DNA of 64,000 bases from Corallium rubrum. Taxonomy: Eukaryota > Cnidaria > Anthozoa > Scleralcyonacea > Coralliidae. The stretch covers positions 53,501 through 117,500 of the forward strand of contig CAXIUP010000114.1 of NCBI GenBank assembly GCA_964035015.1, in the 5' to 3' direction. Within the stretch, counting starts at the first letter, position 1. Each line of letters starts with the position of its first letter. Shown piece by piece: positions 1 through 64,000 of the stretch. Made by a program: the position numbers and the translations under genes. The notes under the pieces were generated by a model. The model was given only the letters and a program-made list of their open reading frames with translations. It had not been told where the DNA came from and did no database searches.

Positions 1-3000
1 AAAATAAAGCTCATTCTATCCTCTTGCTGGCCCAAAAAAAATTGGAAGTGGCCCAGATCTGGTTCAAGAGTTATTCGCTTTTAAAGCGACAAGCCTATAT
101 TGTTTATAATTACACAGCGCGCTAAAAATAGAATACTTTATTATTAATTCGTCGGGATGGTCTTGGGGGAAACATTACGATGGCTTCTTTTAATTTTAAG
201 CGGCTTTCATATATATCAAAATGAAGCTCATTCTATCTTCTTGCTGGCCCAAAAAAAATTAGAAGTGGCCCACATCTGGTTCAAGAGTTATTTGCTTTTA
301 AAGCGACAAGCCCAAACTGTCAATTACAGCGCGCCGGAAATAAAAATCTTTAATAATTGTGGTTGCCGACTTAGACTTTGGGGGGAAAATTTCGATAGCT
401 TCTGTTATTTTTTACCAGCTTTCCTATATATCAAATTGAAGCTCATTGTATCGTCTTGCTGGCCCAAGAAAAACTAGAAGTGGCCCAGATCTGGTTTAAG
501 AGTTATTCGCATACGCCGAAACTGTGAAGCTATCACCACATTCACTTGGGGGAAAGATTTCGATGACTTCTTTTCATTTTAACTGGCTTTCCTATATATC
601 AAAATGAAGCTCATTCTATCCTCTTGCTGGCCCAAGAAAAATTAGAAGTGGCCCAAATCTGGTTCAAGAGTTATTCGCTTTTAAAGCGAGACGCCCATAT
701 TGTTTATAATTACACAGCGCGCTAAAAATAGAATACTTTATTATTAATTCGTCGGGATGGTTTTGGGGGAAACATTACGATGGCTTCTTTTCATTTTAAC
801 CGGCTTTCCTATATATCAAAATCAAGCTCATTCTATCCTTTTGCTGGCCCAAGGAAAATTAGAAGTGGCCCAGATTTGGTTCAAGAGTTATTCGCTTTTA
901 AAGCGACAAGCCCAAACTGTCAATTACAGCGCGCTGGAAATAAAAATCTTTAATAATTGTGGTTGCCGACTTAGACTTTGGGGGAAACATTTCGATGGCT
1001 TCTGTTACTTTTTACTGGCTTTCCTATATATCAAATTGAAGCTCATTCTATCGTCTTGCTGGCCCAAGAACAACTAGAAGTGGCCCAGATCTGGTTTAAG
1101 AGTTATCCGCATACGCCGAAACTGTGAAGCTATCACCACATTCACTTGGGGGAAAAATTTCGGTGACTTCTTTTCATTTTAACCGGCTTTCCTATATATC
1201 AAAATGAAGCTCATTCTATTCTCTTGCTGGCCCAAAAAAAATTAGAAGTGGCCCAGATATGGTTCAAGAGTTATTCGATTTTAAAGCGACAAGCCTATAT
1301 TGTTTATAATTACACAGCGCGCTAAAAATAGAATACTTTATTATTAATTCATCGGGATGGTCTTGGGGGAAACATTAAGATGGCTTCTTTTAATTTTAAG
1401 CGCCTTTCATATATATCAAAATGAAGCTCATTCTATCTTCTTGCTGGCCCAAGAAAAATTGGAAGTGGCCCAGATATGGTTCAAGAGTTATTCGATTTTA
1501 AAGCGACAAGCCTATATTGTTTATAATTACACAGCGCGCTAAAAATAGAATACTTTATTATTAATTCATCGGGATGGTCTTGGGGGAAACATTAAGATGG
1601 CTTCTTTTAATTTTAAGCGCCTTTCATATATATCAAAATGAAGCTCATTCTATCTTCTTGCTGGCCCAAGAAAAATTGGAAGTGGCCCAGATCTGGTTCA
1701 AGAGTTATTCGCTTTTAAAGCGACAAGCCTATATTGTTTATAATTACACAGCGCGCTAAAAATAGAATACTTTATTATTAATTCGTCGGGATGGTCTTGG
1801 GGGAAACATTACGATGGCTTCTTTTAATTTTAAGCGGCTTTCATATATATCAAAATGAAGCTCATTCTATCTTCTTGCTGGCCCAAAACAAATTAGAAGT
1901 GGCCCACATCTGGTTCAAGAGTTATTTGCTTTTAAAGCGACAAGCCCAAACTGTCAATTACAGCGCGCCGGAAATAAAAATCTTTAATAATTGTGGTTGC
2001 CGACTTAGACTTTGGGGGAAAAATTTCGATGGCTTCTGTTATTTTTTACCAGCTTTCCTATATATCAAATTGAAGCTCATTCTATCGTCTTGCTGGCCCA
2101 AGAAAAACTAGAAGTGGCCCAGATCTGGTTTAAGAGTTATTCGCATACGCCGAAACTGTAAATCTAGCTCCCCATTCACTTGGTTGAAAAATTTCGATGG
2201 CTTCTTTTAATTTTAACCGGCTTTCCTATATATCAAAATAAAGCTCACTCTATCCTCTTGCTGGCCCAAGAAAAATTAGAATGGGCCCAGATCTGGTTCA
2301 AGAATTATTCGCTTTTAAAACGAGACGCCCATATTGTTTATAATTACACAGCGCGCTAAAAATAGAATACTTTATTATTAATTCGTCGGGATGGTCTTGG
2401 GGGGAACATTTCGATGGCTTTTTTTAATTTTTAGCGTCTTTCATCTATATAAAAATGATGTTCATTCAATCTCCTTGTTGGCCCAAGAAAAATTAGAAGT
2501 GGCCCAGATTTGGTTCAAGAGTTATTCGCTTTTAAAGCGAGAAGCCCAAATTGTCAATTACAGTGTGCCGGAAATAAAAATCTTTAATAATTGTGGTTGC
2601 CGACATAGAGATTGGGGGAAATATTTCGATGGCTTCTGTTATTTTTTACCAGCTTTCCTATATATTGAGATGAAGCTCATTCTATCGTCTTGCTGGCCCA
2701 AGAAAAACTAGAAGTGGCCCAGATCTTGTTTAAGAGTTATTCGCATACGCCGAAACTGTGAAGCTATCACCACATTCACTTGGGGGGAAAATTTCGATGA
2801 CTTCTTTTCATTTTAACCGGCTTTCCTATATATCAAAATGAAACTCATTCTATCCTCTTGCTGGCCCAAGAAAAATTAGAAGTGGCCCAGATTTGGTTCA
2901 GGAGTTATTCGCTTTTAAAGCGACTCTCCCAAACTGTCAATTACAGCGCGCCGGAAATAAAAATCTTTAATAATTGTGGTTGCCGACTTAGACTTTGGGG

Positions 3001-3127
3001 GAAGGATTTCGATGGCTTCTGTTATTTTTTACCAGCTTTGCTATATATGAAATTGAAGCTCATTCTATCGTCTTGCTGGCGCAAGAAAAACTAGAAGTGG
3101 CCCAGATTTGGTTCAAGATTTATTATG
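1..3127 (+). repeat. Satellite array, ~600-bp higher-order unit, forward block
   Basis: Near-identical segments recur at 600-bp spacing (starts near 157, 757, 1357 and again 1791, 2391). Each 600-bp unit consists of about three related ~190-217-bp subunits sharing the core GGCTTTCCTATATATCAAAA and a GCTGGCCCAAGAAAAA block. Around 1357-1790 the 217-bp subunit alone is tandemly repeated. Open frames of 61-106 codons recur only because the repeat recurs; I see no coding support for them. Confidence 0.93.
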
Positions 3128-6100
3128 TTTCCCCAAGACCATCCAAACGAATTAAAAAAATAAAGTATTCTATTTTTAGCGCGCTGTGTAAGTATAAACA
3201 ATATGGGCGTCTCGCTTTAAAAGCGAATAACTCTTGAACCAGATCTGGGCCACTTCGAATTTTTCTTGGGCCAGCAAAAGGATAGAATGAGCTTTATTTT
3301 GATATTTAGGAAAGCCGGTTAAAATGAAAAGAAGTCACCGCAATTTTCCCCACAAGTGAATGTGGTGATAGCTTCACAGTTTCGGCGTATGCGGATAACT
3401 CTTAAACCAGATCTGGGTCACTTCTAGTTGTTCTTGGGCCAGCAAGACGATAGAATGAGCTTCAATTTGATATATAGGAAAGCTGGTAAAAAGTAACAGA
3501 AGCCATCGAAATGTTTCCTCCAATGTCTAAGTCGGCAACCACAATTATTAAAGATTTTTAATTCCGGCGCGCTGTAATTGACAGTTTGGGCTTGTCGCTT
3601 TAAAAACGAATAAGTGAATAACTCTTGAACCAAATCTGGGCCACTTCTAATTTTTCTTGGGCCAGCAAGAAGATAGAATGAGCTTCATTTTGAAATATAT
3701 GAAAGCTGCTTAAAATTAAAAGAAGCCATCGTAATGTTTCCCCCAAGACCATCCCGACGAATTAATAATAAAGTATTCTATTTCTAACGCGCTGTGTAAT
3801 TATAAACAATATGGGCTTGCCGCTTTAAAAGCGAATAACTCTTGAACCAGATCTGGGCCACTTCTAATTTTTTTTTGGACCAGCAAGAGAATAGAATGAG
3901 CTTCATTTTGATATATAGGAAAGCCGGTTAAAATGAAAAGAAGTCACCGAAATTTTCCCCCCAAGTGAATGTGGTCATAGCTTCACAGTTTCGGCGTATG
4001 CGGATAACTCTTAAACCTGATCTGGGCCACTTCTAGTTTTTCTTGGGCCAGCAAGACGATAGAATGAGCTTCAATTTGATATATAGGAAAGCTGGTAAAA
4101 AGTAACAGAAGCCATCGAAACTTTTCCCCCAAAGTCTAAGTCGGCAACCACAATTATTAAAGATTTTTATTTCCGGCGCGCTGTAATTGACAGTTTGGGC
4201 TTGTCGCTTTAAAAAGCGAATAACTCTTGAACCAAATCTGGGCCACTTCTAATTTTTCTTGGGCCAGCAAGAAGATAGAATGAGCTTCATTTTGATATAT
4301 ATGAAAGCCGCTTAAAATTAAAAGAAGCCATCATAATGTTTCCCCCAAGACCATCCCGACGAATTAATAATAAAGTATTCTATTTCTAGCGCGCTGTGTA
4401 ATTATAAACAATATGGGCGTCTCGCTTTAAAAGCGAATAACTCTTGAACCAGATTTGGGCCACTTCTAATTTTTCTTGGGCCAGCAAGAGGATAGAATGA
4501 GCTTCATTTTGATATATAGGAAAGCCAGTTAAAATGAAAAGAAGTCATCGAAATCTTTCCCCCAAGTGAATGTGGTGATAGCTTCACAGTTTCGGCGTAT
4601 GCGAATAACTCTTAAACCAGATCTGGGCCACTTCTAGTTTTTCTTGGGCCAGCAAGACGATAGAATGAGGTTCAATTTGATATATAGGAAAGCTGGTAAA
4701 AAGTAACAGAAGCCATCGAAATTTTTCCCCAAAGTCTAAGTCGGCAACCACAATTATTAAAGATTTTTATTTCCGGCGCGCTGTAATTGACAGTTTGGGC
4801 TTGTCGCTTTAAAAAGCGAATAACTCTTGAACCAAATCTGGGCCACTTCTAATTTTTCTTAGGCCAGCAAGAAGATACAATGAGCTTCATTTTGATATAT
4901 ATGAAAGCCGCTTAAAATTAAAAGAAGCCATCGTAATGTTTCCCCCAAGACCATCCCGACGAATTAATAATAAAGTATTCTATTTCTAGCGCGCTGTGTA
5001 ATTATAAACAATATGGGCTTGTCGCTTTAAAAGCGAATAACTCTTGAACCAGATCTGGGTCACTTCTAATTTTTCCTGGGCCAGCAAGAGGATAGAATGA
5101 GCTTCGTTTTGATATATAGGAGAGCCTGTTAAAATGCAAAGAAGTCACCGAAATTCCCCCCCCCCCCCCACCCCAAGTGAATGCGGTGATAGCTTCACAG
5201 TTTCGGCGTATGCGGATAACTCTTAAACCAGATCTGGGCCACTTCTAGTTGTTCTTGGATCAGCAAGACGATAGAATGAGCTTCAATTTGATATATAGCA
5301 AAGCTGGTAAAAAATAACAGAAGCCATCGAAATTTTTCCCCCAAAGTCTAAGTCGGCAACCACAATTATTAAAGATTTTTATTTCCGGCGCGCTGTAATT
5401 GACAGTTTGGGCTTGTCGCTTTAAAAAGCGAATAACTCTTGAACCAAATCTGGGCCACTTCTAATTTTTCTTGGGCCAGCAAGAAGATAGAATGAGCTTC
5501 ATTTTGATATATATGAAAGCCGCTTAAAATTAAAAGAAGCCATCGTAATGTTTCCCCCAAGACCATCCCGACGAATTAATAATAAAGTATTCTATTTCTA
5601 GCGCGCTGTGTAATTATAAACAATATGGGCTTGTCGCTTTAAAAGCGAATAACTCTTGAACCAGATCTGGGTCACTTCTAATTTTTCCTGGGCCAGCAAG
5701 AGGATAGAATGAGCTTCGTTTTGATATATAGGAGAGCCGGTTAAAATGAAAAGAAGTCACCGCAATTTTCCCCCCAAGTGAATGTGGTGATAGCTTCACA
5801 GTTTCGGCGTATGCGAATAACTCTTAAACCAGATCTGGGCCACTTCTAGTTTTTCTTGGGCTAGCAAGACGATAGAATGAGCTTCAATTTGATATATAGG
5901 AAAGCTGGTAAAAAATAACAGAAGGCATCGAAATTTTCCCCCCAAAGTCTAAGTCGGCAACCACAATTATTAAAGATTTTCATTTCCGGCGCGCTGTAAT
6001 TGACAGTTTGGGCTTGTCGCTTTAAAAGCGAATAACTCTTGAACCAGATCTGGGCCACTTCTAATTTTTCTTGGGCCAGCAAGAAGATAGAATGAGCTTC

Positions 6101-7575
6101 ATTTTGATATATATGAAAGCCGCTTAAAATTAAAAGAAGCCATCGTAATGTTTCCCCCAAGACCATCCCGACGAATTAATAATAAAGTATTCTATTTCTA
6201 GCGCGCTGTGTAATTATAAACAATATGGGCTTGTCGCTTTAAAAGCGAATAACTCTTGAACCAGATCTGGGTCACTTCTAATTTTTCCTGGGCCAGCAAG
6301 AGGATAGAATGAGCTTCGTTTTGATATATAGGAGAGCCGGTTAAAATGAAAAGAAGTCACCGCAATTTTCCCCCCAAGTGAATGTGGTGATAGCTTCACA
6401 GTTTCGGCGTATGCGAATAACTCTTAAACCAGATCTGGGCCACTTCTAGTTTTTCTTGGGCTAGCAAGACGATAGAATGAGCTTCAATTTGATATATAGG
6501 AAAGCTGGTAAAAAATAACAGAAGGCATCGAAATTTTCCCCCCAAAGTCTAAGTCGGCAACCACAATTATTAAAGATTTTCATTTCCGGCGCGCTGTAAT
6601 TGACAGTTTGGGCTTGTCGCTCTAAAAGCGAATAACTCTTGAACCAGATCTGGGCCACTTCTAATTTTTCTTGGGCCAGCAAGAAGATAGAATGAGCTTC
6701 AGTTTGATATATAGGAAAGCCGGTTAAAATGAAAAGAAGCCATCGTAATGTTTCCCCCAAAACCGTCCCGACGAATTAATAATAAAGTATTCTATTTTTA
6801 GCGCGCTGTGTAATTATAAACAATATGGGCGTCTCGCTTTAAAAGCGAATAACTCTTGAACCAGATTTGGGCACTTCTAATTTTGCTTGGGCCAGCAAGA
6901 GGATAGAATGAGCTTCATTTTGATATATAGGAAAGCCAGTTAAAATGAAAAGAAGTCATCGAAATCTTTCCCCCAAGTGAATGTGGTGATAGCTTCACAG
7001 TTTCGGCGTATGCGAATAACTCTTAAATCAGATCTGGGCCACTTCTAGTTGTTCTTGGGCCAGCAAGACGATAGAATGAGCTTCAATTTGATATATTGAA
7101 AAGCCGGTAAAAAGTAACAGAAGCCATCGAAATGTTTCCCCCAAAGTCTAAGTCGGCAACCACAATCATTAAAGATTTTTATTTCCGGCGCGCTGTAATT
7201 GACAGTTTGGGCTTGTCGCTTTAAAAGCGAATAACTCTTGAACCAAATCTGGGCCACTTCTAATTTTTCTTGGGCCAGCAAGAAGATAGAATGAGCTTCA
7301 GTTTGATATATATGAAAGCCGCTTAAAATTAAAAGAAGCCATCGTAATGTTTCCCCCAAGACCATGCCGACGAATTAATAATAAAGTATTCTATTTTTAG
7401 CGCGCTGTGTAATTATAAACAATATGGGCTTGTCGCTTTAAAAGCGAATAACTCTTGAACCAGATCTGGGCCACTTCTAATTTTTTTTGGGCCAGCAAGA
7501 GAATAGAATGAGCTTCATTTTGATATATAGGAAAGCCGGTTAAAAGGAAAAGAAGTCACCGAAAGTTTTCCCCCA
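3128..7575 (-). repeat. Same satellite, inverted block
   Basis: From about 3128 every copy of the ~600-bp unit is in reverse complement (for example 5614 to 6214 and 5861 to 6461, again 600 bp apart). The junction is abrupt, in the middle of a subunit. A short C-homopolymer (5156-5170) and scattered substitutions distinguish copies. The array ends near 7575 beside unrelated sequence. Confidence 0.92.
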
Positions 7576-7747
7576 AGACCGAAGAGCGAGTAGTTTCTAG
7601 TAAATCGTTATTTTTCCCATTATAAATTCTTCAAACAAACGCCGTTAATCTTGGGCCAGATAGATGGAATAATAAGCTTTAATTTGGTGTATCGTGTGTG
7701 CCGATCGGTTGATTATTGAAGGAATTATTGAAGGTGAAATATTTGTT

Positions 7748-7969
7748 TGCGAATGTGAATCTGGTGATGAATCTGGTGATGAATCCGAGGATGAATGTGG
7801 TGATACCTTCACACTGGTGTGTAAAACGTACTCTAACGCTACCAAGCGCTGTAACCTGTGCTTGTACGAAAAATTTATTATCATTTGCCACCCTGAACTA
7901 TGTTCTCTAAATAACAGAAACGAACTCGTATCAACTTGTAGACACCGCAGAAAACATTTAGCTGGTTGA
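7748..7969 (+). pseudogene. Cys/His-rich ORF resembling the C-terminal tail of a retroelement polyprotein
   Basis: The frame ends with a Cys-x2-Cys pair (RCNLCLYEKF), a LNNRNEL stretch and CRHRRKHL before the stop. This resembles the short tail that follows the nuclease domain in Penelope-like (GIY-YIG) and related reverse-transcriptase elements, from memory of that family. No reverse transcriptase or nuclease precedes it: upstream is an acidic low-complexity stretch with a repeated ESGD unit, then the satellite. It is best read as a 3'-end relic. A chance resemblance is possible. Confidence 0.35.
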
Positions 7970-8242
7970 CAGCCGCATACCATTTTCATAATTAATTATT
8001 CAAACATGTAAATACGTCATAGATCAACACATATTAAGTTTCTCGCGTGTAACAACAACCGCAGTATTCACCTGACGAGTGTGGCAAGTATTACTTGCCA
8101 TAAGAAACAGTCTGTAGTGAAATAAAATTCGAATAAAGTAACCAAGTTTGTCTTTTATTATTGTTATATCCGCTCTGCTTCGGTATTGAGCACTCTAATC
8201 TATATGATTTTGACTCTGACATTCTTATGTATATATTATATA

Positions 8243-8246
<4 letters not shown>

Positions 8247-8301
<55 letters not shown>
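8247..8301. repeat. (TA)n microsatellite
   Basis: Uninterrupted TA dinucleotides just upstream of the first recognisable exon of the partial HECT gene. Confidence 0.95.
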
Positions 8302-8303
<2 letters not shown>

Positions 8304-8346
8304 GCAAGAAGTAGCATCCTTGGCAGGGCAAGGAAGCTTATACATT

Positions 8347-10774
8347 ATGGCCAATACTCCACTCCCTTTATTGATCCCAACAATGGTAAGAGAAATATTT
8401 ATGATTATACTTCATGTTATAAAACTTAAAAAAGCCAATGTTTTCAAGTTTGTAACACATGATGTAATATAAATATTTTGTGTCTTTTCTATAGGAAATC
8501 AGTGATGAGGAATGCGAGGATCCTCATGGTAGGGAAGATAACATGCCAATAGATAATGCAGATCAACAGGTTTGTATTGTTACTCAATACTGTGCAATAA
8601 TGCATGACTCAAATCCAACCGCAATCATGGCGACCCCCAGGGAATTTGACTTTTGAAAATTTGTCTTGTAGTTGAAAACCCTATTCCAAATAACATTTTA
8701 TTTGTTCATGCACCCAAATAAAACACATTGGTTGCCGATCATTTAATCTTTTATGATTTTGAGACGTGTGTGTTTACCAGAAAGCTGATTTACAAGATGA
8801 TAATCGCTCTAGAACAACACTGGGGATAGATTTTTTGCAGGTTTTGCAGGGGGATTTTTTCATGTGGTCAAATGCCCGCCCGGGCGGGATTATGCCAAAT
8901 ACCAGTCCATACGGGACCCGTCACAACTCAGATGCCCGGAAGTTGCCTGGGGGGATGATCGCGGTTAGATTTGACTCATGCATAAAGATGTTTGCTCCAG
9001 CACAATTCTACTTTACTTCAGGTTTCCACTCCAATCATTGCTCCTACTACTCAGCCACATGAGCAGCCTACATGCAGCACAAACCAGCAGGTATATTACA
9101 CAGTCCTACAGTATATGTACAAGAATCTCACAAGCCACAGCGGGATGTGTTTGGTTCCTAACGAATAGGAAGATTGCAAAAAGAGCAACAACATAACAAC
9201 TTGTGTACAAGGCTTGCGAACACATTCTGCATGCGGCTTGTTACAACCTGTGATTCTATGTGACAGTATGTAGTTGTATTGTATGTTTCAAGTTTCATTA
9301 GGATAAACTATGAATACTAATGCCGTAATTTAGCTATTTCTACTTCATTTCAGGATTTGACAACAAATGACACCGATGATCTTAGCACATTGCAAGCAAT
9401 GTTTCCAGGAACAACTCGTCAAGTTTTACAGGATGCAATTGAAAATAATCTAACAATTGATTTTGCAATTGAAGAACTTTTATCTGCTAATGAGGAGGAT
9501 GTTAGTCAAAGTATGTAAATTTCCCATCTGAGGTATATGATGGTCTAGCTTTCTAGTCTTTTCCATCAAATTCAACAATGGGTGTTAAAGGCAACTCACC
9601 TACTCCGAGATTTTATGAGTTTATCCATACCCAGCAAGCAGAGATAAACTCTACTTATCCCATCTGTGAGTCAAAGCGACAACTGAAGTTACTAGCCTGG
9701 AGTGATGCTCTACCAACTGAGCTACAGGTCAAGCTGGGGGTGTCAAAGGTCAAGGTGTGGTCGAGGCAGGTATTTCTAAACAGTCTAGGTCTAGTTTTTT
9801 TTTGCAATATCGCATGTCAATTATAATACAACATGTATCCATATCACATCGATATTGAAGAAATTAAACCTAGTTTCGAAATATTAATTTAACCTTGACC
9901 ATTTCCACACGTCCCCATCATGTAGCTCAGTTGGTAAAACATCGCCCTCAGACACTATGATATACTAACCCAAGGGTTGTGGGTTGGATTCCCAGCTGGG
10001 CCAATTGTAGGCTTTTTCTCTGCTTGCTGGATATAGATTGAATGTTGCTCAGAATTGCCCTTAACACTTAATGTCCACTCCACCAAAGTCTAATTTACCA
10101 TTATAGAAATTCAACGTGTTGAACATTTATCTTGGTAGCTTTCCGATATCACATGCTATACAGTACTTTTGTTAGACATCAATTAAGCTACCTTATGCAT
10201 CAACTAAATGTTCAACAATTGAAATATTGTAAACAAAACAGCAAGCAGTTATTTCTGCTGCTTTGTCCCATAACTCACACAATGTAATATATCTCAACAT
10301 CTGTCTGCAGATTATAACTGGGTCACAAGTCTCACAGAAGACTCAAATGCAACAAACTTAACAACTAGGCTGCATACTGTCAATATATTTATTAAAACAT
10401 ATTTTTTCTTTTAGGCACTTTTGATGTTACAGAGTATTTTAAACGGCAATTACGTGGAGAGCCAAATATCGTGTCTATAGACACAGAGAATCTTTGGGCT
10501 GAAGCATTTAGATTTTATAAATCTGGAGTGGATGGAGCTAGCCCACTACAGGTCTGTTTTTCGGGTGATACAGAAGAGATTGGAGTTGACAGCGGGGGGC
10601 CTAAGAGAGAATTTTTCCAGTTGTTGAGTAACAAGATAGCACAAACAACAACCGGATTTTTTGAAGGTGCTGGAGACAAGATGTTGCCCGTTATGAAAGG
10701 CCCATCATTGCGACTTGGTCATTTCAGAATAATTGGCAATATCATTGCACACTCGATAATTAATGGAGCAATAG
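8347..10774 (+). CDS. Partial CUE-HECT E3 ubiquitin ligase-like gene
   Basis: Spliced plus-strand exons: a tentative first exon ending at 8385 (ATG at 8347, donor ATG|GTAAGA), 8495-8569, 9354-9510 and 10415-10774, with compatible phases (0, 0, 1, 1). Exon 9354-9510 encodes a CUE-like ubiquitin-binding helix bundle (LSTLQAMFPGT, then a DFAIEELLS helix). Exon 10415-10774 encodes the HECT N-lobe, with LWAEAFRFYK, the conserved VDSGGPKREFF motif and a GHFRIIGNIIAHSIING helix. HECT enzymes pass ubiquitin from an E2 through a C-lobe cysteine to a substrate. The C-lobe and its cysteine are not found before the satellite begins at ~11081, so the gene is truncated or continues elsewhere. It differs from the HECT gene at 19899-28008 and is not a simple copy. 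The first exon is the weakest part. Confidence 0.7.
8601..8982. mobile_element. MITE with TAA target duplication
   Basis: Ends are inverted repeats of about 38 bp (left TGCATGACTCAAATCCAACC; the right end is its diverged reverse complement, ending at GAGTCATGCA when read in context). TAA flanks both sides (8598-8600 and 8983-8985), which fits a PIF/Harbinger-type 3-bp duplication. It lies in the intron between the second exon and the CUE exon. No coding capacity seen. Confidence 0.75.
9650..9727 (-). mobile_element. tRNA-derived SINE fragment
   Basis: On the minus strand, positions 9725-9705 read as a tRNA A-box (TGTAGCTCAGTTGGTAGAGC), followed about 55 bp on by a degraded B-box-like GCTTTGACTCA. 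No intact tRNA fold is evident, so I call it SINE-derived. Confidence 0.4.
9913..10002 (+). mobile_element. tRNA-like SINE or tRNA pseudogene
   Basis: Contains an A-box (TGTAGCTCAGTTGG, from 9921) and a B-box (GGTTGGATTCC, 9982-9992) at tRNA-like spacing. The acceptor stem does not pair well and no confident anticodon arm is seen. It is a tRNA-derived repeat or decayed tRNA gene within the HECT intron. Confidence 0.5.
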
Positions 10775-11080
10775 GTAATTGTTTATAATTGTTAATTTTC
10801 ATATAATTTGCAGGGTGGTGGAAATCATTTCCAATGGTTCCCAAACACCCCTGGGAGGAGGGAGTGGTACAAAATTATTTTGGGGTGTAACCTCTGGACC
10901 CTCACAAAAAATATGCATGAAAAGGTGACTGTGGCAATGACAAATAGCAAATATCAACTGTATCCCCATGTCTTGGGTGACAATAATAGACTAGAAACCA
11001 AACTAGAACTGAGCTTTCCTCTCTAATTAACCCAGACCTTCTTAAAGTTCTTTGTAGCTAGTCAAGCTACTGAGTGAATC
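10775..11080. other. No gene seen between HECT N-lobe exon and satellite
   Basis: After the donor at 10774 there is no plausible following HECT exon. The stretch is ordinary intron-like DNA up to the first 170-bp repeat. Confidence 0.5.
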
Positions 11081-14000
11081 CTGATTAGCTACAGTTTTGC
11101 CACCTTCAAAATATTGAAAAACGCTTATCTCGCGATTCTGAGTCGAAAAAAGTTATATTCTCAAATAAGCTCCAAAACGCCAAATTATCGGTAAAAATGA
11201 TGTTTGTGACCTAAAATTAGCAAAACAACACATTTGGAATTATTCCCTCAACCATTCTTATTTGGCAGTTTTGCCACCTTCAGAATGTTGAAAAACTTTT
11301 ATCTCGCGATTCTGCGTCGAAGAACGTTTTTTTCTCAATTAAGTGCCATTTGGCACTAATAATAATATGTATATATAATATGTATAAATATAATATATAC
11401 GTATATATAATAATATGTATATATAAGAATATGGCATTTGCCAAATTATTGGTAACAATGAGGTTTGTGATCTAAAGCTAGCAAAACAACACATTTGGAA
11501 TGATTCCCTCAACTTTTGTGTTTTGCCAGTTTTGCCACCTTCAAAATGTGGAAAAACGCTTATCTCGCGATACTTAGTCGAAAAATGTTTTTTTCTTAAA
11601 TAATCTCAAAATGCCGAATTATCGTTAAAAATGATGTTTATGACCTAAGACTAGCAAAAGTACCCATTTGGAATGATTCCTTCAACTTTTCTATTTTTGC
11701 AGTTTTGCCACCTTCAAAATGTTGAAAGACGCTTATCTCGCCATTCTGAGTCGAAAAAAATTTTTTTTCCCAATAAGGCCCAAATTCCAAATTATCGGTA
11801 AAAATGATGGTTAACTCATTCCTGTCCGGGGGCTTCCCCAGAGGTGAATAAAATCGTCTGGGGTTAGCCAGAATAAAATACTAAAGACCAATTCGGACAA
11901 GAAAGAGTTAAAGAGATAGTCTATAACTCATTCCTGTCCGGGGGCTTCCCCAGAGGTGAATAAAATCGTCTGGCGTTAGCCAGAATAAAATACTAAAGAC
12001 CAATTCGGACAAAAAAGAGTTAATTCTGAAAGAAAGAGTTAAAGGGATAGTCTATAACTCATTCCTGTCCGGGGGCTTCCCCAGAGGTGAATAAAATCGT
12101 CTGGCGTTAGCCAGAATAAAATACTAAAGACCAATTCGGACAAAAAAGAGTTAATTCTGACGTAAAACTAGAAAAACAACACATTTGGAATGATTCCCTC
12201 ATATTTTCTATTTTGGCAGTTTTTCCAGCTTCGAAATGTTGAAAATCGTTTAACTCGCCATTCTGAGTCGAAAAAAGTTTTTTTCTCAAATAAACGCCAA
12301 ATACCAAAATAGAAAAAACTGACGTAAAACTAGTAAAACAACGCATTTGGAATGATTCCCTCACTTTTTTATTTTGGCAGTTTTGCCACCTTCAAAATCT
12401 TGAAAAACGCCTATCTCGCCATTCTGAGTCGAAAAAAGTTTTTCTCTCAAATAATCTCCAAAAGCGAAATTATCGGTAAAAATGATGTTTCTGACGTAAA
12501 ACTTGCAAAAGAACACATTTGGAATGATTCCCTCAACTTTTCTATTTTGGCAGTTGCCACCTTCAAAATGTTGAAAAAGGTTTATCTCGTCATTCTGGGT
12601 CGAAAAAAGTTTCTTTCTCATATAAGCTCCAAATCCCAAATTATCGGCGAAAATGATGTTTGTGACCTAAGGCTAGTTAAACTGCACATTTGGAATGATT
12701 CCCTTAATTTTTCTATTTTGGCAGTTTTGCCACCTTCAAAATGTTGAAAAACGCTTATCTCGCCATTCTGAGTCGAAAAAAGTTTTTTTCCCCATTAAGC
12801 TCCAAATGCCAAATTATCGGTAAAAATGATGTCTGACGTAAAAATAGCAAAACAACACATTTGGAATGATTCCCTCAACTTTTCTATTTTGGCAGTTTTG
12901 CCACCTTCAAAATGTTGAAAAACGTTTATGTCGTCATTATCGGTCGAAAAAAGTTTTTTTCTCAAATAACTGCAAATGGGAAATTATCGGTAAAAATGAT
13001 GTTTCTGACGTAAAACTAGCAAAACAACACATTTGGAATGATTCCCTCAACTTTTCTATTTTGGCAGTTTTGCCATATTTCAAAATGTTGAAAAACGTTT
13101 ATCTCGCGATTCTGCGTCGAAAAACGTTTTTTTCTCAAATAAGCGCCAAATGCCAAACTATCGGAAAAAATGATGTTTCTGATGTAAAACTAGGAAAGCA
13201 ACACATTTGGAATGATTCCCTCAACCTTTCTATTTTGGCAGCTTTGCCACCTTCAAAATGTAGAAAAACGCTTATCTCGCCATTCTGATTCGAAAAAAAT
13301 TTTTTTCCCCATTAAGCTCCAAATGCCAAATTATCGGTAAAAATGATTGTTCGGACGTAAAACTAGCAAAACAACACATTTGGAATGATTCCCTCAACTT
13401 TTCTATTTTGGCAGTATTGCCACCTTCGATATGTTGAAAATCGTTTTTCTCGGCGTCAGAATTCGAAAAAAGTTTTTTTCTCAAATAAGCGCCAAATGTC
13501 GAACTATCGGTAAAAATTATTTTTCTGACCTAAAAATAAGCAAAACAACAAATTTGGAATGATTCCCACAACTTTTCCATTTTGGCAGTTTTGCCACCTT
13601 CAAAATGTTGAAAAACGTTTATCTCGCGATTCTGCGTCGAAAAACGTTTTTTTCTCTAATAAGCGCCAAATGCCAAATGATCGGAAAAAATGATGTTTCA
13701 GATGTAAAACTAGCAAAACAACACATTTGGAATGATTCACTTAACTTTTCTATTTTGGCAGTTTTTCCACCTTCAAAATGCTGAAAAACGTTTATCTCGC
13801 GATTCTGAGTCGAAAAAAAAGGTTTTTTCTCAAATAAGCTCCAAATGCCGAATTATCCGTAAAATGATATTTGTGACATAAAACTAGCAAAACAACACAT
13901 TTGGAATGATTCCCTCAACTTTTCTATTTTGGCAGTATTGCCACCTTCAAAATGTTGAAAAACGCTTATCTCACCATTCTGAGTCGAAAAAGTTCTTTTC

Positions 14001-15855
14001 TGAAATAAGCTCCAAATGCCAATTTTCGGTAAAAATGATATTTCTGACGTAAAACTAGCAAAACAACATATTTGGAATGATTCCCACAACTTTTCTATAT
14101 TCGCGGTTTTGCCACCTTCAAAATGTTGAAAAACGCTTATCTCGCCATTCTGAGTCGAAAAAAGTTTTTCTCTCAAATAATCTCCAAATGCCAAATTATC
14201 GGTAAAAATGATGTTTCTGAGTAAAACTAGAAAACAACAATTTGGAATGATTCCCTCAACTTTTCTATTTTGGCAGTTTTGCCACCTTCAAAATGTTGAA
14301 AAACGTTTATCTCGCCATTCTGAGTCGAAAAACGTTTTTTCTCAAATAAGCGCCAAATGCCAAATTATCGGTAAAATGATGTTTCTGAAGTAGAACTAGG
14401 AAAAAAAAAAAGATTTGGAATGATTCCCTCAACTTTTCTATTTTGGCAGTTTTGCCACCTTTAAAATGTTAAGAAACGTTTATCTCGCGATTCTGCGTCG
14501 AAAAACGTTTTTTTCTCAAATAAGCGACAAATGCCGAATTATCCGTAAAATGATATTTGTGACATAAAACTAGCAAAACAACACATTTGGAATGATTCCC
14601 TCAACTTTTCTATTTTGGCAGTATTGCCACCTTCAAAATGTTGAAAAACGCTTATCTCACCATTCTGAGTCGAAAAAGTTCTTTTCTGAAATAAGCTCCA
14701 AATGCCGAATTATCCGTAAAAATGATATTTCTGACGTAAAACTAGCAAAACAACATATTTGGAATGATTCCCACAACTTTTCTATATTCGCGGTTTTGCC
14801 ACCTTCAAAATGTTGAAAAACGCTTATCTCGCCATTCTGAGTCGAAAAAAGTTTTTCTCTCAAATAATCTCCAAATGCCAAATTATCGGTAAAATGATGT
14901 TTCTGAAGTAGAACTAGGAAAAAAAAAAAGATTTGGAATGATTCCCTCAACTTTTCTATTTTGGCAGTTTTGCCACCTTTAAAATGTTAAGAAACGTTTA
15001 TCTCGCGATTCTGCGTCGAAAAACGTTTTTTTCTCAAATAAGCGACAAATGCCGAATTATTGCTAAAAATGATGATTGTGACCTAAAACTATCAAAACAA
15101 CCCATTTGAAGGATTTTCTCAACTTTTCTATTTTGGCGGTTTTGCCACCTTCAAAATGTTGAAAAACGCTTATCTCGCGATTGTGAGTCGAAAAATGTTT
15201 TTTGATCAAATAAGCTTTAAAATGCCAAATTATCGGTAAATATGATGTTCCTGACCAAAATCTAGCAAAACAACACATTTGGAATGATTCTCTCAACTTT
15301 TCTATTTTGGCAGTTTTGCCACCTTCAAAATGTTGAAAGACGCCTATCTCGCCAATCTTAGTCGAAAAAAGTTTTTTTCTGAATTAAACTCCAAATGCTA
15401 AATTATCGGAAAAAATGATGTTTCTGAGCTAAAACTGGAAAAACAACACATTTGGAATGATTCCCTCACCTTTTCTATTTTGGCAGTTTTGCCACCTTCA
15501 AAATGTTGAAAGACGCCTATCTCGCCAATCTTAGTCGAAAAAAGTTTTTTTCTGAATTAAACTCCAAATGCTAAATTATCGGCGAAAATTATGCTTGTGA
15601 CCTAAAACTAGCAAAACAAGATATGTGGAATGATTCCCACAACTTTTCTATTTTCGCGGTTTTGACACCTTCAAAATGTTGAAAAACGTTCATCTCGTCA
15701 TTCTGGGTCGAAAAAAGTTTTTTTCTCAAATAATCTCCAAATGCCAAATTATCGGTAAAAATGATGTTTCTGACGTAAAACTAGCAAAAGAACACATTTG
15801 CAATGATTCCCTCAACTTTTCTATTTTGGCAGTTTTGCTACCTTCGAAATGTTAA
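11081..15855 (+). repeat. ~170-bp satellite, forward block
   Basis: Tandem units of about 170 bp with landmarks TTTTGCCACCTTCAAAATG, TCTGAGTCGAAAAAAGTTTT, AAATTATCGGTAAAAATGAT and ACACATTTGGAATGATTCCC. An AT-rich insertion sits at ~11345-11435. Many open frames of 60-140 codons here, on both strands, are by-products of the repeat. Confidence 0.95.
11813..12155 (+). mobile_element. Three tandem ~100-bp inverted-repeat elements
   Basis: Three near-identical copies begin with AACTCATTCCTGTCCGGGGG and end with the imperfect inverse CGGACAAGAAAGAGTT (about 11813-11911, 11926-12022, 12056-12152). They are separated by short spacers (AAAGAGATAGTCTAT-like). Related copies, in reverse orientation and again in tandem, occur at 39446-39656. 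They look like a small MITE family prone to tandem arrangement. Confidence 0.7.
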
Positions 15856-18411
15856 AAAGGTGGCAAAACTGCCGAAATAGAAAAGTTGAGGGAATCATTC
15901 CAAATGTGTTGTTGTGCTAGTTTGGGGTCACAAACATCATTTTCGCCGATAATTTGGGATTTGGAGCTTATATGAGAAAAAAACTTTTTTCGACTCAGGA
16001 TGGCAAGATAATCCATTTTTAACATTTCGAAGCAGCAAAAACTACAAAAGTAGAAAATTTGAGGGAATCATTCCAAATGCGTTGTTTGGCTTGTTTTACG
16101 TCAAAACCATCATTTTTACCAATAATTTGGTATTTGGAGATTATTTGAGCGAAAAACTTTTTTCGACTCAGAATGGCGAGATGAGAGTTTTTCAACATTT
16201 TAAAGGTGGCAAAACTGCCAAAATAGAAAAGTTGAGGGAATCATTCCAAACGTGTTGTTTGGCTTGTTTTACGTCAGAAACATCATCTTTACCGATAATT
16301 TGGCATTTGGAGCTTATTTGAGAAAAGAACTTTTTTCGACCCAGAATGACGAGATAAACCTTTTTCAACATTTTGAAGGTGGCAACTGCTAAAATAGAAA
16401 AGATGAGGGAATCATTCCAAATGTGTTGTTTTGCTATTTTTACGTGAAAGACATCATTTTTTCCGATAATTTGCTATTTGGCGCTTTTTTGAGAGAAAAA
16501 CTTTTTTCGACTCAGGATAGCAAGATAATCGATTTTTAACATTTCGAAGCAGGAAAAACTACAAAGGTAGAAAATTTGAGGGAATCATCCCAAATCTGTT
16601 GTTTTACCACTTTTACGTCAGAACAATCATTTTACCAATAATTTGGTATTTGGAGATTATTTGAGCGAAAAACTTTTTTCGACTCAGAATGGCGAGATAA
16701 TCGATTTTTAACATTTCGAAGCAGGAAAAACTACAAAAGTAGAAAATTTGAGGGAATCATCCCAAATCTGTTGTTTTACCACTTTTACGTCAGAACAATC
16801 ATTTTACCAATAATTTGGTATTTGGAGATTATTTGAGCGAAAAACTTTTTTCGACTCAGAATGGCGAGATGAGAGTTTTTCAACATTTTGAAGGTGGCAA
16901 AACTGCCAAAATAGAAAAGTTGAGGGAATCATTCCAAACGTGTTGTTTGGCTTGTTTTACGTCAGAAACATCATCTTTACCGATAATTTGGCATTTGGAG
17001 CTTATTTGAGAAAAGAACTTTTTTCGACCCAGAATGACGAGATAAACGTTTTTCAACATTTTGAAGGTGGCAAAGCTGCCGAAATAGAAAAGATGAGGGA
17101 ATCATTCCAAATGTGTTGTTTTGCTATTTTTACGTGAAAGACATCATTTTTTCCGATAATTTGCTATTTGGCGCTTTTTTGAGAAAAAAACTTTTTTCGA
17201 CTCAGGATAGCAAGATAATCGATTTTTAACATTTCGAAGCAGGAAAAACTACAAAGGTAGAAAATTTGAGGGAATCATCCCAAATCTGTTGTTTTACCAC
17301 TTTTACGTCAGAACAATCATTTTACCAATAATTTGGTATTTGGAGATTATTTGAGCGAAAAACTTTTTTCGACTCAGAATGGCGAGATGAGAGTTTTTCA
17401 ACATTTTGAAGGTGGCAAAACTGCCAAAATAGAAAAGTTGAGGGAATCATTCCAAACGTGTTGTTTGGCTTGTTTTACGTCAGAAACATCATCTTTACCG
17501 ATAATTTGGCATTTGGAGCTTATTTGAGAAAAAAACTTTTTTCGACACAGAATGGCGAGATAAGCGTTTTTCAACATTTTGAAGGTGGCAAAGCTGCCGA
17601 AATAGAAAAGTTGAGGGAATCATTTCAAATGTGTTGTTTTGCTAGTTTTACGTCAGAAACTTTATTGTTACCGATAATTTGGCATTTGGAGCTTATTTGA
17701 GAAAAAAACTTTTTTCGACTCAGAATAGCGAGATAAGCGTTTTTCAACATTTTGAAGGTGGCAAAGCTGCCGAAATAGAAAAGTTGAGGGAATCATTTCA
17801 AATGTGTTGTTTTGCTAGTTTTACGTCAGAAACATCATCTTTACCGATAATTTGGCATTTGGAGCTTATTTGAGAAAAAAACTTTTTTCGACACAGAATG
17901 GCGAGATAAGCGTTTTTCAACATTTTGAAGGTGGCAAAGCTGCCGAAATAGAAAAGTTGAGGGAATCATTTCAAATGTGTTGTTTTGCTAGTTTTACGTC
18001 AGAAACTTCATTCTTACCGATAATTTGGCATTTGGAGCTTATTTGAGAGAAAAAACTTTTTTCGACTCACAATGGCGAGATAAGCGTTTTTCAACATTTT
18101 GAAGGTGGCAAAGCTGCCGAAATAGAAAAGTTGAGGGAATCATTCCAAATGTGTTGTTTTGCTAGTTTTACGTCAGAACCATCATTTTTACCGAGTATTT
18201 GGCATTTGGAACATTTTGGGGAAAAAACTTTTTTCGACTCAGAATGGCAAGAGAAGCGTTTTTCAACATTTTGAAGGTGGCAAAACTGCCAAAATAGAAA
18301 AGTTGAGGGAATCATTCCAAATGTGTTCTTTTGCTCGTTTTAGGTCAGTTGATAACCGATAACTTGGCATTTGGAGCTTATTTGAGAAAAAAACTTTTTT
18401 CGACTCAGAAA
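15856..18411 (-). repeat. ~170-bp satellite, inverted block
   Basis: At ~15850-15860 the array switches to reverse complement (GCTACCTTCGAAATG runs into AAAGGTGGCAAAACTGCC). It switches back at ~18411 (GACTCAGAAATTCATTTGG). Units stay about 170-173 bp. A ~518-bp higher-order repeat (three units) is visible around 16290-17530. Confidence 0.92.
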
Positions 18412-19334
18412 TTCATTTGGAATGATTCCCTCAACTTTTCTATTTTGGCAGTTTTGCCACCTTCAAAATGTTGAAAAACCTTTATCTCGCGATTCTGCGT
18501 CGAAAAACGTTTTTTCTCAAATAAGTGCCAAATGCCAAATTGTCGGTAAAAAATGATGTTTCTGATTCAAAACTAGCAAAACAGCACATTTGGAATGATT
18601 CCCTCAACTTTTCTATTTTGGCAGTTTTGCCACCTTCAAAATGTTGGAAAACGCTTATCTCGCGATTCTGAGTCGAAAACAGTTTTTTTCTCAAATAAGC
18701 CCCAAAATGCCAAATTATCGGTAAATATGATGTTCCTGACCAAAATCTAGCAAAACAACACATTTGGAATGATTCTCTCAACTTTTCTATTTTGGCAGTT
18801 TTGCCCCCTTCAAAATATTGATAAACGCTTATCTCACCATTCGGAGTCGAAAAAAGTTTTTGTCTCAAATAAGCTCCAAATGGCACATTATCGGTAAACA
18901 TGATGTTTTTGACGTAAAACTAGCAAAACAACACATTTGGAATGATTCCCTCAACTTTTTTACTTTGGCAGTTTTGCCTGCTTCCAAATGTTTAAAAACG
19001 TTTATCTCGCGATTCTGCGTCGAAAAAAGTTTTTTTTTCTCAAATAACCGCCAAATGCCAAATTATCGGTAAAATGATGTTTCTGATGTGAAACTAGCAA
19101 AACAACACATTTGGAATGATTCCCTGAACTTTTCTATTTTGGCAGGTTTATGTCGCGATTGTGAGTCGAAAAATTTTTTTTCTCAAATAACCTCCAAATG
19201 CCGAATTATCGGTAAAAATGATGTTTCTGACCTAAAACTAGCATAACAACACATTTGGAATGATTCCGTCAATTTTTCTATTTTGGCAGTTTTGGCCCCT
19301 TCAAAATATTGATAAACGCTTATCTCACCATTCT
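18412..19334 (+). repeat. ~170-bp satellite, forward block left of transposon
   Basis: Same repeat, forward again. It stops mid-unit at ...CTCACCATTCT, where the large transposon begins; the unit resumes at 30973 on the far side. Confidence 0.93.
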
Positions 19335-19776
19335 TACGGTGGCCCACAAGTGCAGCGCACAAATATATTTAAAACGCACAAATATATTTAAAACGCACAA
19401 ATATATTTAGAAACGCACAAATATATTTAGAAACGCACAAATATATTTAAAAACGCACAAATATATTTAGAAACGCACAAATATATTTAGAAACGCACAA
19501 ATATATTTAGAAACGCACAAATATATTTAGAAACGCACAAATATATTTAGAAACGTACAAATATATTTAGAAACGCACAAAGATATTTAGAAACGCACAA
19601 ATATATTCAAAACATAAATATTTTCGAAACGCAGAAATAAATGTCGAAACGCAGAAATAAATGTCAAAACGCAGAAATAAATGTCGAAACGCAGAAATAA
19701 ATGTCGAAACACAGAAATAAATGTCGGAACGCAGAAATAAATGTCGAAATACAGAAATATATGTCGAAACACGATA
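19335..19776 (+). repeat. Left terminal inverted repeat with tandem subrepeats
   Basis: A unique ~25-bp tip is followed by about 13 units of a ~20-21-bp repeat (AAACGCACAAATATATTTAG, to ~19615). Then come about seven units of a second 20-bp repeat (GAAACGCAGAAATAAATGTC, 19626-19776). The right end mirrors this order. Tandem motifs of this kind could bind the transposase. Confidence 0.92.
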
Positions 19777-19898
19777 TGAAAGCAAGATAAAGTATTCAGC
19801 CGAGGGACTAAGCGCCCGCTGGCTGCGAAAAGCAAATAAACGCGGGGAAAATACAGAACGTCATTGCTATTTTGTTTATAAAACGATGTCTGGCAGCC

Positions 19899-22107
19899 AT
19901 GTTTTGCTCAAGTTGTGGTACGTGTATGCAAATAAGCTTCAAGTTTTGCCCATCTTGCGGAAAAGGAAAGGTCGAAGATAAAGGCGAGCATAGCAGGAAT
20001 GCAGCATCATCCTCGAATGAGAGTAAAGAGTCGAATGAGAGTAAAGAGTCAAAAAACAGCCGGCCAAATACGTCATTTAAAGAATTTATGAGGAAGAAAA
20101 ATGAAGAGAGGGCCTCGAATTTTAGACCGTCGAAGAAGGCGCGTGTTGCGGACATCGCGAATAAGCAAGAGGTTTCCATAAACATTGGGATTATGGAATT
20201 GAACGAGGAAGCGGTGGGGATCCCCTTAAGAGGTAAAAGCTTGCCACTGAAGATCGTGAAAGAGGTCGACTACGATACCCTATTGGCATCGGCGCTGAAA
20301 AAACGCGGCGACTACGACAAAACGTTCGACTGTGAACGCGCATACAAGCTGGTATATCCAGATGGGCAATCCGCTCAAACCATCCCAGGTTCCTTCGAAC
20401 TTTTTACTCTGGTCAAGTATAAGCAAGGGCTTGGAAAAAGCTACGGCAGGCTAACACTGTACTTGTGCCCAATTTTTCTAACAGTGTAAAGGTGGATGAA
20501 GAGCTACGCAGTGATACTGACAGTGATGGAAGTGTTGGTTTACCCCCTGGGATTAAAGCCGCGAGACCAACAGAAACAATCTTGACCTTCTTGAGACCTA
20601 CAGAAACAATCGTGAGACCAACAGAAACAATCCTGATTAACGACGAAACTGATAACAATAACCCATCACCAACAGGGTATCCAGAACATAACGATGAAGG
20701 CTCATTCTATTCAACTGATTTCCTGTAAGTGCATTTACCGTAATTTCTCTATTAATGGGGCTTATATTTTTCAAACTTGTTTTGAGGGGGGTCTTAATTA
20801 TTTTCTGCTTCCAAAAAGGGGGCTTATTAGAGTGGGGGCTTAAAAGAGTGGGGGACTTAAGAAGGGGGGCTTCTAAAAACCAAGAAATTACGGTATGTAT
20901 GACTCATTTAGCCATGAAGATGGGGGAGGCCTATTTAATTTTTCAAAGTTTCTAAAAACAAACTTTCAGTTGATGGAGTTTATATTTAATTATTTAAACA
21001 CAAAATGCTGAATGTACGGTTATAAGGGGGGCTTAATAGAGGGGGCTTATGATAAGGAGGGCTAAATTGAGGGAGGAGCTTGATAGAGGAAATAAAGGGT
21101 ATACAGTAGAACTTGAGTTTTACGACCACCCCTGTTGCCAGGTAAAAGTGGTCGTAAATGACAGGAGGTCGTACATGGCAAGTAGTGATGTGACGTCATA
21201 GCAGCCATTTTGGCAGCGACGCAGCGCTTCTTTATATAAACATTGTTTCAAGGTTAGGAAAATGGCGATTTATAAAGATTTACAAGGGAAATGGAAAAGC
21301 AAGAACATTTCAAAGAAGTGCAGTCTTGATTTATTAATGTTAATATGGTTATTAAGAGAAAAAGAATTTGACATTTGTGCGTTTAATACACTGAAATATC
21401 ATGGCCTTTATAGAGCGATGTTCTCCATATCAAAATCGTGTCGTACTATCGTTCACTTCAGTTTTTGCGCTGTGTTTTTATTACATTTGATTCAATTTTT
21501 ACGCTGGTTTGGTCTTGTTAAAAGCTCTTGCCTTTATTTACGATCTTCCAGTAGTATTTTTTAGATGTGAACACTGAGTTTTGTCACTTTCCTTTCCAAG
21601 TTAAAAAGCCGTTGTAAAATCGTTGTAAAATAACGTCAACGATCGTCAAGATCAACTTGTCTAAAATTAACAAGTCTTACTCATGGTTTCGAATTGTTCA
21701 GTCATTGTATTAACTCTCAAACATCAACTAAAAAGTATTTAACTCTGACAACAAAAATTCACACAGATTTTCATCAAATAATGCTCAAAAGAGAAGCAAA
21801 CAAGTCTAAAATGCGGTATGAAACCGGAAGTGTTGCACAATTGCCGTATTGTTTTCGCATGTGGTCGCATTCGCGTTTGTTTACTACGAAAAAACGGGCG
21901 TTTCTTTAACGTATTTCGGCAGTTTTATGTTCAGATGGTCGCTCACAGCAGGTAAATATCTTGTTTGGGACTAAAAAGTGGTCGCTGGTCGCGTTAGGCA
22001 GGTGGTCGCACATCGGAGGTACATTTCTATTACAAATCGTCCGTGCCAGAAAAAGTGGTCGTAAACAGCAGGTGGTCGTTAAAAGGGGTGTCGTAAAACT
22101 CAAGTTC

Positions 22108-22151
<44 letters not shown>

Positions 22152-25100
22152 TATATTCAGTACTTCAGTTCCATTCAGGTTAATTATATTAATATTTAGA
22201 CGAGGTAAAATAATAAGAGGGGGTATTGTGGATCAATGGATTAACATGAGACATGTACAGATAACATGGGTTAACCCATTAACACCCGACACTATCTCAG
22301 GAGAGTGCAAAGTCTCTAACATGAAAAGGGCACCTGTGCCCTCTGTGCCCCAAGAGGTGCCCTTTTTCCCAGCTTTGGCCAGCTGTTTTTACATTCCTGG
22401 TAATTGGTAAAGGGCTGTCCTCCCCTAGTTCTAGCATCCATTATTTGTGTTTAATTATTTTTAATATGAACACTTGAATAATGAAACTGATAAAACTAGG
22501 CAGTTGTTGTCTGTTAACATTTTGTATGCATCTGCATTTAGTAAAGAAGCAAAATAGTTCGATATCAATAACATACTTGTTCAAATGAAATACGAAACAT
22601 TTACTCTCCATTTATAATAAATAATGTAAGTTTATAAAACACATGCAATTGATTTATTTTCATTTTTCCATGTAGACCAATTGGCATAAGTGAAAATGAA
22701 GCGATTGAAGAGGCTATCCGGCAAAGTATCGAGCAGCATTCAGCAGATACGGAAGAAGTCCAAGAAGAAAAGACAGAATTGACCGAGGCCGAATTGGTGA
22801 CAAGAGTGAAAGAACATTCTGATAGAGTTGTTTCTGGAAACACAAAGGCAATTGTTGTGAGCAGGTTAAATCTTTGGAAAACAGCGCTTCCCTATTTCAA
22901 AAGAAATGGATTTTTGAAAAATCCTGGTCTTATATGTGTCACCTTCGCTACATTTACCGAAGAAGAGGATGCTGTGGATTTAGGGGGTCCAAGAAGAGAA
23001 TTCTTTCATCTTTTGCTTGTGGCTATCTGTAAAGATAGTGGGATATTGACAAGTACAGTATAAAAATTATATTCTTTATGTTGCTATTTTTATTATTGGA
23101 AATGGCTGAACATTAATAGCACATCTTAATCCTACCCTATTTATTATACCATGCATATAAGTGTCCCCCAGATGTAGGTACATGTGCTTATATCTGGATA
23201 CATTTCCCATTAATGCACAAGCTGCAAGTTATCCTTTTAGCAAGTAAAATTGTCTGGCTTTGACAGAGCTTACAATAAAGGGGGAGCATTGCTGCTTAAT
23301 GGGTTATCATATTTCCTAATTTAAGGCCTTCGAGGGGGGACTTAATTTTACAAATTTCTAAGACCAAATTTTCTGTTATTGAAGTTATTTAGACAGTAAA
23401 TACATGGGGGAGGGATAATGAGGGAGGGGGCATATGTCCATTTTTCACTAGTTGAGGGGGCTTATTAGTTAGGAGGGGGCTTAAATGAGGGAGGGGCTTA
23501 ATATAGGAAAAAAGGTAATATATAAACTCCATCTCAATTCTCTCCTTTTTTGCCCATCTTAAATTAAGGCTCTGGAATACAATTTATAACTCATTCTGTT
23601 ATTTTATTTATCTATTCCAGGCACCTCAGTGGGCTTCATAGCCCGATGCAACATTAAGTGTTTGCAGAACCATGACTACTTGACAGTTGGGCAAATGCTT
23701 GCTACTATGATTGTTCAAGGAGGTGAACAGCCTTCTTTGTTCACCAAGTCTATATGCAATTACATCAGTATGGGCTTAGATGCAAGCAATCCTGGTATTG
23801 AGGAGGTGCCAGACTACACCATAAGAGACAATTTAAAAAGGGTAAAATATAAATTGGTAGATTAATTCATAAATTCAAGCATATATCGATTGCAGCAAAA
23901 TTATACTGTCATGACAGGTGTGGCCAACCATGGTATATTTCCCATACTTGTATGTCAACAGTCGTATTTTCAATGGGTAGCGTCAATTGCATTTCTTGAA
24001 TGTATAAATATTGTTATCTTAACTGAGGTGCCATTTTATTGGCTTACTATATGGGGCCTTTCTGCCTTGAAAATAAATAACATATATGAATATATGATAG
24101 GAATTAAAATCCTGGTCTTTTTCTTAATTTTAGCTATCCGATGCAAAAACAAAAGAAGAATTAGAAGCAGTTTTCAATGAATGTGAATGGAGATTCGAGA
24201 TTGATGGTCTGCCAACAACCATAACCCTTGAGGATAAGGAGAGTTTTGTAATGCAAGTGGCAAAGTACTTTGCAATTATTAAATGCAAGCCAATGCTGGA
24301 CCAGTTAATAGAGGGTCTAAAGTACTATGAGGTACAGTATAAAATTTCTGTTTGCCAAAAGACATCTATCCCTTGTGGACAGGGCTCTCTGGGAAGAAAC
24401 AAGAGGAGCCTGACAAAAAGAGCTCGCCAAAGTGGTAAGGGGCTCTTTTTAGAGCCTCTGGGAATTATACAGAAACTGGGTAGTGGATGGGTCTACTAAC
24501 ATAATTAATGACATTGAGATTATTTGAGAATGAGTTAGCACTGCAGCCCTTGCACAGTGGATAGTTTATACTTTATAGAAGAATATAGTAACAATTTTAT
24601 TACAGTAAATAAAATTATGTTAAACATTTTAATTTCTAAACAAAAATAACATGAAAATGATGAAAAGCAAATTATCAATATTACAAAACAGGAAAAAGTT
24701 AGAGATGTTCATAGACATACTGTACAGTTCAGTGTCAGTGACAATGTGAATTGTGACATAGTGACTACATTGAGCCATTGACAGATTATCCTTATTTACA
24801 ATTTTACATGTTTCTCACTCAGTAACTCTGTAAGACAGTAAGACTGTAACTGCAGTATATACTATAACTTATAACTGCTGTATATATTAGTACGTAACAG
24901 TGTCACTCAGACTACTCAGTGCAGAGTGCTAATTCACATCGATGCAAATGCAATCAGATATTCAGATTATCAGATACAGAATCTTCATCAAATTCATCAC
25001 TACTGTTGCTGCAGGCGCTGCTGGTATCCCTGCCTATTTCATGGGCTTTTCCCTTAAAATGACGATCCACATTGTGTTTCGTCACTTTGTTTGTGCCGTC

Positions 25101-28008
25101 GATAAATATTTTCATCGCCTTTTTTGCGTTTCCTCGACATGTGGGGTGCTGTAAGATTGAAGTTGGATTTCGACTGCAAACTTTGCACCATATCGACACT
25201 ACTGAAGTTGCACCTTCGACTTCTTCGGTTTTGACACCCAAGTTGTCTTCTTTCCCCCACGACTTGAAGTTTAACTTTGACCCCTTTTGAATTTAATGCC
25301 ACCATATATTAACATTCATCATTGACAGATTGACTATTCATATATTATTCAATCGACGCCATTTTTAGATTTTGAGAGCATGGTAACATCCTAGTTCCAG
25401 TACTAATACTCGGCCACAAACTGTCATGCCAGCAATTCTCCTTCTCAAGCACTGATACGCACGTTTTGGGAACGAGATTGCCAGCGATTAAAGAAAACTT
25501 AAAGCTTGCAAAATTGATTGATAAAATCCAAACTTTATAGTGTTTTGTTGTTCACTTCAAGTTCCCACAGTATATTCAATACTACTTGGTAGGTTTTTTT
25601 TGTAAGATATTCTATTTAAGGCGCTTGATTTTTCGAGCTCGCCAACCGTTTTGAGGCGCGTTTTCCAGGCGCGCGGGCGCTAGCGCGCCTTTCCTTGAGA
25701 GCCCTGCTTGTGGATTATAATGACCGGCATTTCACCAAACAACAACTCAGAATGGGTCATTCCAGAAAACATCCACACCTCCCCCACAGGAGGAAATGTG
25801 AAGTTGACCCCCTCCCCCCTTTGGACATCTTAGTACATTTTACTATTATCACAAGTAGATTTACCCTCCTCCCCTCCCCAGATGGCACAAATTTCCTCTG
25901 TGGGGGGAGGTATGGATCTTTTCTGGAATGACCCAATGGCCGTTTATGCACTTTACAAAGTGTTAAGGATCATGATTGTACTTTTTACTTACATTTGTAA
26001 GTTTCTTTATAGGAGTTTATACAAATAGAAGGCATATCATGTCATTGTCTATGCTTTCATATTTCAGGGTTCGAAATAGCAGCCGGCTGCCGGCTCTCGC
26101 CGGCAGTTTTAGGAGCTTGCTGGCAATTTCTAATTTCATTTTTCCAAGATCAGAATTATTGTAATTTGTTTTGATTTCTCTGTATACTGTATGATCGAAA
26201 AGAAACCAGTATTTGGTTTAGAATACATTATTTGGGCCTATGTCCAGAACGTAACTTTGCTGCTTGGGAAACAGCCGGCAAAAATTTTGACCTACAAAAA
26301 CAGCCGACAAAATTAGGCATATTTTCTGAACGTTATTTCGAACCCTGTATTTTGTATTTATTATTATCAACATTAATGTTTCATAATTTATCTTGCGAGA
26401 ACATGTACAAAACAATTGAAAAATGGGAATGGGTCATTCCAGAAAAGATCCATACCTCCCCCACAGAGGAAATCTGTGCCATCTGGGGAGGGGAGGGGGG
26501 TAAATCTACTTCTGATAATAGTAAAATGTACTAGGACGTCCGAAGGGGGGATGGGGTCAACTTCACATTTCCTCTGTGGGGGAGGTGGGGAGGTGTGGAT
26601 GTTTTCTGGAATGACCCAATTCAAAAGGGAACTCAAAATGGGAATTAAAACTTGCTGTGTATGTTTAACTTTCAGGTATTTGACTTGATGTCTGGAAACC
26701 AGGACATGACATATTTCTTATTGCTGAAGAAATCTACTCCTCTCACAGCCAAACAAGTTGTTAGAATTTTGCGTCCAGCATTTTCTCCTCCTGGTAATAA
26801 CAGACGTGTACAAGAGGAAGTTGTCATGACAAAATTTGTCGAGTTTCTTGGTTTGTGTGAAGGTAGGCCTTAAAATGTACACTGTTTGGTATACTTTGAT
26901 ACTGTACTGACCTTATAACCAGTAAATTATTGCTTCATACCATGGGTTTAGCCAGAAGCCCATCCACCTGTCTTTTGGATGGGCATTTTTTAAAGTGGAT
27001 GGGTAAAAATTGATACCAAAACTCCAGTATTTAGTCTTTAGTTCTTTAATACAACTGTACAAGCTTTAGTTTTGCTATGACATTCAACAGTCACTGCACA
27101 TACCTTGACCACAAGATACAAGTTCCTATGTTTTTGTGAAATATTTAGTATTTTAGGACTGAATTTGGTGATATTTCAATCTGCAGAGGGTAGATGTAAA
27201 CCATAACCCTATCAACATGACATCACATGTTAGCATAATTGCATTCTACAACCACTGAGACAAATGCACACATTTTCAGTAAAAAACAGTGTGGGTGACT
27301 AATTGTTAAATATAGACAAAGAAAATGATTTTGCTGTTGTTTGCTCTCCAATTTAGAGTACTTTTGTTTTCCAGAATGCTCAGAATCGCGTTTTCAGAAG
27401 ACCTGGTTACAAATTTTTTCGAGGTGGGTGGCATGCCCCCAGACCTCCCTAGTAGTGCGGGCACTTTTGGACGGGTAGATTACTAATCCTGGCTAAGGCT
27501 TTGCTTCATACTACTTACTGAATATTAGTTAAAAATCAGTAAAAAGGCCAGCATATGATTTTTAAGCCACATGTTCAATGACAATGTACAAAAACTTCAA
27601 AGCATGCCCCGTTCTACAAATATAAGGAACAGGTGGGGTAAGTAATTCATGTACCAAAACCCAAAGTTTATATATGGCATTTTAATTTCCTCTTATTTAG
27701 AAAATGCTCTTCTACAACGCTTGGAGGAAGATGGCCAAGAGCTTACACCGGAGCAAAAGAAATTTATACCAATGATTACTCCAACACACATTCTCATGTT
27801 TTCAACTGGAGCATGTGGAATCCCAGCTATTGGTTTCCATCCGACTCCATCTTGTTGTTTTGTGCATGACGAGAGCAAAGCTATTCCATGTGCGCAAACA
27901 TGCTCAAACATGCTCTATCTGTATGTTAACAAAAAAACAGTGGAAGGAGGTTGCTTAGATTATTTTGTCACTGCTCTTATGAATGGGGGCATTTTTAGCA
28001 AACTTTGA
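19899..28008 (+). CDS. Zinc-ribbon/UIM/HECT E3 ubiquitin ligase (G2E3-like), transposon-borne
   Basis: Exons: 19899-~20465, ~20465-20724, 22676-23052, 23621-23841, 24134-24331, 26676-26862, 27701-28008; GT-AG junctions join in phase from 20724 on. Start ATG at 19899 (GCCATGT). Order in the ~700-residue product: zinc ribbon (MFCSSCG...FCPSCGK), Ser/Glu-rich disorder, a basic patch, a conserved-looking region (RGKSLPL...YKLVYPDGQ), a low-complexity RPTETI repeat, a ubiquitin-interacting motif (ENEAIEEAIRQSIEQHSA), then HECT. The N-lobe has VDLGGPRREFF. The C-lobe has IPCAQTCSNMLYL, where the TC cysteine (codon 27901-27903) matches the catalytic ubiquitin acceptor. HECT enzymes load ubiquitin from an E2 and pass it to a substrate. 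One frame break near 20465 remains unexplained. It lies between the transposon ends, converging on the integrase gene. Confidence 0.88.
20736..20895. mobile_element. Short inverted-repeat element (TACCGTAATTTCT ends)
   Basis: Ends are TACCGTAATTTCT and its inverse AGAAATTACGGTA. The interior is rich in GGGGGCTTA-like blocks. Related GGGGGCTTAATA-rich remnants continue at 20896-21100 and recur at 23330-23515. Lies in the intron after exon 20724. Confidence 0.6.
21104..22112. mobile_element. Tc1/mariner-like non-autonomous element
   Basis: Ends are inverted repeats (AGTAGAACTTGAGTTTTACG at the left, its reverse complement at the right) flanked by TA. The interior has repeated GGTCG motifs near both ends and a 100-codon frame at 21262-21564 that I do not recognise. 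No DDE transposase was seen. A (TA)n run follows at 22111-22142. It sits in the long HECT intron 20725-22675. Confidence 0.65.
24380..25706. mobile_element. hAT-type element with perfect 8-bp target duplication
   Basis: Termini CAGGGCTCTC and GAGAGCCCTG are exact inverses. CTTGTGGA occurs immediately outside both (24372-24379 and 25707-25714): an exact 8-bp duplication, as expected for hAT. It contains a minus-strand zinc-finger frame. Only ~1.3 kb long, so internally deleted. It lies in the HECT intron 24332-26675. Confidence 0.88.
24954..25241 (-). pseudogene. hAT transposase N-terminal zinc-finger remnant
   Basis: The minus-strand frame has SIWCKVCSRNPTS followed by TKHNVDRHFKGKAH, a C-x2-C...H-x(4)-H arrangement like the BED/TTF-type finger at the start of hAT transposases. 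An acidic tail follows and the frame stops; the catalytic RNase H-fold and dimerisation regions are absent. Its position inside an element with hAT termini supports the call. The upstream frame (to 25305) is shifted, so the true start is unclear. Confidence 0.6.
25754..25934. mobile_element. MITE (GGGTCATTCCAGAAAA ends), copy 1
   Basis: Ends GGGTCATTCCAGAAAA and its inverse, flanked by AAT on both sides. The interior has two GC-rich blocks. A second copy in opposite orientation lies at 26431-26617 in the same intron. Confidence 0.75.
26065..26347. mobile_element. MITE with TATTT target duplication
   Basis: Left end CAGGGTTCGAAATA, right end TATTTCGAACCCTG. TATTT flanks both sides (26060-26064 and 26348-26352). 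Non-coding. Confidence 0.8.
26431..26617. mobile_element. MITE (GGGTCATTCCAGAAAA ends), copy 2, inverted
   Basis: Same family as 25754-25934 in reverse orientation, again flanked by AAT. Two inverted copies ~500 bp apart could pair in the pre-mRNA of the HECT gene. Confidence 0.75.
26948..27496. mobile_element. Possible degraded inverted-repeat element in HECT intron
   Basis: TTAGCCAGAAGCCCATCCAC at the left and TAATCCTGGCTAA at the right are a partial inverse pair in intron 26863-27700. No clear target duplication. Low support. Confidence 0.3.
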
Positions 28009-28126
28009 AGAAACAAATATTACACATTCGTAGAAGTTTTTATAGCTATATATTAAGGACCAAAATAGAGTGGGTATTTTTATAATACAAGTAATAGTTA
28101 CAATTCACCAGAACTACCCTGCCTGG

Positions 28127-28379
28127 GGCCAGTTGTTCAAAGATGGGTTAGTGTTAACCCTGTGTTAAAGTATAACCAACTGTTTTCGTTTGTGTATTTC
28201 TACCTTTCTGGATGTCTGTTTATTTCAAAACTTTAAAAAGGAATTTCAGTATATGCAGAGATTTGTGTAAATATACATGTATTTCAAAGTTAACATCCCC
28301 ACATGGTCTTGGTAATAAAGTTAGCTTTAACGTTTTGTGTTAACCTAGATTTAGCTAACCCGCTTTTGAACAACTGGCC
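28127..28379. mobile_element. MITE with CCTGG target duplication
   Basis: Ends GGCCAGTTGTTCAAA and TTTTGAACAACTGGCC. CCTGG flanks both (28122-28126 and 28380-28384). It lies ~120 bp beyond the HECT stop codon, probably in the 3' untranslated region or just after it. Confidence 0.8.
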
Positions 28380-28551
28380 CCTGGTTATTAAAAGAAGGCT
28401 ATGAGTAAAAGTAACAAGAAAAGGGTAATGCTTTGAGGTCTGTTCAGATAAGTCCAGCTTGTGACTTAAGTAAAACAAATTATATCTGTTTAAAGGACTG
28501 TTCTCATCCCACTTATGGGGGAAAATACATTAAAACAAGCAAACATAGTAA

Positions 28552-28960
28552 CTAGGGCTGCTCCCATCAGTTCATTTTCATAATCGATTAATCGTTGTCA
28601 ACAATCGATTAATCAATATTAATCGTATTGAATAGATTAGATTGAATAGATGTCCACTGTTACTAAATTCTTCAAATTTAAAAGTATCTTCAGTTTCAAA
28701 GTACCAGTTAACTTCGCACGCAGTGAGTAAATTTCACCTACAATATTTTGACCTCTGTTCTTATGTAAACAATAATTTGCCTATCTTGAATTGGACGGCT
28801 AATAGAGCACGAGTACTAGTGCTGCTTTTGTCGCTAGTTTTTTAATTTCAGAAAGAAACTCATTCCCAGCATCATGATGTGCACAATCCGATTACTGTTA
28901 AGAATAATCGATTGTGGAAAAAAACGGGAAAAATAATCGATTAATTGGGAGCAGCTCTAG
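28552..28960. mobile_element. Inverted-repeat element rich in ATCGATTAAT
   Basis: Ends CTAGGGCTGCTCCCA and TTGGGAGCAGCTCTAG are inverse, with TAATCGATTAATCG motifs just inside both ends. No convincing target duplication. It lies between the HECT and integrase genes; the rest of 28009-29233 shows no gene. Confidence 0.65.
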
Positions 28961-29233
28961 TAGTAACCTCAAAATATGACACTTTTTGGTTCAATTTTAA
29001 TGCAAAATTACTGAATAAAAGTAGGGTATCTAACTTGGGGAGTGTTCCAGTTAGCCGGTCTATGTGTATACATGTAGGCCCATATGCAACCAGAAGTTCA
29101 GAAATATCAACAACATTAAGTTTTGATTGTATAATTTCTGTTAATGTTATTTGTTTTGTAAAAATTATAGCATTTATAAATTATTAAATTGCATTATTTT
29201 ATGCTGATAAAATATCTTACTCATGCAGTTTTT

Positions 29234-30483
29234 TTACCTGGAAACTGCTATAGTAAGCAATTGGTCATACAATTCAGTTGCATCTCTCCAGTTTGTTGGC
29301 AATGTGGCTCTTAATTCATTCTCATAAATATATTTGAAATATTCTTGATAATCATTGTCATCATCTTCCTGAGCATCTTCACAATGTTGGGACATGTCTT
29401 CCATTTGCACTTCTGTTACTGGTTTGATGTAATTCATCGCTCCAACACTCTCAGGTAAATGGTAAAGTACATCTGGTTTGCCAGCAATGGTGTCATGCCT
29501 GGACCGACGAATGTAATGGCTATTCCAGTGCTCCTTGATGTCATCAAGTTCTTTTTCAAAAGATTTGAAAAACAAAACCACAAACATTCCATGTGCAACG
29601 GATTTGCGGTATTCAAAACATCTCTGTCGATCATGTCTTTAAAGAAATTCATCCACCAATTTGTGCGACTTTTTCTCAAATAGGACCACCATGACTCGAT
29701 CCTCTGATTAGCTGGTGAAGCCCCATACTTATGTGCCTTGACACCAGCATGATCATCATCTCCATCACAACGGAAATAGCACTGCATTCCCGCCACAATT
29801 ACATTTTCAGTTCCATTGTCTGACCTGAGCATGGTTGGACAACCTCCTTCTTCAACGATGGTATTCAGAAAAAACTTGGCAATAACAGCTGGGTTATTGT
29901 TTGTCCTGGCTACTTCCAGCCATATAATTCGACGGCTGAAACCGTCTATACAACCGTGAACTGGAAAGCCGTAAGGCTTAAGTTTATCGTAACCGTCCAT
30001 GTGCCAAACATGGTTTGGGCCAGGATTTCTGTACTGCCTTCGACGCAAACACTTCGCTCTTCTTACTTCACAGCCTTCAGGGTCGAGTTCTTTGAGGGTA
30101 TTTTGAACCACGTTCCTTGGGACTTGCATACCCTCAAGACGAAGTGTATGCCATACGGAACGATAACCTCCAGAACAACCAGGTCCATCTATTTCTTCTT
30201 GAATTCGATTACGAACATTATTTATGTCATACGCGACGTTTTTTCTTTTTAAGCCCATATCAGAGAGGCGCTTTTTCAGTGTTCGAAGGGAAAACGTAAT
30301 GTTGTGTTTTGTTTGTAAAAACAATCTTATCTCTTCATACGTAAATCCGTTATTAAAATAATGACGGATTAAATCTTCTTCTGCTTCTTCCTCAAAAGGT
30401 AAGTCAGTAGCACTACCACAAAATACACAAAATCTACACAAACGTTCAAGTTGTCCTCCGCAGTTCGTACAAAACATCGCCAT
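29234..30483 (-). pseudogene. DDE integrase/transposase of the large transposon, one frameshift
   Basis: Intronless. ATG at 30483 (or 30477, just before the zinc ribbon); a longer frame runs back into the terminal repeat. Order: zinc ribbon (MFCTNCGG...FCVFCGS), a helix-turn-helix region (FTYEEIRLFLQTKHNITFSL then RTLKKRL), then an integrase core with likely catalytic Asp in HVWHMDGYD, Asp in LRSDNGTEN and Glu in NQRIESWWSYLR (spacing about 59 and 41 residues). The core resembles rve/IS3-type integrases, which join element ends to target DNA. The frame breaks near 29545-29560 in an A-run; the sister frame 29587-29234 carries on with KELDDIKEHW and ends at 29234. So this copy encodes a truncated protein, unless the base is a sequencing error. 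Confidence 0.85.
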
Positions 30484-30521
30484 TTGCAACCATGGCTTCC
30501 TCACAAGCGTATTTTCTTTCG

Positions 30522-30972
30522 ACATATATTTCTGTATTCCGACATTTATTTCTGCGTTCCGACATTTATTTCTGTGTTTCGACATTTATTTCTGCGTTTC
30601 GACATTTATTTCTGCGTTTCGACATTTATTTCTGCGTTTCGAAAATATTTATGTTTTGAATATATTTGTGCGTTTCTAAATATCTTTGTGCGTTTCTAAA
30701 TATATTTGTACGTTTCTAAATATATTTGTGCGTTTCTAAATATATTTGTGCGTTTCTAAATATATTTGTGTGTTTCTAAATATATTTGTGCGTTTCTAAA
30801 TATATTTGTGCGTTTCTAAATATATTTGTGCGTTTCTAAATATATTTGTGCGTTTTTAAATACATTTGTGCGTTTCTAAATATATTTGTGCGTTTTTAAA
30901 TATATTTGTGCGTTCCTAAATATATTTGTGCGTTTTAAACATATTTGTGCGCTGCACTTGTGGGCCACCGTA
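30522..30972 (-). repeat. Right terminal inverted repeat with tandem subrepeats
   Basis: Reverse complement of the left end: GACATTTATTTCTGCGTTTC units (30522-30650), then TATTTGTGCGTTTCTAAATA units to ~30945, then the tip ending CCACCGTA at 30972. Unit-to-unit substitutions differ between the two ends, so they are not a recent exact copy of each other. Confidence 0.92.
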
Positions 30973-30978
30973 CATTCT

Positions 30979-32810
30979 GAGTCGAAAACAGTTTTTTTCT
31001 CAAATAAGCCCCAAATACCAAATTATTGGGAAAAATGATGTTTCTGACCAAAATCTAGCGAAACAACACATTTGGAATGATTCTCTCAACTTTTCTATTT
31101 TGGCAGTTTTGCCCCCTTCAAAATATTGATAAACGCTTATCTCACCATTCTGAGTCGAAAAAAGTTTCTTTCTCAAATAAGCTCCAAATGGCACATTATC
31201 GGTAAAAATGATGTTTTTGACGTAAAACTAGCAAAACAACACATTTGGAATGATTTCCTCAACATTTTTTATTTTGGCAGTTTTGCCAGCTTCAAAATGT
31301 TGAAAAACGTTTATCTCGCGATTCTGCGTCGAAAAAAGTTTTTTTTTCTCAAATAACCGCCAAATGCCAAATTATCGATAAAATGATGTTTCTGATGTGA
31401 AACTAGCAAAACAACACATTTGGAATGATTCCCTGAACTTTTCTATTTTGGCAGTTTTGCCCCCTTCAAAATGTTGAAAAACGTTTATCTCGCGATTCTG
31501 AGTCGAAAAATATTTTTTCTCAAATAACCTCCAAATGCCGAATTATCGGTAAAAATGATGTTTCTGACCAAAATCTAGCGAAACAACACATTTGGAATGA
31601 TTCCGTCAATTTTTCTATTTTGGCAGTTTTGGCCCCTTCAAAATATTGATAAACGCTTATCTCACCATTCTGAGTCGAAAACAGTTTTTTTCTCAAATAA
31701 GCCCCAAATGCCAAATTATCGGGAAAAATGATGTTTCTGACCAAAATCTAGCGAAACAACACATTTGGAATGATTCTCTCGACTTTTCTATTTTGGCAGT
31801 TTTGCCCCCTTCAAAATATTGATAAACGCTTATCTCACCATTCTGAGTCGAAAAAAGTTTTTTTCTCAAATAAGCTCCAAATGGCACATTATCGGTAAAA
31901 ATGATGTTTTTGACGTAAAACTAGCAAAACAACACATTTGGAATGATTTCCTCAACTTTTTTATTTTGGCAGTTTTGCCAGCTTCAAAATGTTGAAAAAC
32001 GTTTATCTCGCGATTCTGCGTCGAAAAAAGTTTTTTTTTCTCAAATAACCGCCAAATGCCAAATTATCGGTAAAATGATGTTTCTGATGTGAAACTAGCA
32101 AAACAACACATTTGGAATGATTCCCTGAACTTTTCTATTTTGGCAGTTTTGCCCCCTTCAAAATGTTGAAAAACGTTTATCTCGCGATTCTGAGTCGAAA
32201 AATATTTTTTCTCAAATAACCTCCAAATGCCGAATTATCGGTAAAAATGATGTTTCTGACCTAAAACTAGCATAACAACACATTTGGAATGATTCCGTCA
32301 ATTTTTCTATTTTGGCAGTTTTGGCACATTCGAAATGTTGAGAAACGTTTATCTCGGCATTCTGAGTCGAAAAAAGTTTTTTTCTCAAATAACCTCCAAA
32401 TGCCGAATTATCGGTAAAAGATGATGTTTCTGACCAAAATCTAGCAAAACAACATATTTGGAATGATTCCCTCAGCTTTTCTATTTTGGCAGTTTTGCCA
32501 CCTTCAAAATGTTGATAAACGCTTATCTCGCCATTCTGAGTCGAAAAAAGTTTTTTTCTCAAATAAGCTCCAAAGGCCAAATTATCGGTAAAAGTGTTCT
32601 TTCTGACATAAAAATAGCAAAACAACACATTTAGAATGATTCCCTCAACTTTTCTATTTTGGCGGTTTTGCCACCTTCAAAATTTTGGAAAACGCTTATG
32701 TCGCCATTCTGAGTCGAAAACAGTTTTTCTCTCAAATAATCCCCAAATGCCAAATTTTCGGTAAAAATGATGTTTCTGACGTAAAACTAGCAACACAACA
32801 CATTTGAAAA
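30979..32810 (+). repeat. ~170-bp satellite, continuation right of transposon
   Basis: Forward units resume exactly where the left part stopped. A ~730-bp stretch is repeated nearly exactly within it (compare 30990-31560 with 31680-32240), so higher-order structure exists here too. Confidence 0.93.
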
Positions 32811-33049
32811 GTTTGTGGAAGAAATGCACACATGAAGTTGGTGTCGGTTAGTGTTCTCACAAAACAAGCTGTTGTTATTGAGCTTGATGACGACTTTCTG
32901 CTCTTTATGGCAATTCTACATGAGTTTTAAAGTGGACTTGAAGTGATCCCATTATAAGTAACATTATAAGTAACATAATTAAAGTATTATAAGTAATATA
33001 ATTAAACATTACACGTAATATAATTAAACTATTTTATTTTAAATTGTAG
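32811..33049. other. No confident gene
   Basis: Contains a 32-codon frame from the ATG at 32832 (MKLVSVSVLTKQAVVIELDD) that I do not recognise, and short ATTATAAGTAA repeats. Possibly an upstream part of the next pseudogene. Confidence 0.3.
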
Positions 33050-34540
33050 GTGCCAGAATTTGCTATAGTAGAGTTTATTCAAGAGAAAACTGTAGTTGTT
33101 CCTGAGCATTGGATAGAAACAAGAGATTCGGTAAGTTTTACTGCTTGAAGCCTGTACAGTACACTGAAAATCAAGCAGCTTTACAAACATTAAAATTACC
33201 ATTATTTGTGTTCAACGGTAGGTGTTGTGCAGTTTTTGGTCACTTAACAATGTCACTGCACGAGTTCGCAAGGAAGAGAGCCCTGACAAACAGAACTGGA
33301 CAGCTCATAAATCAGAATATTTTCATATGCAGGTGCTTATCTACCAGGCCAACTCTTAGAATTTTATTCTAACTAATGTCAGACAATCTTATTTAGCAGA
33401 GGGAAGAGGCCTTGCTGTGTTTGAGACTTGGCTGGCCTGGCAGTGGCTTTTCTTTCATTTATATTTTTAGGCAAATCATTGACAGTAATTTCTTCTTTCC
33501 TCAACATTTTGGGGATCCAAAGGCGTCCTAGGACACGCGTCTGGCTATAAGCTTGCTCGTATTTCAAAACAGGATGGAAACATAGAAAAGTATCTGTATT
33601 TAGTAAATAGTTTATCCTTTTTTATTTTTTAAAGATGATTATGAGAAGGGACTCAGATTGGCAAAAGAAAGCTGAAGTAACATCAAATGTGGATACAGAC
33701 TATGAGTCTGAACAACCAAGAAAGTGGGCAAGAAGAATATCTCGAAAGTGATGGTAAATTATTTATACATTGGTTTTGTAAGATATCTAGTCAAATGGAA
33801 GCACATAAGTAAATAAAAATTAATAAATCGTAGATCCCGTTCTATAAAGTCTATAAACATGTATAGCTGTCATTCGACCTGCAAAATTTCTTTTCCGGCT
33901 TATAAAATTATTAAGGAATTAATCAATTTCAAACATCAAACTTTTCATGTGCCGAATCTAATGTAAATTAGCAAAATGGTTTGTTCAACCTCGTTTGCAA
34001 TTAGATTCGGCACATGAAAAAATGGGCCTTATTGATGCTCTCTAAATTATGTTAAAAATGCTCTGCATCAATTATGTTAATTTATGCTTTTATTTGAGGA
34101 AAGTGATCCGATTTTTGGCAACCAGTTTCAAAACCTGCCACACTACATGTGTTGTGAGCTTGTGACAGTAAACAAGAAACAATCAAATGTTAAATTATTA
34201 GTTATAATGCTCAAAAAGTTAATTTCTAATAGCTATGGGAAATGTTGCATTGGGCCAGTGCAGAACCAGAGGTTTGGTTGTTGTAACCATACTGTATCGA
34301 TTGTAGTTTCTTAATGTTTTAATGGCAAAATACTTCTCTAATTTTTCAAAGGTGGTGATGAGAACACACCTCCTCGTAAAAAGTCACATCACTCGTCAGA
34401 CATTCGAAGGAAAAGGACTGGCCCACCTGGCAAACAGAACACAACCAGAGAAAACAAAAAGTAACAAAGCAGCTTTGGACCATCTTTACCACAAGCACCA
34501 GAATTTCCAGGCAATGCACCTAGTGTTCCCGGTGCTATTG
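33050..34540 (+). pseudogene. DUF4806-like gene, disrupted
   Basis: Three exon-like pieces in order: 33050-33130 (FAIVEFIQEKTVVVPEHWIE, between AG and GTAAGT), 33635-33753 and 34352-34540 (ends at GTATGT). The first resembles the 'VEF..., VP..W' opening of DUF4806-type proteins. The second carries an EKGLRLAKES stretch in one frame and TSNVDTDYESEQPRKWARR in another, so the frame breaks near 33672 and again near 33747. The third has an in-frame TAA at 34462-34464 followed by more coding-like Pro-rich sequence (FGPSLPQAPEFPGNAP). The DUF4806 core itself is not seen. I read it as a decayed gene; family assignment is from memory. Confidence 0.5.
33942..34020. repeat. Inverted repeat (hairpin)
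   Basis: TTTTCATGTGCCGAATCTAA (33942 on) pairs with TTAGATTCGGCACATGAAAA (ending 34020), with a ~36-bp loop. Near-perfect 21-bp arms. Confidence 0.85.
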
Positions 34541-34593
34541 GTATGTTCGTATGTATATATGTTTTAAAACTACAGTATACCATTTTAAATTAC

Positions 34594-34662
34594 ATTTATG
34601 CCTTCCCATCGTGTCTTTGACTATTAATATGTGCACTGCATTACCTGAGCTCTGTTTACTGG
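34594..34662 (+). repeat. ~68-bp direct duplication, copy 1
   Basis: TGTCTTTGACTATTAATATG and its surroundings through GCTCTGTTTACTGG recur almost exactly at 35878-35947. The 1.2 kb between is not otherwise repeated. Confidence 0.9.
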
Positions 34663-35222
34663 AAATAGCAAAAGAAGTTTACACACAATATGGAATGAAT
34701 ATGGCTATGGTCCCCCTGGACCAAAGCCGCGTTTATTAAAAATTCGTAATTAAATTATCTAATTAATTTCCATAGTGCAAACTGATCATTGAGCCCAGTA
34801 AAGGTGAGGGCAATAAAGCGCCAAATATATATAAAGAATATACTCTAATACACATAACATCATGGTGGTCAGCCAATGGGGAGGAGGTGGGCAAATGAAA
34901 TGGGTTCTTCCTCACATCTTTAAGGTCAGTGCTGAATGAGACAGCATGCGTGGAACAGATATCCTATAACAGCTAGATCGCACTATGCCCAATAGGGGGC
35001 GGCTGTAATTCTAACCGTATCCTGTGCAAGACACACCACATGTTACGTTATGTTAGTCTGATAACAAGTTATAGAATCCTTACACAAGTTACAACATTAT
35101 TTATACTAGAAGTTTTTATCAAAAGTGAAGTGCTGCGAGTTGCTACCATTTACTATTTAGTAGTAAAATACTATATCGTCCGAAGCATTTTCAATTAAAG
35201 AGCTTAAGCATGTGACGTTTTT

Positions 35223-35393
35223 CTCAACATGGACGTCACGCGTAAAAAATCGAGCCATTAAAGAGTGATGGCGTCAGCACTCTTGCTTGAAGTGAAGAAC
35301 GGCAATCTATGCAGGTTTAGGTTGTTGATTTGCAGCAATAACGGCTGTTGCCATCTTTAATGGCTCAATTTTGTACGCGTGACGTGAGCGTTG
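35223..35393. mobile_element. Foldback MITE-like element
   Basis: Arms contain CACGCGTAAAAAATCGAGCC (left) and the inverse TGGCTCAATTTTGTACGCGT (right), each ~40 bp, around a ~75-bp centre. No clear target duplication. Confidence 0.65.
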
Positions 35394-35877
35394 ACAATTA
35401 AAATGTTAAGTGTTAAAATGTTAAGTGAAATCATCTGGCACAATGGTGTGGAATGTCATATAAAAATTAATGAACAAAGACTTGTATAAATACACTGTCT
35501 GCCCCTCGAAATGTCGCTAAGCCTTTTGTGGCCTTGATATATACTTCCAGCAACAAATAGAGTTGTGTTTGATATAATAGTATAGTAGATATAATAGTAT
35601 ACACTTATTTCTCTTTAATAAATCAATATATTCCAGCGCCAAACTTACTAAGAAACGAGCGCATAATTTAATAATGCCTGCCGCTGATCGGTAGACATTG
35701 CGTATACCGAAGATCATCGCCCACGAAATCCTAAATCGAGTTTGTGAACGCATATAAATTCAGCCCAGACCTCGTCAAGATTAGTGAGCTGCTCGCCTTA
35801 CGGCTCGCAGCAATTACTCTTTACAGTACAGACCAACGGATGGAAAACATAAAAATTCTATTCGTGCCCAAATATTC

Positions 35878-35947
35878 AATTTATGCCTTTCCATCGTGTC
35901 TTTGACTATTAATATGTGCACTGCATTACCTGAGCTCTGTTTACTGG
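35878..35947 (+). repeat. ~68-bp direct duplication, copy 2
   Basis: Matches 34594-34662. This copy runs straight into the long simple-repeat tract. Confidence 0.9.
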
Positions 35948-35953
35948 GTATAT

Positions 35954-36120
<167 letters not shown>

Positions 36121-36930
36121 CATACATACACATACGTACGTACGTACGTACGTACGTACGCACGTACGCACGTACGCACGTACGCACGTACGCACGTACG
36201 CACGTACGCACGTACGCACGTACGCACGTACGCACGTACGCACGTACGCACGTACGCACGTACGCACGTACGCACGCACGTCGCACGTACGCACGTACGC
36301 ACGTACGCACGTACCGTACGCACGTACGCACAGTACGCACGTACGCACGTACGCACGTACGCACGTACGCACGTACGCACGTACGCACGTACGCACGTAC
36401 GCACGTACGCACGTACGCACGTACGCACGTACGCACGTACGCACGTACGCACGTACGCACGTACGCACGTACGCACGTACGCACGTACGCACGTACGCAC
36501 GTACGCACGTACGCACGTACGCACGTACGCACGTACGCACGTACGCACGTACGCACGTACGCACGTACGCACGTACGCACGTACGCACGTACGCACGTAC
36601 ACGTACGCACGTACGCACGAGCACGTACGCACGTACGCACGTACGCACGTACGCACGTACGCACGTACGCACGTACGCACGTACGCACGTACGCACGTAC
36701 GCACGTACGCACGTACGCACGTACGCACGTACGCACGTACGCACGTACGCACGTACGCACGTACGCACGTACGCACGTACGCACGTACGCACGTACGCAC
36801 GTACGCACGTACGCACGTACGCACGTACGCACGTACGCACGTACGCACGTACGCACGTACGCACGTACGCACGTACGTACGTACGTACGTACATACATAC
36901 ATACATACATACATACATACATACATGCAT
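36121..36930 (+). repeat. (ACGTACGC)n octamer array
   Basis: About 90 copies of an 8-bp unit (rotation CGTACGCA), with ACGT and CATA edges and a few irregular units near 36270-36330 and 36600-36620. All frames are open for hundreds of codons because the unit lacks stops; I do not regard these as genes. Confidence 0.97.
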
Positions 36931-37007
36931 ACGTATTACGTATTACGTATTATATATATATATTTTCACAAACATATTATAAGCACTCTTAAATAAAGAG
37001 ATCCTGC

Positions 37008-37290
37008 TTACACAGATGTTCCCGACATGACTTGGTCACCACCCGATAAAAGCTGAGGATGCTTGACTGTTGGGACTCCTTGAGCATATGCGAGCATCTT
37101 CGCAGTTAATGATTTACCAACAGATTTGCTCTGGTATATATTGTATTGGCATGCAGAGAACTATTCATTTGTACAATTACCCGCATTTTCATCAGCATCG
37201 CCACATCTCATAAGCCTAAGACAGACAAACGATGCTGCTTCCAAAAACGACTTCTGGTTTACTCCCAAGCAATGAGAAAGATCTATGAAT
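37008..37290 (-). CDS. Two exon-like pieces of an unrecognised minus-strand gene
   Basis: Piece 37290-37181 (after TTAATCACAG, ending at GCGG|GTAATT) reads FIDLSHCLGVNQKSFLEAA...LRLMRCGDADENAG. Piece 37130-37008 (after ATATACCAG) reads SKSVGKSLTAKMLAYAQG...LLSGGDQVMSGTSV and a stop. The second has a GKS-like loop, but that is not enough to call an NTPase. Junction phases do not match perfectly, so a boundary is misplaced or the gene is damaged. It may be the 3' part of the gene whose 5' exons are at 56273-51646. Confidence 0.4.
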
Positions 37291-37648
37291 CTGTGATTAA
37301 GAAAAATATGTGTTAATCGTAGAATGCAGTGTATATGTAATGTATGTTGTAATATTCAACGCAAGGCTGTTAGGCATATTGGAATGGCTCATGATTGGCC
37401 TGCTGGCCTGACTTGCTAGGATAGTTAAATTGTATATATTTATTGGTTCTCACGTCAAAACTACTCAGGTCTTTAACAAAGTTTAGAAGTGAGAAACAAC
37501 TGTAGAAAATTCTGAAAGATTGATACGTTACTCAATCGTTCTTGAAAAACTAATCTGAATTTTATGTAGCATTTTCCAATTGGTGTATACTGGTCTTGGA
37601 CTTATTACCGGTTTCATTGGAGTAGGACTTCTGGTTAATCTTTAATCG

Positions 37649-37741
37649 AAGGCATGGCGGCACGGCACTATATGTCACTGAATTTATATTTTCATTCTCA
37701 AGGCATGAAGGCACGGTGGCACGGCTCTATATGTCACTGAA
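37649..37741 (+). repeat. ~50-bp tandem duplication
   Basis: AAGGCATG...GGCACGGC.CTATATGTCACTGAATT occurs twice (37649-37684 and 37700-37741 regions). Nothing else is seen in 37291-37995. Confidence 0.7.
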
Positions 37742-38019
37742 TTCAGTGATTATTGCCATAAATTAAGTGTTTACTCAGTTTGCTCAAATCAACTCAGTCG
37801 ATTTTCTAAGTTTGTGCCGTCGGTAATTCTACTGTAGTCATGGTAACCCGATAACAACCCATATTAATATCCCTATTTTAAGCTTGTCCCTATTGCAGAT
37901 AATTGCAATATAAGGCACGATGGAACGCGTGCTTCAAATTTTTTTCGGAAGTGTTCCGTGTATTTTAGGCATGGCATAGTAATTATAATTTACCTCACAG
38001 GATGAAATTGTAGCTTTTT

Positions 38020-38345
38020 TCACCTTTACGCAATGTGTTAAACGTGCTAAATTCATCTATAAAACTATAATGTGTCGATTAAAGGGAATAAAGGGCAAAT
38101 CAACCTTTACTTGCATTTACTGCTATTTAAAGGCGCATTTAATACTGCCAAACCTTTAATAGAATATAAACGTGTATTAAAGAGCTTGTAAAGCAAACCC
38201 AACCTTTTATTACCTTTATACCAAGTGCTAAACAAATTAAAGGCATCAATAAATTTTTATTACAAGGTTTAAAGTAAAAAAAAAGACTACTGACTTTTTG
38301 CTCGCCTTTACTGCTATTTAAAGACACATTTAATAGCGTCAAACG
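38020..38345 (+). repeat. TTAAAG-rich subterminal repeats, left
   Basis: Many TTTAAAGG/CCTTTA motifs in both orientations. CTTTACT...TGCTATTTAAAG.CACATTTAATA occurs twice (near 38104 and 38304). Confidence 0.7.
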
Positions 38346-38572
38346 AAACTATTTTAATTTTTATAAGGAATGTTAATGATTTAGAATGATTTAGGGGGAT
38401 TGAGAAGGATAAAAGGGACAGGCAGAACTTGTGTTTCCGGGTTTCTTTGGAAACATGAACAGCGTGACAGCGTCGTTGTTCTTGTTCACTTCACTGTTCA
38501 CCGAGCGTTCACAAGGTTGCTGTTGGCTTCTCTTTCAAGTTTGTCTTTGATTTGTTTGCTAAGTTCGCTAAT

Positions 38573-41500
38573 ATGAATCCTTCCTTGGATCCGACTTACG
38601 TTTTCTGCACTCACTGCAACGAAGATGTGTCAGAATCTACATATAGACGACATTTGTCTTTGCAATCAAGGCAGAAACATCGATTGGACTCATCGTCATC
38701 TGGTACAGACGGCGACGATTCAGATCGCCCAGCCGGCCCAGGTAACTCATTAATATTCTTTTAAATCTAACTCAAAGTTTCTTTTCGCTAGAAGAAGTTC
38801 CTTACCTGTTTGTTTAATAAAATTTAAATTTCTTGCGTTATTATAGCTGATGAAGTGATCGAAGTCGATGTTCTTGAGGAGCAAATACAAAGTTCCGTTA
38901 GTGCGGGATGCCTTTATTCTGAAGATAATTGTCAGGTAATCAATACTACATTCTTATCTTATTGTATTTTGGGTATAAAAGGAATCATACATTTGTATTA
39001 TGTGCGGTGTATCAATCTTCACAAAAACAATAGGCTCTGTTCCATCATAATTAGTGTATTTATCGAGAGAGAGGGGGGGGGGGGGGTCATGATTTTACAA
39101 CAATAAGTTTTAGGGGGCCTTCAAAAACTACCTAAACAATAAAACATTGAGGTACAATATGTGAGGAACAGTCTGAGATGGCTTGACATGTACTGTACAC
39201 CACAGCACATTAATTTGCCCTGTGGTCTGTTAGCTCTCGTTTCATGTACAGGAATTCCTGTTGACAAATATCACCAACCACTGATGAATTGGCCAATAAG
39301 ATCATAAATCATATCAGAATTTAGTGCAGATAAATTTTGATTTTTCTTGATTGGCTCATCCCTACTTTTGGGAGAGATTTGCTAATTGTTCAACAATGTT
39401 TGCCTATGCAAAGCCATGCACGACTAGCTACAGTATGATGAGGATTAACTCTATCTTATCCGAATTGGTCTTTAGAATTTTATGCTGGCCAATGCCAGAT
39501 GATTTTATTCACTTGTGGAGCAGCCCTCGGACAGGAATGAGTTGTACTGACTATCTATTTAATATTTGTTGTCCGAATTGGTCTTTAGTATTTTATTCTA
39601 GCTAATGCCAGACATTTTTTCACCTGTGGGGCAGCCCTCGGACAGGAATGAGTTAAAACAAAAAATTATCAAACCATATGCTGCATACATTGGTGTAGTC
39701 TGATCATGCATAATTGCCCATATTATAAAAAAATTAGCCAAATAGTACTTAAAGTAAACACAAGGATGCAATTGCAATTGTACATTGTTGTTTAGTTTTC
39801 ATCCACTTTGAAGAAATGAGATGACTATTGACTATATACTGTACCATACATTAATTATCTTGCAATGCCTTTTCACATTATCAGTGCAAGATATGCACAT
39901 ACAGTATGATTGGTATTTTGTGGTATTTTAATTACTGGTAATTTGTTGAGAAGGGTTTCAGTTTGTAGAAATAAAGTTTATTTACTAATTGAATTTCCAT
40001 AATAAATTTCATTAATAATGTGTGAAATACTGAGATGCAAAATTAATTTACATGTACTTGTATTACCCAGAGCCTCAGAGGATTAAGTCAGTTCAATTTA
40101 GAGAAATATTTACCTTTGTACAGTAGTATTAATGCATAAGAGGGGGGTACTGTATGTATGCTCCCTAAGCCCCTATCAAAAAGTATGGAAGCATTGTTAA
40201 CATTCAGATCCAAGGCAAGTATTGAATGAAATACTACCCTGTGGGATATCCCAAGAAAGAAAAATAATTTATATATAAATACAGTATTAAACAATAATAC
40301 ATTACATGCACTGTATGTATTAATAATAACAAGACACCTGGGTCAGACATTCACATGGGCTACTGGCAAGTATGCAGGGCCTGAATCGAAGGCTGAATGT
40401 GGCACATACTTCACACTGAACATATTTACGATCAAGGGAGTTGTCAGCCACATGACTGTTAAAGTGTATATGAAATGAAAATTAAGTTTGTATAATTTGG
40501 AAGAACTCTCGAAATGGTAAAGTAACATCTGCTACAGTTTTTCCATATCTTACTTCGTTCTTGAGATATTACTGTTTGTTTCATATGTAAATGATCACAC
40601 TGCATACGTCACATTGTATAATGAGTTACTGAGAAATCGTACATATCACTGATATTGATCTGTTAAATCGCTTGAGCCTGTACTTGTTTAAAGTCATGAG
40701 ACAAATACACCCACATACCCAGTTTCGTGTGATTTTGTTCAATAACTTCAATGGTATTCCTGGTTTTCCAACTACAGTACTCATTATTCAATACAAACTT
40801 AATTTTCATTTCATGTACACTTTAAATTACAAAGTCCGTCAGTCAGTTTGAAATCTACCAACAACATACAAGAACACCTTGATCAAAAGGCAAAGCTGTT
40901 CAATTTTTTGACTAACTCCAAAAGCGAAAGGAGCAAAGAACTTACAACATGCCTCACAGCCTCACTCAGTCACACAGCTAACATTAACTCACTGGAAGCA
41001 TGAATAGTACCAGAAGTACTGTAAATTGTGCAGAAATGCAATTTTGTGACACAGAAAAAAAATACAAACACAGAAACTGAGCTGAAACCCAGACTCATTC
41101 TACCATAGTAGCACGAGTACTACATTACATACAGTGTATTATGTAATATGTAAAGGCCGACAATGAGGACTAGACCGGGTTTTCAAGTACGAGGAATTCG
41201 TTCCAGTCCGAGGCGAAGCCGAGGACTGCAACAAATTCCGAGTACTTGAAAACCCGGTCTAGTCCGAATTGGAGGCCTTTACATGACTTCTCAAAATCAC
41301 TTGGTGTATTCCCAAAATGAATTAGTGCATTAGTAATTAGTGTATGGATGAATAACCGATTGTGTGAAGTAATATTTCAAGTCCAAGGACTTGAAAGTCC
41401 TTGGACTGGAAATAATATTTCAAGTCCTCTGCCCAGTACTTCCCTGGTATTTCAAGTCCCTTCGCGTGGTGCAATTCAGCGCTTCTGATTGATTGATTAT

Positions 41501-41865
41501 CTCATGAATTATTAATGAGTTTGAGAAGGTAATGTAATAAATTAATGTGTTTTAAACTGTTTACTTTTTATTAGGAAAGTGTTGAAGTAAGTCATGAGAC
41601 TGAAGATGATGAAAATCTTCCTGAGCAAGAGGACAGGGTTTCTGATGATGATGATAGTGATGGTGACTATGATGATTCAGGTGATGAAGTTTGGACTGAT
41701 ATTCCAGAAAATTTGCTTCAGCAAGATATCCTTTCAGCCCCTCCTCTTCCAGACCCAACACCAAAGCAGAAGAGGTTACACTTTGTCAGTTCAATTATGG
41801 AACTATATCAATATTCAACCAACAATTTGGTTCAACAATGGCATACAGAAGTAGGAGATCTACAG
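38573..41865 (+). CDS. Zinc-finger/acidic protein, partial, possibly transposase N-terminus
   Basis: Exons 38573-38741, 38847-38935 and 41575-41865 join in phase (1, 0). ATG at 38573. The N-terminus has a C-x2-C...H finger (YVFCTHCNEDVSESTYRRHL), then Ser/Asp-rich and acidic stretches (RVSDDDDSDGDYDDSGDE), then PPLPDPTPKQKRLHFVSSI and an aromatic-rich helix. The finger-acidic-'DPTP' layout recalls the beginning of animal EnSpm/CACTA transposases, from memory. The last exon ends at a proper donor (CAG|GTATCA), but no catalytic exon follows; a MITE and microsatellites occupy the space. So it is truncated, or its 3' part was lost. Confidence 0.55.
39446..39656 (-). mobile_element. Two tandem ~100-bp elements (same family as 11813-12155)
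   Basis: Two copies each end CGGACAGGAATGAGTT and begin with TCCGAATTGGTCTTTAG, the reverse of the elements inside the 170-bp satellite. In the long intron 38936-41574. A degraded related piece lies near 33346-33395. Confidence 0.7.
41150..41282. mobile_element. Near-perfect foldback element
   Basis: GTAAAGGCC ends, with arms containing ACTAGACCGGGTTTTCAAGT and its exact inverse ACTTGAAAACCCGGTCTAGT. The small core is itself palindromic (AGTCCGAGG...). Would form a ~60-bp stem. Confidence 0.8.
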
Positions 41866-42250
41866 GTATCATTAAAAAAATTACATGTACATGTACTACA
41901 ATGTAGTATTTTTTTTAAAATTCCACACATCCAGAATGTTGGATTGTATTATTAACAAACAAACAGCCTTCCCACTTTTGTAATAAAATTTCATATAGAT
42001 TAATTGCAAATTAATGAGGCTTTATCAGGTCTGACATCACGGACGTTATGCCTTCTTCTAATTGGCCAATAATTAGGACTGCCTACCAAAACATTATTGG
42101 CCAATCATCAGAAGACATGACATATTTTTTACTCTATTACGCATATTTATTGTAAACATAATGTACAGTACTGTAATTGTGCAGTACTGTAATTGTGCAA
42201 ATTGAAAAGCTGTGACATTTTCATGCAATTCGATAATAATTCTTAGACAG

Positions 42251-42526
42251 CAAGGCTCAAAATAACGTTTCATGTTATGCTGGTCATGGTGACGGGTCAG
42301 TTCCAATTGTAACCGGTCAAAGGTGATTTTTGACCTGTCAAATTTCACGATGCACCCTACCCCCCACCCCCCCACCCCCAAAAAAACCAAAACAAACCCA
42401 AACAAACACAAAAAACAAAAAAACAAACAAACAAAAAACAAACAAAACAAACAAACAAAAAACCCCAATAAAAACAACAACAAAAAACTGCAACACGACA
42501 CAACACAACATGTAAAGTATATTCTA

Positions 42527-42587
<61 letters not shown>

Positions 42588-42808
42588 CTAGTACTGATAT
42601 GAATGTTTGTCATAAAAAGGAAATGCATGGGTCTTCATGGGTCTACAACAGCACAACCACAATCATTTAAGTTCCTTCAAATGGAAGTAATAAAATTAAA
42701 TGCAAGTAACATGACTGGTCAAAATGACCAGCATTATACAAATTTGACTGGTCACATTAAAAATTTGGCTGGTCATTGACCGGTGACTGGCCGTTATTTT
42801 GAGCCCTG
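42251..42808. mobile_element. MITE with AAAATAACG ends and internal microsatellites
   Basis: Left CAAGGCTCAAAATAACG, right CGTTATTTTGAGCCCTG, inverse with one mismatch; flanks GACAG and GACAA may be an imperfect 5-bp duplication. TGACTGGTC-like motifs recur near the right end. It includes a C/A-rich tract (42360-42490) and (TA)n (42531-42585). It lies where further exons of the preceding gene would be expected. Confidence 0.7.
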
Positions 42809-43076
42809 GACAAGAATTGAACCTGTAACCTTCTGATTGCTGGTGGGATGTATTGATTCAGTTTCAATTGTTATGCACATTTTAATGCAGATTTCTAATT
42901 ACTTGCAGTCCTCTTCTTTTTGTGCATGCAATCGCATGCGCATGCATCTACATACTGTATGGTGCGATCTTTCACAGACACTAATAGTGCTGGCAAAACT
43001 GACTTTGGGAGAACACTGAATGTACTTGTTAATGGTATTGTACTGTACTGTAGTTACTATTAAAACATTAATTTTT

Positions 43077-45769
43077 TTAATTTGATATTGTGTGAAGGCT
43101 TGAAATTATTTTAATGATGTTTGGTCTTTTTTCTGGTGTACCATGAATGCATTGTTTTGCTATGTCCTGAAGTTGTGGTGAGCGGTTGTAAAAACATATA
43201 AGTGAAATAACCTGACCAAGGGAATATATGTCACTGGCTGGTGATTGGGTACGGTTTCCCCACACAACCTCTGGTGCAATATGCTTGTAGCGGGTAGTGT
43301 ATTTCTCTTTCTCCTTTAACGTCAAGTTGTACTTCTTTGCCTGGCTTATTTTTTTCATTTTGCCAAAATCTATTATTACAGGCAAATACATACCAGATTC
43401 ATTTCTGATAACAATATTGTCACTTTTGATGTCACAGTGAATAAACCCATTGCTGTGAATATGCGAGAGAGCCTCCGATATCTTTGCTAGTATCCTTGAC
43501 CAATTTTGGACATCTAAGGGCAGCTTACCCTTGGTGGCACTTGCAATTGTGACACACTGACCATCAATGCCATAAAATTCACTGACCAGGAAGAATGGCT
43601 TGGCAGTGACATTCATCCCAAAAACAAAAGGTAAACCTGTTGTAAAAAAATTTAAAAAAACTTTAAATTTTTTGTATCACTCCTGAAAATCTTGTACACC
43701 TTTAAAAATCTGAAAATACAAAAAAATCTCAAAAAAATCAAAAAAACTCTCAGAAAATCACCTAAAATTCTAGAAAAAATCCTCCAAAAATTCCCCCAAA
43801 GCCCAAAAACCTCACAGGATTTTGAAAATCCCAAAAATCTCATACACATTTTCTGGAGTGCTACACCCCTCTAAAGTACTGATAATGTTGAAATATATTA
43901 TAGGGACCTAAAATTGGTAGTTAAATACCTGGATGATCAAAAGAATTTATCATCATGGCCTCTTTTTCAACATCTGATGCTAATGATCGACTGTTGTAGT
44001 ATTTGACAGCAACAATATGACCTCGGTAAATCTTCTTTATGCACAACCCAAATGTACCTTCTCCAATCTTACTGCTTTTGCATTCTGTCAAATCTTTGAT
44101 GTTTTTTCTGTCTATATGGTGCACGTGTCTTCAAAAGCAAAATAAAAAATAGCTAAACCTTACCCTTCTCAAAGGGAAATTACTAGAAACTATATTAAAT
44201 ATATTTTTATACAAGTAATTTCTCTTAAAAATATAATATTTACTGTTGTACTAAACTACTAAAATTACTATAGTGAAAATGTATTGCACACTCTTTGTGG
44301 GATTGGGGATGGGTACCCAAATTAGAAAATACTTGGGGATGGAACAACATGAGGGGGGGGGGGGCTTGGAAGGGTGAGACACCCCTCAATCTCTCAGAAA
44401 ATCCTATCTCGATGGGCAAATATCAAAATAACCTGCTTGGTGGTCAACCTTATGTCAGGAAAGTTGATTGGTGCAAAAACTGTAGGTTGTAATTATTATC
44501 CAGTTGTTTTAGATTTATTCTTTGAAAGTTTGCATGGCAATTAATAATAGCATTCAAGATAAGTTTCGTGGAAAGACCATGTTTAATATTTATTTGTTAA
44601 TCTTTTGGCCTGTTGACTGAGGTCATCATCAGAGCAATACAATAACAGCTACAATGTATAGCCAACAGCTTGTTATATTGCTCTGATGAAGGCCTGAGTC
44701 AACAGGATAAAAGCTTAGTAAATAAATATTAAATGTCACTGGTGTTCCCACAAAACTTGTCTTGAATGTTTTAGATTTCAAAACTTGGTTGTAATTATAC
44801 TATTCAGGTGAACCCTAATAATTGGAAACCACTGAAATCACACCCTATTTTGGCTGCCAAAATATCTCATTCCCCTCTCTAATTGTAATACACAAGTTTC
44901 ACTCCTGAAACCACTGTTTTATAGTGACAAATCAAGAAATAGCTTGATCTGATACTCTAGACAGTGCCATTTGATTGTGTTTTATGCCAAAAGTCAAATG
45001 CCCAAGTGTTTGCCCAGGGGGTGGGGTGGGGGTAGTGCAGATGGATACATAATATGGCAGGTCACAACTTAATATTATAATTTATATACTATTAAAACAT
45101 GTACTATTTGACTTGGTATTCTTCACGCAACACAGCACGCTGCTCTCGATCAGTTCTAGTTTTATATTTTATAATAAATACAATGGTCAACTTTTTAAAA
45201 AAGAAAAATATAATAAAAATTAATATGGAACTTGTACAATAAGTTATATCTAAATACTTTTAGATTGAGCCATAATACACTGAATCACTAATTTATACCA
45301 TGCAAGTATCTCCCTCCAAAACGAGATAGATATGCTTTTAGAGATTATTCGGCACATAATACACATGTGCTCAATAATGTACTTACAAATTGCTCGTAGT
45401 TCGTAACATTTTCTCCTTGTCCCATTTTCGCCAGAAATCAATTGCGCGGTTTCTTTCTTTACCAGCTCGTATTTTTAGATGCTTTAATTTCTTTTCTTGA
45501 TCGACAAATGTTTTGTCTATTTTTTTAGCCATCTTATCTCTTTTCTCTTGTCGTGATAGTCGTTTCTTCTTTTCTCGTTCTTTCTTGTTACGTTTACGTC
45601 TTTTGCGACGTATTTCCTCGATCGTATTGCTGCGAGATAGACGACGTTGCTTCGCAGGCAATTCGCTCTGAATCGCTGGTGGCACCGAGATTTCTCCCGG
45701 ACCGTGACGTATTCCACTGTTAGCAAGTGCGCCACTCGCTGTGTGGGATGCCAGGTTAAAATGCGCCAT
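43077..45769 (-). CDS. Protein kinase with basic coiled-coil N-terminus
   Basis: Exons 45769-45387, 44128-43929 and 43636-43077 join in phase (tt|a, g|gt). The start is taken at 45769 (MAHFNLASH), about 130 bp after a TATATAA box at 45907-45901; the frame extends to 45991, but that part precedes the box. The first ~125 residues end in a long Lys/Arg/Glu-rich segment likely to be helical and possibly nuclear. The kinase domain has a glycine loop (GEGTFGLC), the VAVKYY lysine, an alpha-C glutamate region (VEKEAMM), a catalytic loop FIHCDIKSDNIVI (HCD in place of HRD, with D, K and N kept), IDFG, APEV and SDIYSLGQVI. All core residues appear present, so it could be active, phosphorylating Ser/Thr or Tyr. 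Subfamily not assigned; somewhat TKL-like. Confidence 0.85.
43640..43920. repeat. A-rich low-complexity intron sequence
   Basis: Intron 2 of the kinase gene is a degenerate run of short AAAATC-type units. Confidence 0.6.
44551..44768. mobile_element. Inverted-repeat element in kinase intron 1
   Basis: Ends CATTCAAGATAAGTTT and AAACTTGTCTTGAATG are inverse, and most of the two ~100-bp halves pair (for example GCTCTGATGA with TCATCAGAGC). Confidence 0.75.
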
Positions 45770-45900
45770 TCCAACCGACTTTACGTAAACTCTTACCACC
45801 AGATGAAACAGAAACGAATCACTGTTCAGTTTAATACTCGTAGTCGTATGATCAGGATAAGACTCGAGACGAATGAAACTTCCCGCGCCCGCGCTTTGTT

Positions 45901-45907
45901 TTATATA
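45901..45907 (-). promoter_or_regulatory. TATA box of the kinase gene
   Basis: The minus strand reads TATATAA inside a GC-rich context, ~130 bp upstream of the ATG at 45769. The opposite gene starts at 46372, so 45910-46370 is probably a shared divergent promoter region. Confidence 0.5.
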
Positions 45908-46371
45908 AGGCGCTGCGGGGTCCCGCGGGGGAAATGCAAATTGTCCCCTCTCCAGAGCAAATACAAATTGAACAATGATCTGTTCAGTCATTCTACGTTT
46001 ATATCAACACATATGGAAAATTTCACGTAATACAAACTTACTGCTATTCCATCGAACTGAACAGGTGATGTTGATAACATAGATAATTCTGTATTTTAGC
46101 ATTACCAGACTATTTTCTTGCCCAGGTGTTAGTTATTTTGCGACTGTGGGGCAGTGGGTCCTCATCGTCATAACAAAACATCTGTCTTGTTCCTGCTGCG
46201 TTAATAAGGGGAGATCCAATGAAATTATTTTGGTGAATTCCCGCTCAATTTTTGATTTCGGAATACCCACAACAACGGTTCATACAGTTCAAGGTTCACA
46301 GTTGAGTTGGTTCTCTTAGTTGCAAGTTGCTATCGTTCAGTGCTTGTATTAAGATACTGTATTATTTCGAG

Positions 46372-49299
46372 ATGGATGTTTCTCTACCAGATCAATACGT
46401 ACTTCTACTTCAGAATGTTGTCGACGAGAACAAGCTCTTGCGAGAACAGATGAAGCAAACCATCGAGCAAGGGAAAATTTCTTTGGAAGAAATTAAGAAG
46501 AAGGTTGATACTTTTGCTACTTCTTCTGCTTTGCCAAGCCGGCGTGTACGACAAACGGGAAGACCTATCCGAGTGCCAAGGATATGCAGTGTAAGTGCTT
46601 TTATTGTTGATTAATAATTTATTCATTATATTCACAGTGTTGATAAATATTTAAGTTTTAAATCATAGTGGCAATCCCTCAAGGTATACTACAGTCTATA
46701 CAGAAGTGGCTGCCGTATAAAAATAATTATAGTATTCAATATGTGCATGCAAATATGCCAAAAATCGCCTGACGCAAATCTTATTCTGACGCATGCGATT
46801 GAATAGGATGTTTCACGATTGTTAAGTCAATCCATTCGATCGCATCAGTCAAGAGGAGAAAAGCCTGTTGTATAATTTAAATACGCAAGATATTATATTT
46901 CATGTACGAAACTCCAAAGAATTTTTAGTCTTAAACTTTTACTTGTGCTGCATTCATGATTTAGGGCAATTTAGGCCAAGTCTCAAATATATACCTAAAG
47001 AATGAGAATATAAATACAAATGGAATCGAATGCATTAGAATATCCCAAAACAATATCAGATTTTAAATATAGTATCACATGCAATGATTGTATACAGGTA
47101 ACAAGGTGTAGTTAATTAATATTATTGTGCCAAAATGATTATTTTACGGCCATTTATTTACAGAGCAATGTTCGTCGAAAATTGAAGTCCCTAAAGGCTT
47201 CTGATGAAAATTTATGGTTTAAATTTAATGGAAGGTAAGTAGTGTATAGAAATTAATAAATGTATTTAATTCTGAAGCGTTGGTTTTATAGTTTTGTTAG
47301 AAAGGTTAAAGCCCAGACAATTACTTTGAAAAAGCCCATAACATTAAAAAAATGGAAAGAAAGTTATTTGACTGACTAACACCTATCGTGTGTTGAAAAC
47401 ATGATGCTTTCAATTGGTTATTGGACTGACTCAATCATTTCTCGTGCAAGTCTGACTCATGAGCACATACTGACAATAAATTGAAGACTGTATGTATCAT
47501 GTGCATTTATTATTATATTGATTTTTAGTCTGGAGTCTGAACACAACACTATGCTATTTAGCAAATTGAGAGAAGAACTAGCACATGAATATGGTGGACC
47601 AGAGAAATGTCCTTGGTCTATCGTCGTGATAAAAGGTAAATAAAAGTAAATCAAAAGTATACTCTACTAAAATTTAATGTTCAGTATTACACTATTTATC
47701 AAGAGAATTTTAATACAAAATTAAATATCTTCTTCAGTTACAAAGGAGCTATACCCATGTATCAAAATGCAGTGTCCTCATGTATCAAAATGCAGAAGGC
47801 GTAACAGGAAAGATGAGGTGTGTGTCAATTAGTATTAAACTTTATACATTATGAGAGATTCATTCAATTTTCCAACTTTATATATCTGAATCTGGATATC
47901 AATAATTAATAATTTTCAGTTGTATTGTTGGCAGCTTGGTACCTAATACCATAGTGATAAAGCTGTTAATTTGCTGTTCACATATTGTAAGTACTCAGGG
48001 GAAAGTTTCTGATACCTGGATGTAAGCTATTTGAATTGTTTGTACAGTAACCTACCTTACCTTGTTTTTACCTGTACTGTACCTTAATTGCTGTACCAGT
48101 AAACTTAAAGTGTATCTTACTAAATACAGTATCTACTGATCACCATAACCTTTGTACAGTAACTGTCTGAAGGTTATAGGTTTGATCTACATTTGAGTGG
48201 GGTCAGAACCTTTTTTTTTCAGTACTTGCACTTGCGGCTGCTTGACTACCAACTTGACAACTTTAACCAAATAATAACTAAAATGTTAAATATTTATCCT
48301 GTTAATTTAAGCTGGCCATTTTGCTTGCCCATTGGGGGGAGGGGTGATGTGGTCAGTTTCCAGACTCATAGGCATTAATGGTTAAATATAAATACTGTTA
48401 GTAATTATACATTACATTGGTAGGCTTAAGTTAATAATGTATGTGTCTGCTTTTACAGAACACCATGGTGTAAATAAACAGAAGATTAAAATTATTTGGG
48501 TTTTTTTAAAATTACTTGTATATTTTAATTTGAACATTATCAATACATATGGAAATTGGCCAGCCTACATGAATGTAGGCTATTTTGTCAATGTCATAGA
48601 TATTTCTAAGTTTTGTTCTCTGCTGCTGGTAACTCGTGAAAAATCACAAATTGTCACAAACAATTTACTTGTTTTGCGAGCTATGCAGGTTCTCATTGGT
48701 TTAAGAGCTGGCCTGAACTAATTATTTCACTTTTGACCAGTTTACTTACCAGTTGAAAAATTTGGTTTCAGTGCATGGATTCCTACATTTATTAAAACAT
48801 GGCATGTATTTTTAACCCATTTCATACAAGTTTGGTATTTGTGGAACTTTGAAATGGAACTTCCCAAATAATTAATGGTTATTGGATTTATACTTATTAT
48901 ACTTACTAATGTACTTGTAATTTTGTTTTCTAGAAACTGGCACGCAGGCTCAAACAGCTTAACAAAACCTCATGGAGTACCGGCAAGATTGCCAGGGTGG
49001 CTGAGGTACTCAGACCAGAATATATGTCTTCAGAGGAGAGTGAAATTGATGAGGCTAATCCCAGTAGAATTGCAAAACACCGAGTTCGTACACTGCCTTG
49101 GGAGAGCCAGTCATTGTGCAAGTCAAAAAAAAAGCTGGACAAATTACACAAGGAGTCTTTGTCTGGCTTTGTACGAAGTAGACTTATATGTCGAGAAAAC
49201 GGTTTACCATCTAACAGCCTAAAACCTCGTGATTGCCCTGACTGGGCTTGTAAAGATGTTCCTGCAACTACTGTTGATGAACAGCCAATAAGCAACTGA
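46372..49299 (+). CDS. Unrecognised coiled-coil protein, five exons
   Basis: Exons 46372-46590, 47164-47234, 47529-47635, 47738-47817 and 48934-49299 splice in phase, giving ~280 residues. The N-terminus is a predicted coiled coil (VVDENKLLREQMKQTIEQGK, then EEIKKKVDTF), followed by a basic linker (RRVRQTGRPIRVPR), a middle part with LREELAHEYGGPEKCPWSIV, a Cys-rich piece (YPCIKMQCPHVSKCRRR), then a C-terminus with YMSSEESEIDE and RTLPWES. I do not recognise a catalytic domain. The 'MSSEES...LPW' tail seems familiar from uncharacterised invertebrate proteins. Divergent from the kinase gene; inside the putative CACTA-like element. Confidence 0.75.
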
Positions 49300-49326
49300 G
49301 AATAATACATATATGTACTAATATAC

Positions 49327-49880
<554 letters not shown>

Positions 49881-50619
49881 TCTTAATTTCAGCCTGAGGT
49901 TCTTGTGCATATTTACAGTACAATTTCAGAAATAACCATTTTATTTCGCACACAATTTTAAGCCAGAGCCTCAGATTTGACTGCTTTTGGTCATTCGGAT
50001 TTTTACTGTATCAACATACAAAATTGAAAAAGAATGCCAAAACCTAGTGTATGTTTCCAGCCAGGTTTTTATCCAACTGTAACTTACTGCTGTAAGACTT
50101 TCAAATTTGTAATACTTAGTTAAATACTTTTTGTATAGCACCACTGGATTTATTACTTCAGTGTATGGTATGTTAACTTTCAACAGCTTGGGTTAATTTA
50201 ATGCTATTTAACTTATTGGTAGTATGGGTTTATTGTAATAAACAATTTTACAACTACATGTATAAACTCTGTTGTTTTTATCCGAGTAAAATCGCACTTA
50301 CTGGTGTACGAGGTTGAACAGCAAGGAGAGTTTTTGACTAAGTGTGGCTAGATAATTTATACATATACTTCTAGTCTTTCGTCTGTGCTTTCACTCGAAG
50401 CGGAAAGACATCTTCACAATCATGGTACAATATTGTACTACAGTACAGTCCTTACAGTCAACATCTTAAATAAAATGTTTTTATACTGAATTTAAATTCC
50501 CCCTGAATAAAACCTCCCGCAATGGTTTGACAAATACGGCCATATATATATATATATATATTCGAGAATCAATGATTAATTCTGAAATAAACCTCTCTTT
50601 AAATAACCTTTTCTTTGAT

Positions 50620-51190
50620 AGTTAAAGGTGATTTACAAACCTTTATTTTGCTTTATACAACTTTAAACTGTAATAAAAAACACATCTTTATTCAACTTTA
50701 ACCGAACTTTAATTGGGCCCCATTAAAGAAATAATATTAATTAAGCCGGGTCTTGAAATTACCTATGCTGAATTAACCCCCCTGAGAAACTAAAACAAAA
50801 CCTCCCCCGGACGGTTTGAGAAATACCGTATATAAACCCGAGAATTAAAGGTGATTAAAGTTGAAATAAATATCTCTTAATACTGAAAGTTAATGTTGCC
50901 TAAAGAATCTTAAAGATATCTTTCAAACTCTTTCTGTTGAAAGTTAAAGGCGATATACGAACGTTTACTTTACTTTACACAACTTTAAACTGTAATTTTA
51001 TACATATAATTAATCAACTTTAACCGAATTTTAACTTGACACCATTAAAGCCTTCATTAGAACCTTTAATAACGAATGGATAGGGGATTAAAGTTAAATT
51101 TAACTTCTTTAAAAAAAACAATTAAAGATGTTTAATGGCCCCATTAACACTACTTTAAATTACCTTTAACGTTGATTAAAGGATTTTATT
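50620..51190 (-). repeat. TTAAAG-rich subterminal repeats, right
   Basis: A ~100-bp segment (TTACAAACCTTTATTTTGC... to CCCCATTAAAG, 50628-50727) recurs diverged at 50948-51048. TTTAA-based motifs are very dense throughout. Matches in kind the left subterminal region 38020-38345. Confidence 0.65.
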
Positions 51191-51645
51191 TCGACCTGTG
51201 CCTCTTAACAACGCGATTCAAGTTTGATTTTTGCAATAAATCCAAGTTGAGAGTATTGTAATACATCTGTAATTCTTCCTTCTTTATGGACCAATATTCC
51301 CTGTTTTCAGCAGCAACTAACTTCCCCTTATTTATGTGTATCTAGACAATAACAATGAAATTGTGACTTTATGTCATCTTGTATAAATGAAAAAAAAAAG
51401 CAGAAGCAGATAAGTCTAATGTCTTTTGGGACAATTGTTTCATTATATTGTTTCAACAGAACTCTACTTGAATAAATCAATTGGTTGACCAGTCTGTCAA
51501 GCGATATTTTCAGAAAATAATTAATAACACATTTCCGTTCCTCGCTTAATCCCTCCCTCTGTCTCTTCATCCCTCATCTCTCATTTCTCATTTTCACTTT
51601 CTCATTCAAAGTCTGTCCAAGGCATGCATCCCCCTCTAGACTTAC

Positions 51646-54600
51646 GTGCTCTGAGAAACACCAGTAATCGTTGCCCTGGAACCGAACAAAGTTCATAATT
51701 GAACACTGGCGTTGTTCTCCCACTTCGAAGTCTCTCTTCAGCCAGCGATAGAAGTCGATGACATCTCTATTTGTGCACGTGGCACTTAGGCTGAACGTGC
51801 CACCATGATATTCTTTTCGCAGAGTCTGCATGAATCTAATTCTAGACTCAAATGCACTAGTGGGCAAAAGCACTTCCCTTATTGAAATACAAAAGAAAAA
51901 GAGACAGAGGCAATGCTAGGATAAATAACAAATATGGACAAACTGTTTTTATAAAGAGAAAATGTCCTTTTCTTTAATACACCGCTGAGGTTGACACAGT
52001 CTCAGAAATTGACAATTTCAAACAACAAGAGTTGTGCAACTTCAAACCGGTATTATAATGCCGACTTCCATCTCCAATTATCATTCTGGTTATTACACGT
52101 ATAAAACTATACTATAAAGAACATAATAATAAAACTTACCTGCATATCAATTCTCTACTGACAAGAGAAGTGCATTTACACAGCCAGTAGCCCTCACTTG
52201 CCCTCCCATACTCTGTCAACTCTGCAACGAACTTTAAAGTGAAGTCTCCAAACTCTTCACAGTCCGACCCATCTTCCGTCGCGTACGTCTTCCCGTCTTT
52301 TGTGATAAAGTTTTTTTCACTCTATATGGAGAATGCACTCGTAAATATACGCGCAATAAAAACCTATTAATTTCTAAGTTTTGAATAAAATTTTGATGTT
52401 CAGATGTTTGCAGGGGCCCACATTATTCTACGGAACGGAACGGAACGGAAGCTTACGCATACAATAATACTAGTATAGTGAAAATTATATGTTTATTATT
52501 GTATTTATTATTATTTCTGTGGGAATAATTTTAGCAAATATCCTTTATTCAGATTAATATGGAAATAAAATATTTTCAATTAATTGTCTTAAAGAAAATA
52601 ATAGTGATGACTTTGTATATTTTGGTCCTATTTAACTGTAGTAAAGCACGACAAAGTCTCCATTCACATCTAAATTTTTTCTGCGTTTTTGTATTGTTTA
52701 CTGTTCTCAAGGGAATCGAGAACAATCAGCTCATTACTTGAAACAAAATAAAAACGCAGAAAAAAACCCGTTTTCGTGTAAACGGAGCCTAAAGAGTTGA
52801 CTAAAGAGTCAACGCCATTCAAATTACGCCAATGGTCGATTTCATAAATGACCACTAGTTCAATATTCTTTTTTGATTCAATGGCGTCGCCAGACCTGGG
52901 ATTGATGACGTCATCGTAATATGACGTCATCGCTACATGACGTCATGACTGTTGGTACCTCATGTTAATTCTACATAATAGTTTTATATAGATAATTGTG
53001 ATTTTAAAATATATATGATGGTTTCTGGTTGTTTCCAGTTGTGCTAACCCAACACTACCTGTAACCTCCACATTAACCTTAACCCCCAAAAATTTGTAAA
53101 CCTAACCCAAATTATTATGTGGACCTAACACATAGTAGTCTCCAGAGAGAAATAACGCAAGGAAAAATATGAAAAACACATTCACACACTTGTAAACTAT
53201 TTGACCATTTCATACCCCCCCCCTCCCCCACCCACTGTTTCTCACCGGATTTGGAAGAATCTCAAAATTGGTCTTGAAGAGAACTGGGTGGCACGCGTCC
53301 CCCCCAGGCCACCCCCTAGCGACGCTACTGTTTTAATTACGTACATAAGTACATTGCATCAGGTCCTTGTGTTTCTAATTGAGAAAAATTTACACACGGG
53401 CAATGCTCGAAAGGCACATTTGTATAACACAAACATCATATCTTTCCTTGCGTTAGTTCGCTTTGGAGACTACTATGTGTTAGGTCCACATAATAATTTG
53501 GGTTAGGTTTAGGAATGTTTGGGGGTTAAGGTTAATGTGGAGGTTACAGGTAGTGTTGGGTTAGCACTACCGGAAACAACCAGAAACCATCATATGTATT
53601 TTAAAATCACAATTATCTATATAAAAACTATTATGTAGAATTAACATGAGGTACCAACAGTTATGACGTCATGTAGCGACGACGTCATATACCGATGACG
53701 TCATATTACGATGACGTCTTCATTTTGCCACTCTCCCAGGTCTGGCGACGCCATTGAATCAAAAAAGAATATTGAACTAGGGGTCATTTATGAAATCGGC
53801 CATTGGCGTAATTTGAATGGCGTTGACTCTTTAGTCAACTCTTTAGGCTCCGTTTACACGAAAACGGGTTTTTTTCTGCGTTTTTATTTTGTTTCAAGTA
53901 ATGAGCTGATTGTTCTCGATTCCCTTGAGAACAGTAAACAATACAAAAACGCAGAAAAACGTTTAGATGTGAACGGAGACTTTGTCGTGCTTTACTACAG
54001 TTAAGGTGGCTCCACACAGTTTCTTGAAAAATGGAAAATACAAGTTTGAGAGTCCAAAACACTTGGATAAACAATTCGGAAAAAGAATAAAACTAAATGT
54101 TATGCATAGTTAAACAGTCTGACAATCAAAAACTATTACCAAATAAATAGCAACAGTTGTTGCTATGTTAACAATGACGTTTCAAAATGGCTGCCAATTA
54201 CCCTTCAAACTAAATTAATTCGGAAAAAACTTTGGTGACCCCCAATTTTTTTCTCATTAAAACTTTTCATGAAGTATGAGTAATCAATAGGCCGGTTTTA
54301 AAAAAATTCTGTAGAAGGAATGATTTTTTTATCGGAAAAGTCATGTTTGCTAATTTTTAAAACATTCCGTTCTACAGAATTTTTTTAAAATCAGTACTAT
54401 TGATTACTCATACTTCAAGGAAAGTTCTAATGAAAAAAAAACAATTGGGGGTCACCGAAGTTTTCTTCGAATTAAACTAGTTTGAAGGGTAATTGGCAGC
54501 CATTTTGAAACGTCATTGTTGCCATAGCAACAACTGTTGCTATTTATTTGGTAACAGTTTTGGATTGTCCGACTGTTTAACTATGCATAACATTTAGTTT

Positions 54601-56273
54601 TATTCTTTTTCCGAATTGTTTATGTACGTGTTTTGGACTCTCAAACTTGTATTTTCCATTTTTCAAGAAACTGTATGGAGCCACCTTAAATAGGACCAAA
54701 ATATACGAAGTCATCACTATTATTTTCTTTAAGACAATTAATTGAAAATATTTTATTTACATATTAATCTGAATAAAGGATATTTGCTAAAATTATTCTC
54801 ACAGAAATAATAAATACAATAATAAACATATAATTTTCACTATACTAGTATTATATATGTTAATTTGTTCCTAGAGCCCGCGATTCTTTTGGCGAAAGGA
54901 TCGCCGGCTCTGGGCACTTTCTGGGAACGAGATTGGGCAGCGCACTGATCTTGACATGGGTTTGCTGTGTCTCATGTCCAGACCTCTTTGCCGAGCTATG
55001 TATAGTCAAAGATTTGATGGATGTTCGCGATTTATGACGTTTTGTGACGTAGGCGTTTTACATCCAATGGAAGGCTGCGGTCAGCAGTGAGCTTGACCAG
55101 GCTCGACGTTCATTTCATCAGTTTATGTCAACTTTAACTGTATTAATATTGTCAGTGAGGAAAGATTATTTTGTCAAGATAAGGCGACAAACATACAGTA
55201 GTAGTGGGAGTTTTTATCTGGCTGTTTATATAAACGTTATAAATTTTAGTTGCCTTGAACGAAATGTCATCTGTTTGTTGCCGCGACTGTTTCAACTCCT
55301 CGTGGTTTGTATCAAATCGTTTTGTTGTGAATAACGCTCGCCTTCAATCTTTATTAGGTGTATATTGGTGTGAGTTCATTGCTTCTCACAGGAGCCATTG
55401 TGTTCACGCTGATCAACATATCTGCGTGTGTCACGCATCTCAAATCAAACGAAGCCATTGTGCTCGTTACAAATCACTGAACGAAGCCATTGTGCGCGTT
55501 ACAAATCAAACGAAGCCATTGTGCTGGTTAAAATCAAACGACGCTATTGTGCTCGTTACAAATCAAACGAAGCCATTGTTACAAATCAAACGAAGCCATT
55601 GTGCTCGTTAAAATCAAACGACGCTATTGTGCTCGTTACAAATCAAACGAAGCCATTGTGTTCGTTAAAATCAAACGAACTCGGAATCAGTAGCCGTATT
55701 TGTGGTCAGATAATAGAATAAACGCACAAACAAGGTGCAAGCCCACGCGCGATAGCGATCGATGTAACGCTGATTTATCTGGTTCTTTCTTCCCATACAT
55801 ACACCTTCCATAGTCGGCATCATTGACCGAATGTCCGACGCGCTACGCTAATCAAAAGTAAACATCATGCCGGTACTTTTGGATCTGCCTGTACTCCATG
55901 ACAATTGATATAAACCAAGGTCTTTTTTTTATTTTTGGAAAATCTCAGTGCCGGTATTTCGGGCAGCACTTCACTTGCGATAGAAATTCTAGTTATACTA
56001 TTAAATGCGCTCAGTGTTAGTTGTTTAGTTTAGTAAGGTATCAGACAGTGCCGGTGGACACACTGTCTATACACATGGCTTGCTTTTTACTCGTTCGAAA
56101 CCAGCTTCCATATCATCATTCATATAAGTTTCACTCGAAAATCTTTCTTTCCGACCTAGCTACGCGATTTATTTAAACTGAATTAATGTATCGTGAGAAA
56201 AGATCTACAACTAAAGTTAATAACGTGAGTTAATACTTACCCTGTCTTCGTTACTTGTCATGGAATCGTTCAT
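51646..56273 (-). CDS. 5' exons of an unrecognised minus-strand gene
   Basis: Exon 56273-56241 (MNDSMTSNEDR, donor AGG|GTAAGT), exon 52321-52140 and exon 51877-51646 (donor CAC|GTAAGT) join in phase 0 and 2. The product reads EKNFITKDGKTYATEDGSD...FTLKFVAELTEYGRASEGYWLC, then VLLPTSAFESRIRFMQTLRK...VIDFYRWLKRDFEVG and FVRFQGNDYWCFSEH. No family is recognised with confidence. Intron 1 contains the large foldback. Downstream exons are not visible in 51200-51645; they may be displaced beyond the putative 13-kb element to 37290-37008, the same strand. Confidence 0.6.
52464..54854. mobile_element. Large foldback element
   Basis: The left arm (52464 to ~53175) matches the reverse complement of the right arm (54854 back to ~53440) with only small differences, around a ~260-bp unique centre. 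Both arms include GACGTCAT clusters, a GGTTAG-containing block and a smaller inverted-repeat unit with GGCTCCGTTTACACGAAAAC. The right arm is lengthened by the nested element 54005-54685. Confidence 0.88.
54005..54685. mobile_element. Nested foldback with TTAA target duplication
   Basis: Ends GGTGGCTCCACACAG and CTGTATGGAGCCACC; TTAA on both sides (54001-54004, 54686-54689). The halves (~310 bp) are inverse to each other. The other arm of the enclosing foldback shows the empty site (ACAGTTAAATAGG), proving insertion with TTAA duplication, as for piggyBac or Kolobok types. Confidence 0.9.
54855..55436. other. No confident gene
   Basis: A few short frames without recognisable domains; part of the first intron of the minus-strand gene. 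One plus-strand frame (55255 on) has several cysteines but runs into the minisatellite. Confidence 0.3.
55437..55680 (+). repeat. ~27-29-bp minisatellite
   Basis: About nine copies of AAATCAAACGAAGCCATTGT followed by GCTCGTT, with variants (ACGCTATT, shortened units). Frames read NQTKPLC repeats by chance. Confidence 0.9.
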
Positions 56274-57017
56274 TTCTCCTCCAAGTTGTTCTAAGCGTGT
56301 TCTGAGTTAGACCTGCAATGCGTGAACAGGGAGTTGTCTATTAAGCACGTCGTTATATATGGTCGCTCAACCCAGTCCCATGAAAGCAACTTGATTCGTT
56401 GAAGTGTTGATTGTTGCTCGAAATATGAGACAGGAAGACAGAGGCGTATCCTGACTTTGGATATGTTTACATTTTAGGTATTAACAAAAGTTAAAACACA
56501 AGCGTAGTAATTGTTAGTAGTAATAGCATTCTTATAAAATTATACATTTAAAAAAGATAGTAAATCCAGTATCCTCTCTGTTTGCCCATGATTTCGTAAA
56601 TCTTTAGGGAAGATGGTCAGCCGACATCTGTCAACAGTACTGATATATATCACCTGCATTCTTTCCATCTATTTTCTTTGCGGGTATTAGAAAAGATGTC
56701 CTTGGGCGTAACGTAGAGCGCTTCCTGTCGTAATTTCTTAGAGTTTAACTATAGGGCTATGAGTTGAACTGGTTTATAAGACGGTCATGATCTAATTGAT
56801 TCCTTGCAAATAATAATATTCATAGTTAAAGGAAATCCTTTATATTTGTCAATAATCCAAGTGACACAGAATGGTTCTTTTATAAACGATCAGAGTAACA
56901 GTTCAGTGAATATATGGGACGCGCACTGACAGTTGTGTATGAAACCGAAATGCCCCCAACTAATAGGATCACGAAAATTAAGTGACAACAGACATGTGCA
57001 AGACACCCTTGTCAATA
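55681..57017. other. Intergenic; only the 33-bp coding part of an exon at 56241-56273
   Basis: No other gene, repeat or RNA recognised. Confidence 0.35.
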
Positions 57018-57300
57018 GAGTGTAACTATAAGTCGATTGTCGAGAGTCGAGGTTGAGAATCGAGGGTCGAGAGTCGAAGTCGAGAGTCGAGGGTTGAAGT
57101 CGAGAGGTGATAAATTGACCGTAAAATACCAAAAAATCACTATAATACTATAATCGACTATATATCGCAACATTGTGTCTTATTCCTACGCGCCGCGGGA
57201 TATATTTATAACCTTTGAGCCTTTGATCTAAAAACCGGCGAAGTCGTTTTCAGGCTTGACGAGAATAAATAAAAACAATTAAATTCGACTGAAAATTCTT

Positions 57301-57516
57301 TTAATCTTTATAAATAAGAAAACGAAACGCACTCGGCAAGTCTCTAATTCTAGAATGAAGGTACACAAGTAACTTTTGTGAAGTTTCTTTTACAACAGCA
57401 GGAAACGAATATCTGTCCAACGCCGTTAAGCCTTCAATTATCCTTTCAAACAAAACGGCGCCTGGCGTTACGCAGTATATAAATATATATTTGCTCAAAA
57501 GCGACGCATACATCAC
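57301..57516 (-). CDS. Small ORF in copy 1 of the inverted element
   Basis: 71 codons from ATG 57516, reading ...AVLFERIIEGLTALDRYSF... and DLPSAFRFLIYKD. Copy 2 keeps the frame (58064 stop) with at least two amino-acid changes (Leu to Tyr, Phe to Leu) and no stops, but lacks the first ~9 codons. Unrecognised; may be a captured exon or an element gene. Confidence 0.35.
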   Translation of the reverse strand: MMYASLLSKYIFIYCVTPGAVLFERIIEGLTALDRYSFPAVVKETSQKLLVYLHSRIRDLPSAFRFLIYKD

Positions 57517-57874
57517 TATTTCTGTGTAAGCTGTTCGTGAAAGTGTGTAAGCTGTTCGTGAAAGTGGCCGCTTTCCCCCGGTTTTTAGATCAAAGGCTCA
57601 AAGGTTATAAATATATCCCGCGGCGCGTAGGAATAAGACACAATGTTGCGATATATAATCGATTATAGTATTATAGTGATTTTTTGGTATTTTCTGGTCA
57701 ATTTATCGACTCTCGACTTCAGAAAATACCAAAAAATCACTATATACTATAATCGATTATATATCGCAACATTGTGTCTTATTCCTACGCGCCGCGGGAT
57801 ATATTTATAACCTTTGAGCCTTTGATCTAAAAACCGGGGGAAAGCGGCCACTTTCACGAACAGCTTACAAGCAA

Positions 57875-58064
57875 ATATATATTTATATACTGCGTAACGC
57901 CAGGCGCCGTTTTGTTTGAAAGGATAATTGAAGGCTTAACGGCGTATGACAGATATTCGTTTCCTGCTGTTGTAAAAGAAACTTCACAAAAGTTACTTGT
58001 GTACCTTCATTCTAGAATTAGAGACTTGCCGAGTGCGCTTCGTTTTCTTATTTATAAAGATTAA
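57875..58064 (+). pseudogene. Same ORF in copy 2, 5'-truncated
   Basis: Reads IFIYCVTPGAVLFERIIEGL onward to the same stop. The upstream ATG region of copy 1 is replaced by terminal-repeat sequence (CAGCTTACAAGC), so it has no start. Confidence 0.4.
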
Positions 58065-58300
58065 AAGAATTTTCAGTCGAATTTAATTGTTTTTATTTAT
58101 TCTCGTCAAGCCTGAAAACGACTTCGCCGGTTTTTAGATCAAAGGCTCAAAGGTTATAAATATATCCCGCGGGGCGTAGAAATAAGAGACAATGTTGCGA
58201 TATATAATCGATTATAGTATTATAGTGATTTTTTGGTATTTTCTGGTCAATTTATCGACTCTCGACTTCAACCCTCGACCCTCGACTTATAGTTACACTC

Positions 58301-58565
58301 ACGCCAGAGTATTAAATTATGCGTAGTAAAATATTTTAATCGAGTAAAGTATTTTACTCTGCGTAAAGCCAGGTGCCGTTTTGTTTGTAGAAAGGAAAGG
58401 ATAATTCGAGAGGGTGAAAAGAAGGCTAAACTTGTGTGATAACTCGGTTTACGGCATATAATTGATAAACCAAATCCACGTCATCTTAGCCAACCTAACG
58501 ACAGAAATACACGGCGAGCGAGACCCTCTTTCGAGTTCTAACTTTCTATTATGGGAAATAATAAA
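58301..58565. other. No gene seen
   Basis: Contains a degraded relic of the preceding element (CCAGGTGCCGTTTTGTTTG) and otherwise unremarkable sequence. Confidence 0.4.
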
Positions 58566-58570
58566 CAACC

Positions 58571-58586
58571 CTGACGACTCTGACGA
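58571..58586 (+). repeat. Short (CTGACGACT)n tract at LINE 3' side
   Basis: CTGACGACTCTGACGA directly abuts the LINE 3' tail and matches the array on the 5' side. Confidence 0.8.
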
Positions 58587-58818
58587 TAGATAGAAAAAAA
58601 AAGATAGAAAACTTTATTTAAACACGCTGACCATGTCAACCTAGGCTGATTTCCACAAGGGGCGTGTACAATAACAAAAGATTATAAAGATACAGTAAGG
58701 TATAGTATGAAATTTAGAGGTCTAATTTTGTAATTAGACCTCCAATTTTCATATAATAATATAGTAAATATAAAGTATAGTAAAAACACACATCTATTTG
58801 ACTATTTACAAATCTTTT

Positions 58819-61782
58819 TCATATGCTATTATTATCTAAAAATATGAGTAGCGATTTTACTTTCAAAGGACATGAGGGAGTTGCTCTCCCTAATTTCTTT
58901 TGGTAAAGAATTCCAAATGTATGCCCCGTCAAACATGAAGCTTTTTTCATGCTATTAGTACGCGGCTGTGGTAAGCAAAGAGTACTTGAAATGTCTCGAA
59001 GTTCATAATTTGACATTTCACTTTTGAAGGTAAATAATTCAGTAAGTGATTTAGGACCCATTTTGTTAAACAATTTAAACATCAGTTTTGCCTTAGCCTT
59101 TTTCCTTTCTACTTTAAGTGGCTCCCAGCCTAAAGCACCTAAAGCAACCAGATGATCTACATCATTGCTCATGTTCATTATGATTCGAGCAGCTCTGTTT
59201 TGGAGCTTTTGGAGGCGCTTTGATTGCGTTTCACCGAACACATCCCATACTTCACAGCAATAATTAAAGTATGGACGAACAATAGAATTATATACAGAAA
59301 GAAGTGTATCTTTCTCAACAAATTCCTTTATTCGACAAAGAGCTGATATTCCTGATGTTATTTTCTTACAAATATTTTCAGTATTATTCTTCCAAGATAA
59401 ATACTGGTCAACAGTCACTCCAAGAGTTTTGCAATCATAAACTTGCTTAATTGGTTTGTTTTCAATGATAACATTTGGTTGTGCACTTGAAATACTTTTT
59501 ATCATTGGTCTTGATCCAATTAATAAAAATTCAGTTTTGGCTACATTCAAACTAAGTTTATTGGCAATTAACCATTTCCTAAGGTTTTCTAAGTCAGAAT
59601 TCATTGCAACTTGAACATCATTAATTGATTCTCCAGCTGCTGTAAGGTTTGTATCATCAGCAAACAATCGAGGTTTTGTTTTATGTAAACACTGAGGCAA
59701 GTCATTAATATATAACAGAAAGAATAATGGCCCTAAAATAGAGCCTTGTGGTACACCACACTTAATCAACCGCTCTGATGAAATAGTTCCATTTACTTGG
59801 CATTTCTGACTGCGATTCATTAAGTATGATTTTAATAGAGAATAGGCATCTCCTTTGACACCATAAAGTTCCAGTTTTTTTAGTAGAATCTGGTGGTCGA
59901 CAGTATCAAATGCTTTTTTTAAGTCAATTAGTACAACTAAGTTAAATAATTTTTTGTCAATATTCATATACCAACTATTAGTGCAGTCTAATAATGCTGT
60001 AGCAGTTGAGTGACGTTTTCGGAAGCCAAACTGACAATCACTGAGCAGGCCAAATTTTGTCAAATAATCATATAGTTGGTCATATAAAATTCGTTCCATA
60101 ACTTTGCTAACAGCTGGCAAAACAGAAATTGGCCTGTAGTTACCAGGCAAATTTCTATGGCCATTTTTATAAAGAGGTAATACTCTTGCCATTTTCCATT
60201 CATCAGGAAAAGTGCATAATGTAATAGCCTGATTAAAGATATAAGTTAATGAACTTGAGATGGCAGGCGCCGCTATCTTTAGAATTTTACTTGAAATCTT
60301 GTCAATGCCAGTGGCTTTTGCACTGGAAAGGCCACGCAAAAGATGGTAAATTTTGTTGGTAGTAATTGGTTCAAATGCAGTAAATTCTGATTTAGGTTTC
60401 TTAATATATTCTTGAAAATTGCAATTTGAGGTATCAATTTTGCTAGCTAAATCAGGACCAATATTTGAAAAGAAGTCATTGAACCCCTCTGCAATGTCTT
60501 CAGAATTGGTTACATTATTTCCATCCAGATTCAACTCATTTACTATTGTTGGTTTGTTTTGTTTGCCTAGTAGGTTATTTATTGTTTTCCAAGCCTCTTT
60601 AGGATTGTATTTTTGACCAGCAATTTTCTTGGAGTAATAATCTTTTTTGGCTTTTCTTAATTCTATATTTACTTTGTTTCTAGTTTGTTTATAATTTAAC
60701 CAATCTGCTTCTAGGTTTTTAACAATGGCTTTTCTTTTAAATTTATCTCTCCTATTTATAAGTTTTTTGATATTACTTGTTATCCAAGGGACTTTTTTTG
60801 ATCTGATCTTTTTTCGTTGAAGGGGTGCATGCTTATTTAGGACTTCTTCAAACAATTTCTTCCAAATTTCCCACATAGCATTTGGATCATTAGTGAAAAA
60901 GTACACATATTCCCAATGCTGATCCAGCAGTCCCTCAACAAATCTTTGGCCATCAAAATTTTTCATGTTCCTAATCTCTACTACATTTTCATCTTGTTTC
61001 TTAGTAACATGAGTTTTTCTGATGGCAAATACCAAACTATGATCACTGATTCCTGTATGAATAACACCAGAATCAGAAATTTTCTCTGGTTTATTTGTAA
61101 CTATATGATCAATGAGGCTGGCTGTTGTCATGGTTACACGAGTAGCTCCCTCAATCAATTGTGATAATTGATACAATTCATATAATGACTTTATTTTCTT
61201 GGTTGGTGCATCAGATTCTGTTTTAAGCATGTCACAATTTAAATCACCAAGAATATACATTTCTTTATTTTCATCATCAATCGTTTTGATTAATTTTTCA
61301 AAATTATCAAAGAAATCAGATGTTGCATGTGGTGGTCGATAGATAGTTGTAACCAGAAATGGTCGACTATGTGGCTTAATAATTTCTACACAAACAGCCT
61401 CCAATTCAGAGGGAATTAGATCATGTCTTACATTATAGTTGATAGAGCTACGCAAGTAGATACAAACTCCACCTCCATTTCTTGATCTGTCTTTTCTAAC
61501 AATATCATAACCATCAAGGTAAATCATATTATCAGCTATATTCAAATCAAGTCGCGTCTCATTAAAGCCAATCAAGTCAATGTATTTGTTGGACATTGAG
61601 TAACGTATTTCATCAATTTTTTTAGGCAAGCTGACAATGTTTAGAAAAGCCATCTTAAAACCTCTTTCATTCGGAATAGAATTAAGGCTAGTGAAAAAAT
61701 CGCTACTCATATTTTCATGTGATGTATCATTATCAACTAATGTTTCAGTACTTGACTGACATATTTTAGATATGTTGTCCAA
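58819..61782 (-). CDS. LINE ORF2: endonuclease and reverse transcriptase
   Basis: 987 codons. The N-terminal APE-type endonuclease has GFNETRLD, LGDLNCD (~residue 180) and the ISDH motif (~245), needed to nick target DNA. The reverse transcriptase follows with YRPISVLPAVSKVMERIL, motif A LIDLKKAFDTVDH (~620), GVPQGSILGPLFFLLYINDL and the catalytic FADD (~705), then a thumb and C-terminal region. No RNase H was seen. Order and length fit the CR1/L2/Jockey group, which copies its RNA into DNA at the nicked target. It begins 46 bp before the end of ORF1, in another frame, so translation by reinitiation or shifting is likely. No internal stops. Confidence 0.95.
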   Translation of the reverse strand: MDNISKICQSSTETLVDNDTSHENMSSDFFTSLNSIPNERGFKMAFLNIVSLPKKIDEIRYSMSNKYIDLIGFNETRLDLNIADNMIYLDGYDIVRKDRSRNGGGVCIYLRSSINYNVRHDLIPSELEAVCVEIIKPHSRPFLVTTIYRPPHATSDFFDNFEKLIKTIDDENKEMYILGDLNCDMLKTESDAPTKKIKSLYELYQLSQLIEGATRVTMTTASLIDHIVTNKPEKISDSGVIHTGISDHSLVFAIRKTHVTKKQDENVVEIRNMKNFDGQRFVEGLLDQHWEYVYFFTNDPNAMWEIWKKLFEEVLNKHAPLQRKKIRSKKVPWITSNIKKLINRRDKFKRKAIVKNLEADWLNYKQTRNKVNIELRKAKKDYYSKKIAGQKYNPKEAWKTINNLLGKQNKPTIVNELNLDGNNVTNSEDIAEGFNDFFSNIGPDLASKIDTSNCNFQEYIKKPKSEFTAFEPITTNKIYHLLRGLSSAKATGIDKISSKILKIAAPAISSSLTYIFNQAITLCTFPDEWKMARVLPLYKNGHRNLPGNYRPISVLPAVSKVMERILYDQLYDYLTKFGLLSDCQFGFRKRHSTATALLDCTNSWYMNIDKKLFNLVVLIDLKKAFDTVDHQILLKKLELYGVKGDAYSLLKSYLMNRSQKCQVNGTISSERLIKCGVPQGSILGPLFFLLYINDLPQCLHKTKPRLFADDTNLTAAGESINDVQVAMNSDLENLRKWLIANKLSLNVAKTEFLLIGSRPMIKSISSAQPNVIIENKPIKQVYDCKTLGVTVDQYLSWKNNTENICKKITSGISALCRIKEFVEKDTLLSVYNSIVRPYFNYCCEVWDVFGETQSKRLQKLQNRAARIIMNMSNDVDHLVALGALGWEPLKVERKKAKAKLMFKLFNKMGPKSLTELFTFKSEMSNYELRDISSTLCLPQPRTNSMKKASCLTGHTFGILYQKKLGRATPSCPLKVKSLLIFLDNNSI

Positions 61783-63320
61783 TCTTTCTTGCGATGTCCA
61801 TAAGCTGGTCGAAAAAAAGACCCATCATTTCTTATTGGCATCGATACTTTATTAGCAGTTCTAACTTGAACTGACTTCAAGAAAGTGCAAAATGCACTTC
61901 CTAATGCTCTATCTCCTACTTTATTTAGGTGTAAATTTGAGCCATTTAAGAAGGACTTGCTTATATTGTCATTATCAATATAAGAAATTTCATGCTTTAA
62001 ACATAAATTATAAATTAATTTATTATAACATGATATTTTACTTGCTGGAACTTTACCATCATGCCTTCTGATAACGCTGGATACAGCAACCTTTTCAGCC
62101 TGATGTTTTACTTCTTCTACCAGCCTTTCCATTTTGGCAGCTACTTGTTCTGCATTCTCATGCACCAAATCATTAGTTCCGACATGAAGAATGATTGTGT
62201 TGTAGGCTTGATCTTCAGAGGAATTTTCCTTAAACTTTTTGTGGATTTGACTGACCGTTGCGCCACTGTACGAATGGCAAACAACCTTGCTTCTTGCTGC
62301 TCTTTCTATCTTTCTTTCATCAATATGTTTAACCATAGAATCCCCGATTACCAAGGTCTTTTTCTCGTTTTCTTTTGGTATCTTAGAGGATTGAGGATTA
62401 CTTTGGTTTCTTTGGGTCTTCTTCAACTTGTTGAATTTTAGCTTCTGGTTTGAACGATAATTGTTAATTTGTAGGCAGATGTTATTGGTTGTATCTATAG
62501 TATCCGCTGGCAAATTGTTTCCTTCATCGTCTTCTATGTCCAAAACAGCAAAACGATTTTCGATTGGAGTTGAAGAAATGGTGATGGTTTCACGCGTATA
62601 CAAGCTTTCTTTTGACTCAGTCTTGATCCATTCGTCTTGCTTTATGTCCAGTATCTTCTTTATGCCATCTCCCTCACTTTTTAACTCCGCCACAGTCGCT
62701 TTCAAATATTCAATCTCGGCCGCCATTTTGTTGTTGTCCTCAATCAATTTTTGTGCCTTGTCGTTCGTTGCTGCCTCTCGTAGAACGGTATTTTGTTGTT
62801 CTTCGTTTTGCTTCTTCTGAATTTCGGCGATCAGAAGCATTATTTTTTCAATTTCACCTTTATAATGCTTACATTGTTCGCAGTGTTTGTCTGTTAAACG
62901 AGTGTCGCCTTTAGCCACAGTATGAACCACGTGTTCGCTAGCTTCTTCCTCGCATTTCTCCTCGGTTTCATTTTCGCGTTCATTCGTACGTGCGTAGCTC
63001 GTCAAGGTGGTTTCTAAATAACCTTCTTCGCTGTCTTTTACAACAACGACTTTTCTCCTCGTTGCCCCATGCCATTTAAATACAAAGTCAGGATTTATAA
63101 ATAGCTTCGTATCGCCACCAGGTGAAGACCATTTCCCATTTAATTTTAAATCAGCTTCTACAAACTTCTTTAAGCCATCTAAGTCATCATTCCATAAAAA
63201 TTCCCCTCCACATAAATACAAAGAAGTCGATTTCACCGAATTTGTATCACTAACAACGCTTGTTTCTTCAGAAATCGATAGAGATGGAGAGCTCACAGAT
63301 TCATGACCTTCCGCCATCAC
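61737..63320 (-). CDS. LINE ORF1: coiled coil plus SGNH/GDSL esterase
   Basis: 527 codons from ATG 63320 (MMAEGHESVS). The middle has a small C-x2-C (HCEQCKHYK) and a long coiled coil (EIEKIMLLIAEIQKKQNEEQ and beyond). The C-terminal half is an SGNH hydrolase: LVIGDSMVKH (Ser, ~residue 325), LHVGTNDLVH (~381) and NLHLNKVGD (His, ~461). Esterase-type ORF1 proteins are known in CR1 and L2 LINEs and probably act in RNP binding or membrane association. Overlaps ORF2 by 46 bp. Confidence 0.92.
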   Translation of the reverse strand: MMAEGHESVSSPSLSISEETSVVSDTNSVKSTSLYLCGGEFLWNDDLDGLKKFVEADLKLNGKWSSPGGDTKLFINPDFVFKWHGATRRKVVVVKDSEEGYLETTLTSYARTNERENETEEKCEEEASEHVVHTVAKGDTRLTDKHCEQCKHYKGEIEKIMLLIAEIQKKQNEEQQNTVLREAATNDKAQKLIEDNNKMAAEIEYLKATVAELKSEGDGIKKILDIKQDEWIKTESKESLYTRETITISSTPIENRFAVLDIEDDEGNNLPADTIDTTNNICLQINNYRSNQKLKFNKLKKTQRNQSNPQSSKIPKENEKKTLVIGDSMVKHIDERKIERAARSKVVCHSYSGATVSQIHKKFKENSSEDQAYNTIILHVGTNDLVHENAEQVAAKMERLVEEVKHQAEKVAVSSVIRRHDGKVPASKISCYNKLIYNLCLKHEISYIDNDNISKSFLNGSNLHLNKVGDRALGSAFCTFLKSVQVRTANKVSMPIRNDGSFFRPAYGHRKKDWTTYLKYVSQVLKH

Positions 63321-63336
63321 TATCTCTCGCTATAAT

Positions 63337-64000
63337 CTGACGACCCTGACGACTCTGACGACCCTGACGACCCTGACGACTCTGACGACCCTGACGACTC
63401 TGACGACTCTGATGACTCTAACGACCCTGACGACTCTGACGACCCTGGCGACTCTGACGACTCTAACGACCCTGACGACTCTGACGACCCTGACGACTCT
63501 AACGACTCTGACGACCCTGGCGACCCTGACGACCATGACGACCCTGGCGACCCCGACGACTCTGACGACCCTGACGACCCTGGCGACTCTGACGACTCTA
63601 ACGACCCTGACGACTCTGACGACCCTGGCGACTCTGACGACTCTAACGACCCTGACGACTCTGACGACTCTGACGACCCTGACGACCCTGACGACCCTGG
63701 CGACTCTGACGACTCTAACGACCCTGACGAGTCTGACGACTCTGACGACTCTGACGACTCTGACGACTCTGACGACTCTGACGACTCTGACGACCCTGAC
63801 GAGTCTGACGACTCTGACGACTCTGACGACTCTGACGACCCTGACGACTCTGACGACTCTAACGACCCTGATGACTCTGACGACTCTAACGACCCTGACG
63901 ACTCTAACGACCCCGACGACTCTGACGACCCTGACGACCCTGGCGACTCTGACGACTCTAACGACCCTGACGACTCTGACGACCCTGGCGACTCTGACGA
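63337..64000 (+). repeat. 9-bp array (CTGACGACY)n to window edge
   Basis: About 74 units of CTGACGACC or CTGACGACT, with occasional CTGGCGACT, CTAACGACC and CTGACGAGT variants arranged in longer patterns (for example the CTGGCGACTCTGACGACTC block recurring). It continues past the window end. Open frames are a by-product. Confidence 0.97.

Follow-up and report, generated by a model that had tools for sequence, protein, structure and literature searches.

Structure of the element and of its insertion site

The window, i.e. the whole 64,000-nucleotide stretch of the Corallium rubrum genome (474 Mb) analysed here, contains at positions 19335-30972 a DNA transposon of 11,638 bp. Its ends, together with the flanking target-site duplication (TSD), are composed as follows:

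19329..19334, no strand: left copy of the 6-bp TSD, CATTCT
19335..19366, plus strand: left terminal inverted repeat (TIR), 32 bp, perfect, beginning with TACGGTGGCC
19356..19770, plus strand: left subterminal array of 20-bp repeats with two unit types, inverted with respect to the right array
30517..30951, minus strand: right subterminal array of 20-bp repeats
30941..30972, minus strand: right TIR, 32 bp, perfect
30973..30978, no strand: right TSD copy, CATTCT

The initial annotation had postulated exact inverted ends, a perfect CATTCT duplication and a restorable empty site in a satellite with a unit of 170 bp. The ends are identical over 32 bp, read inwards from 19335 and 30972, and CATTCT is present on both sides. 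The window has exactly two occurrences of the element's 16-bp end, one on each strand; in a shuffled control, which allowed up to three mismatches, the mean number of matches was 0.23, and two or more were seen in 3 of 100 shuffles. Deleting the element and one CATTCT in silico gave the continuous empty site CTCACCATTCTGAGTCGAAAA. Its junction recurs elsewhere in the window, outside the element: CACCATTCTGAGTCG was found five times, and the form CATTCTGAGTCGAAAA 16 times on one strand and 5 times on the other. The unit length had to be corrected, as the measured period of the satellite surrounding the insertion is 173 bp.

The two genes of the window copy

A HECT gene of six exons and a transposase gene point inwards from the two ends:

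19899..20724, plus strand: HECT exon 1, zinc ribbon and beta-grasp-like domain; frame break near 20476
22676..23052, plus strand: HECT exon 2, UIM-like motif and start of the HECT N-lobe
23621..23841, plus strand: HECT exon 3
24134..24331, plus strand: HECT exon 4
25790..26574, no strand: nested inverted-repeat insertion in the fourth HECT intron, 117-nt arms, 94% complementary
26676..26862, plus strand: HECT exon 5
27701..28008, plus strand: HECT exon 6, C-lobe with catalytic-type cysteine (IPCAQTCSN), stop
29237..30483, minus strand: transposase gene, zinc ribbon, Clr5/HTH-like region and rva_4 DDE core; frame change near 29545-29572

In agreement with the earlier description of two inward genes, a DDE integrase and a HECT ligase with its cysteine, the residues D, D and E are all present in the transposase, and cysteine and orientation were likewise confirmed. 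What did not hold are the reading frames, which are broken in both genes (transposase near 29545-29572, HECT exon 1 near 20476); therefore, unless the assembly is in error at these breaks, the window copy probably lacks full coding capacity. In Pfam, the transposase matches rva_4 at 5.6e-30, and the rve match of 29 bits lies under the cut-off of 32.6. At a curated cut-off of 23.9 bits, the HECT domain scored 37.9 bits in the spliced window protein 3' of the frame break and 53.8 bits in the HECT protein P0121; the profile alignment with Rsp5 and AREL1 runs through the conserved TC motif of the C-lobe.

The N-terminal domain of the HECT protein was modeled with a pLDDT of 76.5, and its Foldseek matches are ubiquitin-like. 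Because the best E-value is 1.1e-3 and no match lies at or below 0.001, a ubiquitin-like fold of this model is supported, but not proven. The prediction of the full-length protein was poor (pLDDT 47.6). Among the HECT proteins, CUE matches fall below the Pfam cut-off and neither UIM nor UBZ gave a Pfam match; the UIM and the C2HC finger are putative and were assigned by reading the sequence motifs. A comparison of the 5' ends of the HECT and transposase genes gave no shared DNA beyond an 11-base chance match.

Further copies and related elements

A search for other copies with the same ends, as proposed by the initial annotation, detected a second full copy at C13:9580718-9592387, which is about 99% identical to the window element and has the TSD ATTAAC. 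It comprises the whole 11.7-kb unit, and its flanks do not match those of the window element; its transposase frame is open, its HECT exons 1 and 4 are shifted. A copy on C8 consists of 100 bp without genes (TSD GAAAAC), and C28:5899934 is a lone end. In five further complete elements with TACGGTGGCC ends, the 6-bp TSD is exact and a HECT gene converges on the transposase:

C39:2466487-2476428: complete element with HECT, TSD GAGAAA
C12:6171820-6178628: complete element with HECT, TSD ATTTAC
C12:11741084-11750367: complete element with HECT, TSD GTCGTA
C39:12048907-12056785: complete element with HECT, TSD AAAGAC
C28:7831936-7839924: complete element with HECT, TSD CCAATC

These five were located by searching for TAYGG..CCRTA pairs and ranking the candidates according to the TSD match; at four of the loci there was a single candidate pair, and the second pair at C12b lacks a TSD. 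Their transposases share 53-58% identity with one that is closely related to the window transposase. Including the window element, there are thus seven elements in which a transposase and a HECT gene converge between two identified ends flanked by an exact 6-bp TSD; exact 6-bp duplications also flank the 100-bp C8 copy. The expected co-flanking of HECT and integrase by these ends was found in all seven, and copies of the ends containing only the integrase, which the initial annotation had named as a refutation, number zero among the seven. Mobility is evident from copies at different loci, each with a different exact 6-bp duplication.

Pairing, constraint and co-divergence of the two genes

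The two genes are paired repeatedly and in one orientation, both are constrained between two families, and they diverge in parallel. By comparison of positions, 29 of 47 listed HECT loci lie at most 15 kb from one of 100 listed transposases (taken from 1361 first-look candidates), a limit that was set after elements had been seen; in all 29 cases, the genes are convergent. Random placement would lead to about 0.6% per HECT locus. For the other 18 loci, none of the 100 transposases is found within this distance. Seen from the transposases, a HECT gene accompanies 35 of the 100, 29 by position and six more by sequence. None was seen beside the other 65, most of which were compared with the P0121 list only, so that integrase-only elements may exist among them. 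Looking downstream of seven transposases for which the presence of HECT was not known beforehand, we found the gene at six; at the seventh locus, C82:2638957, a stretch with runs of N, neither HECT nor ends were detected. The 1.5-kb flanks of 30 transposase loci (L016-L045) contain HECT in five cases (L016, L024, L025, L031, L032), and the HECT of C1 L030 is a C-lobe piece only.

The catalytic cysteine is kept in all ten distinct HECT C-lobes. In an alignment of nine transposases, in which the C13 copy represents the window family, the second D and the E are invariant and the first D occurs in eight sequences, C161 having H. A single between-family comparison, C39 versus C12b, in which dS is near saturation, gave for HECT pN 0.251, pS 0.726 and a dN/dS of about 0.12 (a 57-base piece of C12b exon 2 being left out) and for the transposase a dN/dS of 0.064; codon comparisons involving the window HECT leave out most of exon 5. 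Between the window and C13 copies, the HECT exons show weakly lower divergence (4 differences in 2024 positions) than noncoding DNA (39 in 6256; p 0.02), where 16 of the 39 fall in one bin and the exon edges are off by 1-2 bases; the transposase is not less diverged than noncoding DNA (p 0.54). Transposase and HECT distances of nine elements, excluding C1 L030, which is a short piece, and duplicate copies, correlate with r 0.81, a value reached in 4 of 20,000 permutations of a Mantel test. In this comparison HECT diverges faster than the transposase. The C12 HECT has no Pfam HECT match and aligns with P0121 at 2e-12 in a comparison of five proteins.

A ligase as probable second gene of a transposon lineage

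We conclude that the window very probably contains a copy of an IS3EU/GingerRoot-type transposon, whose lineage carries facing genes for a DDE transposase and a HECT ubiquitin ligase. As related elements of the same genome also carry HECT, the lineage appears to have the ligase as a stable second gene and not as a one-off acquisition. Copies at other loci support the initial proposal that the transposon encodes its own HECT ligase; the term "cargo" used there is too weak for a gene that is found again in diverged families and is constrained.

According to what is known of the family, the transposase would pair the TACGG ends, cut, and insert with a 6-bp stagger. The ligase, with a predicted architecture of zinc ribbon, ubiquitin-like fold, ubiquitin-binding-type motif and HECT, may, with less certainty, be recruited via its ribbon, which is of the same type as in most transposases examined, and might ubiquitinate some protein located at the transposition complex or in its chromatin. 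As the target we favor, tentatively, a host factor with a limiting or an assisting effect on transposition.

The next candidate, which we consider possible but rather unlikely, is the transposase itself or its strand-transfer complex: the ligase could limit the amount of transposase or clear the complex from DNA after insertion, a task that in phage Mu is performed by a bacterial unfoldase. The facing genes in one unit and their correlated divergence fit this idea, as does the ribbon, since both proteins often begin with the same type; the pattern is present in 17 of 24 transposase ORFs scanned, and the ribbon of the HECT relative P0131 matches the N-termini of the L018-L020 transposases (61% over 23 residues). 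However, no ribbon was found by pattern in the transposases of the C12:6177188 family (L035-L038, L040, L041) and of L045, although the C12 element has a HECT gene, and the faster divergence of HECT is more like that of a host-facing protein.

That different IS3EU families captured HECT repeatedly from different sources instead of inheriting it from one ancestor is improbable in our view. The middle slot of the protein does vary (UIM-like, CUE-like or C2HC finger), and identity between the HECT parts drops to about 19-27% among some families, but the N-terminal domain is common across families, the ribbon occurs in most of them, the orientation is constant where the genes are paired, and distances are correlated. 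Still far less credible is a host HECT trapped once in the window family without a role for the element: the frames are broken in both copies of this family, but the multi-family evidence contradicts this explanation, as diverged families whose elements have full ends and TSDs also contain HECT, the gene is under constraint between two such families, and it is convergent at every position-paired locus. A chance neighborhood, in which a transposon landed beside or inside a host HECT or the paired TIRs enclose unrelated DNA, could not have been excluded from one copy alone; it is refuted by the C13 copy, which repeats the whole unit at a different site with its own TSD, and by the five further complete elements, making six others in total.

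Returning to the ligase as a standing part of the element, we lean towards a wider reading: HECT-bearing IS3EU elements would be an old animal lineage, the ligase a conserved second gene acting on the transposition complex or chromatin, and many cnidarian and fish "G2/M phase-specific E3 ligase-like" genes would be transposon genes and not host expansions. As part of this reading, the ligase would be a dedicated enzyme in which a zinc ribbon and a ubiquitin-like domain are joined to HECT and to an exchangeable module for ubiquitin binding, which may be UIM-like, a CUE or a C2HC finger. If the lineage keeps its own ligase in the long term, ubiquitination would be part of the movement of some DNA transposons or of their evasion of the host.

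Comparison with known systems

The TA..TA ends, the 6-bp TSD and the rva_4 integrase, a DDE transposase of IS3/IS481-like type, place the window element, as judged from these sequence features, with IS3EU/GingerRoot; TACGG..CCGTA is found at both ends of the window element and of the six other complete elements. According to the available text of Kojima and Bao 2023 (PMC10045372), this group has TA..TA termini, usually 6-bp TSDs, and an integrase-like DDE transposase that lacks the HHCC motif of retroviruses, so that termini, TSD length and transposase type are in common; its main text contains no occurrence of HECT or ubiquitin. Similarly, the fungal TET-bearing IS3EU elements have, in the available portion of Kojima 2025 (PMC12730594), TAYGG..CCRTA ends, a 6-bp TSD and a transposase opposed to a second gene, all of which are shared; however, the second gene is an alpha-kinase there, with a TET/JBP dioxygenase between, and HECT here, and neither HECT nor ubiquitin occurs in that portion. 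Taken together with this alpha-kinase and TET, the HECT gene suggests that the pairing of a transposase with an enzyme that modifies proteins or DNA has arisen more than once in the superfamily.

Literature searches, with Repbase entries outside the comparison, found no title or abstract on HECT-bearing IS3EU elements. Plasmids and viral contigs contained no matching relatives, and PDB sequences searched with the transposase, or with P0121 alone, gave no match. In GTDB contigs there are two short matching loci without HECT, which look like eukaryotic contaminants.

By protein sequence, the ligase resembles two proteins from tilapia and Xenia (P0124, P0125) called "G2/M phase-specific E3 ubiquitin-protein ligase-like", which their source names as cellular proteins and which were compared by sequence alone. 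In P0124 the similarity takes in the zinc ribbon, the conserved N-terminal domain and also HECT, with 27% identity across 97% of the query; in P0125, the HECT part matches. Expansions of this gene family may consist of transposon copies. Other transposons are tied to the ubiquitin system as well, namely RAG1/Transib with a RING ligase and plant elements with Ulp1-type proteases. Like these, the element described here encodes its own ubiquitin-system enzyme; in RAG1/Transib the RING lies inside the recombinase and in the plant elements the enzyme is a protease, whereas here it is a HECT ligase encoded by a separate gene.

Ends, genes and insertion site of the window element

The element at window 19335-30972 starts with TACGGTGGCC and ends with GGCCACCGTA. 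Its terminal inverted repeat (TIR) consists of 32 bases, which are perfectly inverted at the opposite end; past the TIR, the inverted similarity continues over about 440 bases made of 20-bp tandem repeats with two unit types. CATTCT is found on either flank, and once the flanks are joined the satellite is uninterrupted. The exact TIRs, the perfect CATTCT duplication and the restorable empty site claimed in the initial annotation are all present. The insertion into a satellite was likewise recognized correctly, but the period is 173 bp here and not 170 bp. The two genes converge inwards:

Genes of the window element
minus strand: transposase; N-terminal zinc ribbon, Clr5/HTH-like stretch, rva_4 integrase core
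plus strand: HECT gene, six exons; N-terminal zinc ribbon, predicted beta-grasp domain, UIM-like motif, HECT with catalytic-type cysteine

The exon limits of the HECT gene are GT-AG sites taken from the sequence. The resulting model agrees with the Dendronephthya HECT protein P0121 (44% identity, 94% of the query covered), and exon 1 stops at 'DFL', as do 9 of 10 related exon-1 ORFs (P0127-P0136). The proposed pair of inward genes, a DDE integrase and a HECT ligase with intact cysteine, was confirmed, but both reading frames are broken in this copy. Compared to the intact relative P0001 (97% identity), the transposase changes frame near 29545-29572, past the last of its three catalytic residues. 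The break in HECT exon 1 lies near 20476. Either mutation or an error of assembly may account for these breaks. In the copy on contig C13, the transposase is open end to end, and HECT exons 1 and 4 are shifted. In C39:2466487-2476428, which represents another family, the transposase and six HECT exon segments are open, except that two HECT segments have stops at their front edges, where the sequence was taken as intron. The nearest matches to the element proteins include the octocorals Dendronephthya, Xenia and Paramuricea. An IS3EU-like integrase core is also encoded by a 657-aa open frame on a 3865-bp GTDB Myxococcales MAG contig (L001), which is filed as bacterial and is probably a eukaryotic contaminant.

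Further features of the window
1-7580: second satellite, about 217 bp; orientation switch between about 3124 and 3391
9390-9500 and 10402-10770, plus strand: what remains of another transposon-type HECT gene (CUE-like stretch, part of the HECT N-lobe), not far from where the 173-bp satellite starts; ends were not found for it
11439-32806: 173-bp satellite holding the insertion; orientation flips near 15857 and back near 18410
11812-12161: separate 112-131-bp repeat inside the 173-bp satellite region
43077-43676, minus strand: open frame similar to part of a protein kinase
58819-63329, minus strand: two-ORF non-LTR retrotransposon; a 1001-aa ORF, which we take to be endonuclease plus reverse transcriptase, preceded by a 530-aa ORF, apparently of SGNH-hydrolase type

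Mobility

As the initial annotation had suggested, the 474-Mb genome was searched for further copies of the ends; the 33-base end was used, with up to 3 mismatches allowed. This gave six occurrences, including the window pair, and revealed a second full copy: on C13, an end pair encloses 11,670 bp with its own target-site duplication (TSD) ATTAAC and 99.1% identity to the window element in ungapped columns. The C13 site shows no match to the 200-bp flanks of the window element. One match on C8 belongs to a 100-bp copy without genes (TSD GAAAAC), and one on C28 is a solitary left end. Given the copies at other sites and the gene-less one, the unit has moved, and its ends can do so by themselves, which is the behaviour to be expected of cut-and-paste transposons that give rise to non-autonomous derivatives.

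Association of HECT gene and transposase

A search with P0001 gave 1361 first-look transposase candidates, the best 100 of which were scored; many are repeated near-identical copies. HECT was present in the 1.5-kb flanks of 5 of 30 fetched loci (L016, which is the C13 copy, L024, L025, L031, L032). For ten transposases, the downstream sequence was followed over 7.4 kb or more. Three were chosen with HECT already known (window, C13, and C161, whose flank had shown it), seven without such knowledge (two each on C39 and C12, and one each on C28, C1 and C82). Among these seven, six have a convergent HECT downstream, that of C1 (L030) being a C-lobe piece only; no HECT was found in the downstream stretch of C82 (L023), which has runs of N. 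Seven of the ten stretches contain HECT and integrase within both ends and an exact 6-bp TSD, the arrangement which the initial annotation had proposed to look for, and all seven start with TACGGTGGCC. For C161, L030 and L023, both ends with TSD were not found within the fetched stretch. In the C161 transposase (G000 C161:24758-26026, L024), a histidine replaces the first catalytic aspartate; the adjoining HECT C-lobe is otherwise conserved.

Searching with P0121 gave 713 first-look candidates, of which 67 were scored; the matches, at least 87 HECT exons, were merged into 47 loci. At 29 of these loci, one of the best 100 of the 1361 transposase candidates is no more than 15 kb away, with convergent orientation in 29 of 29 pairs; by random placement, about 0.6% would be expected per locus. 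For the 18 remaining loci, none of these best 100 is that close, two having one at 17 and 24 kb. Conversely, 29 of the best 100 transposases have a listed HECT within 15 kb, and six further ones (C12:6177188, L025, L028, L030, L031, L032) have a HECT by sequence that is absent from the P0121 matches listed. The remaining 65 may lack HECT, may have lost it by deletion, or may carry a more divergent one.

Constraint and domain pattern

For the C39 element versus C12b, one of the two C12 elements, HECT gave pN 0.251 and pS 0.726 over 672 codons, a ratio of about 0.12 with dS near saturation; the transposase ratio is 0.064. In the remaining pairs HECT dS is saturated, and the window-C13 comparison is too young for strong evidence of constraint. 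Over nine elements, transposase and HECT pairwise distances correlate (r 0.81; 4 of 20,000 permutations as high), HECT being more divergent (0.34-0.81) than the transposase (0.26-0.52). The HECT cysteine is kept in all 10 distinct C-lobes. The HECT gene is very probably a standing part of the transposon lineage.

Most members whose N-terminus was seen begin with a zinc ribbon, which was not seen in one C39 element, followed by a conserved 'INIGLM..RGKSLPLK' domain. The slot between this N-terminal domain and HECT varies:

Middle modules
UIM-like motif: window element, C39:2466487, C12b, P0121
CUE-like domain: HECT relative P0123 (Pfam, E 0.023) and the HECT remnant found around 9.4 kb in the window (E 0.0039)
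C2HC finger: C39:12048907

These modules would be ubiquitin-binding; CUE alone has profile support, which is sub-threshold.

Possible role of the ligase

Family knowledge and the TSDs suggest that the ends would be paired and then inserted with a 6-bp stagger. Because the ribbon type is common to both proteins, they may meet at one place, perhaps the element ends or each other; the ribbon is missing from some transposases. A host-facing role of the ligase fits best, if tentatively, since the ligase has long been kept, evolves faster than the transposase and changes its middle parts. That it controls the transposase or removes the complex ranks second and is somewhat less likely.

Comparison with known systems

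TA..TA ends, a 6-bp TSD and a DDE core, which the main text of PMC10045372 describes for IS3EU/GingerRoot, are shared by the window element. HECT has 0 occurrences in the main texts of PMC10045372 and PMC12730594, and literature searches gave no title or abstract on a HECT-bearing IS3EU; Repbase and the original GingerRoot description lie outside this comparison. We therefore call the superfamily already known and HECT as its second gene apparently new. According to the main text of PMC12730594, fungal IS3EU elements have TAYGG..CCRTA ends and a transposase opposed to an alpha-kinase, with TET/JBP between them; the layout is similar, with HECT here in place of the alpha-kinase there.
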